NCBI RefSeq assembly: GCF_021535045.1
Contig: NZ_CP091056.1
Coordinates: 1,550,001 to 1,614,000 of the forward strand
DNA length: 64,000 nucleotides
DNA from: Ornithinimicrobium sp. INDO-MA30-4
Lineage (GTDB): Bacteria > Actinomycetota > Actinomycetes > Actinomycetales > Dermatophilaceae
Reading direction: 5' to 3'
Shown: positions 1-64,000 of the stretch, piece by piece
Numbering within the stretch: position 1 is the stretch's first letter
Layout of the letters: every line of letters starts with the position of its first letter
The notes under the pieces: generated by a model
Told to the model about the DNA's origin: nothing
Database searches by the model: none
The model's input: the letters and a program-made list of their open reading frames with translations, nothing else
Position numbers and translations under genes: made by a program

Positions 1-143
1 CCTATGGGGACGACCTGCGCGAAGTCGGCGCCGAAACTCGCCAGCGGATTGACGGCACCATCACCAAGCTTCTCGGCCCGTTGCCCGGCTGGAACCCCAC
101 CACCAGCATTCGAGTCCACATCTGCGATATCAGGACGGTGTAG
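1..143 (+). CDS. C-terminal end of an Asp23/Gls24-like protein (partial)
   Basis: An open frame enters from the window edge and ends at TAG 141-143, giving about 46 residues. The visible part reads YGDDLREVGAETRQRI, then a hydrophobic stretch, and ends in IRVHICDIRTV. The pattern 'YG.(D/N)L.EV...R.R(I/V)' followed by a terminal 'V.V.I.D(V/I)' strand is what the C-terminus of Asp23/Gls24 (DUF322) envelope-stress proteins looks like. The N-terminal half is outside the window, so the family call is tentative. The next gene begins 8 bases after this stop on the same strand, so the two may be co-transcribed. Confidence 0.5.
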   Translation, partial: YGDDLREVGAETRQRIDGTITKLLGPLPGWNPTTSIRVHICDIRTV

Positions 144-151
144 ACAGCCTC

Positions 152-1458
152 ATGAGCAAGAAAACTGAGCACGAAGTGATCCGGCTCAGCGAAGAGCGCG
201 ACCTTGATCGTCTCGCGCATCTAGAACATGCCACCTGGTTCTCCCCCACCGCTGGCGGGACAGCGGCCGATGCCATTGGGGCGCTCGACTTCAATTCCAC
301 TGGCGCTGTCGAAATGCCTGCGCGGGCGGAGTTCGGCCAAACCTCGCAAGCGACGCCGCTCGGCGGGGTTTATGGCGCCTTCGATATGAGCGTCACCGTG
401 CCGATGGCCCAGGGCGTGGCCCCCATTCCGATGTCAGGACTGACCTGGGTCGCCGTCCATCCCGACATGCGCCGCCGTGGTGTGCTGCGAGCGCTGATGA
501 GCGACTACCTCAATCGCGTTCACGACGAGGGCCGGTATGCGGTGGCTGGGTTGCACGCGTCCGACCCCGGTATCTACGGACGCTTTGGCTATGAGGTAGC
601 CAGCTTTGATGCGCAGTACAAACTGAGCCATGGGGCCACGCTGCAGGCACCGCAAGCCATCAGCGACGCGGCCGACGCGCTCGAGACGACTTTGCTGCCT
701 TCCGATGGGCCTGGCGTGCTGGATGCGATTCACCAAGCGCATCAGCGGGCAGGGGCGTTTCGCTCGGTGCCGCGACTCGATCCGCGGGCTTGACCAACAA
801 CGACTACCGAGACTTCCCCAAGGCCCGGGGCAGCAAGGAAAAGGTCCAGGTCATTTTTGTGTTGCAGGACGGGCAGCCAATTGGCTACGCATCGTTCCGC
901 CGAGATTCGGACTGGTCTGACCTTGGCGTGGCCTCGGGTTCAGTGACGATGCGCGAGATCTTTGCCGAAAGCGACGCCGCGCTGCTTGCACTGGCCCGTC
1001 GGCTGACGACGCTGGACCTCACCACCAGCATCAAAATCTGGGATCGCCGGATGGACGACCCATTGCTGTGGTGGGCCGGTGGGCCGCGCAACATCAACGT
1101 GCGCGTAGGTGACTCACCGTGGCTACGCCTTGTCGACGTGCCGAGGGCGCTGGCTCAGCGCGGCTATGCGTCTCCCGTTGATGTGGTCTTGGGGATTGCC
1201 GACGCATATTGCCCGTGGAACTCTGGGCGTTGGCGCCTCACGATTGACGATGCGGGGCAAGCGCACTGCTCGCGGACGCAAGATGACGCAGATCTGGAGT
1301 TGCCGGTCCAGGCGCTCGCTGCCGCATACCTCGGTGGTCGTTCGTTGGTGAGCCAGGCGCCGATTCACGGAGTTGTGGACCACACGCCCGGCGCCCTGAC
1401 TCGGTTGTCGCGGGCAATGCGTAGCGACATCGAGCCTATGGGCGCCATCGGCTTTTAG
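152..1458 (+). CDS. Eis-like GNAT N-acetyltransferase (frameshifted in assembly)
   Basis: About 435 residues once joined. Residues about 100-115 (VHPDMRRRGVLRALM) form the acetyl-CoA pyrophosphate loop of GNAT enzymes. The segment ASDPGIYGRFGYE holds the conserved tyrosine of the Eis family. The C-terminal third is an SCP2-like sterol-carrier fold ending in phenylalanine (GAIGF), as in mycobacterial Eis, where the terminal carboxylate takes part in catalysis. Eis enzymes acetylate amines, including aminoglycosides in Mycobacterium; the substrate here is unknown. The frame breaks near 780-792 (a missing base would restore RAWTNNDYRDF), so the two halves form one gene. Its stop abuts the menD stop on the other strand. 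Confidence 0.85.
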
Positions 1459-3160
1459 TCAGCCGAGCTGAGCGGCAGAGCGCAGATCCGCGCGCCGTTG
1501 CCGGTGTTGCGCCGGGTCAACCGTGATCTCGATGACTCGAATGCCCGCTGCCTCCTGGGCCAAGGCTGCAGTGAGGTCAGCCACCGTGCCGACGCGCTGG
1601 TGCCGGGCACCATAGCCCGCGCACAGGGCGCTGAGTTTGGCCCCGGTTGGCGTGGCAAAGAGTCGCTGGAATGAGTCGTCTCGCGCCGCGCCATATTCGA
1701 GGGTGCTGAAGATGCCACCGCCATCATCGTTGAGCACCACGATCCTCAGGTCTGGGCGCGTTTCGGTTGGACCGATCAGCAGGCCATTGATGTCGTGCAG
1801 GAAGGTGAGATCGCCGAGCAGCAGCGTCGTCGGCGCCTTGGTGCTGAGCGCGATGCCAACAGCCGTGGAGGTTGTGCCGTCGATCCCGGCCAACCCGCGG
1901 TTGCCGACCACCGTCACAGATTCGGTATGCGGGGCGCGGGCGTAGTCCAAGTCACGGGCGGCGTTGCTTGAGCCCACGACGAGGATGCCGCCTTCGGGGA
2001 CAGCGTCGCGAGTGGCCGCAGCAATATCAACTCCGGTTGGACTGTGCGCGTCCGACACCGCCGTTGAGTCGGCCAGTCGGCGGGCGAGTCGATCGCCAGC
2101 CGATTGCCAGGCCTGTGCCCAGGCCACATCGACAGGCGCGGGCTCGGCAGCGAGCCAAGAGTTGAGCGCCGTGACCCGCTCAACCACATGGCCCGGGTCT
2201 GCCCAGGTGTTGGTGGCGCTCACGTGTTCGACCCGAATGTCGCTCCGGCGCGTCAGGGTGGCGATGTCGCGGCTGAGGGTGAGCCGCCCAACGGTGACGA
2301 CTCGGCGGGTGGGGTGGGCCTCAAGCAGCGACTCGTTGGCCAGCAACAGGCTGCCGTGCGGCAAAACTTCTCCGGGGTCCTGCCCCGAAGGGCTCGGCGA
2401 TGATCGGCCAGCCAGCCCGGGCGGCGTGCCTGACCACGCGAGCGACGTCGGCTGAGTCGGGCAGATCGCCCACGACCAGCAGAGTCTTGCTCTCCCTTTC
2501 GGGGCGTTTTGTCCGCTCAGGTGCCGAAGCGGCTGACTGCGCCACAGCGACCCATGGCTTTGATTCGGGCCGACCAGCAAAGTCCGACGGCAATTCACTG
2601 CCAGGCTGCGATGGCGAGAGCGGGTCAGCGAAACCAATGTTTAGGTGGACTGGGCCAGCCATCGTGCCGACTGAGCCGGTCGCGGCTGCGTAGCCACGGC
2701 AGATTGTGCTGCGCCACAGTGGCATTTCGCTGGCCTCGCCAACCGGGGCGGGCAGATCGAACTCATAGCGGACACAGCCGCCAAACATCCCCGGCTGCGT
2801 GGTTGTCTGGTTGGCCCCAGTCCCCCGCAGCTGAGCGGGTCTATCGGCAGACAAGACGATGAGCGGAACACCCGCGTGATCTGCCTCTAGGACGGCTGGG
2901 TGCAGATTGGCCACCGCCGTGCCTGACGTCATGATGACCGCGGCTGGAACTCGAGTGACCTTGGCCAGGCCGAGCGCCAGAAATCCCGCCGATCGCTCGT
3001 CGACGCGTACGTGAAGTTGCAGGCGACCTTGTCGCTCGGCCTGCTCCACCGCATACGCCAAGGGCGCGGAGCGCGACCCTGGGCTGAGCACGACGTGCCG
3101 AACGCCGCACCGGATCATCTCGTCGACGACGACGCTTGCCAACAGCTCAGCGGGATTCAC
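1459..3160 (-). CDS. menD: 2-succinyl-5-enolpyruvyl-6-hydroxy-3-cyclohexene-1-carboxylate synthase MenD
   Basis: About 567 residues, the normal MenD length. The thiamine-diphosphate enzyme joins 2-oxoglutarate to isochorismate in menaquinone synthesis. The N-terminus (RHVVLSPGSRSAPLAYA, then DERSAGFLALGLAK and TSGTAVANLHPAVLEA) is diagnostic of MenD. The C-terminal ThDP-binding half contains LLLGDLTFLHDINGL at about residue 450. The frame shifts once around 2340-2640, so the gene reads as two overlapping pieces. Because both halves are perfectly conserved, I take this as an assembly indel. The gene stands alone; no other men gene is visible. It converges on the Eis-like gene with adjacent stop codons. 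Confidence 0.93.
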
Positions 3161-3243
3161 GCCCCAATCCTGCCATTAGCGAAATACCCCTGCACTTGGC
3201 GCGAGGCACCAAGTGGGGACCCGGTCAAGATAGCCTAGGCAGA

Positions 3244-5470
3244 ATGCCCGACCAGCCCCGCTCCTTGCCGATGATCTGCGCGCTCGCAGCGATGCCGATC
3301 TGGCGATGTTGCTGGTCGCTCGGCCTGATTGGCCGCCCCACACCGACCGATGTCACGACGCTAGCGGCACGGGCGACGACCCGTTCCAGCGTGCAGCGTG
3401 CGCTGGACGCCCTCGACCTGGCACACCTGCATACCCTTGAAGCAGTTGTTGTGGGGCACCCGCCAGCCGCGCCGAAATCGCCCGCTTACTCGGCCAGCCA
3501 GTGCGCTCAGCCCTGGTCAAAAATGGTCACCGACTTAGCAACCTGGCGCTGACCTGGGAAAGCCCAGAGGGTATGCGGGTCCCGCGCACCGTCTCAGACG
3601 TGATCGGCGACCCGGCTGGCCTTGGCCCTGTGCTGCCCGATGTGCCCAAGCCCGCAGTGATCAAAGAAGCGCTAGGCGATGTCAACCGGCAAGGTCGCGC
3701 GTTGTTGGACGCGCTGACCTGGGGGCCAGCGACCGGGGTCTTGTCTGAAGCAGTGAGCAAGGGCGACACTGCGATTGGGTCAGCGGCCCGCAGCCTGATC
3801 CAGCAGGGGTTGCTGCATCGTGTCGACGCGTCACACGTCGTCCTGCCCCGCCAGGTTGGTTTGGTCCTGCGCGAGGGTCAACTTCACCAGCGCCCGTCTC
3901 TAGCCGCGAGTGAGGTAGAAGCAGCCGAGGTCGATGTCGACGTCGTGGATGCTACCGCTGGCGGGCGAGCCGCAGAGTTGCTGGTGCACAGCGCCGAACT
4001 GATCGACTTATGGGGCGCCGAGCCAGCGAAGGTGCTGCGCTCTGGCGGGCTATCGGTGCGTGACCTTGGCAAACTGGCCAACCACCTCGAGATGCCGGTT
4101 GACGAGACCGCTTGGCTGGTCGAGGTGATGCAGCATGCCGGCTTGATCGCCCGCGAGGACACCGACGATGCCACCTGGATGCCGACTGGTGAGGCTGACG
4201 ACTGGGTGGACCTGCCTCCCGCCCAGCGCTGGGCCGACCTAGCCAAAGCCTGGTGGACGATGCCTGCAGCCCCTCGCTCGTGGGACCTAGCGAGAGCGGT
4301 CGCATCAACGCCCTCAGCGTCAACACCTCTTGGCCAGCTGGACGCACTCGACGTCGGGATGTTTTGCACGCCCTGTCGACTCTGCCGATGGGCCAAGCCC
4401 CAGCGCCCGATGACCTCGTCGAATTGGTCCGCTGGCATCACCCCATCCGGATGGCCCGAGCCGGGGCGAGTGGCTCAACGCCCGGTGTCGATGTCGTGTT
4501 GCGCGAAGCCGAATGGGCTGGCGTGCTGGGGCGTGGAGCCTAGCACCGCTGGTCGCGCTCTGGTCAGCGGCGACTTTACGCAGGCTGGGTCCGCGATGGC
4601 CACGCACATCCCCGAGGCCGTCGACTATGTGCTGTTGCAGGCGGACCTCACGGCAATCGCCCCCGGCCGCCTCGATGGCCCCGCCCGTCAGGTGATGCGA
4701 TTGCTCGCCGACGTGGAGTCACGGGGTGGCGCCACCGTGCATCGGATCACCGAATCCAGCCTGCGCCGCGCGCTCGATTCCGGCTGGACAGCCGACCGAG
4801 TGATGACGGAGCTATCGGCGATCAGTCGCACCGGCATACCTCAGCCTTTGGAATATCTGGTGCGTGACATCTCCCGGCGCCATGGCGTGGCCCGGGTTGG
4901 TTCGTGCGCGGCCTATGTGCGCTCCGACGACGAGGCGTTGCTTGACCGACTGGAGGCTGACCGCGGCTTGAACCTGCTGCAGTTCCGCCGCATTGCCCCG
5001 ACTGTGGTGGTGACTCCTGTCCCAGCCACCACTGTTTTGGACCTGCTGCGCGAGCGCCAGTATGGGCCGGTCGCCGAAGGAGCTGATGGTGGAATCACCG
5101 TGGCCTCCGGTCGCCACCACCGCACTTCTCGTTCAGCGCGCCCCAGCATCGCTGCGGCGGGCGTCGATGCAGAAGTGGCGAGCCAAATCGTTGCTGTGAT
5201 GCGCAACGGCGAGACCGCTCGCCGCGCCGAAAGCGAGACGACGTGCCCACCAGCACTGACCCGGTCGTCACTCTTGCGCTGCTGCGCGAGGCCGCTGCGG
5301 AGGGGATGTCCGTCTGGATTGGCTATGTGGATGATGTGGGCGGAGTGCAGCGGACGCTGTTCCGACCGGCGCATGTTGAGGCTGGCCGAGTGCGTGGCAC
5401 GGTCGGCGATAGCGACGTCATGCGCACGCTGTTGTTGCACCGCATACGAGGTGCGCGTCCAGCTAAATAG
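3244..5470 (+). CDS. XPB-associated protein, Helicase_C_3 family (several assembly frameshifts)
   Basis: About 740 residues after joining. The start ATG 3244 opens MPDQPRSL, and the conserved N-terminus TLAARATTRSSVQRALDALD follows. The middle (residues about 90-400) carries winged-helix-like repeats such as TVSDVIGDPAGLGP and RVPRT. The C-terminal half contains IPQPLEYLVRDISRRHG and a WYL-like end (VWIGYVDDVGGVQRTLFRP). This is the actinobacterial family annotated as helicase-associated or XPB/Ssl2-like N-terminal domain, which commonly accompanies bacterial XPB; an xpb gene lies 11 kb downstream. It lacks Walker motifs, so it is not itself a helicase. Frame changes occur near 3270, 3345, 3500, 4290, 4540 and 5240. 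Confidence 0.75.
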
Positions 5471-5542
5471 CATCCACCGCAGCCAATCCACTTGTCTGTG
5501 ATTGGCCCTCCCAAAACGCGTTTCAGGCGCTAAGTTCCCTTT

Positions 5543-6914
5543 ATGGTGAACCCTGAAACCGCCTCAAAAATCCTGCTCGATGAGTCAGAGATGCCCACGC
5601 AGTGGTACAACATCGTGGCTGATTTGCCGGTGCCACCACCGCCCGCGCTGCACCCTGGCACTCATGAGCCCGCCGGCCCAGAAGACTTCGCGCCGCTCTT
5701 TCCGATGGCCCTGATTGAGCAAGAGGTCTCGACCGAGCGCTACATCGATATCCCCGGTGGCGTGTTGGACGTCTACAAACTGTGGCGCCCCAGCCCGCTC
5801 TATCGGGCCCGCCGCTTGGAAAAGTTGCTCGACACCCCCGCCAAGATCTACTACAAGTACGAAGGCGTCAGCCCGTCGGGGTCGCACAAGACCAACACCT
5901 CGGTGCCGCAGGCCTACTACAACCACCAAGAAGGCATCACCAAGCTGACCACCGAGACTGGCGCCGGCCAGTGGGGCAGCGCCCTGGCGTTTGCCACGGC
6001 GCAATACGGCATGGAGTGCGAGGTATGGCAGGTCGCCGCTTCGTATCGAGCCAAGCCCTATCGCCGGACCATGATGGAGATCTGGGGTGCCAGCGTGCAC
6101 GCCAGCCCCTCGGAGTTGACCGAGTTCGGTCGCAAATTGCTCGCCGAAAACCCCGACCACCCCGGCTCGTTGGGCATTGCGATCTCTGAGGCAGTGAGTG
6201 AGGCCGTCGCTGACCCCAAGACGCGGTATGCGCTGGGCTCCGTCCTCAACCACGTGCTCCTCCACCAAACCATCATTGGTGAGGAGGCCTTGCTGCAGTT
6301 GGCCAAGGTGGGTGATGTCCCCGATGTGTTGGTGGGCTGCACGGGTGGTGGGTCGAACTTTGGCGGCTTGGCTTCTCCCGTTCTTGCGGGAAAAGTTGGC
6401 CGGCAAGATGAACCCGACGATTCGCTGTGTTGAGCCTGCCGCGTGTCCGAGCCTGACCAAGGGCGAATACCGCTACGACTTTGGCGACACGGCTGGCCTG
6501 ACCCCGCTGATGAAGATGCACACGCTGGGTCACGACTTCGTGCCGGAGCCGATTCACGCCGGTGGTTTGCGCTATCACGGGATGAGCCCGTTGGTGTCGC
6601 ACATTTATGACCAAGGCTTGGTCGAAGCAATCTCGATCCCGCAGACCGAGTGCTTCGCAGGCGCGATTCAGTTTGCTCGCGCTGAGGGAATCGTGCCGGC
6701 CCTGGAGCCGACCCACGCCATCGCCGCTGCCGTGCGAGAAGCATTGGCAGCCAAGGAGGCTGGCGAAGAGCGAGTCATTTTGACGGCCCTGTGCGGTCAC
6801 GGCCACCTGGATCTTGCGTCATACGAGACCTACTTGGCTGGCACGATGACGGACCTCGATCTCTCCGATGACGCGATCGCCGAAGCGATGAAGTCGGTGC
6901 CGGTCCTGGGCTGA
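5543..6914 (+). CDS. trpB2: TrpB2-type tryptophan synthase beta chain-like PLP enzyme
   Basis: About 457 residues, longer than canonical TrpB and typical of the TrpB2 class. The PLP lysine lies in PSGSHKTN (about residue 115), and the phosphate-binding loop is [10 protein letters not shown] (about residue 269). The N-terminal region [19 protein letters not shown] is diagnostic of TrpB2. The family makes tryptophan from indole and serine (or phosphoserine) and often does not pair with TrpA. No trpA or other trp gene is nearby, which fits an indole-salvage role (inference). One frame change near 6390-6415 splits the C-terminal third; the continuation ...[14 protein letters not shown] is conserved. 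Confidence 0.9.
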
Positions 6915-6967
6915 GATCGGAGAGTAGCCCTAGCAGACGTCCAGGTCAGCCGCTAACGTCTACACCT

Positions 6968-8447
6968 ATGACTGCTGGGGTGGAACCACTCAAGAACGAG
7001 ACCAACTCACGCGATCGCTCAAACCTCAATGGGTTTGGGCGATCGCTTGGGGTCAGCCGTAGGTTGGGGCGCTTTCGTCCTGCCGACCGATTGGCTCGCG
7101 ACCGCGGGGCCAATGGGAACCATCCTCGGGCTTCTCATCGGAGCCGCGCTGATGTGTCTGATCGCCGTCAGTTATGGGCTGTTGATCCGCACGTTCCCGG
7201 TGTCCGGTGGCGAATACGCCTACACGTTCACGGCCTTCGGCCGCATTCACGCGTTCATTTGCGGTTGGTTTTTGACGCTCGGCTACACCTCGATTGTCGC
7301 GCTCAACGCCTCGGCACTAGCGCTGCTGTTTCGTCGCATGGTCCCGTGGCTCGTTGAGTGGGTGCCGCTATGGGAGATCGCCGGCTGGCAGGTGTATCTA
7401 GGCGAGGTGTTTGTCGCGAGCCTGGCTCTCATCGGCTTTGCCTTGCTCAACACTCGTGGCTCCTCGATGTCGGGGCGCTTGCAATATGCGTTCTGTGTCG
7501 TCATGTTGATCGCTGTCGGTTTCATCGTGGCCGGCGTCTTGCTCCACCCCGGCACACCCTGTCTAACCTGTCGCCGTCCTTCCCGACGCAAGTCGCGCCC
7601 GTATCGGCCATCCTGGCTATCGTCGCCATCGCGCCCTGGGCCTACGTCGGCTTCGACAACGTCCCGCAGGCAGCCGAAGAGTTCGACTTCCCGCCAGCTA
7701 AGGCTTTCGGCCTGATCGTGATGGCCATCTTGGCTGCGGCCGCTATCTATGTCGCGATGGTGTTGGCCACGGCGGCGGCCATCCCGTGGACGGAACTGGT
7801 CGCCAGCGAGCCAGCCTGGGGCACGGCGGACGGGTTGGCCTCACTTTGGCAACCTCGGCCTACTGACTCTGGCAGTCGGCGTTTCGATGGGAGTCTCGAC
7901 TGGACTCAACGGCTTCTATGTCTCGGCTAGTCGGCTGCTCTTTGCGATGGGGCGAGCCAAGGCCATCCCTGGTGCCTTCTCGACGCTACGTGGCCCAGGC
8001 AAAGCACCCGTGACCGCCATCATTTTTGTTTGCGCCATCACCCTGATCGCCCCATGGTTTGGCCGCGAGGCGCTGCTGTGGGTCGTCGACATGAGTTCAA
8101 TCGGCGTGACCATCGCCTACACCTACACGTGTTTGGCCGCCTTCAAACTGTTCCGCTGGTCGAATGCCCCGGCAGAACCGGGCGTGCCGGCTGAAGTGCG
8201 TTCAACAACCAAGAAGGTGCTTGCCGCTCTGGGAGCCATGACCGGCACGTCATTCTTCCTGTTGCTGATGGTGCCCGGATCACCTGCACACTTGAGCACT
8301 CCCTCCTTGGTGGCGCTCGGCGTATGGGTCGTGCTGGGTCTCATCTTCTTCGCATCGCGACGTAGCGCCTCGGCCAAGGTCAGCGATGAGGAGATGGAGT
8401 ATCTGATCCTGGGCGAAGACCACAAGATTGTGCGCCGCTCGTCCTAA
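6968..8447 (+). CDS. APC-family amino acid permease
   Basis: Roughly 490 residues in about 12 hydrophobic segments after joining. The signature region DRLGSAVGWGAFVLPTDW is the first-helix substrate motif of amino acid-polyamine-organocation transporters. Later helices include GGEYAYTFTAFGRIHAFICG, and WAYVGFDNVPQAAEEF is the TM6-7 motif conserved in this branch. It would import an amino acid or polyamine across the cytoplasmic membrane; the substrate cannot be read from sequence. It begins 54 bases after trpB2 and may be co-transcribed with it. The frame changes near 7020, 7560 and 7845. The start at 6968 is the first ATG, but the N-terminal tail is uncertain because of an indel. Confidence 0.82.
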
Positions 8448-8501
8448 CACGGGTGAGGGTTTACTCAACTGAGCTAGCCAGCCTGTGCCAAGCTGGCCTG
8501 T

Positions 8502-9472
8502 ATGGACAGCAGGGAGCCACAACGAGCGTGGCTACTCATGGCTGCGGGAGACAACCGCGGCCACGGCGGCAATGCTGGCTATGACGACCAGCACGACGCG
8601 TATTACTCATGGGACAGCAACGTTCCGAACTACTCAAAGGTCGAGATTGGCGACCCCATCGCGTTGTGGGATAAACGGCGCTTGCTGGGGATCTCGGTCA
8701 TTGAGGACATCGAGACTTCATCCGGGCCCAAACTGCTCCACCGCTGCCCCAACTGCAACCGGACACGGATCAGCCCACGCAAGACAAAATCCCCAAGTAC
8801 CGCTGCATGAAGTGCAACGTCGAGTTCAACGAGCCAGTCAGTAGCACCACCGAGGTGAAGCTATACCGAGCAAGGTATGACGCGGCATGGGTTTCGCTGG
8901 AAGGAGTCCTGGACGAACAAGCACTGCGTGCGTGCGCGGTCAACAGTGGGGACATCAACGCCATGCGTCCGCTGAATTGGGACGCGCTTCGTCGGGCCCT
9001 GGGGCACGAGCGCGTCACTCATGCGGTCGACCGTGTAACTGCCCGTGTTGATTTCCACTGGCGACCTGAGACTCTTCTAAACCTGGCACCGCAAGGATTC
9101 ACTGAGGAATTGGTCCGGGTCCGTCGAGGCCAAATGCGATTCCGTGAGCACCTACTCAAGGCCCAGGGCAACCTGTGTGCGTTTACCGGTGCCGCACCCG
9201 CCCAGGTGTTAGAAGCCGGTCACCTCTACAGCTATGCCCAGTTAGGCACGCACTTTGAACATGGTGGCTTGATGCTTCGCCGCGACATCCACCGACTATT
9301 CGACGACGGCATGCTGGCGGTGCGACCGCGCAGTTTGCGGATCGACGTTGCCCCGTGGCTGGAGAAATTTCCTCAATATGCTCAACTCCACGATGAACCG
9401 CTGCAGTTGCGCCTTCGGGACAGCCAGGTCAAGTGGCTCGATAAGCACTGGACTGAACATCGAGGCCAGTAG
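8502..9472 (+). CDS. PUA/EVE-like reader domain + zinc ribbon + HNH endonuclease
   Basis: About 323 residues. Residues 1-70 (AWLLMAAGD..., YYSWDS, GDPIALWDKRRLLGISVIE) look like a PUA/EVE/ASCH-type beta-barrel, a fold used to read modified bases. A CPNCNRTRI...YRCMKC zinc ribbon follows. The C-terminal third is an HNH (treble-clef) nuclease: GNLCAFTG, then EAGHLYSYA and LMLRRDIHRLFDDGML. A reader domain fused to HNH is the layout of modification-dependent (type IV) restriction enzymes, so I infer a role in cutting modified foreign DNA. It stands alone, with no methyltransferase beside it. One frame change near 8785 separates the reader from the zinc ribbon. Confidence 0.72.
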
Positions 9473-9489
9473 GCCTAGGAACGCGTGGC

Positions 9490-9519
9490 GGCTGGGGTGA
9501 GCGTTAATGCCGCCCAGCC
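9490..9519. terminator. Weak bidirectional hairpin between convergent genes
   Basis: The 7-base arms GGCTGGG (9490-9496) and CCCAGCC (9513-9519) flank a 16-base loop in the 74-base gap between the HNH gene and the convergent M13 peptidase gene. There is no T-tract, so this is only a candidate terminator. Confidence 0.3.
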
Positions 9520-9546
9520 CAACCGCTACCTAGAGATTCTCGTGCT

Positions 9547-11515
9547 CTAGAAGATGCGCACCCGGTCAGCTGGCTCAACCCAGAGCCCATCGCCCGGCGC
9601 TGTCTCAAAGGCTTCGTGGAAGGCATCGACGTTGCGGACGGTGTTGCCTCTCAGGTCTGCGGGCGCGTGCGGGTCAACTGAGAGCAGTCGCTTGGCCTCT
9701 TCGACGCGTGCCTTGCCCTGCCAGACGGCGGCGTAGCCCATAAAGAAGCGCTGCACGCCGGTGAGGCCGTCAATCTGTGGCGCTTCCTCGCCCGCTGCCA
9801 GCAGGTAGGCCGAAAGCGACATCTCCAGCCCGCATAGGTCACCAATATTTTCGCCGACGGTCAGCCCGCCATTGACCGTGGAGCCTGGCACCTCACGGGG
9901 TGACAACTCGCTGAACTGCGCGATCAGCCTTTGCGCACGCTCATCAAAAGCCGAACGGTCTGCCTCAGTCCACCAGTCGGTGAGTGACCCATCACCGGCA
10001 TAGCGCGAGCCTTGGTCATCAAAGCCGTGACCGATCTCGTGCGCAATCACCGCACCGATGCCGCCATAGTTCACCGCGTCATCGGCATCAACGTTGAAGA
10101 ACGGTGGCTGCAGAATGGCCGCGGGGAAGACGATCTCGTTAAGCATCGGGTGGTAGTAAGCGTTAACCGTCTGCGGGGTCATCAGCCACTCATCACGGTC
10201 GATCTCACCGCCAATTTGGCCAAGTCACGCGCGTTCTCAAAGGCGTTGCCACGCTTGACGTTCCCCCAGAGGTCGTCGGCTTCGATAGCCAGGTCGGAGT
10301 AGTCGCGGAAGGTCGGCGGGTGACCAATCTTGGGTCGGAAAGCATCGAGCTTTTCGAGTGCTCGCTCGCGGGTTTCGAGACCCATCCACTCCATGTCAGT
10401 GATCCGGCGCCGAAAGGCCTCCAGCACGTTGGTCACCAGCTCTTGCATCCGCTCACGAGCCTCATCCGGGTAGTGGCGAGCGACATACATCTCACCGGCA
10501 GCCTCACCAAGGTGTCCCTCGACCAAGCCAACGCCGCGCTTCCAGCGGGCACGGATCTCCGGGGTGCCACTCAACGTGCGACCGTTGAAGTCGAAGTTGA
10601 CCTCGACGAAGTCATCGCTCAAGAAGGGAGCAGCTGACTCCAGCAGGTCCACCACGAAGAAGGCCTGCCAGTCGGCCACCGGGGTGTTGGTCACCTCGTG
10701 AGCAATCGCCGTCAGCGCCTCAGGTTGACGCGCCACCACGTGAGCGAACGCGCCATCTGGTGCGCCCAAGCCTTCCGCCCAGGCAGCCCAGTCCCAGCCA
10801 GGTGTCAGATCAGCTAACTCCGACGCACTGACCTTGTTGAAGGACTTCACTGCGTCTCGTGAAGCGACGCGGTCTCGGTGCGACTTCGCGATGCGCTCCT
10901 GTAACGCATACACACGACCCACAGGGTCTTCCCCAGGTCGAGACCGGCTTGCTCCAGCGCCGGGGCAGCCAATTCCAAGAGCTCTGCGACGAACTTCTTG
11001 TATGCCTCACGAACCTCGGCGTGCTCGTCGTCGAAGTAATACGCCTCATCGGGCAGGCCGATGCCGCCCTGGTGCAGGTAGGCGACGTAGTCCTCGGGGC
11101 TGCTGGCGTCTGCGGTCACCCACATGTGCGCCAGCCCGCCAATGCCGTGCCGCTGCAGAATGGCCGAGGTGCGCACGACATCGCTGGGCGAAGCGACTGA
11201 CTTGATCAGCTTAAGGTCAGCCGTGAGCGGTGCAGCGCCCAACTCAGCCAGCCTGTCGGTGTCCATAAAACTGGCGTAGAGCGCCCCCACCTTGCCCGCA
11301 GCGCTTTGCGGGTCAGGCGAGGCTGCAGCCGCTTCTTCAATAAGTTGCTTGACGTTGCTCTCGGCTGCTTCGCGCAGCATGTCGAATGACCCGTAGCGCC
11401 CCCGGTCGCTCGGAATCTCAGTGTTGGCGATCCATCCACCATTGACGTGCCCAAAGAGGTCATCGGCTGGCCGGACTGCGGTGTCCATATGTTCGCGGTT
11501 AATCCCTGAATCCAT
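9547..11515 (-). CDS. M13 (neprilysin/PepO) family zinc metallopeptidase
   Basis: About 656 residues, the full M13 length. The zinc site VIAHEIGHGFDDQ (HExxH) is at about residue 490. The third ligand motif GENIGDLCG is at about 553. NAYYHPMLNEIVFPAAILQPPFF is the conserved M13 substrate-binding stretch. The C-terminus ends DRVRIF, close to the usual M13 ending. There is no signal peptide, as in many actinobacterial PepO proteins, which act as oligopeptidases. I prefer the start at 11515 (MDSGINREHMDTAVRPADDLF) over the upstream ATG at 11590, which would overlap the divergent gene. Frame changes near 10185 and 10900 are read as indels. Confidence 0.92.
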
Positions 11516-11588
11516 AACCCCACCGTAAGCCCTGGCACTGACAGGCATGGGCCGGGAACCGCTACCGTTGAGGATGCGTCGGAATGCC

Positions 11589-12259
11589 ATGAACCCTTCG
11601 CTGCTACCACCACAGACGCTGGTCGCTGAAGATGTCTACCTGCTCATCCTCAACGAGGCCAACGGGAAGAGTCTCGTCAACGACTCAGAGCAAACCAGGA
11701 TCATCGCCTCAGCGATGATCGTTGATCTCGTGCTCTCGGGTGCTATGGAAGCCGTGGACAATCCGGTCAATCCGTCGACCTTCTTACTGCGTGCGCGCGC
11801 CATCTCCCCAGGGCTTGACCCGATCCTGATCAAACCGCGAAATGCAGCCGACGGCCATGCACCTGAACCAGCCATTCTGCGGTTGCGCCGGACAAAGCAC
11901 CAGAAGCCCCTGGCAAAGCGGTTAGCGGCCGGGGCTACGTCACTCGCCAACCACTCAGTTCTCGAATGCCAGAACTCAACGGCGAGCACGAGAGCCAGGT
12001 GCGTGCAGGGCTACTGCAAGTGCTGCGCGATCAGCGTGAGCCGGACTATCGCGAGGCCACGCTGATCGCCTTGTTGTTGACGGTCCGCAAACTGGCCACA
12101 CTCTTCCCGGCCGAAGACTCAGCCGCTATATATACCCGGGCCGAGGAAATCGCCAAGGACCATTGGATTCAGAAGGCTCCCAAGACGCGAGGCGTTCTCG
12201 ATAGTGCTGGCGCACAGATTGTCGAGGGAGTCGGCGACATCCTGAGCGCCTGGCCCTAG
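11589..12259 (+). CDS. GPP34 (GOLPH3/VPS74-like) family protein
   Basis: About 223 residues. The N-terminus LVAEDVYLLILNEANGKSL followed by a helix rich in I/A/L (IIASAMIVDLVLSGAMEA) is the GPP34 signature. The C-terminal part (REATLIALLLTVRKLATLFPA) matches the closing helices of the family. Eukaryotic relatives bind phosphoinositides at the Golgi; the role of the many actinobacterial copies is unknown. The frame changes around 11900-11960. The gene diverges from the peptidase with a 73-base shared promoter gap and converges on the HMG-CoA lyase gene. Confidence 0.75.
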
Positions 12260-12272
12260 ACCCAACGCCGGG

Positions 12273-13203
12273 CTAACTCCCGGCGAGCGCCTTCACGACC
12301 CGGCTGGCAGGTGGCTTGTTGAGCTTCGTGGACATCCAGGTGCTGGTCTCGACCAGGGCGGCAAGGTCAGCCCCATGCCGAATACCAAGACCATCGAGCA
12401 TCCACACCAGGTCTTCACTGGCGAGGTTGCCAGTGGCTGATTTGGCGTAGGGGCATCCGCCCAGGCCGCCAGTAGACGCATCGAACACCCGCACACCACG
12501 GCCGAGCGCCGCGTACGTGTTGGAGAGCGCCTGCCCGTAGGTGTCGTGGAAGTGCACCCCGACTTGATCTGGCCCGATGCCTGCATCATCCAGTCGATCG
12601 AGCAGTCGCAGCACATGCCCAGGCGTCGCGACACCGATGGTGTCCCCAAAGACAGTTGGTCACAACCCAGATCCATCAGGCGTGAGCAGACGTCAATGAC
12701 CTGATCGATCGGCACTGGCCCTTCCCACGGGTCGCCGAAACACATCGAGACATAGCCGCGGACCCAGGCCCCACCATCGAGCGCCCGCCGAACAACCGGT
12801 GCGAACATCTCCAGCGACTCATCGACGCTGCGGTTCAGGTTTTGCGGGCAAAGGTTTCGGTGGCGCTACCAAAGACAGCAATCGCACTCACCCCTCGCTC
12901 GAGAGCCCGGTCCAGGCCACGCTCATTGGGCACCAGCACAGGCCGTTGCCGCCCCAAACCAGCCGAGCCGAGTTGAGCCAGCAGTTCTTCGGCGTCCCCC
13001 AGTTGTGGCACCCACTTGTGCGGCACCATCGAGGTGATCTCCACCGTCTGCAGGCCAGCCGCGATCAGCCGATTGATGAACTCGGCTTTGACCTCAGTCG
13101 GCACCGCCAGTGACTCGTTTTGCAGCCCGTCGCGCGGCCCGACCTCATAGATCGTGACCTCATCGGGCATCCCGGCTTGCGGCTCCACCATTGGCAGCGT
13201 CAT
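12273..13203 (-). CDS. mvaB: Hydroxymethylglutaryl-CoA lyase
   Basis: About 310 residues. It cleaves HMG-CoA to acetyl-CoA and acetoacetate in leucine catabolism. YEVGPRDGLQNES is the conserved N-terminal metal and substrate motif. HFHDTYGQALSN and GLGGCPYAKSATGN are the active-site histidine and cysteine-loop signatures of the family. The frame changes near 12640 and 12835. The gene starts 20 bases after the ribH stop on the same strand, so it may be transcribed from the riboflavin operon although it has no obvious pathway link. Confidence 0.9.
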
Positions 13204-13222
13204 AGCCTCAGCCTGCCACTTG

Positions 13223-13686
<464 letters not shown>

Positions 13687-13690
<4 letters not shown>

Positions 13691-14352
13691 ACTGTGCTCC
13701 CTGCTCTGTCACGCTGCGGTGTTTGGGTCTTTGCTGTCGGCATCTCGCGCTGGCGCCGATAGTTGATGAGATCTGCCACGGTGAGCACCACGAGGTCAAA
13801 CTCCCGGCCGAGGGCCTCAACCTCTGGGGCGCGCAGCATTTCGCCTTCGTCATCGACGAGTTCAGCGATAGCACCAACCGGGGTCAGCCCCGCCAGTCGG
13901 CACAGGTCAACGGCCGTCTCGGTGTGTCCGGGGCGCTCGAGCACTCCACCGTCGCGGGCCCGCAACGGGACGACGTGGCCAGGCCGGATCAGGTCACCGG
14001 CGACAGTGTCGGACGCCCCCAACAGCGACACGGTGCGAGCGCGGTCGGTAGCACTGATGCCGGTGCTCACACCCACGACCGCGTCCACCGTGACGGTGTA
14101 GGCCGTGCGGAACGGGTCGGCGTTGTTGACGACCATCAGCGGCAGTTGCAATCGGTCAGCCCAACTCGCCGGCATCGGAGCACACACATATCCCGAGGTA
14201 TGCCGGATCGTCCACCCCATCCAGGCTGGCGTGATCGTCTGGGCGGCCAAGATGACGTCGCCTTCGTTTTCGCGGCTGGCATCGTCAAGGACGAGCACCG
14301 GTCGCCCTTCACGCAGAGACTGCAGCGCCTGCTCAACGATCTGCGTAGTCAT
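13687..14352 (-). CDS. ribB: 3,4-dihydroxy-2-butanone-4-phosphate synthase, single-domain
   Basis: 221 residues, uninterrupted. It converts ribulose 5-phosphate to the four-carbon riboflavin precursor. DDASRENEGDVILAA is the acidic metal-binding loop, and RPGHVVPLRARDGGVLERPG and HTETAVDLCRLAG are diagnostic. The protein stops after LINYRRQREMPTAK, where many actinobacteria carry a fused GTP cyclohydrolase II (RibBA). No ribA part is present, so GTP cyclohydrolase II must be encoded elsewhere. It overlaps ribE by 20 bases and ribH by four. Confidence 0.92.
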
Positions 14353-14947
14353 GATTGGCCTCCTGGCTGATCAGCCGTTCCACATATTTAGCCAGCACGT
14401 CGACCTCAACGTTGACGCGTTCGCCGACTTCGCGTTTGCCCAGGGTGGTCAAGTCCAGGGTGGTCGGGATCAGTGAGACGGAAAAGGTCCCCTCCGTCAG
14501 GTCTGCAACCGTCAGCGAGACGCCGTCGAGCGTGATGGAGCCCTTGCGCACCACATACCGAGCAATATCGCTTGGCAGAGCAAAGGTGAGCACTTCCCAG
14601 CGGTCGCCGGGCACTCGGCTGAGTAGTTGCGCGGTCGTGTCGACGTGGCCTTGCACGACGTGTCCGCCAAACCGGCCATCGCTGCGCAGGGCCCGCTCGA
14701 GGTTGACCGGCGAGCCGACTGTCAGGTCACCGATGCTGCTGGCGTTGAGTGTTTCGGCCATCACGTCGGTGCTGAACTCGCCATCGCCGTGCTCGGTGAC
14801 GGTCAGGCAGACGCCGTTGACGGCGATCGACTCACCGTGGCCTGCGTCGCTGGTGACCAACGGCCCGCGGATGCGGATTTGGCTTGAGTCGTCGTGCGGC
14901 GTGATCGCCACGATTTCGCCAAGTTCTTCAACAATGCCGGTGAACAT
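14333..14947 (-). CDS. ribE: Riboflavin synthase alpha subunit
   Basis: 204 residues, uninterrupted. The protein is an internal duplication of two lumazine-binding barrels. The N-terminus MFTGIVEELGEI is the universal riboflavin synthase start. The first repeat has SIAVNGVCLTV and GGHVVQGHVD; the second has SITLDGVSLTVADL. It performs the dismutation that yields riboflavin. It lies between ribD (15 bases upstream) and ribB. Confidence 0.95.
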   Translation of the reverse strand: MFTGIVEELGEIVAITPHDDSSQIRIRGPLVTSDAGHGESIAVNGVCLTVTEHGDGEFSTDVMAETLNASSIGDLTVGSPVNLERALRSDGRFGGHVVQGHVDTTAQLLSRVPGDRWEVLTFALPSDIARYVVRKGSITLDGVSLTVADLTEGTFSVSLIPTTLDLTTLGKREVGERVNVEVDVLAKYVERLISQEANHDYADR

Positions 14948-14962
14948 TAGCCACTCCGAGAT

Positions 14963-16007
14963 TCAGTGCTGGTGGTTGTGTGCTGAGCGCGGGCGCGAGG
15001 TGAGGCGCACGTCTGAGCCGACTCGCTGGACATCGACAAGGTCGAGCCGAGCGATGCCGTCCATTGAGTCGATCCCTAGGCCGGAGATGGCGCTTGGGCC
15101 GTCGCCGAGCAGCGCCGGGGCTATGTAGTTAACGACTTCATCGACAAGCCCGGCCTGCCAAAGCGCCGCGATGAGGGTGGGGCCGCCTTCGACTAAGACC
15201 CGTCGGATGCCATTGCCAAACAGCTCCCGCAGCACCGCAGCCACATCGTGAGTCTGGAAGTGCTTTGTTGGCGCATCCTCGTTGACGACCTTGACGTCTC
15301 CGGTGAGAGGCCGCTGCCCAATCACCACCCGCAACGGTTGGCGTTCGAGCAGGTCACCGTCGTCATACCGGGCAGTGAGTGAGGGGTTGTCGGCAGCGAT
15401 CGTGCCCGTGCCCACCATGATCGCGCCACTCACGGCCCGCAGTTTGTGGCCATCAGCGCGAGCTTCGGGCGAGGTGATCCAGGCGCTGCTGCCATCGGCT
15501 GCGGCGATGCGGCCATCGAGCGTGCTCGCCATTTTGACGGTGACCCAGGGCGCCCCAGCCGGACTGCGAGCGCCCAGTGCTCAACGAGTTCTTCGGCCGC
15601 TGGCAAGTGCACTTGCTCGACCTCTAGACCACTGTGCTGGAGCTTGACGCCACCTCCGCCAGCCTCGGCCGTGGGGTCAGAGACGGCATACACAACTCGA
15701 GCAATGCCCGCTTCTTGCAACGCCTCGGCGCACGGTGCGGTCCTGCCGTGGTGGGCACAGGGCTCAAGCGTGATGTATGCGGTGCCCCCGGCTGCCCGCG
15801 GCCCGCCTGCCGCAAAGCGTCGACCTCGGCATGCACGGTGCCAGCGCCACGGTGGTGGCCAACCCCAGCGACTTGGCCCTCGGCGTCGAGGACGATGGCG
15901 CCGACGCGAGGGTTGGGGTCGGATTCAGGGCCCAGCAGGGCAGCATCAAGGGCTTGCTCAAGCCAGGAGGTGTCTGTGGTCACCGGCCAACCTTCCGAAG
16001 GAGTCAT
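14963..16007 (-). CDS. ribD: Bifunctional riboflavin deaminase/reductase RibD
   Basis: About 348 residues. The N-terminal deaminase has the zinc motifs TVHAEVDAL and, after rejoining, LEPCAHHGRTAPC. The C-terminal NADPH reductase has MASTLDGRIAAADGSSAWIT and the RVLVEGGPTLIAALW nucleotide loop. Frame changes near 15800 and 15550 split the gene into three pieces. I chose ATG at 16007 (MTPSEGW) because longer forms run into the riboswitch. It is the first gene of the rib operon. Confidence 0.92.
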
Positions 16008-16082
16008 CTCACCCGGGGTCTGCACATAGGTGCCAAGAGTGACCGCGGGTGCAGATAGACCACACCTGTCGCCACTCTTCGC

Positions 16083-16207
16083 GCTACCTACCATCCGGAC
16101 TTTAACCGTCGGTCCTGGAGTTTCACCAGGTCAACCAACCGCTGGCTGCGATTGGGTCGTGGACTATCACCACCGGTTCGGACTTACACCGACCCCGGAG
16201 CGCGTTC
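16083..16207 (-). promoter_or_regulatory. FMN riboswitch (RFN element)
   Basis: On the minus strand the conserved RFN blocks occur in order: a CCGGGGTCGGTGTAAGTCCG-like P2 arm near 16195-16170, ACCGGTGGTGATAGTCC at about 16175-16160, CCTGGTGAAACTCCAGG at about 16133-16117, and ACCGACGGTTAAAGTCCGG at about 16116-16096. The element ends about 75 bases before the ribD start. FMN binding would reduce expression of the rib operon. The conserved core and position make this a firm call; exact ends are approximate. Confidence 0.95.
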
Positions 16208-16549
16208 TTGACTTAAACCATACGCCCAGTGGCCGATCTGAGTCGATCCCCCTTCGCTGCGAGCCGGCCACTCGCGTCTAGCCCGCCCGCTCGCGTCCAG
16301 CCCCGCCCACCAAAATCGCGATTCGCACTTTTGCGCTCGATTCGCGGGTTCAAACACGCGTATCGGGCTCATTAGTGCGAATCGCACTTTGCGGCTGCTT
16401 TGCGCTCTGCTTTGCGGCTGCTTTGCGGTGTGCCGCGATGGCGCCACATGTGCCGACTCATCTGCCATGTGCCCAAAATTTCGCGTTATATGGCAGATGA
16501 AAGGCACATGGTGGGAACAGGCAGACCAGCAGATAGCGTTATACCCCTG
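16208..16549. repeat. Gene-free region with inverted and tandem repeats upstream of xpb
   Basis: This 340-base gap between the riboswitch and xpb holds no convincing gene. Three structures are visible. A 12-base inverted pair GCGATTCGCACT / AGTGCGAATCGC sits at 16318-16329 and 16374-16385. About 40 bases of degenerate TTTGCGGCTGC repeats lie at 16388-16428. A near-perfect 21-22-base inverted pair (arms 16447-16468 and 16490-16510, 21-base loop) begins CATGTGCCGACTCATCTG. They could be transcriptional hairpins, operators or a decayed mobile element. Confidence 0.7.
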
Positions 16550-18239
16550 ATGAATGGCCCACTGATTGTCCAGTCCGATAAGACCCTTCTGCTCGAGGTT
16601 GACCACCCCGACTCTGAGCCGGCCCGCCGCGCCATTGCGCCGTTTGCCGAGTTGGAGCGTGCCCCGAGCACGTGCATACCTATCGCATCACCCCGCTTGG
16701 CCTCTGGAACGCCCGCGCGGCCGGCCACGATGCCGAGCAAGTTGTCGACGCGCTGGTCAAGCACTCGCGCTTCCCAGTGCCGAACGCCCTTCTGGTCGAT
16801 GTCGCCGAAACGATGGCCCGCTATGGCCGACTCACGATGGACCGCGAAGAGGTCAATGGCGAGTCGACGTTAATTTGCGCACTACTGATCGCGCTGTGTT
16901 GACCGAGGTGCTTCGCCACAAGAAGATCAAGCCGCTGATCGGCGACCGGATCGACGACGACACCGTGCGCGTGCACCCTCCGAGCGCGGCCACCTCAAAC
17001 AAGAGCTCGTCAAGATTGGCTGGCCCGCCGAAGACCTCGCGGGCTACGTCAACGGCGAAGCCCACGACATCTCCCTTGACCTGGATGGTTGGGCACTGCG
17101 GCCATACCAAGAGCAGGCAGTTAACGGTTTTGGGACGGTGGCTCCGGCGTGGTCGTGCTGCCCTGTGGCGCTGGCAAGACGCTGGTCGGTGCGGCGGCGA
17201 TGGCCAAGTCGAAGACTACGACGCTGATCTTGGTGACCAACACGGTCTCGGCTCGCCAGTGGCGCGAAGAGTTGCTGAAGCGCACTTCGCTGACCGAGGA
17301 CGAGATCGGCGAATACTCCGGCGCTCGCAAGGAAATTCGCCCCGTCACCATTGCGACCTATCAGGTGCTCACGCTGAAGCGAAAGGGCATCTACCCCCAC
17401 CTTGACCTGCTGGATGCTCGCGACTGGGGCCTCGTTTTGTATGACGAGGTGCACCTTTGCCGGCCCCGATTTTTCGGATGACGGCTGATTTGCAGGCACG
17501 TCGACGCCTCGGCCTCACGGCGACGCTGGTGCGCGAGGACGGCCGCGAGTCCGACGTGTTCTCCCTCATTGGCCCCAAGCGGTTTGACGCACCGTGGAAG
17601 GACATTGAGGCGCAGGGCTACATTGCGCCGGCCGACTGTGTCGAGGTGCGGGTCTCACTTCCCGATGCGCTGCGGATGGCGTATGCGGTGGCTGAGCCGG
17701 AAGAGCGCTACCGGTTTGCCTCGACTGCGGCGGTGAAGGATGGCGTCGTGGCCGAGCTCGTCAAGAAGCATCAAGGCGAGCAGACCTTGGTGATCGGTCA
17801 ATATCTCGATCAACTCGACAAGCTGGCCGAGTCGCTGGGCGCCCCGATGATCACCGGAGCAACGACGGTGGCCGAGCGACAAAAGTTGTTCCAGGAGTTC
17901 CGCACCGGGGAGATCAGCTTGCTGGTCGTTTCAAGGTCGCCAACTTCTCGATTGACCTGCCAGAAGCCTCGGTGGCCATCCAGGTCTCGGGCACTTTGGC
18001 TCCCGCCAGGAGGAAGCACAGCGCTTGGGACGCGTGCTTCGCCCCAGGGTGATGGCCGCACCGCGCACTTCTACACGATCGTCGCGCGCGACACCGTGGA
18101 CTCTGAGTTTGCGGCGCACCGCCAGCGCTTCTTGGCCGAGCAGGGTTATGCCTATCGGATCATCGACGCTGACGATCTCGACACGTTGAAGCCGGGTGCT
18201 AGCTGTTCTTCCCCGGCAGGTTGTGAACGTCTGAGATAG
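16550..18239 (+). CDS. xpb: XPB/Rad25-type DNA helicase, C-terminus extended by an IS insertion
   Basis: About 563 residues. The N-terminal damage-recognition region includes ITPLGLWNARAAGHDAEQVV. Helicase motifs follow: LRPYQEQAV (Q-like), VVVLPCGAGKTLVG (motif I), DEVHLLPAP after correcting an indel (motif II), GLTATLVREDGRESD (motif III with the RED motif), and QRLGRVLRPKGDGR (motif VI). It is a 3'-5' helicase of the bacterial XPB family. Frame changes near 16660, 16870, 16985, 17140, 17470 and 17930 are read as indels. The IS replaces the last three residues (PTA, stop) after ...KPGAS with nine IS-encoded residues and a TAG at 18237, so the helicase core is intact. Confidence 0.88.
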
Positions 18240-19254
18240 CGAAGACCTCCGTGCAGGATGTGGGTTACCACACTCACTGTCCAAACACGGAGGTCTTCGT
18301 GACTCACGCTAACGCTCCTTGACGCCGGAAGGGCGTCGTCGTCTCGCGGTCCTGATCGTTGATCGGGGTTGGTCCCTTCGTCGGGCCGCGGAACGGTTTC
18401 AGTGTTCACCGGCGACGGCGAAACGGTGGGCCGACCGCTATCGGGTCGGGGCATCCTTGGTCGATCGCAGCTCCCGACCCCGGACGTCGCCCTCGCGTCT
18501 CCCGCAGCGCGTCGAACGGCGAATCGTCGGATTGCGGGTCAACCGCCGGTGGGGACCGCACCGGATCGCGTTTCATCTCCGGCTGCATCGATCAACTGTC
18601 GGACGGGTCCTCGCCCGCTTTCGGATGCCGTTGCTGACCCATATCGATCAGTCGAGCGGTGTCCGGGTGCGGAGGGCGAAGCCGATCCGTTACGAGCTCG
18701 CTGAGCCGGGTCAGCTCGTGCACGTGGATATCAAGAAGCAGGGCCGCATCCCCGACGGGGGCGGGCATCGCATGTTGGGGCGGCAAGCCGGGAACCGCAA
18801 CAACAAGAAGAAGGGACGCGGCTACGCGTTCCTCCACCACGCCGTCGACGACCACTCCCGGCTGGCCTATTCGGAGATCCTCGACGACGAACGCAAAGAG
18901 ACCGCCTCCGCGTTCTGGGAACGCGCCAACGCGTTCTTCCAGCCGCGGGGATCACGGTGACGGCCGTGATGACCGACAACGGCTCCTGCTACCGCTCCCG
19001 CGACTTCGCTGCTGCGCTCGGCACGATCAAACACCGATGGACTCGGCCCTACCGGCCCCAGACCAACGGCAAAGTCGAACGCTTCAACCGCACCCTCGCT
19101 GCCGAGTGGGCCTACGCCGCCTCATACGCGAGCGACGAAGACCGAGCAGCGACCTACCAAGACTGGATCCATCACTACAATCACCACAGACCCCACACCG
19201 GCATCGACGGCCAAACACCCTCAGACCGCGTTCACAACCTCACGGGGAAGAACA
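18204..19254 (+). mobile_element. IS481-family insertion sequence, 1051 bp
   Basis: The ends are inverted repeats of about 26 bases starting TGTTCTTCCCCG, with two or three mismatches (18204-18229 and 19229-19254). Both are flanked by the six-base direct repeat GCTAGC (18198-18203 and 19255-19260). CTAG is the known preferred target of IS481-type elements. Inside is a single transposase. Near 18236-18298 a second inverted pair, GAAGACCTCCGTG and CACGGAGGTCTTC, surrounds the probable transposase promoter. Confidence 0.93.
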
Positions 19255-19259
19255 GCTAG
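18299..19259 (+). CDS. IS481-family transposase (DDE integrase core)
   Basis: About 320 residues. The N-terminal helix-turn-helix region reads RGWSLRRAAERFQCSPATAKRW, and the linker has RRWGPHRIAFHL. The integrase core follows with VHVDIKK and YAFLHHAVDDHSRLAYSEIL (first Asp region), VMTDNGSCYRS (second Asp) and RPQTNGKVERFNRTL (Glu). The GTG at 18299 (MTHANAP) is the likely start; the frame slips at 18318 and again near 18950, where a G run appears one base short. Its stop TAG (19257-19259) lies in the target duplication, outside the element. Confidence 0.9.
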
Positions 19260-20133
19260 CCCAACAGCGTGACTAAGACGACCCCGATCAACACCAACGC
19301 GCTGGCTATGTAGTCGGCGCGTTGGTGTTTTTCGTTCAGGGTGAATCGGGCGATCACAAACGCCATGATCAGCTCGATCTGGCCCAACGTGCGCACCTTT
19401 ACCGCGCTCTCCAGCGTGAACCCCCACGCCCAGCACAAGGAGCCCAACAGGCTAAAAGCCCGACCCAGATGGCCGGTCGCCAAGCTCGCGCGACTCGCCT
19501 CAACTGAGATGGGTCCGTGAAGACAAGCCAGGCCCCGTTGATGAGCGTCTGGGTCGTCAGAAGGATCGCCATGGTGAACAGCGCACGGTCAAAGGCTGGC
19601 GCTCCAGTCAGCGATTGCGAGGCAGCGCCGATGCCGACTGCTGCCCCAGCAAACCCGGCTGCCGCTAGCAGGCCCATCCAGGCTGCCGGGTCCCCCGAGC
19701 CCGCGATGATCGTGCGCCAGGAGCCTTTGGCCGCGAGCATCAGGACGCCGACCGTCACCAAGATGACGCCAATCCAGCCGCCAGGCCGCAGCGCAATGCC
19801 GAAGCCAACGGCTCCCATCAACGCGACAATCAACACCTCGGTTTTGCTGTAAACCGTGCCCACGGCAAAATCGCGCATCTTGAACGCCTGCAGCAAGGCC
19901 ACCGTGCCCAATATCTGCGAGATGCCCGCAGCAATGATGGTCGGCCAAAACGAGGCGGGTATGCCCGGCAGCGTGCGCCCCAGCACCCCAAAGAAGATCA
20001 CATTGGCCAACAGAGCCAGCGGCACCCCATACGCAAAGCGGACGAAGCCGGCAGCCGTGGTGTCGAGCACCCCGCGCAACTCGTGTTGCCGCGACGTGCG
20101 CAGAATCTGAAACAGCGCTGCAGCTACGGTCAC
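19256..20133 (-). CDS. EamA/DMT-family transporter
   Basis: About 292 residues with around ten hydrophobic segments, the DMT pattern of two five-helix EamA repeats. Segments include FAYGVPLALLANVIFFGVLG and AVGTVYSKTEVLIVALMGAV, and a C-terminal repeat ends DYIASALVLIGVVLVTLLG. The substrate is unknown. One frame change near 19440 joins the two parts. Its stop codon TAG lies in the GCTAGC target duplicate of the IS, so the gene survived the insertion unchanged. The start is GTG at 20133, 13 bases from the divergent pseudouridine synthase start. Confidence 0.85.
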
Positions 20134-20146
20134 GGGTATCTACAAC

Positions 20147-21085
20147 ATGTCGGTTCATACTTTAGCGATGCCGCCGCCCTCCCCTTTGCCAACCCGTTAT
20201 GGCTTGTCCGCGGCGTGGGTTTGCACTCCTGATCGCGACGTCTCCCAGCCGCAGCCGTGGCCATCGATGGGCGCCTGGCTCCGGGACAAGCTAACCGAGC
20301 GCGTTGAGGTCACCCGGCTCTTGCGCGAAGAGCGATTTGTGTATGCCGATGGCTCGCCGGTGCGAGACCGCGCCCCCTACACACCGCATACCTTTGTCTG
20401 GTTCCACCGGGATCTGCCGGACGAGACGCCGGTGCCTGGCCAGATCGAGATCGTGCATCGCGATGACCGCCTGGTTGTCATCGACAAGCCAGCCTTTTTG
20501 TCCTCAATCCCTCGTGGCCAACACATCCGCGAGAGCGTCGTGGTCAGACTGCGCGACAACCTATTACTGCCCGAGTTAACCCCGCTGCATCGCCTCGACC
20601 GGATCACGTCGGGGTTGCTGGTTTGTGCGACGCAGCAGCGCTGGCGTGGGCCCTATCAATCGCTATTTCAAAACGGCGGGATGACAAAGACGTGCCGAGC
20701 GCTAGCGCCAATCCACGACGACCTTGAGCTGCCGATCACGGTGGCCAATCACATCAGCAAGCCTCGTGGAGCGCCGAGCGCTCAGGTCCTCCCGGGCGCC
20801 CTGATCAATGCCGAAACGCATGTTGCGCTGGAGTCTCATCTCGATGACTTTGGCGTCTATCGCCTCACCCCTCGCACCGGTCGCACGCACCAATTGCGGA
20901 TGCATCTCAACGGTCTCGGCATCCCGATCGTTGGCGATCCGCTCTATCCCGTCGACCTGGAGTTAGCGGTTGACGACTTCAGCCAGCCCCTGCAATTGTT
21001 AGCAGCCGAGATCTCCTTCACGGATCCGATTAATGGGACTCAGCGGCGCTTCATGAGCACACGGCGACTTCCGCTCAGTCGCTAG
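20147..21085 (+). CDS. RluA-family pseudouridine synthase
   Basis: 312 residues, uninterrupted. LTPLHRLDRITSGLLV contains the catalytic aspartate of the RluA/RluC/RluD family, and RTGRTHQLRMHLNGLGIPIVGDPLY is the conserved C-terminal motif. The N-terminal about 80 residues (AWLRDKLTERVEVTRLLREERFVYADGSPV) resemble an S4-like region. It isomerises uridine in rRNA or tRNA; the target is not predictable. A second in-frame ATG at 20168 (MPPPSPLPTRYGL) may be the true start. Confidence 0.88.
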   Translation: MSVHTLAMPPPSPLPTRYGLSAAWVCTPDRDVSQPQPWPSMGAWLRDKLTERVEVTRLLREERFVYADGSPVRDRAPYTPHTFVWFHRDLPDETPVPGQIEIVHRDDRLVVIDKPAFLSSIPRGQHIRESVVVRLRDNLLLPELTPLHRLDRITSGLLVCATQQRWRGPYQSLFQNGGMTKTCRALAPIHDDLELPITVANHISKPRGAPSAQVLPGALINAETHVALESHLDDFGVYRLTPRTGRTHQLRMHLNGLGIPIVGDPLYPVDLELAVDDFSQPLQLLAAEISFTDPINGTQRRFMSTRRLPLSR

Positions 21086-21090
21086 CGCAT

Positions 21091-21123
21091 CCAGCAGACA
21101 TCCAGACGACTCCCAGACAACAG
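21091..21123 (+). repeat. Three 11-base direct repeats in the response-regulator promoter
   Basis: CCAG recurs at 21091, 21102 and 21113, exactly 11 bases apart, with the longer consensus CCAGaCgAC. OmpR-family regulators typically bind direct repeats one helical turn apart, and these lie 16 bases before the gene for such a regulator. I infer an autoregulatory operator. Confidence 0.5.
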
Positions 21124-21138
21124 GTCCACACTGGGGGT

Positions 21139-21843
21139 ATGAGTGCTACTGAAGCGACCCTCTTAGTCGTCGAGGATGAGACCAACATCCGCGACCTGCT
21201 TGCTACCAGCCTGAAGTTTGCTGGGTTTGAGGTGCACGCTGCCGCTGATGGCGCGACAGCCCTCAAGCTCGCCGAAGAGCACGACCCAGATTTGGCCGTC
21301 ATGGACGTGATGCTGCCGGACATGGACGGCTTCACCGTGACGCGCCGCTTGCGCGAACGTGGCCGCGAGTTGCCCATCGTCTTCCTCACCGCGCGTGACT
21401 CCCTCGATGACAAACTCAAGGGCTTGACTGTCGGCGGCGACGACTACGTGACCAAGCCATTCAGCCTCGAAGAGGTCGTGGCCCGCATCCGCGCCGTGCT
21501 GCGTCGCACCCAGGACGCTGAGCCAGCCGAAGAGACCACGCTCGTCGTTGCTGACCTGGAGTTGGACGACGACAGCCACGAGGTGCGCCGCGCTGGCCGG
21601 GTCATCGAGGTCTCCCCCACTGAGTTCAAGTTGCTGCGTTACCTGATGCTCAACCCGGGTCGCGTGCTATCCAAGGCGCAAATCCTGGACCATGTCTGGG
21701 ACTACGACTTCCGCGGAGAGATGGGGATCGTTGAGTCCTACATCTCCTACCTGCGTCGCAAGATCGACACCCAGGGCGAGCCGCTGATCCACACCAAACG
21801 CGGCGTCGGTTACGTCCTGCGCGCTCCCGGAGCTGACGTATGA
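21139..21843 (+). CDS. mprA: OmpR-family response regulator, MprA-like
   Basis: 234 residues, uninterrupted. The receiver domain has the acidic pocket VVEDE, the phospho-acceptor in LAVMDVMLPDMDGF (about residue 56), FLTARDS and the lysine in DDYVTKPFS. The C-terminal winged helix has SPTEFKLLRYLMLNPGRVLSK and the YISYLRRKID...RGVGYVLRAP wing. With the kinase and an HtrA protease directly downstream, the block matches mycobacterial mprA-mprB-pepD, an envelope-stress system. The symbol is by synteny. Confidence 0.88.
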   Translation: MSATEATLLVVEDETNIRDLLATSLKFAGFEVHAAADGATALKLAEEHDPDLAVMDVMLPDMDGFTVTRRLRERGRELPIVFLTARDSLDDKLKGLTVGGDDYVTKPFSLEEVVARIRAVLRRTQDAEPAEETTLVVADLELDDDSHEVRRAGRVIEVSPTEFKLLRYLMLNPGRVLSKAQILDHVWDYDFRGEMGIVESYISYLRRKIDTQGEPLIHTKRGVGYVLRAPGADV

Positions 21844-23427
21844 GCCGCCTCGGGTCGGCAAAAAAGTTCACTTACCAGCGCCTCCACGCCCTGTCGCTCA
21901 CCAAACGGCTAGTGGCTGTGGTGGTGCTGATGGTGTTGGTGGCCTATTTGATCACCACGTCGCTGACGACATTCCTGTTGCGCGACTACCTGACTGATCG
22001 CGTCGACGTTGAGCTGGAGCAATATCTGGCTCCGCTGGGCAACGCGGCCTACAACCAGTCGGCCTTCGGCGGCGGCTCCTCGCTGACCTACAACCTGCCC
22101 AACACTTATGTCGGGCTCTACACGCCGGTGGGCGGCGGCTCCCAGATCGCCATTGAGCAAAATAGCCAACTGGACCGCCCTGACCTGACCGGCATTTTGC
22201 CTGATGACGAGCGCATCGGGCAGTCCCCTTCACGATGGTCACCAACGGCGGCGACCGGTGGCGCGTCGTTGGCGCCGAGGTGCAAACCAGCTCCGCTGAT
22301 GCCGGCAGCACAGTCGGCACGATCGTTATCGCTCTACCCCTGAACAGCGTGGATCGCACCGTTGCCCAGTTGTGGGTGCTCACCATCCTGACCGGCTTCG
22401 CGACGCTGATGGCCGTTGCACTGCTCAGTTGGATCGCCGTCCGTCGCGCCTTCCGGCCATTGACTCGAATCGAAGACACCGCTGCCGCGATCGCTGCCGG
22501 CGACCTCACTCGACGCATCGACGAGTCGCAAGCAAACGACGAAGTGGCATCCCTGTCCACTTCGCTCAACGCCATGTTGGCCAACCTGGAGCGCGCCTTC
22601 ACCGTCCGCAAAGACCTGAAAGCCGGATGCGTCAGTTCTTGGCCGATGCCAGCCACGAATTGCGCACCCCGCTCGCCACCGTCCGTGGGTATGCGGAGTT
22701 GTACCGAGTCGGTGGCGTCACCAAACCCGAAGATGTCGCTGGCGCCATGCAGCGCATCGAGAGTGAAGCCACCCGGATGACCAGCCTGGTCGAAGACCTG
22801 CTCACGCTGACCCGCTGGGACACTGGCCCGGAGTTGCCCAACGAACCGGTCGACCTCAATGTGCTGGTGTCGGATGTCGTCCAGGATGCTCGAGTGCGCA
22901 CTCCCGACCGCGAGGTCCGGATGGAGCCGCTGAGCACTGGCGGCGGCCAACCCCTGGTCAATGGCGATGACGACGCGCTGCGCCAAGTGCTGATCAATCT
23001 GGTGGCCAATGCCATCGCGCACACGGATCCGGGCACGCCCGTTGAGGTTGCCGTTGGTGTGCAAAACGGTCGCGGCGTCGTTGAGGTCATTGACCATGGT
23101 GAGGGCCTCACCCCAGAGACTGCCGAGCGAGTTTTCGAGCGCTTCTTCCGGGCTGACCCCGCCCGCAGCCGCGGCAACGGCGGCACCGGACTAGGCCTTG
23201 CGATTGTGGCCTCGATCATGGGCCGACACAACGGCACCGTGCGGCACATCCCCACCTTCGGTGGCGGCGCAACCTTCCGGATCGAGCTGCCCGCTGCACA
23301 GCGCAAGCCCGCCTCTCGCTGCAGCGTTGCGCTCACCTCGCTGAGTCACCTGCCCTCGCAGCTTCGTCGCGCCACCCAGCCACATCACAGGCGAAGCACA
23401 GAGCAAACAGAACTCCCCACGTTCTAA
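21840..23427 (+). CDS. mprB: Sensor histidine kinase, MprB-like
   Basis: About 529 residues. TM1 (LTKRLVAVVVLMVLVAYLI) and TM2 (LWVLTILTGFATLMAVALLS) bracket an extracellular sensor region of about 150 residues. A HAMP domain (RRAFRPLTRIEDTAAAIAAG) follows. The H-box is QFLADASHELRTPLATVRGY, the N-box VLINLVANAIAHTD, and the G-boxes VIDHGEGLTPE and GTGLGLAIVASIM. It overlaps the regulator by four bases (ATGA). Frame changes near 22230 and 22615 are read as indels. The tail after FRIELPAAQ is low complexity and its exact end is uncertain. Confidence 0.9.
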
Positions 23428-23500
23428 TGAAGTTAACGGTCAGGCGGTGCCTTGATGGCCCCGACCAACCGAAAGCGACTTGTTCCACAAGGAGGACCAG

Positions 23501-24618
23501 ATGACATACCCCCAGGGTGTTCGCCCCCGCAGCCGTTGGCTCGACATCACCGCCGTTGGTGTCCTTTCGGCGCTGATGGCTTCCGGTGGAACCTATGCCG
23601 TGATGAACTTTGATGACCCAGGTGTAGGGCCTGTCGTGGTCGAAGCAGACGGCTCGACGAACACTGCGACTCCTGCCTCCTACACCAGCAGCAGCGATTG
23701 GGACGGTGTCGCGGCCAACGTCAGCCCTAGCGTCGTCTCCATCGATGTCGCCTCCGAGCAGGGCGCCGGGGCTGGCTCGGGCGTCATTTGGAACGATGAG
23801 GGCCATGTCGTCACCAACGCACACGTGATCGCTGGCGCCACCGAAGTGGCCATCACGTTGGCCGATGGCCGCACGTATGCCGCCGCAGTCACCGGTGAAG
23901 ACGAATCCACAGACCTCGCGGTCTTGCAGATCACGGATCCGCCAGCAGATCTGCGCCCCATCGAAACCAATGACGGCACCGACATTGCCGTTGGCGCCCC
24001 GGTGATGGCGATCGGCAATCCGCTTGGCCTGTCCGGCACCGTCACCACCGGCATCGTCAGCGCGCTGGACCGCCCGGTGTCGACGCAGTCTGCCTCGGCC
24101 AACAGCGCCACTGTCACCAACGCCATCCAAACGAGTGCCGCGATCAACCCTGGCAACTCGGGCGGCGCGCTGGTCAACAACGATGGTGAGTTGATCGGCA
24201 TCAACTCAGCAATCGCCTCGCTCTCAGATGGCTCGAGCCAGAGCGGCAGCATTGGCATTGGGTTTGCGATCCCGATGCGGTCAGTGGACTCCATCGTTGA
24301 TCAACTCATTGAGACCGGCACGGCTGAGCACGCCTTCCTGGAGTCGGTCTCAACAACGCCAGCTCGCAGGTTGACGGTGCCACCCTCGCCGGCGCTGGCG
24401 TCACCTCGGTTGAGCCCGGCACTCCCGCGGAGTCGGTCGGCCTGCAGACGGGTGACGTGATCGTGCGCATCGATGGCGAGCGCGTTGGCAGCGCTGAAAG
24501 CCTGGTCGCTCAGGTGCGCGAACGCTCGACGGGTGACGAGATCGAGTTGGGCGTCATCCGCGACGGTGAAGAGGATGCTTACACCGTGACGTTGGATGCG
24601 CGGCCTGACGAGGGTTAA
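23501..24618 (+). CDS. pepD: HtrA/DegP-like serine protease with PDZ domain, PepD-like
   Basis: About 372 residues. GGAGG lies six bases before ATG 23501, which sets the start. One N-terminal membrane anchor (DITAVGVLSALMASGGTYAV) is followed by a trypsin-like domain with His in VVTNAHVIAG, Asp in STDLAVLQI and Ser in NPGNSGGALV. A C-terminal PDZ domain follows (VEPGTPAESVGLQTGDVIV). The frame changes once near 24345, just before the PDZ. The protease acts outside the membrane on misfolded proteins. Its place after mprB suggests regulation by that system. Confidence 0.92.
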
Positions 24619-24626
24619 ATAGGCGG

Positions 24627-26666
24627 ATGTCCTTTGCCGCAGAGCTGAAAAGCGAGCAAACTATCTGCGGCAAGCTCGCGCTGAGCTAGCCCGAATGCGT
24701 GAGCACACCCTCTCGCTGCAGGCCAGCGGCGGCGATGCAATCGCCGAGGAGCAGCTGGGTATCATCCTTGCTGCTCGGGCAAAGTCGCTGATCGATGACC
24801 CTGGCACCGCACTCTTTTGGGCGGCTAGATGTGGCGGCGGGCGCGAGCCTGGACGATGTAGAACCGCAACATCGTTGGTATGTCGGTCGTCGCTACGTCT
24901 CTGATGCTGCCGGCGACCCGCTGGTCATCGACTGGCGCGCTGACGTCTCGACAGCGTTTTATCGGGCCAGCCCGCAAGCGCCGATGGGTGTGGCGCTGCG
25001 CCGCCGGTTTGGCCTCGAGGGCGGCAACATCACCGCCTTTGAAGATGAACCCCTAGCCGATCCTGCCCAGGCCGAACCCCAGCAGCCTGGGCCGCTGCAC
25101 AGCCAAATCCTGGCCCACGAGATCGAGCGCCCCCGCTCAGGCCCGATGCGCGACATCGTCGCCACGATCCAGCCTGAGCAGGACAGCATCGTCCGCGCCG
25201 ATGCCTCGATGAGCGTTTGCGTTCAGGGCGCCCCGGGCACCGGCAAGACCGCCGTTGGCCTGCACCGAGCCGCCTGGCTGCTCTATGCGTTCCGTGACAA
25301 ATTGAGCCGATCCGGGGTGCTGGTCGTCGGGCCCAATGACACGTTCTTGGCCCATATCGGCGCCGTCCTGCCCTCCTTGGCGAAGCCAGCGTGCGGCATA
25401 CCTCCGTGCAGGGTTTGACTGCACTGGCACCGGTCCGCAGCGTTGACGAACCAGCCGTCGCGACGCTCAAAGGCGATGCTCGAATGGCCGCCGTTTTGCG
25501 CAAAGCCCTCTGGTCACGACTGCAAACACCACAAGAGCCCCTCGTCGCGCCGCGTGGCGTGCGCAAATGGCGCGTCCCGACGTATGCGGTGGCTGAGGTG
25601 ATGGACGAACTCACCGGGCGCCAGGTCGCCTACAACGCTGCGCGTGAGATGTTTCCGCAGCGTTTGGCCCATGCTGTGTTGCGCAAGATGGAGCAGGCGG
25701 GCGACTCTCCTGATGACCGAGTGCAGCAGGCCGTGGCCCGCAGCAAACCAGTGCGTGACTATGTGGGCCAGCATTGGCCCACAGTGACTCCCGCTGCCGT
25801 GCTGCATCGCCTATTTGCGGATGGCGATGCACTAGCCGAAGCCGCTGGCGAGGTGTTGACCGCCGAAGAGCGGATGATGCTGCTGTGGGCCAAACCCGCC
25901 AAGACACCCGGTGCCGCCAAATGGAGCGCAGCCGACACCGTCTTGCTCGATGAATTGGCCGACCTGATTGACCGCACCCCGAGTTTGGGCCACGTGATCG
26001 TCGATGAGGCTCAGGATCTGTCCCAGATGCAATTGCGGGCTGTCGGCCGGCGAGCTGCATCTGGGTCGTTGACGGTGTTGGGCGATATAGCCCAAGGCAC
26101 CACGCCGTGGGCCACCTCATCGTGGACACAAGCACTCGGTCACCTTGGCGCACCACAGGCACATATTGAAGTCCTCGATCGGGGTTTCGAGTGCCGGGGG
26201 CCGTCATCGACTATGCCGCTCAGCTGTTGCCGACGATTGCTCCAGAGTTGGGGTCGCCGATCTCGGTGCGGCAGGACCGCGGTCGCCTCGATGTCCGGCT
26301 AGTGAGCACTCTGACCGATGCTCTGGCCGACGAAGTCGATGCCGTGTTGCAGCACGAAGGCACGTTGGGGTGATTGCCAGCGATCAACAGATCGAATCCT
26401 TGGCGATCGCGCTCGGCGACCGCTCGTTCGACATTCTTGGGCGAGAAGAAAGCGCAGAGCCTGCCCCCAGGTTGCATCTCGTGCCTGCCTCACTGTCGAA
26501 AGGTCTGGAGTTTGACCAGGTCATCGTGGTTGAGCCGGCCAATATTGTCAGCGCTGAGCCAGACCAACGCACCGGGTTGCGCCGACTTTATGTCGTGCTG
26601 ACGCGAGCCGTTTCGGGGCTCAGCGTGCTGCATACCGAAGATTTGCCTGCCGAATTGACGCCCTAG
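24627..26666 (+). CDS. HelD-like RNA polymerase-recycling ATPase (UvrD/Rep-like)
   Basis: About 680 residues. The N-terminal arm (ARAELARMREHTLSLQASGG) is a predicted coiled coil of the kind HelD inserts into RNA polymerase. YVGRRYVSD...VIDWRADVSTAFYRA is a HelD-family signature. Walker A is VCVQGAPGTGKTAVGLHRAA, Walker B VIVDEAQDLSQMQLRAVGRR, and the late motif is SLSKGLEFDQVIVVEP. Actinobacterial HelD proteins release stalled RNA polymerase, and some give rifamycin tolerance. It starts 9 bases after pepD, so it may be co-transcribed. Frame changes near 24685, 24825, 25385, 26190 and 26370 are read as indels. Confidence 0.85.
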
Positions 26667-26794
26667 CGACACCCCGAATGTGGCCCCGGAGTGGAAACAT
26701 CGGCGCTCTATAGGGATGATCAGAGCAGACGAGTCACCTGGCGGCATCGCCGTGACCCGATCAGACCTGACCATGTTCTATAGAGGAGCCGCAC

Positions 26795-27327
26795 ATGCAC
26801 CCCACTCACATCCCGCTTCGCGTCGCTACCGGCGCATTCATCCTCAACTCGGGCCTGGGCAAGATCGGCGCCGATAAGGAGACTGCCGAGGGCACCCACG
26901 GCATGGCTGCAACGGCCTACCCGTTTTTGAAGAACGTTAAGCCCAAGGACTTCACCGAGGTCCTGGCTTACCCGAGGTTGCTCTCGGCGCAGCCTTGCTG
27001 GCACCGATGGTCCCCTCTGCCGTCGCTGGCACCGCATTGGCTGCCTTTGGCACCGGCCTGGTCGGCGTCTACCTGCGTGTCCCCGGCCTGACCCGTGAAG
27101 ACGGCATCCGCCCAACACAGGATGGCCTTGGCATCGCCAAGGACACCTGGCTGGTTGCCGCTGGCGTCACGCTGGCTACCCAGGGTGCCATTGGTGCTGC
27201 CAAGTCGGCTGCCAAGAGCGCTAAGAAGGCTGCCAAGCAGTCGGCAAAGGACGCTCGCAAGTCCGCCAAGTCTCTGGCGGTGGACGCTGCCTCGAGCGCA
27301 AAGGACGCCCTGCCCTCGCGCAGCTAG
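26795..27327 (+). CDS. DoxX-like membrane protein with lysine/alanine-rich tail
   Basis: About 177 residues. The N-terminus LRVATGAFILNSGLGKIGAD and the segment HGMAATAYPFLKNVKPKDF belong to a small actinobacterial membrane family related to DoxX. Two or three hydrophobic segments follow (LLAPMVPSAVAGTALAAFGT and DTWLVAAGVTLATQGAIGAA). The last about 45 residues are a histone H1-like basic tail (AAKSAKKAAKQSAKDARKSA). Such a tail would be cytoplasmic and could bind nucleic acid or acidic lipids (inference). The frame changes near 26975. Confidence 0.65.
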
Positions 27328-27348
27328 GTCCCGCACGAAACAACCTTT

Positions 27349-27385
27349 AGGCCATGCGGCTGCCCCCAGGGTGGCTGCATGGCCT
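27349..27385 (+). terminator. Hairpin terminator after the DoxX-like gene
   Basis: The 9-base arms AGGCCATGC (27349-27357) and GCATGGCCT (27377-27385) enclose further partial pairing (GGC/GCT) and a C-rich loop. It lies 22 bases after the stop. There is no long T run, as is common in high-GC actinobacteria. Confidence 0.6.
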
Positions 27386-27441
27386 GAAGTGTCTCTGCCG
27401 TATCGTCGTAGGTGCACTGCTCGCCAACATCAAGGACCAAA

Positions 27442-27846
27442 ATGTCGCCCCAGACGCTGCGCCCCGGGATCACTCGCCTTCTCGTGATTATCTGGGTTGT
27501 CCAAGCGATCATCGCTGTGCTGTGGCTAGTCTCCAGCATCATCGACGAAGGCGGATCGTGGATTTGATTTTGCCGCAGGCTGGGTCACCGTTGCGCTCTC
27601 GCAGGTTTATCGCGCTCGTCGGCAGGCCGTGGTGGTCAACGACAAGGGCATCAAGATCGTCAGTGGGATGAGTGGCAGCACCGATATCGACTGGCGGATC
27701 ATTACCGATGTTTCGCCCCAGCCCCCGGCCCGCTGGTCACTCATATGTCGGTTGTGCTGGATGACGGCGAGGTCTTTGAGACTCCCCTGGCCAAGGGCGA
27801 TGACCGTCTCATCAAGCTGTGGCAGTCGCGACAGGCGACCCGCTAG
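27442..27846 (+). CDS. Small PH-domain (bPH) membrane protein
   Basis: About 134 residues. An N-terminal helix pair (RLLVIIWVVQAIIAVLWLVS) precedes a PH-like beta domain with VVVNDKGIKIVSG, TDIDWRIITDV and VVLDDGEVFETPLAKGDD. This is the actinobacterial PH domain-containing protein pattern, usually of unknown role. Frame changes near 27565 and 27740. The end abuts the following HD gene (six-base gap), which suggests an operon. Confidence 0.65.
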
Positions 27847-27852
27847 GCCGGT

Positions 27853-28525
27853 ATGGCTGAGTTAAGCCCCAGCGAAGCGGCACGCGAGTCTTGGCTCGCC
27901 GACATGGCTGTCGTCGCATCAGTTGCCGGTGAGCAACTCTGGGAAGCCGAGTTGGAATTGCTGCTGAGCGCCTGGTCAGAGTCGCATCGCGCCTATCACA
28001 ATGAGCAACACCTGCACGAGATGTTGTCCGCTTTGGATTGCTTGAGTGGCACGCTCTCCGAGGCAGAGCACCGAGTAGCCCGCATCGCCGCGTGGTTTCA
28101 CGATCTTGAATACAACCCCGCGCCCAGGCTGGCAGCAACGAATATCGCAGCGCTGCCAAAGCGCGCGATCACCTGCACCGGCTCGGCGTCGATGATGACG
28201 TGGTTGACGCCGTTGAGGCTCTCATCTTGGCGACGGTGACCCACGACGGCATCGACAGCGGCGACGTCTCAGCTGCCTTGAGCGCTGCCTTTAACGACGC
28301 GGACTTGTGGATCTTGAGTGCTCCACCACGGCGCTATGCGGAGTATGCGCGTGACGTGCGTACCGAGTATGCGCACGTGCCGGATGCCATGTTTGCTGCC
28401 GGTCGGACGCAAATCATGGCCGCGCTGATCGATCGGCCACAGGTCTATGCCACATCGATGGCGCAGGCAGAGGGGAAGCGGCCGCCCGCGCAAATGTCAG
28501 CTCGGAGTTGGCCGCACTCCGTTAG
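27853..28525 (+). CDS. Predicted metal-dependent HD-superfamily phosphohydrolase
   Basis: About 223 residues. YHNEQHLHEML, AAWFHDLEYNP and ILATVTHDG carry the histidine/aspartate ligands of the HD fold. The middle motif AFNDADLWILSAPP and YAEYARDVRTEYAHVPDAMF match the COG4339-type predicted HD phosphohydrolases. The substrate is unknown. Frame changes near 28125 and 28470; after the second the protein ends at TAG 28523-28525, inside a tandem repeat. Confidence 0.8.
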
Positions 28526-28576
28526 CCGCACTTCGTTAGCCACTCTGAGTTAGCCCTCTGTGGGTTAGCCGCTCTG
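28521..28576. repeat. 14-base tandem repeat at a convergent gene junction
   Basis: GTTAGCC begins four units at 28521, 28535, 28549 and 28564 (spacing 14, 14, 15), each followed by a CACT/CTCT-like half. The first unit supplies the TAG of the HD gene. The last supplies the TAA of the Nudix gene on the other strand. Confidence 0.75.
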
Positions 28577-29359
28577 CTCCACCAGCTCCGGCCAGCGATG
28601 CTCCAAGAAGTGCTGCACCAACACACACCACGGCTGGTCAATGCACAGTTCGTGCGCTTCCTTCAGGTTGAACCAGCGGGCTTCCAAGACGTCCGCTTCG
28701 AGCGGGGCGACCGGCGTGCTATCCGGCACCTGCGCGGCATACACCGCGATGTGGTTATCCCCCGCGTCCCAGTGCCGCCGCTCTTCGCCGGGGGTGATGG
28801 TGATGCGCTCATAGCCGACTGGCATCAAGTCTTGCGGCTCGAGGCATAGCCCGGTTTCTTCCCGGATCTCGCGCACGGCCGACTCCCGCAGCGTCTCCCC
28901 TTGCTCGCGCTTGCCGCCCGGTGGCATCCACCCTGGGCGTGAAGCGTTCCGCACCAGCACTACTTGGTCACCGCTGGTGATGAGCACCACGGTCGCACCA
29001 GAGGACGTAGGAGGCTCGTGTGGCGAGGCAACGATGTCGAGGGTGTGCGGGCCTCCGACGGCAGGCAAACCCTCCTCAAATCGCCCTAGCGGCCGCTCAC
29101 CGCGACGCTTGCGAAAGCGCAACCCACTCTTGGCCAGCCGTCGCGCCAGATCAGTCCCCGAGGTCGCAGTGGCTCCCGCGGCCACAACATCAGCGTGCCG
29201 CTCGGCCGGAATGTCGTAGTGATCCCCTTCAAACGACCGCTTAGGTATGCCAGCCGCTCGGGCAAACTCGTGCAGTTCGGCTGCCGAGGTGTCCGAGATG
29301 ACATGCGCCCAGAGGCGGCCGTGTGCGGGCCACCTCGGCGGATCAATCCAAATGGTCAC
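28565..29359 (-). CDS. DUF4031-Nudix fusion hydrolase
   Basis: 264 residues, uninterrupted. Residues 1-80 (MTIWIDPPRWPAHGRLWAHV, SFEGDHYDIPAERHADVVAAG) form the DUF4031 domain. Residues about 115-255 form a Nudix hydrolase; the Nudix box GGKREQGETLRESAVREI continues into REETGLCL and has the expected catalytic glutamates. Nudix enzymes cleave nucleoside diphosphate-linked substrates. The DUF4031 role is unknown, so the fusion may hint at a shared substrate. It converges on the HD gene through the GTTAGCC repeats. Confidence 0.85.
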   Translation of the reverse strand: MTIWIDPPRWPAHGRLWAHVISDTSAAELHEFARAAGIPKRSFEGDHYDIPAERHADVVAAGATATSGTDLARRLAKSGLRFRKRRGERPLGRFEEGLPAVGGPHTLDIVASPHEPPTSSGATVVLITSGDQVVLVRNASRPGWMPPGGKREQGETLRESAVREIREETGLCLEPQDLMPVGYERITITPGEERRHWDAGDNHIAVYAAQVPDSTPVAPLEADVLEARWFNLKEAHELCIDQPWCVLVQHFLEHRWPELVEQSG

Positions 29360-29487
29360 GCGTTGACCTTAGTCCCAGAACGGGTCTGAGGGGAGGTCTG
29401 TGGATATCTTCTGCGGTGGATGTTCCGATCTTCATATGGTCGAAGTCGCGACGCCAACCGGCTTGCGCAGACCAATGGGAGGGAACC

Positions 29488-29783
29488 ATGAGCTCAACAT
29501 TTCGCGTTGATACCGCACAAATCCAAGCCGCTTCGGGTGACATCAACCGGATCGCCGCCTCAATTGAAGGCGAGGTCAAGGCCATGATGGGCAAACTCAA
29601 CGCCCTGCAGGGTCGTGGCAGGGCGGGGCGGCTGGCAACTTCGCCACGGTGGCAGCCGACTGGAACACCACGCAGGAGCGGGTGCGGGCCAGCCTGCAGC
29701 AGATTTCGTTGGCGCTGAAGTCGGCCGGTGATGACTACGCCTCGGTCGAAGAGATGAACCGCGCGCGCTTCACTGCTCAGTAG
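29488..29783 (+). CDS. WXG100-family (ESAT-6-like) protein
   Basis: About 97 residues after correcting one indel near 29622. The frame then reads SWQGGAAGNFATVAADW, the WXG turn between two amphipathic helices. The N-terminus FRVDTAQIQAASGDINRIAASIEGEV and C-terminus LQQISLALKSAGDDYASVEEMN fit the family. GGAGGG lies upstream of ATG 29488. WXG100 proteins are substrates of type VII secretion; no eccC or other T7SS gene is in the window. Confidence 0.85.
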
Positions 29784-29795
29784 GCCCAGCAGACG

Positions 29796-29833
29796 CCAAG
29801 GGCGGCCACCTCGAGTGAGGTGGCCGCCCTTGG
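29796..29833. terminator. Strong bidirectional hairpin between WXG100 gene and groL
   Basis: A perfect 17-base stem, left arm 29796-29812 beginning CCAAGGGCGGCC, loop GAGT, right arm 29817-29833, lies midway between the convergent WXG100 and groL stops. It can terminate transcription from both sides. Confidence 0.85.
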
Positions 29834-29873
29834 TGCATCAAACTGCTGTGCAGCCTGGTGAGCTAGGCGTCGA

Positions 29874-31574
<1,701 letters not shown>

Positions 31575-31632
31575 TCAGGGATCATGTCTCCCTGCTCAAC
31601 CAACCCTCAACAAGGCGATCGGTCTGTCATTT

Positions 31633-31659
31633 CTGTCACTCTCCTATAGAGAGTGCTAG
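31633..31659 (-). promoter_or_regulatory. CIRCE operator, distal copy (HrcA site) of groL
   Basis: The arms CTGTCACTC (31633-31641) and GAGTGCTAG (31651-31659) are separated by nine bases, the CIRCE spacing. The right arm matches the consensus; the left arm has mismatches. It lies between the groL start and the better copy. Confidence 0.75.
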
Positions 31660-31667
31660 TTCCATGA

Positions 31668-31694
31668 TTAGCACTCGACCCCTGCGAGTGCAAA
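31668..31694 (-). promoter_or_regulatory. CIRCE operator overlapping the groL promoter
   Basis: TTAGCACTC (31668-31676), nine bases, GAGTGCAAA (31686-31694) is a close CIRCE match (TTAGCACTC-N9-GAGTGCTAA), bound by the HrcA repressor. On the minus strand it contains TTGCAC and, 17 bases on, TAATCA, a plausible -35/-10 pair, so the repressor would block RNA polymerase. Confidence 0.88.
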
Positions 31695-31705
31695 TGTTGC
31701 GGCAG

Positions 31706-32629
31706 TTAGCGGCGTGATACTTCGAGGGCGCGCATTGCTGCCTCACGAAGCGTGGTGTCTTGCAGGCCCAAGCCACGGCTCTTATTGACGAGCGCATCGA
31801 CCTCACGGACGCCAGAGTCCAGCGCCTCAGCCAGTTCGTCGGCCAGGCGTTGCAACTTCTCTGCCTGCTCTAAAACAAAGACGGGGTCAACAACATCGCC
31901 GTGACCGGGCACCCCAATGGTGGCTTCGGAGACGACTGGCTTGCTTTGCAGGTTGCGCATCGTCTCTGCCCACTGCAGTGGGAAGGCGTCCTCCATCATC
32001 GGGTCAGCGCCCTGCTCGACCATGTCGCCCCAAAACACCACGCCAGCATCAGGTATGGCAACGGCCAGGTCATGGTCGGTATGCGCCGGTCCGCCGTGCA
32101 GCAGGTGGACCACACGACCACCGAGGTCGACCTCAGTGTCTTGGTCGATCAGATAGAACGGCAACACGATCTCGGTGTTGCGGACTTCCTCGGCCCACTC
32201 CGCCCGCTCGGTGTTGTTGAGGTGGGCGATCAACTGCTCGCGCTGGTGCTCGGCCGTCAGTCGTAGATCATCGGCGGCACCGGAGTGGCTGTAGATCTGA
32301 GAATCACGAAATGCGGAGTTGCCGAAGCAGTGGTCGTAGTGCGCGTGGGTGTTGACGACGACGGGCTCAAGGGGCGTGATCTCGCGGATCGACTGGGCAA
32401 GCTGCTGGCCCCGCGCGGAGGAGCCGCTGGTGTCGATAACTAAGGCTCGCTTGTCGCCGACCACCAGGCCACAGTTCAGCTCCAACTCGTCGTGCCTACG
32501 GACGTAGACACTCGGCGCGATCTCGCGCCACTGGGGGCTGGCATAACTCCATGGTAGGACGGAGCAAGCGAAAAGGGGAACTGTAATGTGCCGCAACAGG
32601 TTCGGCGACCTGCAGATATGCCTACACAC
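31706..32629 (-). CDS. Metallo-beta-lactamase-fold hydrolase
   Basis: About 300 residues. The zinc motif VVVNTHAHYDHCFGN (HxHxDH) is at about residue 95. Later ligands are HGGPAHTDHDLAV, FWGDMV and GVPGHGDVVDP. The C-terminal helices close a typical MBL domain (QAEKLQRLADELAEAL). The substrate is unknown. The stated start at 32629 gives an unusual cysteine-rich N-terminus, so translation may begin further in, near WREIAPSVYVRRH. Confidence 0.8.
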   Translation of the reverse strand: MCRHICRSPNLLRHITVPLFACSVLPWSYASPQWREIAPSVYVRRHDELELNCGLVVGDKRALVIDTSGSSARGQQLAQSIREITPLEPVVVNTHAHYDHCFGNSAFRDSQIYSHSGAADDLRLTAEHQREQLIAHLNNTERAEWAEEVRNTEIVLPFYLIDQDTEVDLGGRVVHLLHGGPAHTDHDLAVAIPDAGVVFWGDMVEQGADPMMEDAFPLQWAETMRNLQSKPVVSEATIGVPGHGDVVDPVFVLEQAEKLQRLADELAEALDSGVREVDALVNKSRGLGLQDTTLREAAMRALEVSRR

Positions 32630-32650
32630 TTAGGTGGCTTTGCCTACAAA

Positions 32651-32983
32651 TCAGGTGTCGAGCTCAAAGCCCAAACGCCGCGCTGAGCGCTTGCGTTGGC
32701 GCTGCGAGCGCAGTCGGCGTAGTCGCTTGACCAGTAGCGGGTCATGCGCCAGAGCGACATCTGAGTCAAGAAGTTGGTTAAGCACCTGGTAGTAGCGAGT
32801 GGTCCCCATGTCGAACTTTTCGCGGATCGCCTGCTCTTTGAGGCCCTGTTGCTTCCACCACTGACGCTCAAAGTCGAGGATGCCGCGATCGCGCTCCGAG
32901 AGCTCCGACGAGCCCGGTGCCTTATCGATCTGGTGAGCCGCGGCCATACCGACGATCCTCTCGGGTGCATTACTGGGGTGCAT
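32651..32983 (-). CDS. DUF3263 protein
   Basis: About 110 residues. The core LSERDRGILDFERQWWKQQG then KEQAIREKFDMGTTRYYQVL is the DUF3263 signature, an actinobacterial domain resembling a small helix-turn-helix. The basic C-terminus (KRLRRLRSQRQRKRSARRLG) would suit nucleic-acid binding. The start may be MHPSNAP at 32983 or MAAAHQI at 32947. The family function is unknown. Confidence 0.8.
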   Translation of the reverse strand: MHPSNAPERIVGMAAAHQIDKAPGSSELSERDRGILDFERQWWKQQGLKEQAIREKFDMGTTRYYQVLNQLLDSDVALAHDPLLVKRLRRLRSQRQRKRSARRLGFELDT

Positions 32984-33097
32984 TGCTGATGATCCGCACA
33001 CGCCAAATGGCCCGTGCTACTGCCCAGTTTAGGCACGGAACCACAACGATGTCATTTGCCCCGCGTGTCTGCTGCCCCACGAGTCACAGCGACCCCA

Positions 33098-33883
33098 TCA
33101 GGGCTGTTTAGCCTCAGCCATGGCTGGCCGAAGCGGCTCAAACAGCAAGTGCAAATGGCCACCAGATTCCACGCGCTCCACACCGATGCCGTAGACCTCG
33201 GTGAGCGTCTGTGGGTCCAGCACCTGTGACGTTGGCCCTGCCGCGGCAACACTGCCAGGCCTGAGCAGCACGAGGTCATCGCAATAACGCGCCGCCAGAT
33301 TGAGATCGTGCAGCACCACGATGGTGGTGGTGTCTAGGGCCCGCACAATGCTCAGGACCTCGTGCTGGTAGCGAATATCGAGGTGGTTGGTGGGCTCATC
33401 CAACAACAAGTGGGTGGCCTCTTGGGCGAGAGCACGAGCAATCAACACCCGCTGCCGCTCACCACCGGAGAGACCAGCAAAAGATCGTGATGCCAAATGC
33501 AAGGCGCCCACTCGGTCGAGGCAGTCAGCGACGATGCCTTCGTCATGGTCGCTAGCGCGCTGGAAGGTCGACAAGTGGGGCAGTCGCCCCAGCATCACCA
33601 TTTCCGAGACCGTCATCACGGTCTCGCCAACGCTCTCTTGCACCACGACTGCGAGGTTTTGCGCAGTGGCCTTCGCGGACATGGAGCGCAGATCTGTGTC
33701 ATCAATGGCGATATGGCCGGTCTTCGTCTTCAGCGCGCCGTAGAGCAGCCGCAGCAGAGTTGTCTTGCCGCTGCCGTTTGGCCCGATCAAACCCAACACT
33801 CGACCTGGCCGCGCCTCCAGCGAGACACCGTCGATGGTCAGGCTGTCTCCATAACTCCAGGAGACATCCTCAGCCCGAATCAT
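33098..33883 (-). CDS. ABC transporter ATPase, iron-chelate/cobalamin type
   Basis: 261 residues, uninterrupted. Walker A LGLIGPNGSGKTTLLRLL, Q-loop VVVQES, signature FAGLSGGERQRVLIARALAQ, Walker B HLLLDEPTNHLD and the H-loop VVLHDLNLAARY are all present. The sequence is of the FecE/BtuD/HmuV type. Its ATG overlaps the stop of the binding protein by four bases (ATGA), and the permease lies upstream, so it powers that importer. Confidence 0.92.
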   Translation of the reverse strand: MIRAEDVSWSYGDSLTIDGVSLEARPGRVLGLIGPNGSGKTTLLRLLYGALKTKTGHIAIDDTDLRSMSAKATAQNLAVVVQESVGETVMTVSEMVMLGRLPHLSTFQRASDHDEGIVADCLDRVGALHLASRSFAGLSGGERQRVLIARALAQEATHLLLDEPTNHLDIRYQHEVLSIVRALDTTTIVVLHDLNLAARYCDDLVLLRPGSVAAAGPTSQVLDPQTLTEVYGIGVERVESGGHLHLLFEPLRPAMAEAKQP

Positions 33884-34895
33884 GGTTCGTCGCCAAACCG
33901 GTCAGTGATCATCTCCAGCCCATCGATGGTCAATGGCGATGCTGGCTCGGTGAAGTTGAACAATTGGGTCATCACGTTGCCGTCTTGGATCGCCGACAAG
34001 CCTTCGGCGCCAGCCAACTCAGCAACGGCGGCCTCGACCTCTTCCGGGTCACCTGCGTCATACAAGAGGACCAGCACGTCGGGGTTGCGACCCAGCAACT
34101 CTTCAACGGAGACTTCAAAGACCCGCTCGTCTACGTCGGCAAACACGTTCTCAAAGCCGGCGGCCTCCAACTGTGGGTGCGCCATGCTCTTAGTGCCATA
34201 GGCGTAGGTCGTGCCTCCGCCAACCGTGGGGTAAAGGACCGCCGCGGTGCGGCCGGAGTCGGCATCGACTTCGGCGGTCAGTTCATCCATCCGGGCTTGC
34301 AGAGCTTCGTTTGCCTGTGCCGCTTGGTCTGGCTGGCCAAAGACATCTCCATACAAAGACATTTGGCTATAGATGTCGTCAAAAGAGGGGGTATCCATTC
34401 CCGCTGGGCAGAAGGCGGGCTCGGAGATCAGCGGGATATCAACGGCCGACAGCGTGCTGCGCGAGAGGTTATCGACTTCACCGAGCACCAGGTCCGGCTG
34501 CTGTGCGATCACAACCTCCTTGGAGATTTGCAAGTGGCCGCTGGTGTCCAACTCATCCGTAATGAGTGTGATCTCGTCCAACTCGGCGAGGGTCTCGTCG
34601 TCGTAGTACTCCGGCGGATACACCCCGGCGCGAGCAGTCACCCGGTCCATCACCCCTAACTCGTGCAGATAGGGCACCGCGTCGGCCCTGAGCAACACGG
34701 CGCGCTCGGGTGCTGCATCAAAGTGACCTCGGTGTCGCAGTTTTGGATGGTCAGCGGGTAGTCGCCATTGGCCGCTGCCGCCTGGGTTGACGAAGCGGTC
34801 TCCTGCGCATCGCCGCCAGAGCAGGCTGCGAGCGTGAGCAGGGAAGCGCCCAGGAGCGCGGCAGAAACCGAGCGTGCACGATTGCGAGATGACAT
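33880..34895 (-). CDS. ABC transporter substrate-binding lipoprotein, iron-chelate/cobalamin type
   Basis: About 338 residues. A lipobox (LLTLAACSGG) makes it a lipoprotein anchored outside the membrane. After a frame change near 34700 the protein reads YPLTIQNCDTEVTFDAAPER, the usual opening of the FhuD/BtuF-like class III binding proteins, and continues to a helix-linked two-lobe fold (KEVVIAQQPDLVLGEVDN, VSVEELLGRNPDVLVLLYD). Ligand candidates are ferric siderophores, heme, cobalamin, or the proposed F420-0 precursor. The sequence alone does not decide. Confidence 0.85.
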
Positions 34896-34911
34896 GCGTT
34901 TCCTTTCCGGG

Positions 34912-36047
34912 TTAGGAGGATTCGGCCTGAAAGCGGCGGATCAGAATGAGCAGGAACGGCGCGCCGACCAATGAGGTCACGATGCCGATCGGAATTTCTT
35001 GTGGCTGCAGCAAGAGTCGGGCGGCTAGGTCGGCCCAAACCAGCAAGATGGCGCCCATCAGGGCAGCAACCGGGACGACGTGCGCGTGGACACCGCCAAC
35101 GGCGCGGCGAGCCATGTGCGGCACCACCAAGCCAACGAAGCCGATGCTTCCGGCTGCCGACACCAACACCCCAATCGCCAGAGCGACCACGGCGAGCAGG
35201 ACAGTCCGGAAGCGCTCCGGTGAAATGCCCAAGGTATGCGCGGTCTCGTCACCGATAGCCAAGGCATCCAGTCGACGACCCCAGATCATGAGCACCGCGA
35301 TGGTGCCCAGAATGACGATGCAGACGACGGCCAGCGGCCCATCCCACCGGGCCAAGCCCAGCGAGCCGAGCAGCCAAAAGAGCACGGACCGGGCGCCCTG
35401 TGCCGAGCCGGAAGCAAAGATCAGAAAACTCGTTGCGGCATACAGCGCATACCCGACGGCGACTCCGGCCAACAGCAGGCGAATCGAAGTCACTCGCCCG
35501 CCGCTGCGAGCGATGAAAAAACGAGGAACGATGCAGCCAGCGCGCCAAGGAAGGCACTGATCGGCAGAGCGTACTGGCCAAAGCCAGCGCCGAAGCCAAA
35601 GAGAATGGCGGCTGCAGCGCCACTCGAGGCGCCCGAGTTAATGCCAAGCAGGTAGGGGTCGGCGAGCACATTGCGCACCATTGCTTGCAGGGCGACACCA
35701 CAAACAGCCAGGCCAGCGCCGACGAAGATCCCCAGGACGACCCGGGGCATTCGGACATCCCAGACGATGGAGCCCTCTGGCAGGGTCCAGGTGACCTCGG
35801 CGGGCCAACCAATGAGGTGGTGCCCGATGATCTTGGCCACCGTGACTGGCGAGATCTGCACCGCGCCGGCGCCAACGCCAAGAACGATCGAGACCAGCAA
35901 CAACGCGCTGAGGCCGATGATCCAACTCACGGTGCGTCGTCGCTGAGCACGAAGGCCAAGGCGATCTGGTGCAGGAGTGCTCGTGGACGCGCGCGCCGAC
36001 ACACTGCGCCCCATCGCCACGGGTCGCTCCCGTGCCGTCTGTGCCAT
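34912..36047 (-). CDS. FecCD-family ABC transporter permease
   Basis: About 378 residues with around ten membrane segments after joining one frame change near 35490. FecCD motifs: RMPRVVLGIFVGAGLAVCGV, NVLADPYLLGINSGAS, and near the end SIGFVGLVVPHMARRAVGG with the coupling helix. The single permease gene implies a homodimer. It is first in the permease-binding protein-ATPase operon, 85 bases from the divergent ung start. Confidence 0.92.
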
Positions 36048-36075
36048 CCGTGCTCCTGTCGCCGCTAGTCGAACT

Positions 36076-36101
36076 GCTTATTGCAAACCTTTGCAATAAG
36101 C
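36076..36101. promoter_or_regulatory. Perfect 26-base palindrome, probable metal-responsive operator
   Basis: Two perfect 12-base arms (GCTTATTGCAAA and its complement) flank a two-base CC centre in the gap between the ABC permease start (36047) and the ung start (36133). The AT-rich dyad in high-GC DNA, placed just before a chelate importer, suggests a Fur/Zur/MntR- or ArsR-like repressor site. The regulator is not in the window. Confidence 0.7.
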
Positions 36102-36132
36102 AACCCGATCGTAACCGACCTACGATGAGAAC

Positions 36133-36806
36133 GTGACTCCGCTGCCGCTAACCGAACTCGTGCACCCGAGTTGGGCGCGTGTTTTGGCACCGGTCGAAGA
36201 CACCATCACCGAGTTGGGCCAGTTTTTGCGCGAAGAGGTCGCAGCGGGGCGCGGCTATCTGCCCGAGGGCAAATACGTGCTGCGGGCCTTCACCCGGCCC
36301 CTTGATGACGTTCGAGTCTTGATCGTCGGGCAAGACCCCTACCCCACGCCGGGCCACGCCGTTGGGCTGAGCTTTCGGTGGCGCCTGAAGTGGCGCCAGT
36401 CCCCCTGCAGCCTGCAGAATATTTACGCCGAGATGGTCGATGACCTCGGCTTCGCGATGCCGACCACGGGCGATCTCACTCCATGGGCTGATCGTGGAGT
36501 GCTGCTTAACCGTGTCCTCACCGTGCAACCAGGCACCCCAGCCAGCCATCGCGGCAAAGGTTGGGAGCAAGTCTCGTCGCTAGCGATCGACGCCCTGGTG
36601 CAACGCGGCGGCCCACTCGTCGCCATACTTTGGGGTCGTGATGCTCGATCGTTGACGCCTGCTTTGGGTGATGTGCCGATTGTCCAAAGTGCCCACCCCT
36701 CCCTCTGTCAGCCCGGCGTGGTTTCTTTGGGTCTGCACCGTTTTCACAAACCAACGCGCTCTTGGCTCAGCAGGGCGCCGATCCGATTGACTGGAGTTTG
36801 CCTTGA
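36133..36806 (+). CDS. ung: Uracil-DNA glycosylase, family 1
   Basis: About 224 residues. It removes uracil from [23 protein letters not shown] holds the catalytic aspartate motif [29 protein letters not shown] is the family 1 core. After correction the second catalytic motif reads [15 protein letters not shown], and the protein ends DPIDWSLP before TGA 36804-36806. Frame changes near 36385 and 36705 are indels; without them the frame reads into the next gene. Confidence 0.9.
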
Positions 36807-36823
36807 CTCAACTCTCATCCGGT

Positions 36824-37652
36824 ATGCCGTCGCGCCCGCTGCCAGGGTGGGCAGTTTGCGCCCTCAACCCCAGCCGTGGAAGCGCTATGTGGCTATTGGG
36901 GACTCGTTCACCGAGGGGATGAGCGACCGCGACCCCGAGGTTGAAGACCGTTATATCGGGTGGGCGGATCGCCTCGCTTCACTGCTGGCGCCACACGTTG
37001 ACGACTTTGCCTACGCCAACTTGGCGGTGCGAGGTCGCAAACTCAAAGATGTCGTCTCGGTGCAGGCCGACGCAGCGATCGAGATGCAGCCTGATCTGGT
37101 CAGCATGATTGGCGGCGGCAATGACATCTTGCGCCCCAAGGTCGACTTGGACGATATCTCCAATCAGTTGGAAGCCGCCGTGATCCGACTGCGCAAGACC
37201 GGTGCTGATGTGCTGATCGCCACCCCGTCAGACCCACGTGGCGCACCGGTGATCAAGCACGTCCGTGGCCGGATGGCGACTTACTCGGCCAATATCTGGC
37301 GGATCGCCCAATTGCATGGTTGCTATGTCCTCAATCGGTGGTCCTTCGACTTCCTGCAGGACTGGCGGATGTGGTCTGAAGACCGGATCCACCTCTCGAC
37401 CGAAGGCCACAAGCGAGTGGCGCTGGCGGCATACACCACGCTTGGTCACGACCCTGAGCAAGCCGACTGGCATGTGCCGCTGCCCCTCAGCAACTCCCGG
37501 GGCGCAAAGACATGGTCCGGGCCAACGCCGAGTGGGCCAAGATCTACGCCGGCCCTTGGGTGCAGCGCCGGTTGACCGGCAAATCCTCTGGAGACTTTGT
37601 GAACCCGAAGTATCCAAGCCTGACGCCGGTGGATCCAAGCAAGGGCTCATAA
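36824..37652 (+). CDS. SGNH/GDSL-family esterase
   Basis: About 275 residues. [14 protein letters not shown] (block I, nucleophile Ser), [10 protein letters not shown] (block II), [12 protein letters not shown] (block III) and [15 protein letters not shown] (block V, Asp/His) place it in the SGNH hydrolase family common in actinobacteria. There is no obvious signal peptide. The start is uncertain because an indel lies near 36880; ATG 36824 is the first candidate after the ung stop. The frame changes again near 37500, and the protein then ends at TAA 37650-37652. Confidence 0.82.
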
Positions 37653-37674
37653 ACAACGACGCCTCCACGACAAA

Positions 37675-37705
37675 GCGCGCCTCGCCCAACTGGGACGAGG
37701 CGCCT
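37675..37705. terminator. Hairpin between SGNH esterase and peptide transporter genes
   Basis: The arms GCGCCTCG (37677-37684) and CGAGGCGC (37696-37703) enclose an 11-base loop, followed by CTTTGCG. It lies between convergent genes and can serve both. Confidence 0.6.
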
Positions 37706-37729
37706 TTGCGCGGCCTTAGGTAACCTCGC

Positions 37730-39196
37730 TTAGTTAACTCCGCGCATAGCCTTCTTCAGCATGGGCGCAAGGGCGGCCAGGCCGATGCCCAACACGATCG
37801 ACACGATGCCGATGACCGAGAAGTAGGGATCTCGTTGTCGCGGTCGTAGTAGCCAGCCAAGATGCCAGCCAGGGTCGTGCCGACCGAGATCGACAAGAAG
37901 AACAGCGCCACCATCTGGGTGCGGAACACCGACGGTGCCAGTTTGGTGGCCACCGAAAGGCCGATCGGCGATAGGAACAACTCGGCAGCCGTGAACAAGA
38001 ACAGGATGAACACCAGGGCCAACAGCGGGGTGCTGTTCGCACCGCCACCCGAGAATGGGATAAAGGCCAAAAGGCGAAGCCCATGACGACCAGGCCCGCA
38101 GCGAACTTTAGCGGCGAGCCAGGCTGCTTGGATCCCATCTTGGTCCAAATGGCGGCGAACACACCGGCAAAGATAATGATGAAGACCGGGTTGATCGACT
38201 GCACAAAGCTCGGTGGCATTTCCACCCGAAGATGGAGCGGTTGAGGCTCTCTTCTGAGTAGATGGCCACTACCGTGAACTGCTGCTGGAACAGCGCCCAG
38301 AAGCCGACGGAAGCGACGTACATCGGGATAAAGGCCATCACTCGGCTGCGCTCGACCTCGGTGACCCGCGGGCTGCGCAGCAGAATGACGAAGTAGGCGA
38401 TAGACGCAAGAATGGCGACGGTGGCCATCACGTTAGCCAGGTTGCCCGCGTTGATCAGACCCGTGACGAGCACGAGGGCAAGGGCGACAAGGGTGGCCAG
38501 GCCAATCAGCAGGTACTTGTTGCGGTCAGATGATGGCAGCGGGTTAGTGACTTCGCCAGCCGCCGCCGGAAGGTTCTTGCGGGTCAGCGCATACTGCGTG
38601 AGTCCGACGGCCATACCAACAGCCGCCGCACCAAAGCCAATGTGGAAGCCATAGTTGACCTGCAGCCAACCGGTGATCAACGGTCCGACAAGAGCACCGA
38701 TGTTGATGCCCATGTAGAAAATAGAGAAGCCAGCGTCGCGGCGGTCGTCGCCCTCGGCATACAGGGTGCCTACTAACGAGGTGGCGTTGGCCTTGAGCCC
38801 ACCTGAGCCAATGCCGACGAGCACCAAACCGATGGTTAGACCCAAGGTGTCGGGTAGCACAGCCAGAGCGATGTGGCCGAACATAATCATCATGGCCGAG
38901 TAGTAAAGGACCTTTTCGGAGCCCAACACTCGGTCGGCCAGCCATGCACCCAAAATGGTGGACAGATACACGCCACCGCCGTAAGCACCGATCAGGCCAG
39001 TCGCGGTCGCACGGTCAATCGCCAGGCCACCCTCGGCGACCGTGTAGTACATGTAGTAGAGCAGGATCCCCTGCATGCCGTAGAACGAGAATCGCTCCCA
39101 CAGCTCGACGCTAAATAGGTTAGCCAGCATCCGTGGATGGCCGAAGAATGTTCCCCTAGGATCCGTTTCGCTCTGAGGCGTTTGTGTGGTGCTCAT
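37730..39196 (-). CDS. POT/PTR2-family proton-dependent peptide transporter
   Basis: About 488 residues and 12-14 membrane segments. ELWERFSFYGMQGILLYYMY contains the ExxER proton-coupling motif. The PTR2 signature region GDDRRDAGFSIFYMGINIGALVGP is conserved. It imports di- and tripeptides with protons. ATG 39196 (MSTTQTPQSETDPRG) is preferred over an upstream ATG at 39280. Frame changes near 38215, 38075 and 37830 are read as indels; the corrected end is ...KKAMRGVN. Confidence 0.93.
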
Positions 39197-39323
39197 TGGA
39201 CCAATGAGACTCGCCAGCAAGGGGTGAGTCAATCCGAGACGGCCCAAGTTTCGGCCAAGATTATGTATCCGTCGTTTCACTTGTTCAGTGCCTTAACTGG
39301 CGATGAAGTACACAGCCAAAACG

Positions 39324-39358
39324 ACGTCACTAAGGCTCCGGGGAAGGAGTAGTGACGT
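39324..39358. promoter_or_regulatory. Inverted repeat upstream of the peptide transporter gene
   Basis: The perfect 9-base arms ACGTCACTA (39324-39332) and TAGTGACGT (39350-39358) are separated by 17 bases. It lies between the TauE/SafE stop and the transporter start, both on the minus strand. It may be an operator or a terminator of the TauE/SafE transcript. Confidence 0.4.
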
Positions 39359-39404
39359 AGTTGGACGAAGGCCGACATCCGTCAGTCTTGCGCCACTTGC
39401 GCAC

Positions 39405-40143
39405 TCATTGGGCAAACCATAGCCAGATCGCCAGCCCTACACCAGCAATCGCGACCGCCCAGCGCAGGCCCCGCTCGGGGATGTAATCCGCAACGACGGG
39501 CCGAGGACGCCGCCCACCAGGCAGCCGGTGCCCATCGCGAGCGCTGCGGCCAAGCCACCGGCGCGATGAACATGAAAACAATGGCGGAGACCAAGTTGGC
39601 AATGCCCAGTAGAAATGCTCGTTGCATCAGGGCAAACGCCATTGGAGTCGCCGTGCCAATCAGAATTAGCGCGAGGAACAAGACCCCCGCGCCAGCCCCG
39701 AAGTAGCCGCCATAGATGCAGACGAGGAACATGCCGACGAGGTAGAGCCGGGGTCGGTCGGTGTCACCACTCATTGCGCAGTCGGGGGCTGATCAAGACG
39801 GTGATAGAGCCCATCAACACCAAAGGGGCACGATCGCCGCGAAGACTTCCTCGCCTCCGGCAAGCAGGAGGACCGCGCCAAGAGTGCCACCGGCAACTGC
39901 GATCGGTATCTGTCGTTTCAGGCCCACATGACCGGATCTAAACAGTGGCCGTGCCGACTTTGCGGTTGAGCCGACGCCGATCCCGATCAGACTCACGGTG
40001 TTAGTGACGTTAGCCGCCAGCGGTGGAAGTCCGGCGGCCAGCAACGCGGGGAAGCTGATTAGTGATGCCAAGCACATGAGGTAACCGACGAGGCCCGCCG
40101 CCACCCCAGCGATCAGCAACAGCAGTAACGTTTCCCAAGGCAC
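39405..40143 (-). CDS. TauE/SafE-family membrane transporter
   Basis: About 246 residues. Hydrophobic segments LLLLLIAGVAAGLVGYLMCL and AVAGGTLGAVLLLAGGEEVF and a C-terminal LRWAVAIAGVGLAIWLWFAQ fit the sulfite exporter TauE/SafE (DUF81) family. Members move sulfur-containing or organic anions; the substrate is unknown. Frame changes near 39825 and 39590 split the gene into three pieces. Confidence 0.75.
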
Positions 40144-40181
40144 CGGTTAACCGTACGGGCAACAGGCAAAGGAAATGACTC

Positions 40182-41263
40182 GTGCAAACTCGAGAAGCGA
40201 TGGGCGTCACTCAGGCTGGGACCCCGGTCGAGCGACTGACACTGCGGCGCGCGGACCAGACCGGGCTGAGTGTTTTGACGTATGGCGCTACCTGGGTGCA
40301 CTGGTGGCTGCCCGATCAGGATGGGTGCTCAGCCAACGTACTGGCCGCTCCAGCGACGTTGGCTGGTGTTGAAGCCGATCGGCACTTCATGGGGGCGACC
40401 GTTGGCCGGTACGCCAACCGCTTGGCTGGTGGGCGCTTCGAGTTGGGCGGTCAGACCTATCAAGTGCCGCCGAATGAAGACGACAAAGCACTGCACGGTG
40501 AGGTTGAGGGCTTCCACCGTCAGTGCTGGAAGGGTCATTACCGAGGTCAATGGTGATCCCGCAATCGCGATGACTCGAACTAGCCCCGATGGTGAGATGG
40601 GCTTCCCCGGCAACCTTGAGGTCCGCGTCGACTTTGTCCTGCTGCCGAGCGGAGGCGTGCGGATCATCAGCACCGCCACGACCGATGCGACGACGATCGT
40701 TAGCTTGACCAACCACGCCTATTTCAACCTCGCTGGCTTCCCGACGACTGAGTCTGGGCAACGGATGCAGACCCCAGATGTGCTGTCGCACGAGATCTGG
40801 TCGGGAGCGCGACAACACACCCCCGTAGACGATGCTGCGCTTCCTACCGGTGAGATCGCCTCGGTTGCCGGGACTCCGTTCGATTTGCGATCGGGTCGGC
40901 TACTGCTCGATCTGACCCAAGACGCCATCCTTGGCGAGGGCCTCGACAATAACTATGTTTTCACCGACCACATGCCGAAGCCAGACTGGATCGGTGCTGA
41001 AGCCGTCCCGGCTGGCTCTCGCCTCATGGCCTGGGTAGCGCACAACGGTTCGGGGCGGCGCATATCGGTGTCCGGGACGCTGCCGGGCCTACAGATCTAT
41101 CTGGGCCAAGGCCTGCCAGCGAAGGGGCACGTTCCCGGCATACACCGGGTTGTGTTTGGAGACGCAACACTTCCCAGACGCACCCAACCAACCTAACTTC
41201 CCGTCGCCGGTGCTTGAGCCCGGCGAGACCTGGCAGTCCACGACGACGTATGCACCGGGCTAG
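40182..41263 (+). CDS. galM: Aldose 1-epimerase (mutarotase)
   Basis: About 360 residues. [15 protein letters not shown] opens the family fold. [17 protein letters not shown] is the conserved substrate-entry motif. [12 protein letters not shown] holds the catalytic His, and [20 protein letters not shown] the C-terminal Glu region. It interconverts alpha and beta sugar anomers. Frame changes near 40545 and 41165. The start is GTG 40182 or ATG 40200. It is followed after six bases by an alditol oxidase, suggesting one sugar or polyol catabolic unit. Confidence 0.9.
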
Positions 41264-41269
41264 GTCGCG

Positions 41270-42497
41270 ATGAAGAACTGGGCAGGCAACTACTCCTACC
41301 GTGCGGCGCAGGCGATCACCCCCAAAGCGTGCCCCATGTGCAAGAACTAGTGGCGCAGCACGATCGAGTGCGTGCGCTCGGGTCGCGACACTCCTTCACC
41401 GATGTAGCTGACACATCTGGGGGCTGTTACTGCTGGACCAGTTGCCGGCTGAGATATTCGTCGATGCGTCGACCGCCTCTGTGAGCGTCTCGGCAGGGTT
41501 GCGCTATGCGGAGTTGGCGAGCGAGTTACATCGCCAAGGATGGGCACTGGAGGCGATGGCATCGTTGCCACACATCTCGGCGGCTGGGGCTATCTCGACA
41601 GGGACGCATGGCTCGGGCGATGCGACCGGCACGCTCTCCTCGGCAGTCCGGGCGGTCGAGTTAGTCGGTCCAGATGGTGAGTTGCGACGACTTGAGCGCG
41701 GTGATGTCGACTTTGATGGCTCCGTGGTTGCGGTGGGGGCACTGGGCATTCTGGCTCGGATCACTCTCGACCTCGTCCCGACTTACAACATCCATCAAGA
41801 TATCTATCTCGATCTGCGTTGGGACTCCGTGTATGGCAATTTTGACGCCCTGACTTCGGCCGCCTACAGCGTCAGCATGTTCACCCGGTGGAATGAGGCT
41901 GGCGTCTATCAAGCCTGGCTGAAGGCGAAGTCGGACACAGCACCAAGCGATCTCTTTGGCGCCCAGCCTGGCACCGAGACTCAGCACATGCTGGACGGCG
42001 CGGCTGTTGAAGGTGTGACGCAGCAGCTCGGAGTGCCGGGCCCCTGGCATGAGCGGTTGCCACACTTTCGCGCCAGTCACAACCCGAGCCGTGGCGACGA
42101 GTTGCAGAGCGAATACTTCTTGCCGCGTGAGAACGCGCTGGAAGGAATGGACGCGATGCGTTCTTTGGCCTCGCAGATGGCTGGGGTGATCCAGACGTCC
42201 GAGATCCGCTCAATGCGCAGCGATGACTTGTGGCTCAGCGGAGCCTACGGCCGAGACACCGTCGCCTTCCACTTCACCTGGGTGGGAGATACCGATGCCG
42301 TGTATGCGTTGCTTCCGGCTATGGAGGAACTACTCCTCCCGTTGGGTGCCCGCCCGCACTGGGGCAAGTGTTTTGTTGCGGAGCGTGAGTCGTTGGCTCC
42401 GTTGTATTCGCGCTGGGATGACTTTATGGTCTTGCGCTCGCGGATAGACCCGGAAGCGAAGTTCGCTAATGCTTGGACCCAGCGAGTGTTTGGCTAG
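41270..42497 (+). CDS. Alditol/xylitol oxidase-like FAD enzyme
   Basis: About 408 residues. It belongs to the VAO-type FAD family with a C-terminal ALO (D-arabinono-1,4-lactone oxidase) domain. RALGSRHSFTDVADT contains the His expected to bind FAD covalently, as in Streptomyces alditol oxidase. ISAAGAISTGTHGSGDATGT binds the FAD diphosphate. HWGKCFVAE and FANAWTQRVFG are the conserved end. It would oxidise a polyol to an aldose and hydrogen peroxide, and the neighbouring mutarotase could act on the product. One frame change near 41330. Confidence 0.85.
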
Positions 42498-42804
42498 GCT
42501 CTGTTGTTTCTGTTCGTCGCTTACTTCGATCTGTAGAAGTTATAAGGACCGTGATCAAGCGACGGAAAAAGCGCTTCAGCGGTCATCCTCGGCGGACGTG
42601 TTCCCCGGAAGACCTCAGCAGGCGATGAGTTTTGACTGCGAGACCGTCTATTCGAGCACCGGCAACAAGCTAAGTGGCCTCCCCCGATAACGCGGTGCGA
42701 TTCGAAGCGCGTGACGTGTGCCGTAGTCGGTTTGAGCATTCCGGGTTTGTATGTCACGGGAGACGCGGGCACCCGATTACGCGTGGAGTTAAGTCACGAA
42801 GAGA
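42498..42804. other. Gene-free gap between alditol oxidase and defence operon
   Basis: I see no supportable gene in these 307 bases. Short open frames on both strands have no recognisable motif and no convincing ribosome-binding site. The composition is less GC-rich at its left end. It is the downstream boundary of the defence operon. Confidence 0.5.
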
Positions 42805-45046
42805 TCAGTCACTCAGCATCGATGACTTCTGCCCCGACCACGAGATCGCCAGCACATCCCGGGCTCGGCTAGCCGCAACATAGAGCAACGAACGCTCTCG
42901 CAACAGCGCATCCTGCAGGTCAGCCTCGCTGAAGTCATACTTTTTGACCCCCGAGGGCAGCGAGCCGTCACGGACACCAAACAGCAGCACCCGCGCAAAC
43001 TCAGTGCCTTTGGCTCGGTGCATCGTCATGGCCACGGGGCTTCCTGCCCGGATGGCGTCCCGGTCAACGGGCCGCACGTCGATGCCGCGCTCCTCGAGTC
43101 CGTTGACCACGCGCTCGCGCTGATACTGGTCACGCACCAGCACCGCGACGGTCTCGGGAGCCGAAGCCACATCAGGATCAGCCAGCCAACCCTTGAGCAG
43201 TTCAGCTGCCTGGTCTAGTTCGTCGGTCATTGACCCGCAGGCCAACTCCACCGGCACCGGGCCAGAGCGAGCCGAGCGATAGGTGTCATGTGACTCACTG
43301 TCGCCGTCGATGTCGCTAAAGCTCGAGCCATCGAGCACGCTCATCGCCCATCGCAGATTTTGCGCCGTCGTCCGATAGTTCAGCGTTAGCCTGCGCGACT
43401 TCCCCTGAGTTTGGATGCCCAAGTGCGACAGGGTGATCTTTTGCCCATAGATGCGCTGGTGGGAGTCTTCGGCGATAAACAGATCATTCGGCCCCGGCGC
43501 GACCAGAGCACGCAAGAACTGCCACCGGGTGGCCACCAGGTCTTGGCCCTCATCGACCAAGACATGATCGGCAAGCCGCGAACCGGTCTCGGCCTCAATA
43601 TCCAGGTGCTCAGCCGCGATGGCTGCGGCCTCTTCAAAGTCAATCGTCCCTCGGGCACGGCTCGAGGCTCGATAACTCTCGATCACCGCCCAGACGGCCA
43701 CTCGCTGCCCGCGGGAGAGCGCAACGCCCCGCCCGCGTCGTGGCGCACGGAAGTAGGCCGTCTCGGTTTTCACCCGTCGTGGCAACACCACAGCTCCATA
43801 TTCGGCAGCGAAGAACGCAGCACTTCTGAGCTTGTCCGGCAGCTCTTGACCTGCCGCTTCGATGGCTTCGTCCCACGCCTGGTTGTCGGTGCGCTGCAAC
43901 ACCTGAGTGGTGCCATAGCCCAGCACTGCTTCGCTGGCCGTGGCGATACCCGCACCCGCTTGGGCGAGCACCGCACGGATCAGCGCATCGACACCATCAA
44001 TCCGCAGACCCGGCTCCCCCAACCGCTTGGCTAAGGCGACGTCTGGGTCCAGTCGCACGATGTCTCGTTGCAGGCTCGCCGCCAAGTTGGTGGTGTAGGT
44101 CGTCAGCACCACTCGTGGGCTGCCTGCCTCCTTGGCCAGTCGGCGGGCTCGGTGCAGTGCGACCACCGTCTTGCCGGTGCCTGCACCGCCCGTGATTTTG
44201 CTAGCCCCGGAGAAGTCTCGCTCCACAAACTTGGCTTGCAGCGGGTGCAAGAAAGTGCGCCAGGCAGCAAACTCTGACTCCTCGATAGCCCGCCGCAACT
44301 CTTCGTTGTCTTCGATCCAGGCGAACGTGAGCTGGCTCGCCGGGTGCTCCAGACCTCGCAGGAGTTGTTCGTCTTCAGTGCCGCTTTCGTCAACAGGGCG
44401 ATCAAGGCCATAGATCGACTTCACTTCTTCGATGGGCTTGCCCGCTGAGAGATCAATCAAGGCCAGCCCTTGCCACTCGATTGAGCAGCGCTCCACCAAG
44501 GCCATCAGCGCCGCCTCATCCGAGACAGTCATGGCTGCGCGGGCAAACTCTTCATCCAGGCCAAGTTTGATCAGCTTTTCAGCATCGAGGCCATAGTGCT
44601 CCAACAGCCCCGGCCCGGCAGTCACCTCAGGCTGCGTTGATGCTGCCGTAGGTGTTGGCGTTGGCGTCGACGAGCCAGCAGCTGCCTCAGCTGAGGCCTC
44701 AGCCACGGCTGCGAGCGCCTCGGAGTCAACGGAGGTCTTGATTTCGGCGATACCGGTCAGTGGGTTGACCGTCAGCATGACCGACTCGGCAATGCGGTTG
44801 GCCACATCGTGCTTCCAGAAGCCGTGCATGACATAGGTGACGCTGCCTTCAGCAGTCACCTTGAACATCACGGCACGAAAGTTGTCATCGACTCTGCCGG
44901 TGCGCACCCGAGAGTCTTGGGCGCCCACGATGGGCTCAATGTGCAGCCCGGGTGCGGTGTCGTCGGTCTGCAACTTCTCCATGAAGGTGTAGGCCTTGGC
45001 CTTGATCGACTTGTCGATCTTTTTGCTGCAAAAAGATGCCCGCCAT
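42805..45046 (-). CDS. UvrD-like helicase with ParE/RelE-like N-terminal region (defence operon gene 4)
   Basis: About 747 residues. Residues 1-95 (AGLHIEPI-type strand, RVRTGRVDDNFRAVMFKV, VTYVMHGFWKHDVA) have the compact beta pattern of ParE/RelE-type toxins, which is inference. A linker rich in S/T/P (SSTPTPTPTAAS) follows. The SF1 motor has SKITGGAGTGKTVVALHRAR (motif I), DHVLVDEGQDL (II), LTLNYRTTAQNLRWA (IV-like), VAMTMHRAKGTEFARVLLFG (V) and LLYVAASRARDVL (VI). The start ATG at 45046 shares one base with the previous stop (TAATG); an indel near 45020 separates it from the main frame. It is the last gene of the four-gene operon. Confidence 0.82.
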
Positions 45047-48000
45047 TAGCGCTCTCCCACCTGTTGCAATGCCTGACTAATCAATTCTGGGGTCGGCCCG
45101 AGCACGTGCCAGTCGGCAGCCGCCAACTCGGTCTCCAACTCTGCGTCGGCCTCCAGCAGCACCACGACCCGCGCGTCTTCCCAGACAAAATCGCCCACCT
45201 GCCCATCCAACACCTCAGCACCGACAATGGGCACGGGCACACCGAGCGCGGCCAACTGGCCAGCCAGCGAGCGCTCGGCCAGCGTCATGTGCTCAGCCAC
45301 TTCGTCCCAGGCCGCCGGCAACCGAGGCTCATCGGGCTCTGCCTCCGCCCGCTCTCGGCGATGACCAGCGACCGTGCGGTGATCTCAACGCCCAACTGGG
45401 CCGCCGTCATCACGTTGCTCAGGGCAAGCCATTCCAACCAGTCGTCGTGGTGGCTGGTGGTGTCGAGCGCCTCGGGGCGATCATCAATCATCACTACGGT
45501 GCGCGGCACCGAGCCGGCAAAGTCGACGAGGGCCACGACGTGCCCGTGGCGCCACAGCGCGGCCTGCTTGCTGCCGCCCAGAGTTTCCCCGTCCAGCACA
45601 TCGGCAGCCACCTGGGCCAGTGGTGCCTCATCCGAAATCAAGACACTGTGAGCCTCGCGGAACATCATCAGCCCCACCGATTCAGCCAACTCACGCCGAG
45701 GGCCGCGCTCCTCGGGTCGCAGCATCCGGCCCAACAACATCTCAATCGGCCCAAGGCGTGCGGTGTCCACCACCTTTGGGTCAGGCCAGAGCCCGGAACT
45801 CCGGCAGGCAGGCCCATCAGGGTGGCAACCGCGTCTTGGCGCAGCCAGGTCAGGTCACGAGGCGGCCCAGACAAGTCAGCATGGGTGACCGCGAAAACTT
45901 CAACACCTTGATCGCGCAGGGCGGCCCGTTTGACGGAGTCATCGGCAATCCGGTTCTTAGCACCCACCCCTGCGTGGAAGGCGTGACCATCCACAAAAAT
46001 CGCTATGCTGGGCCCGTTGCCAACCTCGGGCTCCAGGACAAAGTCCGGTTTGCTGCCATGCATCAACACTTGCGGCCGCAGCGTCCACGCGCGGTTGTGA
46101 TCGACGCCGCGCACCTTGATGGTGTTGCCAGTCGGGCCGGGTTGCTCAGTGATGATCGCCCCGACACGGGCGACCGCATCCTTGAAGGCTTGCCGGAACT
46201 GCAACTCCAGGGGCGACTCGCTCGCTTCCTGCTGCACCGGGCCATCTTCAATCGGCCAGGGCATCAGCTCGGGGTCAACATCCTGCACCGACTGATCCTC
46301 GGCCAGGGCCAGGATCTCGCGCAGGTGTCGCTCGGCCGAGACCCGAGAGAGCCGGTCGGCACCAAACCCTCGCGAGTAGGGCAGCAGGCACCGATAGCAA
46401 GCCAGTCGCCCTTCGTCGCGGCATGGGCACTGCGCAATCGTTTGGTATGCCAGGGCCAGCAGCCGCCACACCCGCTCGGGCTGTGCCAGGTCGGCTAAGT
46501 AGCCGGTGCCACCGGGGACCATGTCGTGAATCAACAAGACATCGCGCACATCACCGGGGCCGCCCTCTGGCACTGGGGCTGGCACGATCTCGACTTGCAG
46601 GTGGTCTGGCTCGCCGCCGATCTCTTCGCGCAGCCCCAGCAGCAAGGCAGCAGCCAGGCTCGGCAGGCCAAAGTCGTCGCCCAGCTCTGCCGATTGCGGC
46701 AGGGTGACCACGACCGCTTGAGTGCGCAGGTGCCGGCTGAGGGCAATTGACCTGGTGTCTTCGCTGTTGGAGCCACGGTGGCGACACCAGGGCCGGTGCT
46801 CGTTGCGGGTGTTGTGCCCAGCCGTGTTGTCGAGTTTGCCGCAGCCCGCGCAGACACGAAAGAGCGGAGCCGAAACATCTCGCCCAGCGACCCGGCCCGA
46901 GTTGATCGCGCCGTGACTGGCTGGCCCCAAGTTGAGCCATCGCAGGTCGGCTTTGCGGTGGTGGGCTACGCCAAAGTCGACACCCGCGACCTTCCACTGC
47001 CGGTCGATCGTCATGGGGTCGAGGTCGGCCGCAGTGATGATGGTGAAGGCTTTGTTGTCGCGTTCGTCTTTGCCATCTGTGATGAGGTCTCGGTCGCGGC
47101 GCACTTCGGAGTGCACGTGCGACATACGCACAACATTGAGGTGTTGACTGGTGTCAGCGATGGCCCCACTGCCACACCGTGGGCATTGCGCCAGGGCGGT
47201 TTCTGTCTGCTCACCAAAGCCGCACTCGGAGCAAAAGACCCAGGGGTGAATGTCGGCCCCGTCTTGGCCCAGGTCAACGCCGTCGATCTTCATCGCCAAA
47301 CTGCGGGTATAGAACGTTGCACCCGGTGCCAACTCGCGGAGGGCTTGAGCCGAGTCGCGGCGCACCGTGCGTGAGTCTGACTCGAATCGGCCTGAGTCGG
47401 GGTCCACCCAGGTCACTCGGGCTTCGAGGGTGACGATGTCGTCGAGCAGGGTGTAGTTGGGCAGGATGCCGCGTTCTTCCAGGCTGGCGACCCAGTGTTG
47501 GGTGCGCAGGGTCGACAACTCCCCTCGCGTGAGTTTGAGGGTGGCTTCGGCGGTGCGGAAGTCGCGCCGGTCATCTTCGGTGGCTGCGGGGCTTTCGGCA
47601 GCGGCGCGCAGGCCCGGCAGCACCTCTTCGACTTCGCGCTGACGGCGTTGCAGTGTCTCGATGACCTGGTTCCAGTCTTGGCTGGCCCGATGCACCAGGG
47701 CAGGCAGGCTGTCGTCGAGGTCGTCGGTGGTCAGCGCCCAGCGCCGCAGATCCTCCACGACAGCGGGGTCGAGAGTGGCAAAACCAGCGAGGAAGCGGTC
47801 TAGATGCGACTCGCCGCGAGCGCTGCCTTGGCTGATGACTTCGCCCAAAAAGTGTCCTGCGCCGATGACTTCAACGCCCGCTCAGAGCGTGCGGGCATGA
47901 CATCGGGGCTGTTGCGGGCCACGTCATCAATCACTGCCGCCAAATATTGCCGGCGCAAGATCTCGGCTGCATCCAAGTAGGTCGCTGGTGGCCGCACCTC

Positions 48001-51000
48001 GCCGTTGATCACCGACAGCGGGTTGCCGAGCCGGGGCAGCTGGTCGCCACGACCTCGCACGAAGGCCAAGTTCAGGGAGTTGCCGGTCAGTCGGCCGGCG
48101 CGCCCGATGCGCTGTAAATAGCTGGCCACGGATTCGGGAAGCGAGGCCAGAATGACGCTAGACAGGTCACCAATGTCAATGCCCATCTCCAGCGTCGGGG
48201 TAGCAACCAGCACGTTGGGGGCATCGGGAGAGGGCAGAGCTGCTTTGAAGCCGTCTTCGACTGCCCGCCGGTCGACGTCTTCGAGCAGGCTGGTGTGCTC
48301 GCGGGCGACCACCCGGCGCATGTCGGCTGAGCCATAGAGGCGTCGATAAAAGTTGTCGTCGCGCGGCGTCGCCAGCAGCTGCCCGGCGCAGCGAGCCACC
48401 AGACAGGGCCGCCAGCCAGTTGTCCAACCACGGTTGGTGTTGCTGGCACGTGGTCGCGGCATAGGTCGCACACCAGCAGCGTCTGCCCGGCGGCGAGGTC
48501 TTGAGCATCAATGGCCTCAATCAGCACGGCGCTCTGACTGATGGCATAAACGTTGGCTTTGCTCTCGGTGACAAAGGAGCGCAACACGTCTTGCCGGGCC
48601 AAGGTGTGCAAGAGGTGTTCGGCAAGTTTGGCTCCGTGCGCGGTGTTGACGCCCAGCGTCTTCGCGCTCCATCGCGCATACCAAGACTGGGCCGAACGCA
48701 CCGAGTCGAGGTTGATGTCGCGGTCTTTGCGGCCAGCCAACGGCGCGCCGGCCCGCGGAAAGGCTGGCACGGAGCGACCGCTGGGGAAGGCTGGCATGCC
48801 CAGCCTTCTGCCTCCCCAGATCCAATGCCGTTTGCCGTCTTCGGTGATGTATCGGTCTAACCACTCGTGGTGGATGCCGCCGCGCTGTCGGATGTGCTCC
48901 AGGGTGCCGCGCACCCACTGGATGAGTTGTGCCTCGCTGGGCTCAACGCCTGGGAGTAAGTCGGTTTCGTCACGGTGCAAGGCCTGTTTGGCCAGGCTGA
49001 CCAAGCGCTGCGGGCCACCAGCATCGACAGAGACCGCGATGGAGCCGGTGGCCTCCAGTGTCCGGCCAAGGCCGACTGCAAACCGACCTCGAGGGAGGTG
49101 TCAAGCAGCAGTCGTTGTTTGACCAGTTTGCGGTGTCGCCCTCGACAGTGCGGACCGACTCATGCGACCAGAAGTTGTGGAATGCCTCTTGCTCCAACAT
49201 GTCTGGCGGCACCAGTCGATAGCGCTTAAACGCATCGCTGCCGGCATCGGCCAGCACGTCATCCACCAGGCTGTCGAGGGTGCTGGCGGCGCCGGTCAGT
49301 GCTGAGCGCAGCGCAGCACGCAAGGTCATGGAGTGTGACCGTGCTTGGACGAAACCGGCCCGGTGGGCGGCGTCTTGCACGGAGTCGGTGAAGACGAGCG
49401 ACTTCTTTTCGCGGGGTCCAGCGCGGGGTTGCCAAACATCACCGAGAGCGTCACCGACAGCAGGGTGGCCACGGCACTGCCCAGGAAGCGCACACCATCG
49501 GCTTGTTGGCACGAAGGGCAGGTGTCGGCCTTGGAGTACTGGTCGGCGTCCTGCCCGGTATGCGTCAGCACCGGCAGCAAGAGCCCCGCCAGCAGGTCGG
49601 GGTCGTCTTCAGCGGGCGGGTTGGCCAGCAGCGTGCTGCGTTTGACTGATAGCCACCGCAACCCAGCCACGGTGTCTTCGCGGGGCGAATCGGTGTTGCG
49701 TGCGCCTTCGCCGGGGGCGTGAAGCAGTGCGCGGAAGCGGCCTTCTTTGGCCATGTGGTTGCCACGGATGCGGGTGTCTTGGGCGGCTAGGTCGTCACCG
49801 ACGGCGGCCAGTTGGATGCCCCACCCCGAGCGACCACAGTGTCGGCAATAGATCGCCGGGAACGAGGCGTCGCTGCGCTCTCCTTCGCTGCCGACCCAGG
49901 CGCCGTCGTCGCTCCAGTGATAGGCCGGGACGCCTGCAGCCACCCGGTCGATGCGGGTGAGTTCGCGGATCCACAAGTTCAGCTCGACGCCCAGGGCATC
50001 ACGACCAGAGGTGGCTCGGATGTGGCTCAGGGCAGCAAGGAGGGCTTCTGGTGCGCCAACCCGCAGCGGCCCTTCGGCAGCGGTGGCTGGTCGGGCAAAG
50101 AGCGCGGTCAGTGCATCGTCGTAGGTCGCGGCTCGCTTGGTCACCTCGATCAGACCCTGAATGTCGGGGTGCTTTTGATCAGGTCTAGCGGCTCAAACTG
50201 CTCGATCGACTCGGTGTGCAGGCAGGCCAACACAGCCCCCGTCAGGGCTGCCGGGTCGTCAGCGTGGTCGCTGGCAGCGGCAGCCACCTGGCTCAACTGC
50301 TCACCGGACATCTCACGTAGGCGAGAGGGCGCGGGAGCCTGGGCACCATCGCTCCACTGTGCCCAACTCTGCCGGGTCTCGGTGATCACCGCATCGGGAG
50401 CAATCTCTTCGCCAAAGACGGTGTGCGCAAACGCCAACATCGCTGAGGCGTCGGTGTCGTCACCCAGGGTTGCTGATGTCGCGACGGGGGTCATTTTGCC
50501 CATCGGTCGCGCTCGGTCGGCAGGACTGATCTCGGGGTGCTCATCGGGCCAGTGGCTTTTGAGAGCGATGCCAAGGCGTCGCAGCAACATCGCCACGTCT
50601 GTGCCTTGAGCCCCGTCGTAAGTGTGGAACTCATCAAGCACCAGATAGGTCAACGACAGTGCGCTTTGCGCCCAGATCGACTGATCATCGGGGCGCAGCA
50701 GCAGTTGGTCGAGCATCTTGTAGTTGGTGAGCAAAATGTCGGGTGCCTGATCGCGCATGGCATGGCGGCTCGTGATCAGACCCCTGGACGAAACTCGCGT
50801 ATCTTCGCGGGTTTGACCACCGGTATAGATGCCAGCCGTGACACCAGCCAAAGCTGGGTCGGTGGTCAGCAGTTCGGTCAGCCGCCCGGCCTGGTCGTCG
50901 GCAAGGGCGTTCATCGGATAGAGGATGAGCGCCTTGGTGCCGGTCACACCAGCACGTTTGGCACGCAGCACATGGTCCAAAATCGGGTGCAAAAACGACT

Positions 51001-51346
51001 CGGTCTTGCCCGAACCGGTGCCGGTAGTGACCAAGGTGGGCTCGGGCCGGGTGCCTTGATCGAATCGCCCCTTGGTGGTTAACCGTTCATAGGCTTGTGC
51101 CTGGTGGCGGTAGGGCGTGAACTCAGGCAACCAGTCGAGGCTCGATTGCCACCCGGCATCGGCGGGCCGAAACGGCAATCGAAGCCGCAGGTAGGGCCCC
51201 TTGAAGATGCCGTCGCTCTCATCGTCAAGGAACTCGCGCAGCGCTCGCCGCGGCTCTGGGTCCACCAGCGCAAAGGTCGTTGTCAGGTAGTCAACAAGCC
51301 CTTCGCGCAGATCACGGGCTTGCAGCGAAGGCAGCAGCTCACTCAT
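45046..51346 (-). CDS. Giant DEAD/DEAH helicase with zinc clusters, DUF1998 and nuclease-like region (defence operon gene 3)
   Basis: About 2100 residues after joining. SF2 motor 1: [17 protein letters not shown] (motif I, about residue 115), [14 protein letters not shown] (II, about 235), ATSATLGDD (III). Cysteine pairs [10 protein letters not shown] (about 499) and CPSCQQADG (about 609) follow. Motor 2: [15 protein letters not shown] and [10 protein letters not shown] (about 1050-1085). Then come [11 protein letters not shown]...[17 protein letters not shown], and the DUF1998-type [14 protein letters not shown] with [18 protein letters not shown] (about 1650). Residues about 1740-1830 ([42 protein letters not shown]) look like a PD-(D/E)XK nuclease. 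A last 200-residue region follows. Frame changes near 50150, 49410, 49090, 48430, 47830, 45770 and 45330. Confidence 0.82.
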
Positions 51347-54300
51347 GAGTCAGCCAAACGACGCTCAAACTCGGCGTATGCGGTGCGCAGGTCAGCCTCC
51401 CGGTCCAGCGTGCTAAACGGCAACTCGTAGACGTAGTCGTGGCCCTCAGTGTGGGTGGCTGTGCGTTCGTCCACGCTGATTGCGTCACCCTTTTTGCGCC
51501 ACACTGCCAACACGCTGTTGGGCACCAACCGGCCGTTGATGTCGTAGGTGTAATCGCGCTGGTCATAGCCATGCAGCACAGCAAATTGAGTGCGATAGAT
51601 GGTCACAAGGTCATCAATGGGCACATCTAGCATCAACGCAACCAGAGCATCGTTCTCCACCAGAGCGTTGCGGCGATCCACTGCCCGGCGCAACGGCGTC
51701 TGCGCCGTCCACTCTGGCCCGATCTGGCCGGGGTCGTGTTGGGTCAATATCGGGGCGTCGTCGAGGAAGGCGTCATCCCAACACTGCGCCCACAGGTCGG
51801 CGTAGGCATCGGTGAGGCAGTTCAGCCGAAGGGCCCGAAGAAGCAACGAATTGATTAGTGGATGATCAAGGGACACCATTGGCAGGCTCGCGAACACTCC
51901 CTTTAAGATCGCCGATTTTGGCGCTGCCCGGACTTGAAAATCATGCAACAGGCTCGTGGCTGACGCAGCGACACTCATCAGCGTGCGCAGGTCTGCATCA
52001 CCTCCCCCGACGCAATACAAGGTGTACAGGTGAGCACTCGTTGGGGGGATTACCGCGGATATCAGCGTTCGCTCCCCCGTATTTGCCGCCATCGCCCGCC
52101 AAGCCACGCGGTAGTGATCCCGGGCAGAGCTCGACCTATCTGGGCCCCAATGGGTGTATTTGGCGTTGTAGGCCACCGGGTCGCCCGTTGGCTTGTAGGC
52201 CGTGACTGGCATGGTGTCTGGCGCCAACCGCTCCAAATCCACCGCCGACCAGTCTTGGTTGTGCTTCATCGTGGCGTTTGGTGACTTGTAGAACGGGGTA
52301 CTGACATGCAGATGTGGGCCCTGCAAGATCGCGTCCTGCCAAACTGCAGGGCCCCAAGAGCCCTTGAACCGGCCAGCTTGACGATCGGTCTTCTCGTTCC
52401 AGCCTGCTGAAAAATCCAGGCCAAGTTTTCCGACGCGCGGCGCTGCTGACAACGTTTCCAGAGTCCGCAAGGCTGCTTCGTTCACGGTGTAGACCATCCG
52501 AGTTTGTGCCGGGTTGTCGTCTTCAAGCACATCGGCCCAGACGGCCAACGTCTCGTCGGTGACCGACTGGATGCGTGACTGGTGGGGGCGCAAGTCCCAT
52601 TTGCCCTCGTGCTTGAAACCCGGTTGTTCCCCGGAGCCGTCATGCACCCGAGAACGGGTCACTGTGTCGGGGTGAAACAGCCCCGCCGCATTGTCGAAGG
52701 CCACCTCGTCGTGACCCGCGTAGCCGTAGACGTGAACGCCGTAGGAAACGTGATGGTCTATCTCAAAGAGAACCAACTCATTAATGAACTGCCAATGGCG
52801 GGCCAATTGCCGGTAGGTCTGGGCCCGCAGCAGCCCGGCCCGCTCATCGGTCAGATGTGTCTCAGGGTGGATCAAACCGGAAACACCCTGAGCCGAGGCG
52901 TGGGCCCAGACTTGGCTCATAAAACAGCGGTAGAGGTCTGGACGCAGCCCAGCCAACAGCGGATAGGTCGAAGCGCCACTGACGAACTCGCGCAGTGACA
53001 CCACATCGCCGGTCGCACTCAACACCAAGGCTTCAACCCCAGGCACCGCCAGGTCGTCGCCGTCATGTCGTTGCGGGCTGCCTCCGACGGCTTCTCCGCG
53101 AGTTGCCACCACGGGTCGCCCTCAGCAAGCAAGGCATCGCTATCAACGTCGGGCCGCACCCACGGCGGGTTACCCACCTGCAGGTCAAAGCCGCCTTGGG
53201 CAAAGACTGTGGCAAAGTCCAACTCCCAGTGGAAAAAACCTTGTTGGCTGGCGATCTGCTCACACACCACGAGCCACGGGTGCGCCTCCAAGACTTCGTG
53301 GGCACGCTTAGAGCCGCTATAGATCCGGTCGTCATCCTCAGCGTCACCCAGTTGGAACCAGTCGGTCAGATCCTGGAACGTCTGCTGACCGGCCCGAGTT
53401 TTGGCCCGGTTGCTGGTGTCGCGCCCCAGCAACATCGTCAGCCCGTCGAGCCATTCATCGATGCTCGGCGGCTCAACCTGAGTTTCGGTGAGCGGCCAAA
53501 ACCACAACGCGCACCAGGCATCCATCACGCGCCGCAACCGGCGATACGCCCCGTCGGGATCGGCCAGGGCCTCTTCGATCTGCTCCCGAGTGACCGCCGA
53601 AGACTCAGCCGGCTCCTCCCGGCCCCACAAGTGCAGGCTACGGCTCGACTCTTGCTCAGCGATCTGCAATCGGCGAAGCGCCAAATCCCACAACTGCTCC
53701 ACCCTCTGGGTCAGCCCCATCAAGGTGTCGACCTGGGTCTTAGTCAGTTTGCGTTTGGTCTGCGAGCGCCACGCCTTCAGCGCAGCCACTTGCTCGGGCA
53801 CCAAGTCGCGGACCTGTTTGGGCACCTCGACCGCTGAGCCCCAACCGGACGCAGGCAACAAAACTGGAATGCCGAAGACGACACCGCCGGGCCCACTTTG
53901 CCGACCTTGGCATCAGCCAACAGCGCAGTGAGCGGCACATCCTTGGGCGCTGCGCTCAGGTAACTCTTGTCGTTGACCGCGTGCCGCGCATACGTTGCTC
54001 GTCGTGCCCCGACCAGGGAGTTGCCGCGACGCAGCCGCAAACCAAACCACGGCGCTTGCAAACCACGCACCATGGTGTCCAACCAGAGCGAGACTTCGGC
54101 CAACTCCACAGCGGTGGCATTCAGGTCAACGCCGTACACCTGGTGCAAAGCGATGTGGGCCTTGACCCGCTGCAACTGGGTTGGGAAGTCATCGGGGTCA
54201 ATCCGCTCGCCCACCTCCTCCTGGCGACGACGCAGATATTTGCGGGCCAGTTGATCGACCGCTTCCAACGCAAGGCACCCGAGCCCAAAGCGGGCTCACA

Positions 54301-55962
54301 AACACTCAACTCAAGAATCTCGGCGGCAGTCGTGCTCTGGCCGTCTTGGTCCAGCAACTCCTCAAGGGCTTCGCTGACGGTGAACCGAGTCAACACCTCG
54401 GGGTGTAATACGACGCCGACTGCTGGCGCTCCCGGCCAGCCAGTCGGAAAACAAAGGCGCCCTGTTGGTGGCGGACAGGCTGAGACTCCCCGTTTCGGGG
54501 TCTTCGACGCGGACGAAGTCCTTTTCATCCAGGTGGTCGGCTCGAGTGACCGGCACCACCCAGGAGCCCTTGGTGGCATCGCCAGCCTTGGCCACTTCAA
54601 AGAGGTCTTCATCGGCAAAGAAGCCGGTGTAGGACATCAGGCCTTCATAGACCGAGCCCAGTTGGTTGATGCCCAACTCGACATAGGAGATAAACCCGCG
54701 GTCGCGGCCCTTGGCCTCTTTGCTCAGCAGCAAGTGCTGCAACACCCGCTGGACGGCTTCATTGCCCAGCTTGACCTCATCGATCAGCGCCGTGGCCTCG
54801 GGTCGGAACAAGTCAGCGCGCAAGGGGTCAAACGTGAGCGCGTCGCTGCTGGCGTGGTTGGTTTGCCCGTGAGGGTGATGCCCCTGGTCGATCAGGCGTG
54901 AGAGTTGGTGCAGCGAGGCGTACAGGTGCGTGCCGTGGTGGGAGCTCTCCTGTTGCAACTCCACCAGGGTCAACTCGCGCAGTCGGTCAATGCCATAGCC
55001 GGCGTCGTATTCACTGGCGCCGGTGGGCAGCACCCCAGCTCAGGTGAGGCTTCGGCATACAGCAAAAACAGGATGCGATAGAGGTAGCGCAACGATTGCA
55101 CGGCCAACACCTGGGCCTGGTCTTGCGGCAACGGCGGCAAACCTTGAGCGGCACGCCGGTTCACGACCTCATCAGCGACGATCTCCACTGATCGGCGCAC
55201 CCCTTCGCGCAGGTCTTCGGAGACCCCGACCGTGTGCTTGACCGAGTCAGCCAGCACATCGCTCCACCAGATATTGCCATCGGCATCGGGGGCCAGAGAG
55301 GCCGCGTCAAGGCAAGCCAAAGCCCGGTCCAACTCGCCACCGCGCTTGGTGTCGTTGCGCTCGGTGACCAGTTGCAGGTCAACCCCGAGATAGCGGCCCT
55401 CGGGCCAGCGCTCTTGCTCAGCGATCAGGCACCAGCGGCCAGCCAACACCAGGGCAAACTGTGGAGCCTCATCGCTGACAAACAGGGCGGAGAGTTGGCG
55501 AGCGACCGAGGTAATGATGCTGCCATCGGGCTGCTCGACGGGCTCAGCCAGCGTTTTTGCGTCTTTGTCGATGAGGTCATCAAGAGCAGTGACCGGGGTC
55601 GCCTGGATCAGCACCAGTGGGGCCGGGCCGGTGACGCCCACGGTGGAGACCCTGGTCAGGGGACCATCGGCGTCCAAGGTGAATTCGCCGGTGTGATAAC
55701 CCAGCACGTCAAGCAGGTCGTGGGTGAAAGCACGGGCTGCCGCCGGGTCGCTCTGGCCCTCTTCGGTCAGGCCACCCACCCGACGCTCCAGGTCGGCGCG
55801 GCTTGCGGTGAAGCGAGAACGGGTGGTCTCGGCTTCTTCGGCGTCCCAGGCTTTGCGGCGAGCAAGGACCCGGCCATGGAAGGACTCGTTGCGAGCTTCA
55901 CTGGTGAAGTAGTGCTCGCTGATCCAATCTTCGCCAACGACGAAGGCATCATTGCTGGCCAT
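51343..55962 (-). CDS. Eco57I/DrmMI-like N6-adenine DNA methyltransferase (defence operon gene 2)
   Basis: About 1540 residues. An N-terminal helical region of about 500 residues precedes the methylase. The AdoMet motif I is CEPALGSGAF (about residue 557, after an indel at 54270), and VYGVDLNATAVELAEVSLWL is motif II/III. The catalytic motif is LQVGNPPWVRPD (NPPW, about residue 932). The C-terminal about 500 residues look like target recognition (HVSTPFYKSPN, AYKPTGD, YRVAWRAMAANTGERTLISA). It would mark self DNA at adenines. Its stop overlaps the giant helicase start by four bases (ATGA). Frame changes near 55030, 54400, 54270, 53850 and 53080. Confidence 0.85.
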
Positions 55963-55963
55963 G

Positions 55964-58809
55964 TCAGGCCTCCTGAACCGGGTGGTTGTGGGGGACGACG
56001 ACGAGGAGCGGGCGGATAAAGGGCGATCCGGTGATCGCTCATCGGCCAGTTGTTGCTCTTCCTCAACGGTCGCTCGACGATCGCGCAGGTTGAGGCGCTG
56101 GCTGATGGCATCTGCCTGTTCGCTCCAGGTCTGCGCGCGCTGCCACCAGCGGCCACATGGGCTTCCGCTTGCTGGCGGGCAGCGGCAAAGGCAGGCTTGA
56201 GGGCTTCATCGGCTTGGGCCACGGCTGCCGGCATCAGGGCATTGAGCGCTGAAGCGTCGGCAATCGGGCCGGGGTTGCTGATGCCGCGTTTGATGCCCAC
56301 CGAGTCGAGCAGTTCTTCTGCTGTGCGGTGTTGCGCCACCAAGGCAAAACTGGGTTGGCCCGTGGGGAACTCCACGGCCAACCACGACGAAGTCACCGTG
56401 TGACCCGAGCGGTTGGTCAACGACCCCAGCAACAGCACGGTCGGCGCGTCAACATCACCACGGACCGCGAAAACTTGGTTGCGGCCCAGGTGCGCCAAGG
56501 CTCGGTCGCTGACCCATTCCAAGATCGGGTGCAACGGCCCCAGGAAGTGCGCTTCTGGCCAGGATGAGCCGGACTCATCGGCGAGCGCATTGCGCCGCAA
56601 GGTCTCGCCCTTGGTCTTGGTGGTGGCCAACTTGAAGGTTTCGGTCACCTGGCGATCCCGCAGGTAAGACTGCGGCAACACGTTGAGTCGTTTGCGCAGG
56701 TCGCTAGGTGGCGACATCTGCACAATCTGGTCAGTGGCATATTCGCGCCAGTTGACGCCACCGCCCAGTGCGCTCAGCGGTTGTTGTGGCTCGCTGTAGA
56801 CCTCGACCAGGGCTTCGCGCAGGTAGTCGGCGCGATCGGCATACAAAGTGGTGGTTTCGGTGGTTTCGGGTGCTTCTTCTTCTGCGGGCAAGGACTGCAT
56901 TCGAGCAAAGAGGGCAGCGAGGTCGTTGCCTTGCTGCACCTGCCCCACTTCCTTGACCACATCATCGAGTTGCTTGCGGCCAGCCAACACGTCGCGGATG
57001 CGGTCTTCTTCGGCCTTGACGTCGTGCTCGCCCATCAGGCCAGCGACGTCGCCCAGGGCGGTGTGGGCTTCATGCTCTTTTTCGACCAAGCGAGTGAGCA
57101 CCTTGAGGTCACCGGAGAAGCGGTCGTGGGTGGGCTCCAACACCAAGGTGGTGATTTGCGGCTGGTGACGCTGGCCATACCGGTCGATGCGGCCGTTGCG
57201 CTGTTCCAGGCGGATGAGGGACCAGGGATGTCGTAGTGCACGAGCTCATGGCATTGCAGGTGCAAGTTGACGCCCTCAGAGGCAACGTCGCCGGTGATCA
57301 GGATGCGGATCGGCGACGACTCTTGTTTGAAGCTCTCAACAACCTCTTGCTGCTCCTGGTCAGAGAGCTGGCCTTGCAGGATCGCGACGGCGTCATCGGG
57401 CAGTTTGAACTCTTTGGTCAGGCGAGCGGCCAGCCAGTCGAGGGTGGCGATGCGCTCGGCAAAGATGACCACCCGCTCCGGTTTGTTGCGGCCGATGCCG
57501 ATCTTTTTGAGGTAATCAACCAGGGCGCCATATTTGCCGCCCCGCTCGGCCAAAGATCGCTCGTTGAGGTGTTGCAGATCACGCAACGCTTCGATCTCGA
57601 CGGCTTCGGTGACGAGGGTGGGGTCGAGGCGATTGATGCGCTGCTTCAGGGTGGCCTGCAGCGCGGCCGGCGAAGACAAGAAGGCCTTGGCCAAGGTCCA
57701 CGAAAATAGGCGGGAGTTGCCGGAGTGGGGGCTGCTGCCTTGCGGGTGCAGCCAGCGGTCGGCCAACTCGTGGGCCACGGCGTCTTCGGCCGGATCGGGG
57801 CGACCGGGATGTTTTGCGGGGTCTTGCGCTCAGCCCAATCGTTGCCGACCACCCTGGCCACCTCGGGGCTGTGCCGGTGACGGCGCAACACCAGGCGCTG
57901 GACCTCTTCTTCGATGACGGTGCCATCGGGTCGCACCGCGGTGGGCTCGAGCAGACGGATCAACTCGGCGAACGACTCGGCCTTGCCGTTGTGCGGGGTG
58001 GCTGAGGCGAGGATCAAGGCGTCCGTCTGCGGAGCGAGGACACTGGCCAGCCGGTTGTTTTGGGTGGCGTTGTTGGTGACGTTGTGTGATTCGTCGATGA
58101 CGACGGCATCCCAACGGTGCTTGCGCAGGTGGGACAAATAGCGGTCGCTCTTGAGGGTGTCGATGGAGATGATGGCCCGCTTGTAGAGCGAGAACGGGTT
58201 GCGGGTCGACGGCAGTTGCTGCCGGACCCGCTGAATGCCGACGGAGTCAAGGCGGACAAACGGCAACGCGAACCGAATCCACATCTCCTGCTGCATCTGC
58301 TCCAAGACGTGTCGGGGCGTGACGATCAGGATGCGCTCGCCCCGGCCACGGCGGACCAACTCAGCCAGGATCATGCCGATTTCGAGGGTCTTGCCGAGAC
58401 CGACAGCATCGGCCAGCAAGATGCGCGGGCGCAGGTTGGCCGGGTCGAGAGCGCGGCGGACGGCCTCTTGTTGATAGTCCAACGGGTCGGCCAGTGCTTC
58501 ACCAGACACAGTGATCGACTGGTCATCGACCGGCAACGGAGTCTTGCGCAAGGTGGCTTCGAGCCAGAGCAGCGCACGGCGATTGCCGGGCGAATCGTCG
58601 CCAACCACCGTGGCAGCAGCCGGGTCGAGGACCTCAATGTCGTCAAGGCCCTGGTAGAACATCGCCGAGGTGTCTTTCACCAACTCGGATAGCCCACGGA
58701 CCGAAACTAAAGCCCCATCGCTGGTCTGTTCAACGCTCGTGACCAGCCATTCCTCATCACGCACGACAACGATTGAGCCGGGCGCGACCGCCAGTGTGGA
58801 TTCCGACAT
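55964..58809 (-). CDS. SNF2-type helicase, DrmD-like (defence operon gene 1)
   Basis: About 948 residues. DPLDYQQEAVRRAL (Q motif), RILLADAVGLGKTLEIGMIL (I), WDAVVIDESHNV (II, DESH), ALILASATPHNGKAESFAE (III), VVIFAERIATLDWLAARL (IV), ILITGDVASEGVNLHLQCHE (V) and, after an indel at 57225, IRLEQRNGRIDRYGQ (VI). The DESH box and spacing are those of bacterial SNF2/RapA-like proteins such as DISARM DrmD. A C-terminal alpha-helical region of about 400 residues follows. Frame changes near 57790, 57225, 56150 and 56020. The stop is one base from the methyltransferase ATG (TGACATG). First gene of the operon. Confidence 0.87.
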
Positions 58810-58834
58810 CTATGTCCTCAAGTCCCCGATTGGT

Positions 58835-58848
58835 GTTGAAGTTTCAAC
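58835..58848. promoter_or_regulatory. Short palindrome in the defence operon promoter gap
   Basis: GTTGAA-GT-TTCAAC is a perfect dyad of six-base arms 25 bases upstream of the SNF2 helicase start, in the 130-base gap to the divergent small gene. It is a candidate operator controlling either direction. Confidence 0.35.
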
Positions 58849-58939
58849 CCTAACTGAGGGCGCGTCGACCGGCAGAGCATGGCACGTGTGCCTCGGCTCT
58901 GACACAGTGGCACCGCACCCGCCCCTTGAAGGAGCCCCA

Positions 58940-59197
58940 ATGGCCAAGGTCCGCAATTTATCGCCCGGAACGCAACGCGTGGACGTGCACCCCACCGAAG
59001 TGGATGCCTTCTACCAGGTCGTGGAGGCCGAGGACGGCACAAAGTATCTCCACATTTCAACATTCGGGTCTGATTCGAGGAAGTCAGCACCAAAGATGAG
59101 CCAAGCCATACAACTGGACGCTCAAACAGCCCGTGAACTCGTGGCCGTGATTCAGGACGCTTTCTGGTCATCGGGAGCGAAGCCCGGTAGCTCTTAA
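58940..59197 (+). CDS. Small conserved protein of unknown function
   Basis: 85 residues, uninterrupted, with GAAGGAG upstream of ATG 58940. It reads MAKVRNLSPGTQRVDVHPTE, then a strand-turn pattern YLHISTFGSDSRKSAPKMSQ and a closing helix ARELVAVIQDAF. I recall similar small actinobacterial proteins sometimes carrying the label methionyl-tRNA formyltransferase, but no formyltransferase motif is present and the length is far too short. It diverges from the defence operon and is followed after 27 bases by the molybdate operon. It could be an accessory of either or independent. Confidence 0.7.
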   Translation: MAKVRNLSPGTQRVDVHPTEVDAFYQVVEAEDGTKYLHISTFGSDSRKSAPKMSQAIQLDAQTARELVAVIQDAFWSSGAKPGSS

Positions 59198-59224
59198 TGC
59201 AAAAGCGGCTGTATTGTCGCATTC

Positions 59225-59620
59225 ATGACGCATTTGCGAGTCTCTGAGATCTCCCAGCTCGTCGGCGTCTCCTCCGACACCGTCCGCCGAGCCATTGACC
59301 ACGGCACGCTGCCAGCCAGCCAAGACGCTCAAGGGCGCACGGTGGTGCCCGGCGCCGATGTCGCTCGCTATGCCCAAGACCTCGCAAACCTGCCCCGCGG
59401 CGGCGACTCACCACTCAATTCGGCACGCAACCAACTGCACGGCATCGTCACCAACATCACGATGAACACCGTGATGGCCCAGGTCGACACCCAATGTGGC
59501 CCGTTTCGTGTCGTGTCGTTGCTCAGCGCTGAATCGGTGCGCGAGATGGGGCTTGAGGTCGGCAGCGTCGTGGTCGCTGGTGTCAAAGCAACGCACGTCA
59601 CCATCGGCTTGCCCCAATGA
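59225..59620 (+). CDS. HTH-Mop molybdate-binding regulator
   Basis: 131 residues, uninterrupted. Residues 1-50 form a MerR/excisionase-type helix-turn-helix (RVSEISQLVGVSSDTVRRAI). Residues 65-130 form a Mop/TOBE molybdate-binding domain (SARNQLHGIVTNITMNTVMA, VGSVVVAGVKATHVTIGLP). It overlaps modA by four bases. It is the probable molybdate-sensing regulator of the operon. Confidence 0.88.
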   Translation: MTHLRVSEISQLVGVSSDTVRRAIDHGTLPASQDAQGRTVVPGADVARYAQDLANLPRGGDSPLNSARNQLHGIVTNITMNTVMAQVDTQCGPFRVVSLLSAESVREMGLEVGSVVVAGVKATHVTIGLPQ

Positions 59621-60417
59621 TCCGCCGGTATGCGGTCGCGTTGGCTGCGAGCGCCGCGCTCGTCCTGAGTGGTTGCTCGGACTGGGTCTTCAACGGCGGT
59701 CCCCTTGATGACCCATCCGCTGAGCCCGAGAGCCGCGAGTCGATCACGATTTTGGCGGCAGCATCATTGACCACTGTGCTGCCCGAGATCGAAGAAGCCT
59801 GGGCCGCCGAGGGCATCGACTATGACCTGGACATCAGCTTTGCCGGGTCATCAACCATCGTGCAGCAGGTCAACGAGGGCGCCCCGGCAGATGTGATCTT
59901 GTTGGCCGGTGAGTCATCGCTGTCTACGTTGATCACCCCAGACGGCGCCCCGGCAACCAGCCCGGTCATCTTTGCTACCAACAGCCTCACCCTCGCGGTG
60001 CCCGCCAATAACCCCGCCAATATCACCAGCCTGGCCGACCTCGACCTAGCCATCACGCCCAACGACAGCCCCACCCTCGTCGTCTGTGCCCAGCAAGTGC
60101 CGTGCGGAGAGGCTTCGGAGCAGATGTTTGCCCAGGCTGGCTTCTCCCCCGACATCGCCTCCTTTGAGCCAGATGTGCGAGCCACCTTGGCCAAAGCCAG
60201 CAGCGGTGAGGCGGACGCCGCCGTGGTGTATCGCACCGATATCGCCGCAGCCACCAGTGACGTCACCGCCATCGACATCCCCGACGACATCAACGTCACC
60301 AATCGCTACCCGGCACTTGCAATCAGCGACAACCCCCAAGCTCCTGCCTTGATCGATGACCTCTTGGGCGACACCGCACAACAAGTGCTCACTGAGGCTG
60401 GCTTCGGGGCACCATGA
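59617..60417 (+). CDS. modA: Molybdate ABC transporter substrate-binding lipoprotein
   Basis: 266 residues, uninterrupted. Signal peptide with lipobox (ALVLSGCSD). ITILAAASLTTVLPEIEEAW and ISFAGSSTIVQQVNEGAPAD are ModA motifs, with the Ser residues that hydrogen-bond molybdate or tungstate. SSGEADAAVVYRTD is the second-lobe motif. It delivers molybdate to ModBC. Stop and modB start overlap by four bases. Confidence 0.95.
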   Translation: MIRRYAVALAASAALVLSGCSDWVFNGGPLDDPSAEPESRESITILAAASLTTVLPEIEEAWAAEGIDYDLDISFAGSSTIVQQVNEGAPADVILLAGESSLSTLITPDGAPATSPVIFATNSLTLAVPANNPANITSLADLDLAITPNDSPTLVVCAQQVPCGEASEQMFAQAGFSPDIASFEPDVRATLAKASSGEADAAVVYRTDIAAATSDVTAIDIPDDINVTNRYPALAISDNPQAPALIDDLLGDTAQQVLTEAGFGAP

Positions 60418-61258
60418 CTCCCCGCTCCACTAGCACCGACTCAGCAAGCACCAACTCAGCCAGAGCAGCCCGCCAAGACAACACCGCACAGCGCCTCGGC
60501 TGGGCCATCGGCATCCCAGCGTGGGTCGCCGTCGCCTTCCTAGCTATCCCCCTGCTGGCCCTGCTCACCCGGGTGGATTGGCCAAACTTCGCCAGTGACC
60601 TGACCAGCCCGGTGGCCCTCGAAGCCCTCAAATTGAGCGCAATCACCACCAGCATCACCCTGGTGATCGTGCTGATCTTCGGCACACCGCTGGCCTGGGT
60701 TCTCGCCCGCAGCACCGGCCGCTGGGTCCCGCTGGTGCGGGCGCTGATGACCGTGCCGCTGGTGTTGCCCCGGTCGTCGGCGGCGTGGCCCTGCTCGCCG
60801 CATACGGGCGCCTGGGGTTGTTGGGGCAGCCGCTTGACCTGGCCTTTGGCATCACGATCCCGTTCACCACGGTGGCTGTCGTGATGGCCGAGGTGTTCGT
60901 CGCGCTGCCGTTTTATGTCATCACCGTCGAAGGGTCGATGCGCAGCCTGGACCGGCGCTATGACCAGGTGGCGGCGACGCTGGGAGCATCGCCGTGGCGC
61001 ATCTTCACCCGGGTCGCCGTCCCGATGGTCGCCCCCGGTTTGGCTGCCGGCGCGGCCCTGGCCTGGGCTCGGGCACTGGGTGAATTTGGGGCCACCATCA
61101 CCTTTGCTGGCAACTTCAGCGGCCGCACCCAAACCGTGCCGCTGGCCGTCTTCACCCTGCTGGAGCAAGATCCCGATGCCGCCGTCGCGTTGTCGGTGTT
61201 GATGTTGCTGATCTGCGTTGTGGTGCTGGCCTCGCTGCGGAGCAGGTGGCTGTTGTGA
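60414..61258 (+). CDS. modB: Molybdate ABC transporter permease
   Basis: About 281 residues, five to six membrane segments. VPLVLPPVVGGVALLAAYG (read across one indel at 60768) and the EAA loop YDQVAATLGASPWRIFTRVA are conserved. LARALGEFGATITFAGNF-type sequence (ARALGEFGATITFAGNFSG) is diagnostic of ModB. Its stop overlaps the modC GTG. Confidence 0.93.
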
Positions 61259-62340
61259 GCAAACACCTCACCCTCGACGTATGCGTCGAGCGCCCCGACT
61301 TCGCCCTCACCGCTGCCCTTGAGTTGGCACCGGGCAGCGTCACCGCCTTGCTCGGACCCAACGGCTCGGGCAAATCAACGCTATTGCTGGCCTTGGCTGG
61401 TTTGGTCCCCGTGCCCCACGGCAGCATCAGCGCCCACGACGGGGCAGACACCACCGCGTGGAGCGGGCCAGGGCAACACCTGGGCGCCCAAGAGCGCAAT
61501 GTCGGCTTGGTGTTGGCCGAGCCGATGCTGTTTGGCCACCTCAGCGTGCTCGACAACGTCGCGTTCGGCCCTCACAGCCGCGGAGTGAGCAAGCACGACG
61601 CCAGGGCGCGCGCATACCAAGAGTTGGACGGGGTTGGCTTGGCTGCGCTGCCCAGCGCAACCCCACCAGCTGTCCAGCGGCCAAGCTCAACGGGTGGCGT
61701 TGGCTCGAGCGTTGGCCACCGACCCTGACCTGTTGCTGCTCGATGAGCCGCTCTCGGCCCTGGACCCAGACACGGCAAGCACCACCCGCGCTGACCTGCA
61801 TCACCGACTCTCCACCTTCTCCGGGACGACGGTGATCGTCACCCACGATCCGGTGGATGCGCTGACGTTGGCTGATGAGTTGGTCTTCCTGGAGCACGGT
61901 CGCGTCGTGCAATCTGGCAGGCCAGCAGCGGTGATTGCGCAACCACGTAACGCCTTTGTTGCCTCGATCGTGGGGCTGAATCTGCTCAGTGGAACGGTCC
62001 GCGTCGGCGAGCGCGTCACCCTGCGCACCGACGATGGCTTTGAGGTCGTCACCGCCGAAGACCCTGATCAGCACACTGATGGCGCCCTGATGTGGGCCAC
62101 CATCGACCCGGTCGCCATTGCCCTCTATGAGTCACCGGCCACCGGGTCCACCCGCAACACCTGGGGTATGCGGGTCAGCAGCATCAGCATCACCGGCCAG
62201 CGGGCACGGATCGGGCTAGCGGCGACATCCACCTGACCGCCGAAATCACCACGACCTCGGTGGCTCAACTGGGCCTGATCGCTGGCAAGCAGATCTGGGC
62301 CGGAGTTAAAGCCACCGAGGTCAGTGTCTATCCCGCCTAG
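61255..62340 (+). CDS. modC: Molybdate ABC transporter ATPase with C-terminal TOBE domain
   Basis: About 361 residues. Walker A ALLGPNGSGKSTLLLALAG, signature LSSGQAQRVALARALA (LSSGQ variant), Walker B LLLLDEPLSALDPD and H-loop VIVTHDPVDAL. The last about 70 residues form a Mop/TOBE domain (TLTAEITTTSVAQLGLIAGK). Frame changes near 61660 and 62225. The GTG start at 61255 overlaps modB (GTGA). Confidence 0.93.
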
Positions 62341-62365
62341 CCATCTCAGGCTGCGGCGCGACAGG

Positions 62366-63112
62366 TTAGTCGCGGTCGTTGTCGACGTCTTGCTCCAAGA
62401 TGCTCTCGTCACCCGCGTCGATAATGAGGTCAACGAAGGTGCCATCGTCGGCGGCGACCTCAACATCCCAGATGACGAAGCCGTCTTCGGTGCCCAACCG
62501 GGCTGAGTCAACGTTGCCTGGCGCTGCCGCCAAAGCTGCATCTTCAGCCTGAGCCTGTGTCACCGTAGCGAGGTCTTCCAACGGGGTGGCGTCGGCTGGC
62601 ACGGCGATGGAGCCAACGATGTCGTCCCGGTCGCTGTCGTTGTCGTCGTCATCACGGTCTGCCTCCTGCTCCAAGATGCTCGCGTCTCCTGCGTCAACGA
62701 GCAGGTCAACCATGGAGCCCTCTGCAGTGCGGACCTCGACCTCCCACACCACGAAGCCATCTTCCTCGTCCAAGGCGATGTAATCAACGGTGCCGGCCTC
62801 GGCTGCTAGGGCGGCGGCTTCGGCTTCAGCCTCGGTGACCGTCGCGGCTGCGGCCAGCGCGCTGTCGTCGTCTGCGCTGCCGCCATCTGGGCTGCCTTGC
62901 GTAGACGTCTCTTGCGCGGCCGTCTCCTCAGCTGAGGTGTCAGTGGCAGAGTCATCGACCGAGGTTTCATCAGCGACGGTCTCCGTTGCGCTGACCGTGC
63001 CGTTGATGTCTGACTCGTCGTCACCATTGAGGGCCACCGCTGCCGTCACACCGCCAGCCAGCAGCAGCACTCCAGCGCCAGCCGCGATCATCGTGTTTTT
63101 GTTGCTCGCCAT
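62366..63112 (-). CDS. Membrane-anchored protein with two PepSY domains
   Basis: 248 residues, uninterrupted. An N-terminal membrane anchor (MIAAGAGVLLLAGGVTAAVA) is followed by an acidic, S/T/E-rich linker and two PepSY repeats (ATVTEAEAEAAALAAEAG...FVVWEVEV and VTQAQAEDAALAAAPG...FVIWDVEV) joined by a D/N-rich spacer. PepSY domains are often inhibitors or modulators of extracytoplasmic enzymes. It is very acidic overall. ATG 63112 is preferred over the longer open frame. Confidence 0.85.
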   Translation of the reverse strand: MASNKNTMIAAGAGVLLLAGGVTAAVALNGDDESDINGTVSATETVADETSVDDSATDTSAEETAAQETSTQGSPDGGSADDDSALAAAATVTEAEAEAAALAAEAGTVDYIALDEEDGFVVWEVEVRTAEGSMVDLLVDAGDASILEQEADRDDDDNDSDRDDIVGSIAVPADATPLEDLATVTQAQAEDAALAAAPGNVDSARLGTEDGFVIWDVEVAADDGTFVDLIIDAGDESILEQDVDNDRD

Positions 63113-63296
63113 GTCGTTGTCCTCTCGGTCGGGTGGGCCGGTCGGCCCCTTGCTCCGAGGACAACTCTGCCGTGACGCTGCTGAGGAGAACCTGAGACAC
63201 CTGAGAGGCTCCTCAGGAAGCGTCGCGACACCCGACCCAGGTGGCTGACCGAACAATGTGGATGGGTATCGACCTGAGACAGATCGACCGCGTACC

Positions 63297-63752
63297 TCAA
63301 TCGGAGCCGGCTACTTCTCGTTCAGGCATCGGCAAGAGACACGTAACTGCAGACACGGCCCCCACCAGCACTGCAAACCGGGTATGCGGCAGCGACTTGC
63401 CCGCTTCGGCGCGCTTCTTGCCGTGCTGGTAAATCCACCGCTCCACCATCACCGTGGTCGCAGCTAGGCCAACAACAGCAACGGCTCCGGCAGCGATAAC
63501 CCCCACTTTGCCCTTGTCTGGCACCTGCTCAAAGGTGTCTCTGAGGGCTTGGAGCCCCTCGAGGGCCCCGCGCTGTATTTCCTCGCTCTGCCGGACATCG
63601 ACACCGGTGACCGCCAAGACCCCACCGGCTAGGGCTGACTTCACCACGGTCCGGATAGCGGCCGAGTCGATGAAGTCGGGTGTTGCGTAGTAGATGGTCG
63701 TCGCCAGCCCCGTGACAATGGCAACCTGCGCAGATTTCGGCCTGATATGCAT
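63297..63752 (-). CDS. Small membrane protein of unknown function
   Basis: About 151 residues with three or four hydrophobic segments (SAQVAIVTGLATTIYYATPD, TVVKSALAGGVLAVTGV, VGVIAAGAVAVVGLAATTVM, FAVLVGAVSAVTCLLPMP). A charged amphipathic stretch separates the first two pairs (EEIQRGALEGLQALRDTFE). I do not recognise a family. The start is ATG 63752 (MHIRPKSAQ) or ATG 63782. Confidence 0.65.
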   Translation of the reverse strand: MHIRPKSAQVAIVTGLATTIYYATPDFIDSAAIRTVVKSALAGGVLAVTGVDVRQSEEIQRGALEGLQALRDTFEQVPDKGKVGVIAAGAVAVVGLAATTVMVERWIYQHGKKRAEAGKSLPHTRFAVLVGAVSAVTCLLPMPEREVAGSD

Positions 63753-63802
63753 ACGCCATCTTGAGTCGTCCCAACCCACCATGGCAACCCCAACCCCGCC
63801 GA

Positions 63803-63847
63803 TTCATTCGCGAACCTGCAGAATTATTCGCCCGGTTCGCGAATGAA
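63803..63847. promoter_or_regulatory. Perfect 14-base inverted repeat containing paired TTCGCGAA boxes
   Basis: The arms TTCATTCGCGAACC (63803-63816) and its complement (63834-63847) surround a 17-base loop. Each arm holds the self-complementary octamer TTCGCGAA. It lies between two minus-strand genes and has no T-tract, so an operator or a structured RNA is at least as likely as a terminator. Confidence 0.55.
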
Positions 63848-63860
63848 AAACGGCTAGCGG

Positions 63861-64000
63861 CTACGGCACGAGGGGTGCCCTCGTGGTGCAATCGATCGGG
63901 GTGTAACTCCGGCCCTGATCATCAATGTAGGGGCCTCCGATATATGCACGACATCCCGTATACCCCGCCCCAGGCTGAGATGGTGCAGGGCTGGAGCCGG
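63861..64000 (-). CDS. C-terminus of a secreted-looking protein (partial)
   Basis: The minus strand is open from the window edge to TAG at 63863-63861. The 45 residues read PAPSQPGAGYTGCRAYIGGP, then YIDDQGRSYTPIDCTTRAPL, then VP. The proline-rich lead and a cysteine pair suggest an exported protein domain. No family is recognised. A plus-strand ATG frame at 63944 is less convincing. Confidence 0.5.
   Translation of the reverse strand, partial: GSSPAPSQPGAGYTGCRAYIGGPYIDDQGRSYTPIDCTTRAPLVP

Follow-up and report, generated by a model that had tools for sequence, protein, structure and literature searches.

The four-gene operon on the minus strand at positions 42805-58809 of the window (the whole 64,000-nucleotide stretch of DNA analysed here) is almost certainly an ARMADA Type II locus, armA-armB-armC-armD, and an ARMADA Type II operon with a non-abortive DNA restriction mechanism is probably the best overall explanation of the data. 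The locus is an actinobacterial copy of an already known antiviral immune system, and hence a new example and not a new system. The identification is based on the gene order, the four protein families, the place of ArmC in a phylogenetic tree, the Vsr-type nuclease motifs and the RelE-like N-terminus on the UvrD protein. ARMADA Type II (armABCD) was named by Bell et al. (2025, PMC12458937), who assayed it in the E. coli strains NCTC 12900 and ATCC 8739; as described there, it protects against phage, all four genes are needed, infected cells survive, and the fourth gene is usually a RelE-UvrD ArmD.

As in ARMADA Type II, the genes were seen in the strict order ArmA-ArmB-ArmC-ArmD on a single strand. 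An earlier note on this DNA had described them as encoding an SNF2 helicase, a methylase with an NPPW motif, a giant zinc-cluster SF2 helicase that includes a nuclease-like region, and a UvrD helicase. This description was confirmed, including the nuclease tied to the giant helicase, and Pfam searches recovered the named domains: SNF2, Eco57I (with NPPW), DEAD/Helicase_C/MZB (DUF1998) and both the N and C parts of UvrD. The junctions TGACATG (55966-55960), ATGA (51346-51343) and TAATG (45048-45044) read as that note had quoted them; in an intact operon from a congener (L022) the A/B junction is also TGACATG, the remaining two being TTGATG and TGATG.

Table 1. Features of the ARMADA Type II locus and its surroundings (positions in the window).
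Feature	Positions	Strand	Basis or remark
16.7-kb stretch, with 13 bases in its place in sister species G020	42500..59197
armD: RelE-like domain fused to GajB-like UvrD helicase	42805..45046	-	main ORF 42805-44982, homology from 45024
RelE-like N-terminal domain of ArmD	44675..45024	-	invariant G, R, R, H-D, A, A
armC: YprA-family SF2 helicase-nuclease, frame-broken	45046..51346	-	PADLOC, Pfam, tree
Second nuclease-like domain, ArmC C-terminus, probably degraded	45052..45321	-
Most of the probable Vsr-type (PD-(D/E)xK) nuclease domain of ArmC	45776..46171	-	motifs PDF, DGHAFH; translation, alignment
MZB/DUF1998 zinc-binding domain of ArmC	46385..46657	-	PF09369, E 2.1e-10
armB: PglX-like adenine methylase, frame-broken	51343..55962	-	PADLOC, NPPW
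armA: BrxHII/RapA-like SNF2 helicase, frame-broken	55964..58809	-	PADLOC, Pfam, tblastn
85-residue ORF within the inserted stretch, transcribed away from armA	58940..59197	+

ArmA is a BrxHII/RapA-like SNF2 helicase, as found in Type II operons. Its gene is distributed over three ORF pieces (57646-58809, 57035-57778 and 55767-57146), with a Walker A motif, GLGKT, at about 58387-58401 and Pfam matches to SNF2 (4e-15) and Helicase_C. In PADLOC two pieces scored 149 and 94 bits against DrmD (PDLC02621), with 114 bits for BrxHI, and tblastn with the congener ArmA returned five pieces at 54-87% identity. ArmB likewise corresponds to the Type II methylase with NPPW (at about 53160-53171) and carries the PADLOC label Type IIG: its pieces are colinear with REase_MTase_IIG (PDLC03611), which the intact congener protein matches over its full length with 1507.8 bits, and Pfam detected Eco57I at 4.1e-6. 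The term "PglX-like" for ArmB is the wording of PMC12458937.

ArmC has its Walker A motif, GSGKT, at about 51002-51016, and Pfam identified DEAD, Helicase_C and MZB domains in it; the N-terminal piece scored 171.1 bits against DruE3 (PDLC00037) versus 34.2 bits against DrmA. The DUF1998/MZB zinc domain belongs to the ArmC chain, again as in Type II: four CxxC pairs were counted in the ORF that carries it, and in the congener L022 DEAD, Helicase_C and MZB lie together on one ORF of 2115 residues. The nuclease region matched PF18741 REase weakly (E 0.0044, below Pfam's cut-off); a Vsr-type fold is predicted for a congener ArmC, and the Vsr-type motifs are kept in nine aligned relatives. In a 22-row ArmC tree (midpoint-rooted and distinct from the published tree), both window pieces fall within a 12-row clade (100/100) together with E. 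coli ARMADA II, so that within the YprA family the protein belongs to the ARMADA II clade, and the ARMADA-I-type and DruE III rows fall outside this clade. The row names ARMADA I and DruE III were assigned here according to the gene order and the flanking genes of the database records, and the tree omits L017, L024, L026, a Tsukamurella ArmC-like protein (two ORFs) and some plasmid matches.

ArmD is a GajB-like UvrD helicase (Pfam UvrD_C 3.5e-18, UvrD-helicase 7.8e-15), as in Type II. Seven residues of its RelE-like N-terminus are invariant across 13 rows, the H-D pair being present in all 13. ARMADA ArmD members score weakly against RelE families; a bridging homologue (L060) passes the ParE cut-off, with a profile alignment E of 0.001 and a probability of 21%. 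The RelE-UvrD protein was also found 3' of McrB-McrC genes, 3' of type III Res-Mod genes and in ARMADA-I-like loci, and therefore may be a portable module. Its occurrence in all three settings is new here, and that with McrBC and type III R-M offers a testable route to the role of ArmD. A bolder and rather doubtful proposal is that ArmD serves DNA-restriction machines of different mechanism (ARMADA II, ARMADA-I-like loci, McrBC (Type IV) and type III R-M) as a portable effector or coupling module, linking DNA translocation to the cleavage of nascent phage transcripts or R-loop RNA; if true, the portable RelE-UvrD protein would equip DNA-sensing systems with an RNA-cutting arm.

The conservation and co-occurrence of the four genes in other actinobacteria was borne out. 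An intact operon, such as that of Ornithinimicrobium sp. F0845, is present in three of the 30 congeners examined, all three with the A-B-C-D order, and a strong ArmC match was obtained in eight of 396 Actinomycetota genomes (the window's own included), each with A-B-C-D on one strand. In these phylum searches a first look sent at most two candidates per genome to scoring, so weaker copies may be missed. An ArmD-like match accompanied by no ArmC match was obtained in 14 genomes of the phylum search, several of these matches covering the helicase only; in two of the 14 (G353, G398) the contigs are too short to hold neighbours, and in a third (G158) the contig is cut off at the gene. The 16.7-kb stretch is either an insertion here or a loss in the sister species G020. 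The four genes fill 42805-58809 of it, and a Pfam search with the 85-residue ORF gave no match at E 0.05. The locus adds a diverged actinobacterial branch of ARMADA II, for which intact operons in congeners and an exact empty site are available.

As to the mechanism, we lean towards non-abortive restriction of phage DNA. Onto the observed gene order, families, motifs, clade and insertion we would place the following succession of steps. The PglX-like methylase ArmB, together with the SNF2/RapA motor ArmA, would discriminate host from incoming DNA, with self-marking presumably performed by ArmB. ArmC, the YprA-family helicase, would then load on exposed single-stranded DNA, translocate with its OB-CON-DUF1998 canopy and, as the putative cutter, cleave through its C-terminal Vsr-type nuclease. 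ArmD, with its RelE-like domain and UvrD motor, might deliver the final blow, unwinding or breaking down the exposed strand or the transcripts made from it. In support, DruE, a related YprA helicase, is reported to be a helicase-nuclease that loads on 3' single-stranded DNA (PMC13192584).

In an alternative scenario, which we consider unlikely, ArmA-ArmC sense and open phage DNA and the decisive damage is done by the RelE-like domain of ArmD, which cleaves phage RNA. RelE toxins, however, usually depend on ribosomes, and both the weak RelE scores of the ARMADA members and the DNA-type nuclease of ArmC argue against it. The invariant H-D pair, the essentiality of ArmD in E. coli (PMC12458937) and the company that RelE-UvrD proteins keep with other DNA-sensing systems are consistent with it.

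A slightly less probable scenario than RNA cleavage is that the locus is a decayed ARMADA II operon, its frame breaks real and the system dead in this organism. armA, armB and armC are all frame-broken, and the UvrD gene alone has a single main open frame. Followed along the proteins of the congener, the frame changes four times in armA, three times in armB (five counting a 44-residue excursion) and five times in armC (seven with a 25-residue excursion), for a total of twelve to sixteen. The ATG of TAATG (45046) is out of frame with the main UvrD frame, in which the first ATG is at 44982, and one further frame change therefore seems to lie just 3' of it. These numbers, and an rpoC that is intact in the same assembly, speak for decay; against it stand the retained catalytic motifs, the identity that holds across the breaks and an rpoB that is also split across several frames. 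Because rpoB of the same assembly (completeness rating 74.86%) is broken too, assembly indels are the most likely cause. The four-gene match is beyond chance: the intact congener proteins, used as tblastn queries, align over nearly the full length of all four genes, the individual pieces being 45-87% identical.

More improbable still, and rejected here, is a BREX-like mode of action, in which methylation-guided recognition blocks phage replication and leaves the DNA uncut, the nuclease parts being structural: the matches of ArmA to BrxHI/BrxHII models, the PglX-like description of ArmB and the published survival of cells that do not lyse (PMC12458937) would suit it, but the Vsr-type motifs are conserved among the aligned relatives and further BREX components are absent among the matches listed (up to 25 families) for the operon's ORFs.

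The literature holds a named system with the composition of all four genes (ARMADA Type II, PMC12458937), a check that the earlier note had set against its own reading; PADLOC 2.0.0 (2023) assigns the genes four different labels (DrmD, Type IIG, DruE and GajB-like). Surveys using this widely used library will therefore miss or misname ARMADA. The note's view of an anti-phage operon of helicases and a methylase with ties to class 1 DISARM was upheld, in that ArmA and ArmB are common to ARMADA II and DISARM class 1, ArmC being closer to Druantia DruE (PMC12458937). Its more specific proposal of a class 1 DISARM variant, in which DrmA and DrmB would have merged, DrmC would be missing and a UvrD helicase would have been acquired, is almost certainly wrong, for although DrmD is the best PADLOC model for ArmA and DrmMI also scores 180.1 bits with ArmB, the giant helicase scores far higher with DruE than with DrmA models, groups with E. 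coli ARMADA II and has its MZB domain on the helicase chain, an architecture and composition described for ARMADA Type II (PMC12458937).

DISARM class 1 shares the SNF2 helicase and the methylase with the locus; it differs in having the DUF1998 part on its own gene, separate from DrmA, and a PLD nuclease, whereas here there is one chain (one ORF in L022) with a probable Vsr-type nuclease, and PADLOC and Pfam gave no PLD match in the operon's scanned ORFs. ArmD differs from Gabija GajB in its RelE-like N-terminus, and GajA is not among the PADLOC matches listed for the operon's ORFs. Druantia III was rejected: PADLOC ranks DruE first among families for ArmC, but the DruE III rows stand apart in the 22-row tree and DruH (which we take the STY4851-family proteins to be) is not among the PADLOC matches listed, the inserted stretch having no room for another large gene. 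ARMADA Type I has the YprA helicase, the BrxHII-like helicase and the PglX-like methylase in common with the locus, but usually places YprA first, lacks the RelE-UvrD gene in its published definition (PMC12458937) and is separate from the window's ArmC in the tree. From the E. coli form of ARMADA Type II the locus differs in its actinobacterial branch, the congener proteins being 29-36% identical to those of an E. coli plasmid operon (L026) in which all eight residues mutated by Bell et al. occur at identical numbers; in its lack of the Zorya and Druantia neighbours seen in another E. coli locus (L065); and in being frame-broken in this assembly. ArmC of Type II is characterized by a BrxA-like insert after RecA1 and by MarR-like and coiled-coil inserts. 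Gene order, the four families, NPPW, the Walker motifs and DUF1998/MZB are the same in both, and so, probably, are the Vsr-type C-terminus of ArmC and the RelE-like part of the UvrD protein.

The four minus-strand genes and their three junctions were re-read in the window and are as the earlier note gave them, with SNF2-rel, Eco57I, DEAD, Helicase_C, MZB and UvrD domains recognised by Pfam. The operon is intact in three congeners (G029, G009 and G018), where its ORFs, counted from the first start codon, span 953-955, 1540-1605, 2115-2120 and 742-880 residues; the same three are those with a full-length ArmD among the 30 congeners searched. Against PADLOC 2.0.0 (2023), an intact congener's ArmA was matched as DrmD (305.8 bits), ArmB as Type IIG PDLC03611 (1507.8 bits) and DrmMI (180.1), ArmC as DruE3 (273.8 bits) and ArmD as C3a187/GajB (99.1/92.4 bits). 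In a 22-row ArmC tree (midpoint root, five long branches), both window ArmC pieces fell with E. coli ARMADA II in one 12-row clade (100/100), separate from the rows that we ourselves assigned to ARMADA I and DruE III.

Compared with the intact congener, armA carries 4 frame changes, armB 3 to 5, armC 5 to 7 and armD one, close to the gene start. The simplest cause is assembly indels. The assembly (2.8 Mb, two contigs) has a completeness rating of 74.86%; its rpoC is unsplit, unlike rpoB, which is spread over several frames; caution is needed with further broken ORFs in the window. Identity to the congener holds at 45-87% over the breaks. Genuine decay of the operon is a possible alternative.

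Thirteen bases separate the two flanks in the sister species G020, where the left one matches at 84.5% identity and the right one at 73.2%; window 42500-59197 was thus either inserted in this genome or deleted from G020. An 85-residue ORF at the insertion edge had no Pfam match and no relative among the loci examined. Movement of the operon from site to site is supported by G029, which has it on contig C2 and the best matches of the two flanking genes on C6 and C12.

The wider search covered 396 Actinomycetota genomes (threshold E 1e-30). Eleven genomes gave an ArmC match, strong in eight (including the window's own) and over at most 320 N-terminal residues in three; ArmB was matched in nine (the eight strong-ArmC genomes and one weak match), ArmA in 19 and ArmD in 22. 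All eight strong-ArmC genomes hold A, B, C and D in order on one strand, contiguously in six; B and C are ~14 kb apart in G388 and ~6.5 kb in G300, the intervening ORFs including AAA proteins, a Type ISP methylase and a GmrSD-N protein. A Tsukamurella plasmid (L027, 1-23851) has a DISARM-like pair, a helicase and a DUF1998 gene, immediately upstream of its ARMADA II operon, in which ArmC is annotated as two genes and an extra UvrD gene lies past ArmD. Genome G095 (locus L067) carries short dispersed ArmA-, ArmB- and ArmD-like pieces, resembling a decayed ARMADA locus.

ArmD-like genes were also followed in 14 genomes without an ArmC match, several of these matches covering the helicase part only. 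The queried neighbours were absent near the gene in six of the 14, two of them on short contigs. McrC corresponds to PF10117, McrB-like to AAA_5, Res to PF04851 and Mod to PF01555 (MTase_III, 1257.4 bits). By alignment or translation, a RelE-like N-terminus is visible in loci L028, L030, L052, L053, L054 and L061. A Pseudanabaena plasmid (L060:9419-11530) encodes a UvrD helicase whose N-terminal ParE/RelE domain exceeds the Pfam cut-off, beside a YprA-like helicase gene; this protein connects ArmD with ordinary RelE toxins.

Features of the window's assembly and gene neighbourhoods of RelE-UvrD outside ARMADA II
Feature or locus	Coordinates	Strand	Description	Genomes of 14
85-residue ORF	58940-59197	+	divergent from armA, insertion edge	
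rpoB	G000:C1:1472377-1475685		several frames; same assembly as window	
L053			McrB, McrC, RelE-UvrD consecutive	1/14
L068, L070			McrBC near ArmD-like gene, opposite strand	2/14
L054			Res, Mod, RelE-UvrD consecutive	1/14
L072			order YprA-like, RelE-UvrD, ArmA-like, ArmB-like	1/14
L069			divergent ArmA-like gene adjoining ArmD-like gene	1/14
L067			decayed ARMADA-like pieces	1/14
L073			weak McrB-like match	1/14
L028 (plasmid)			ArmD-like RelE-UvrD gene following McrB-McrC	
L030 (plasmid)			ArmD-like RelE-UvrD gene following type III Res-Mod	
L061 (Thermus plasmid)			RelE-UvrD gene directly after YprA helicase	

The E. coli plasmid operon L026 has all eight residues mutated by Bell et al. (PMC12458937) at identical numbers. 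Among complete E. coli genomes, 527 out of 5,426 matched it, with at least 80% of the operon present in 513. On one chromosome it adjoins Zorya II and a likely Druantia III, the same array as described in PMC12458937. Upstream of position 5772 in L026, directly before armA, lies a 1160-residue DruE-like ORF (2066-5548), perhaps a shortened Druantia III neighbour.

For E. coli ARMADA II, all four genes are reported to be required, Walker motifs and NPPW to be important, and cells to remain intact on infection (PMC12458937); for the related helicase DruE, loading on 3' single-stranded DNA and helicase-nuclease action are reported (PMC13192584). A 2026 review places ARMADA among modification-based systems restricting by unknown mechanisms (PMC12904381). 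The model we favour is non-abortive DNA restriction that would be guided by methylation, with ArmC as the putative cutter.

ARMADA Type II is defined by the order ArmA-ArmB-ArmC-ArmD (Bell et al. 2025, PMC12458937), with ArmA BrxHII/RapA-like, ArmB PglX-like, ArmC YprA-like, bearing a Vsr nuclease at its C-terminus and frequently additional inactivated nuclease domains, and ArmD GajB-like with a RelE-like N-terminus. The earlier note saw a variant DISARM-like defence operon; its observation and, in kind, its guess of defence hold, but the system had already been named and tested. The new points are an actinobacterial ARMADA II example for which a precise empty site is seen, the inability of an older library (PADLOC 2023) to name the system, and the occurrence of the RelE-UvrD protein next to genes of McrBC and type III systems. 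The gene order of the window operon is the one that defines ARMADA Type II.
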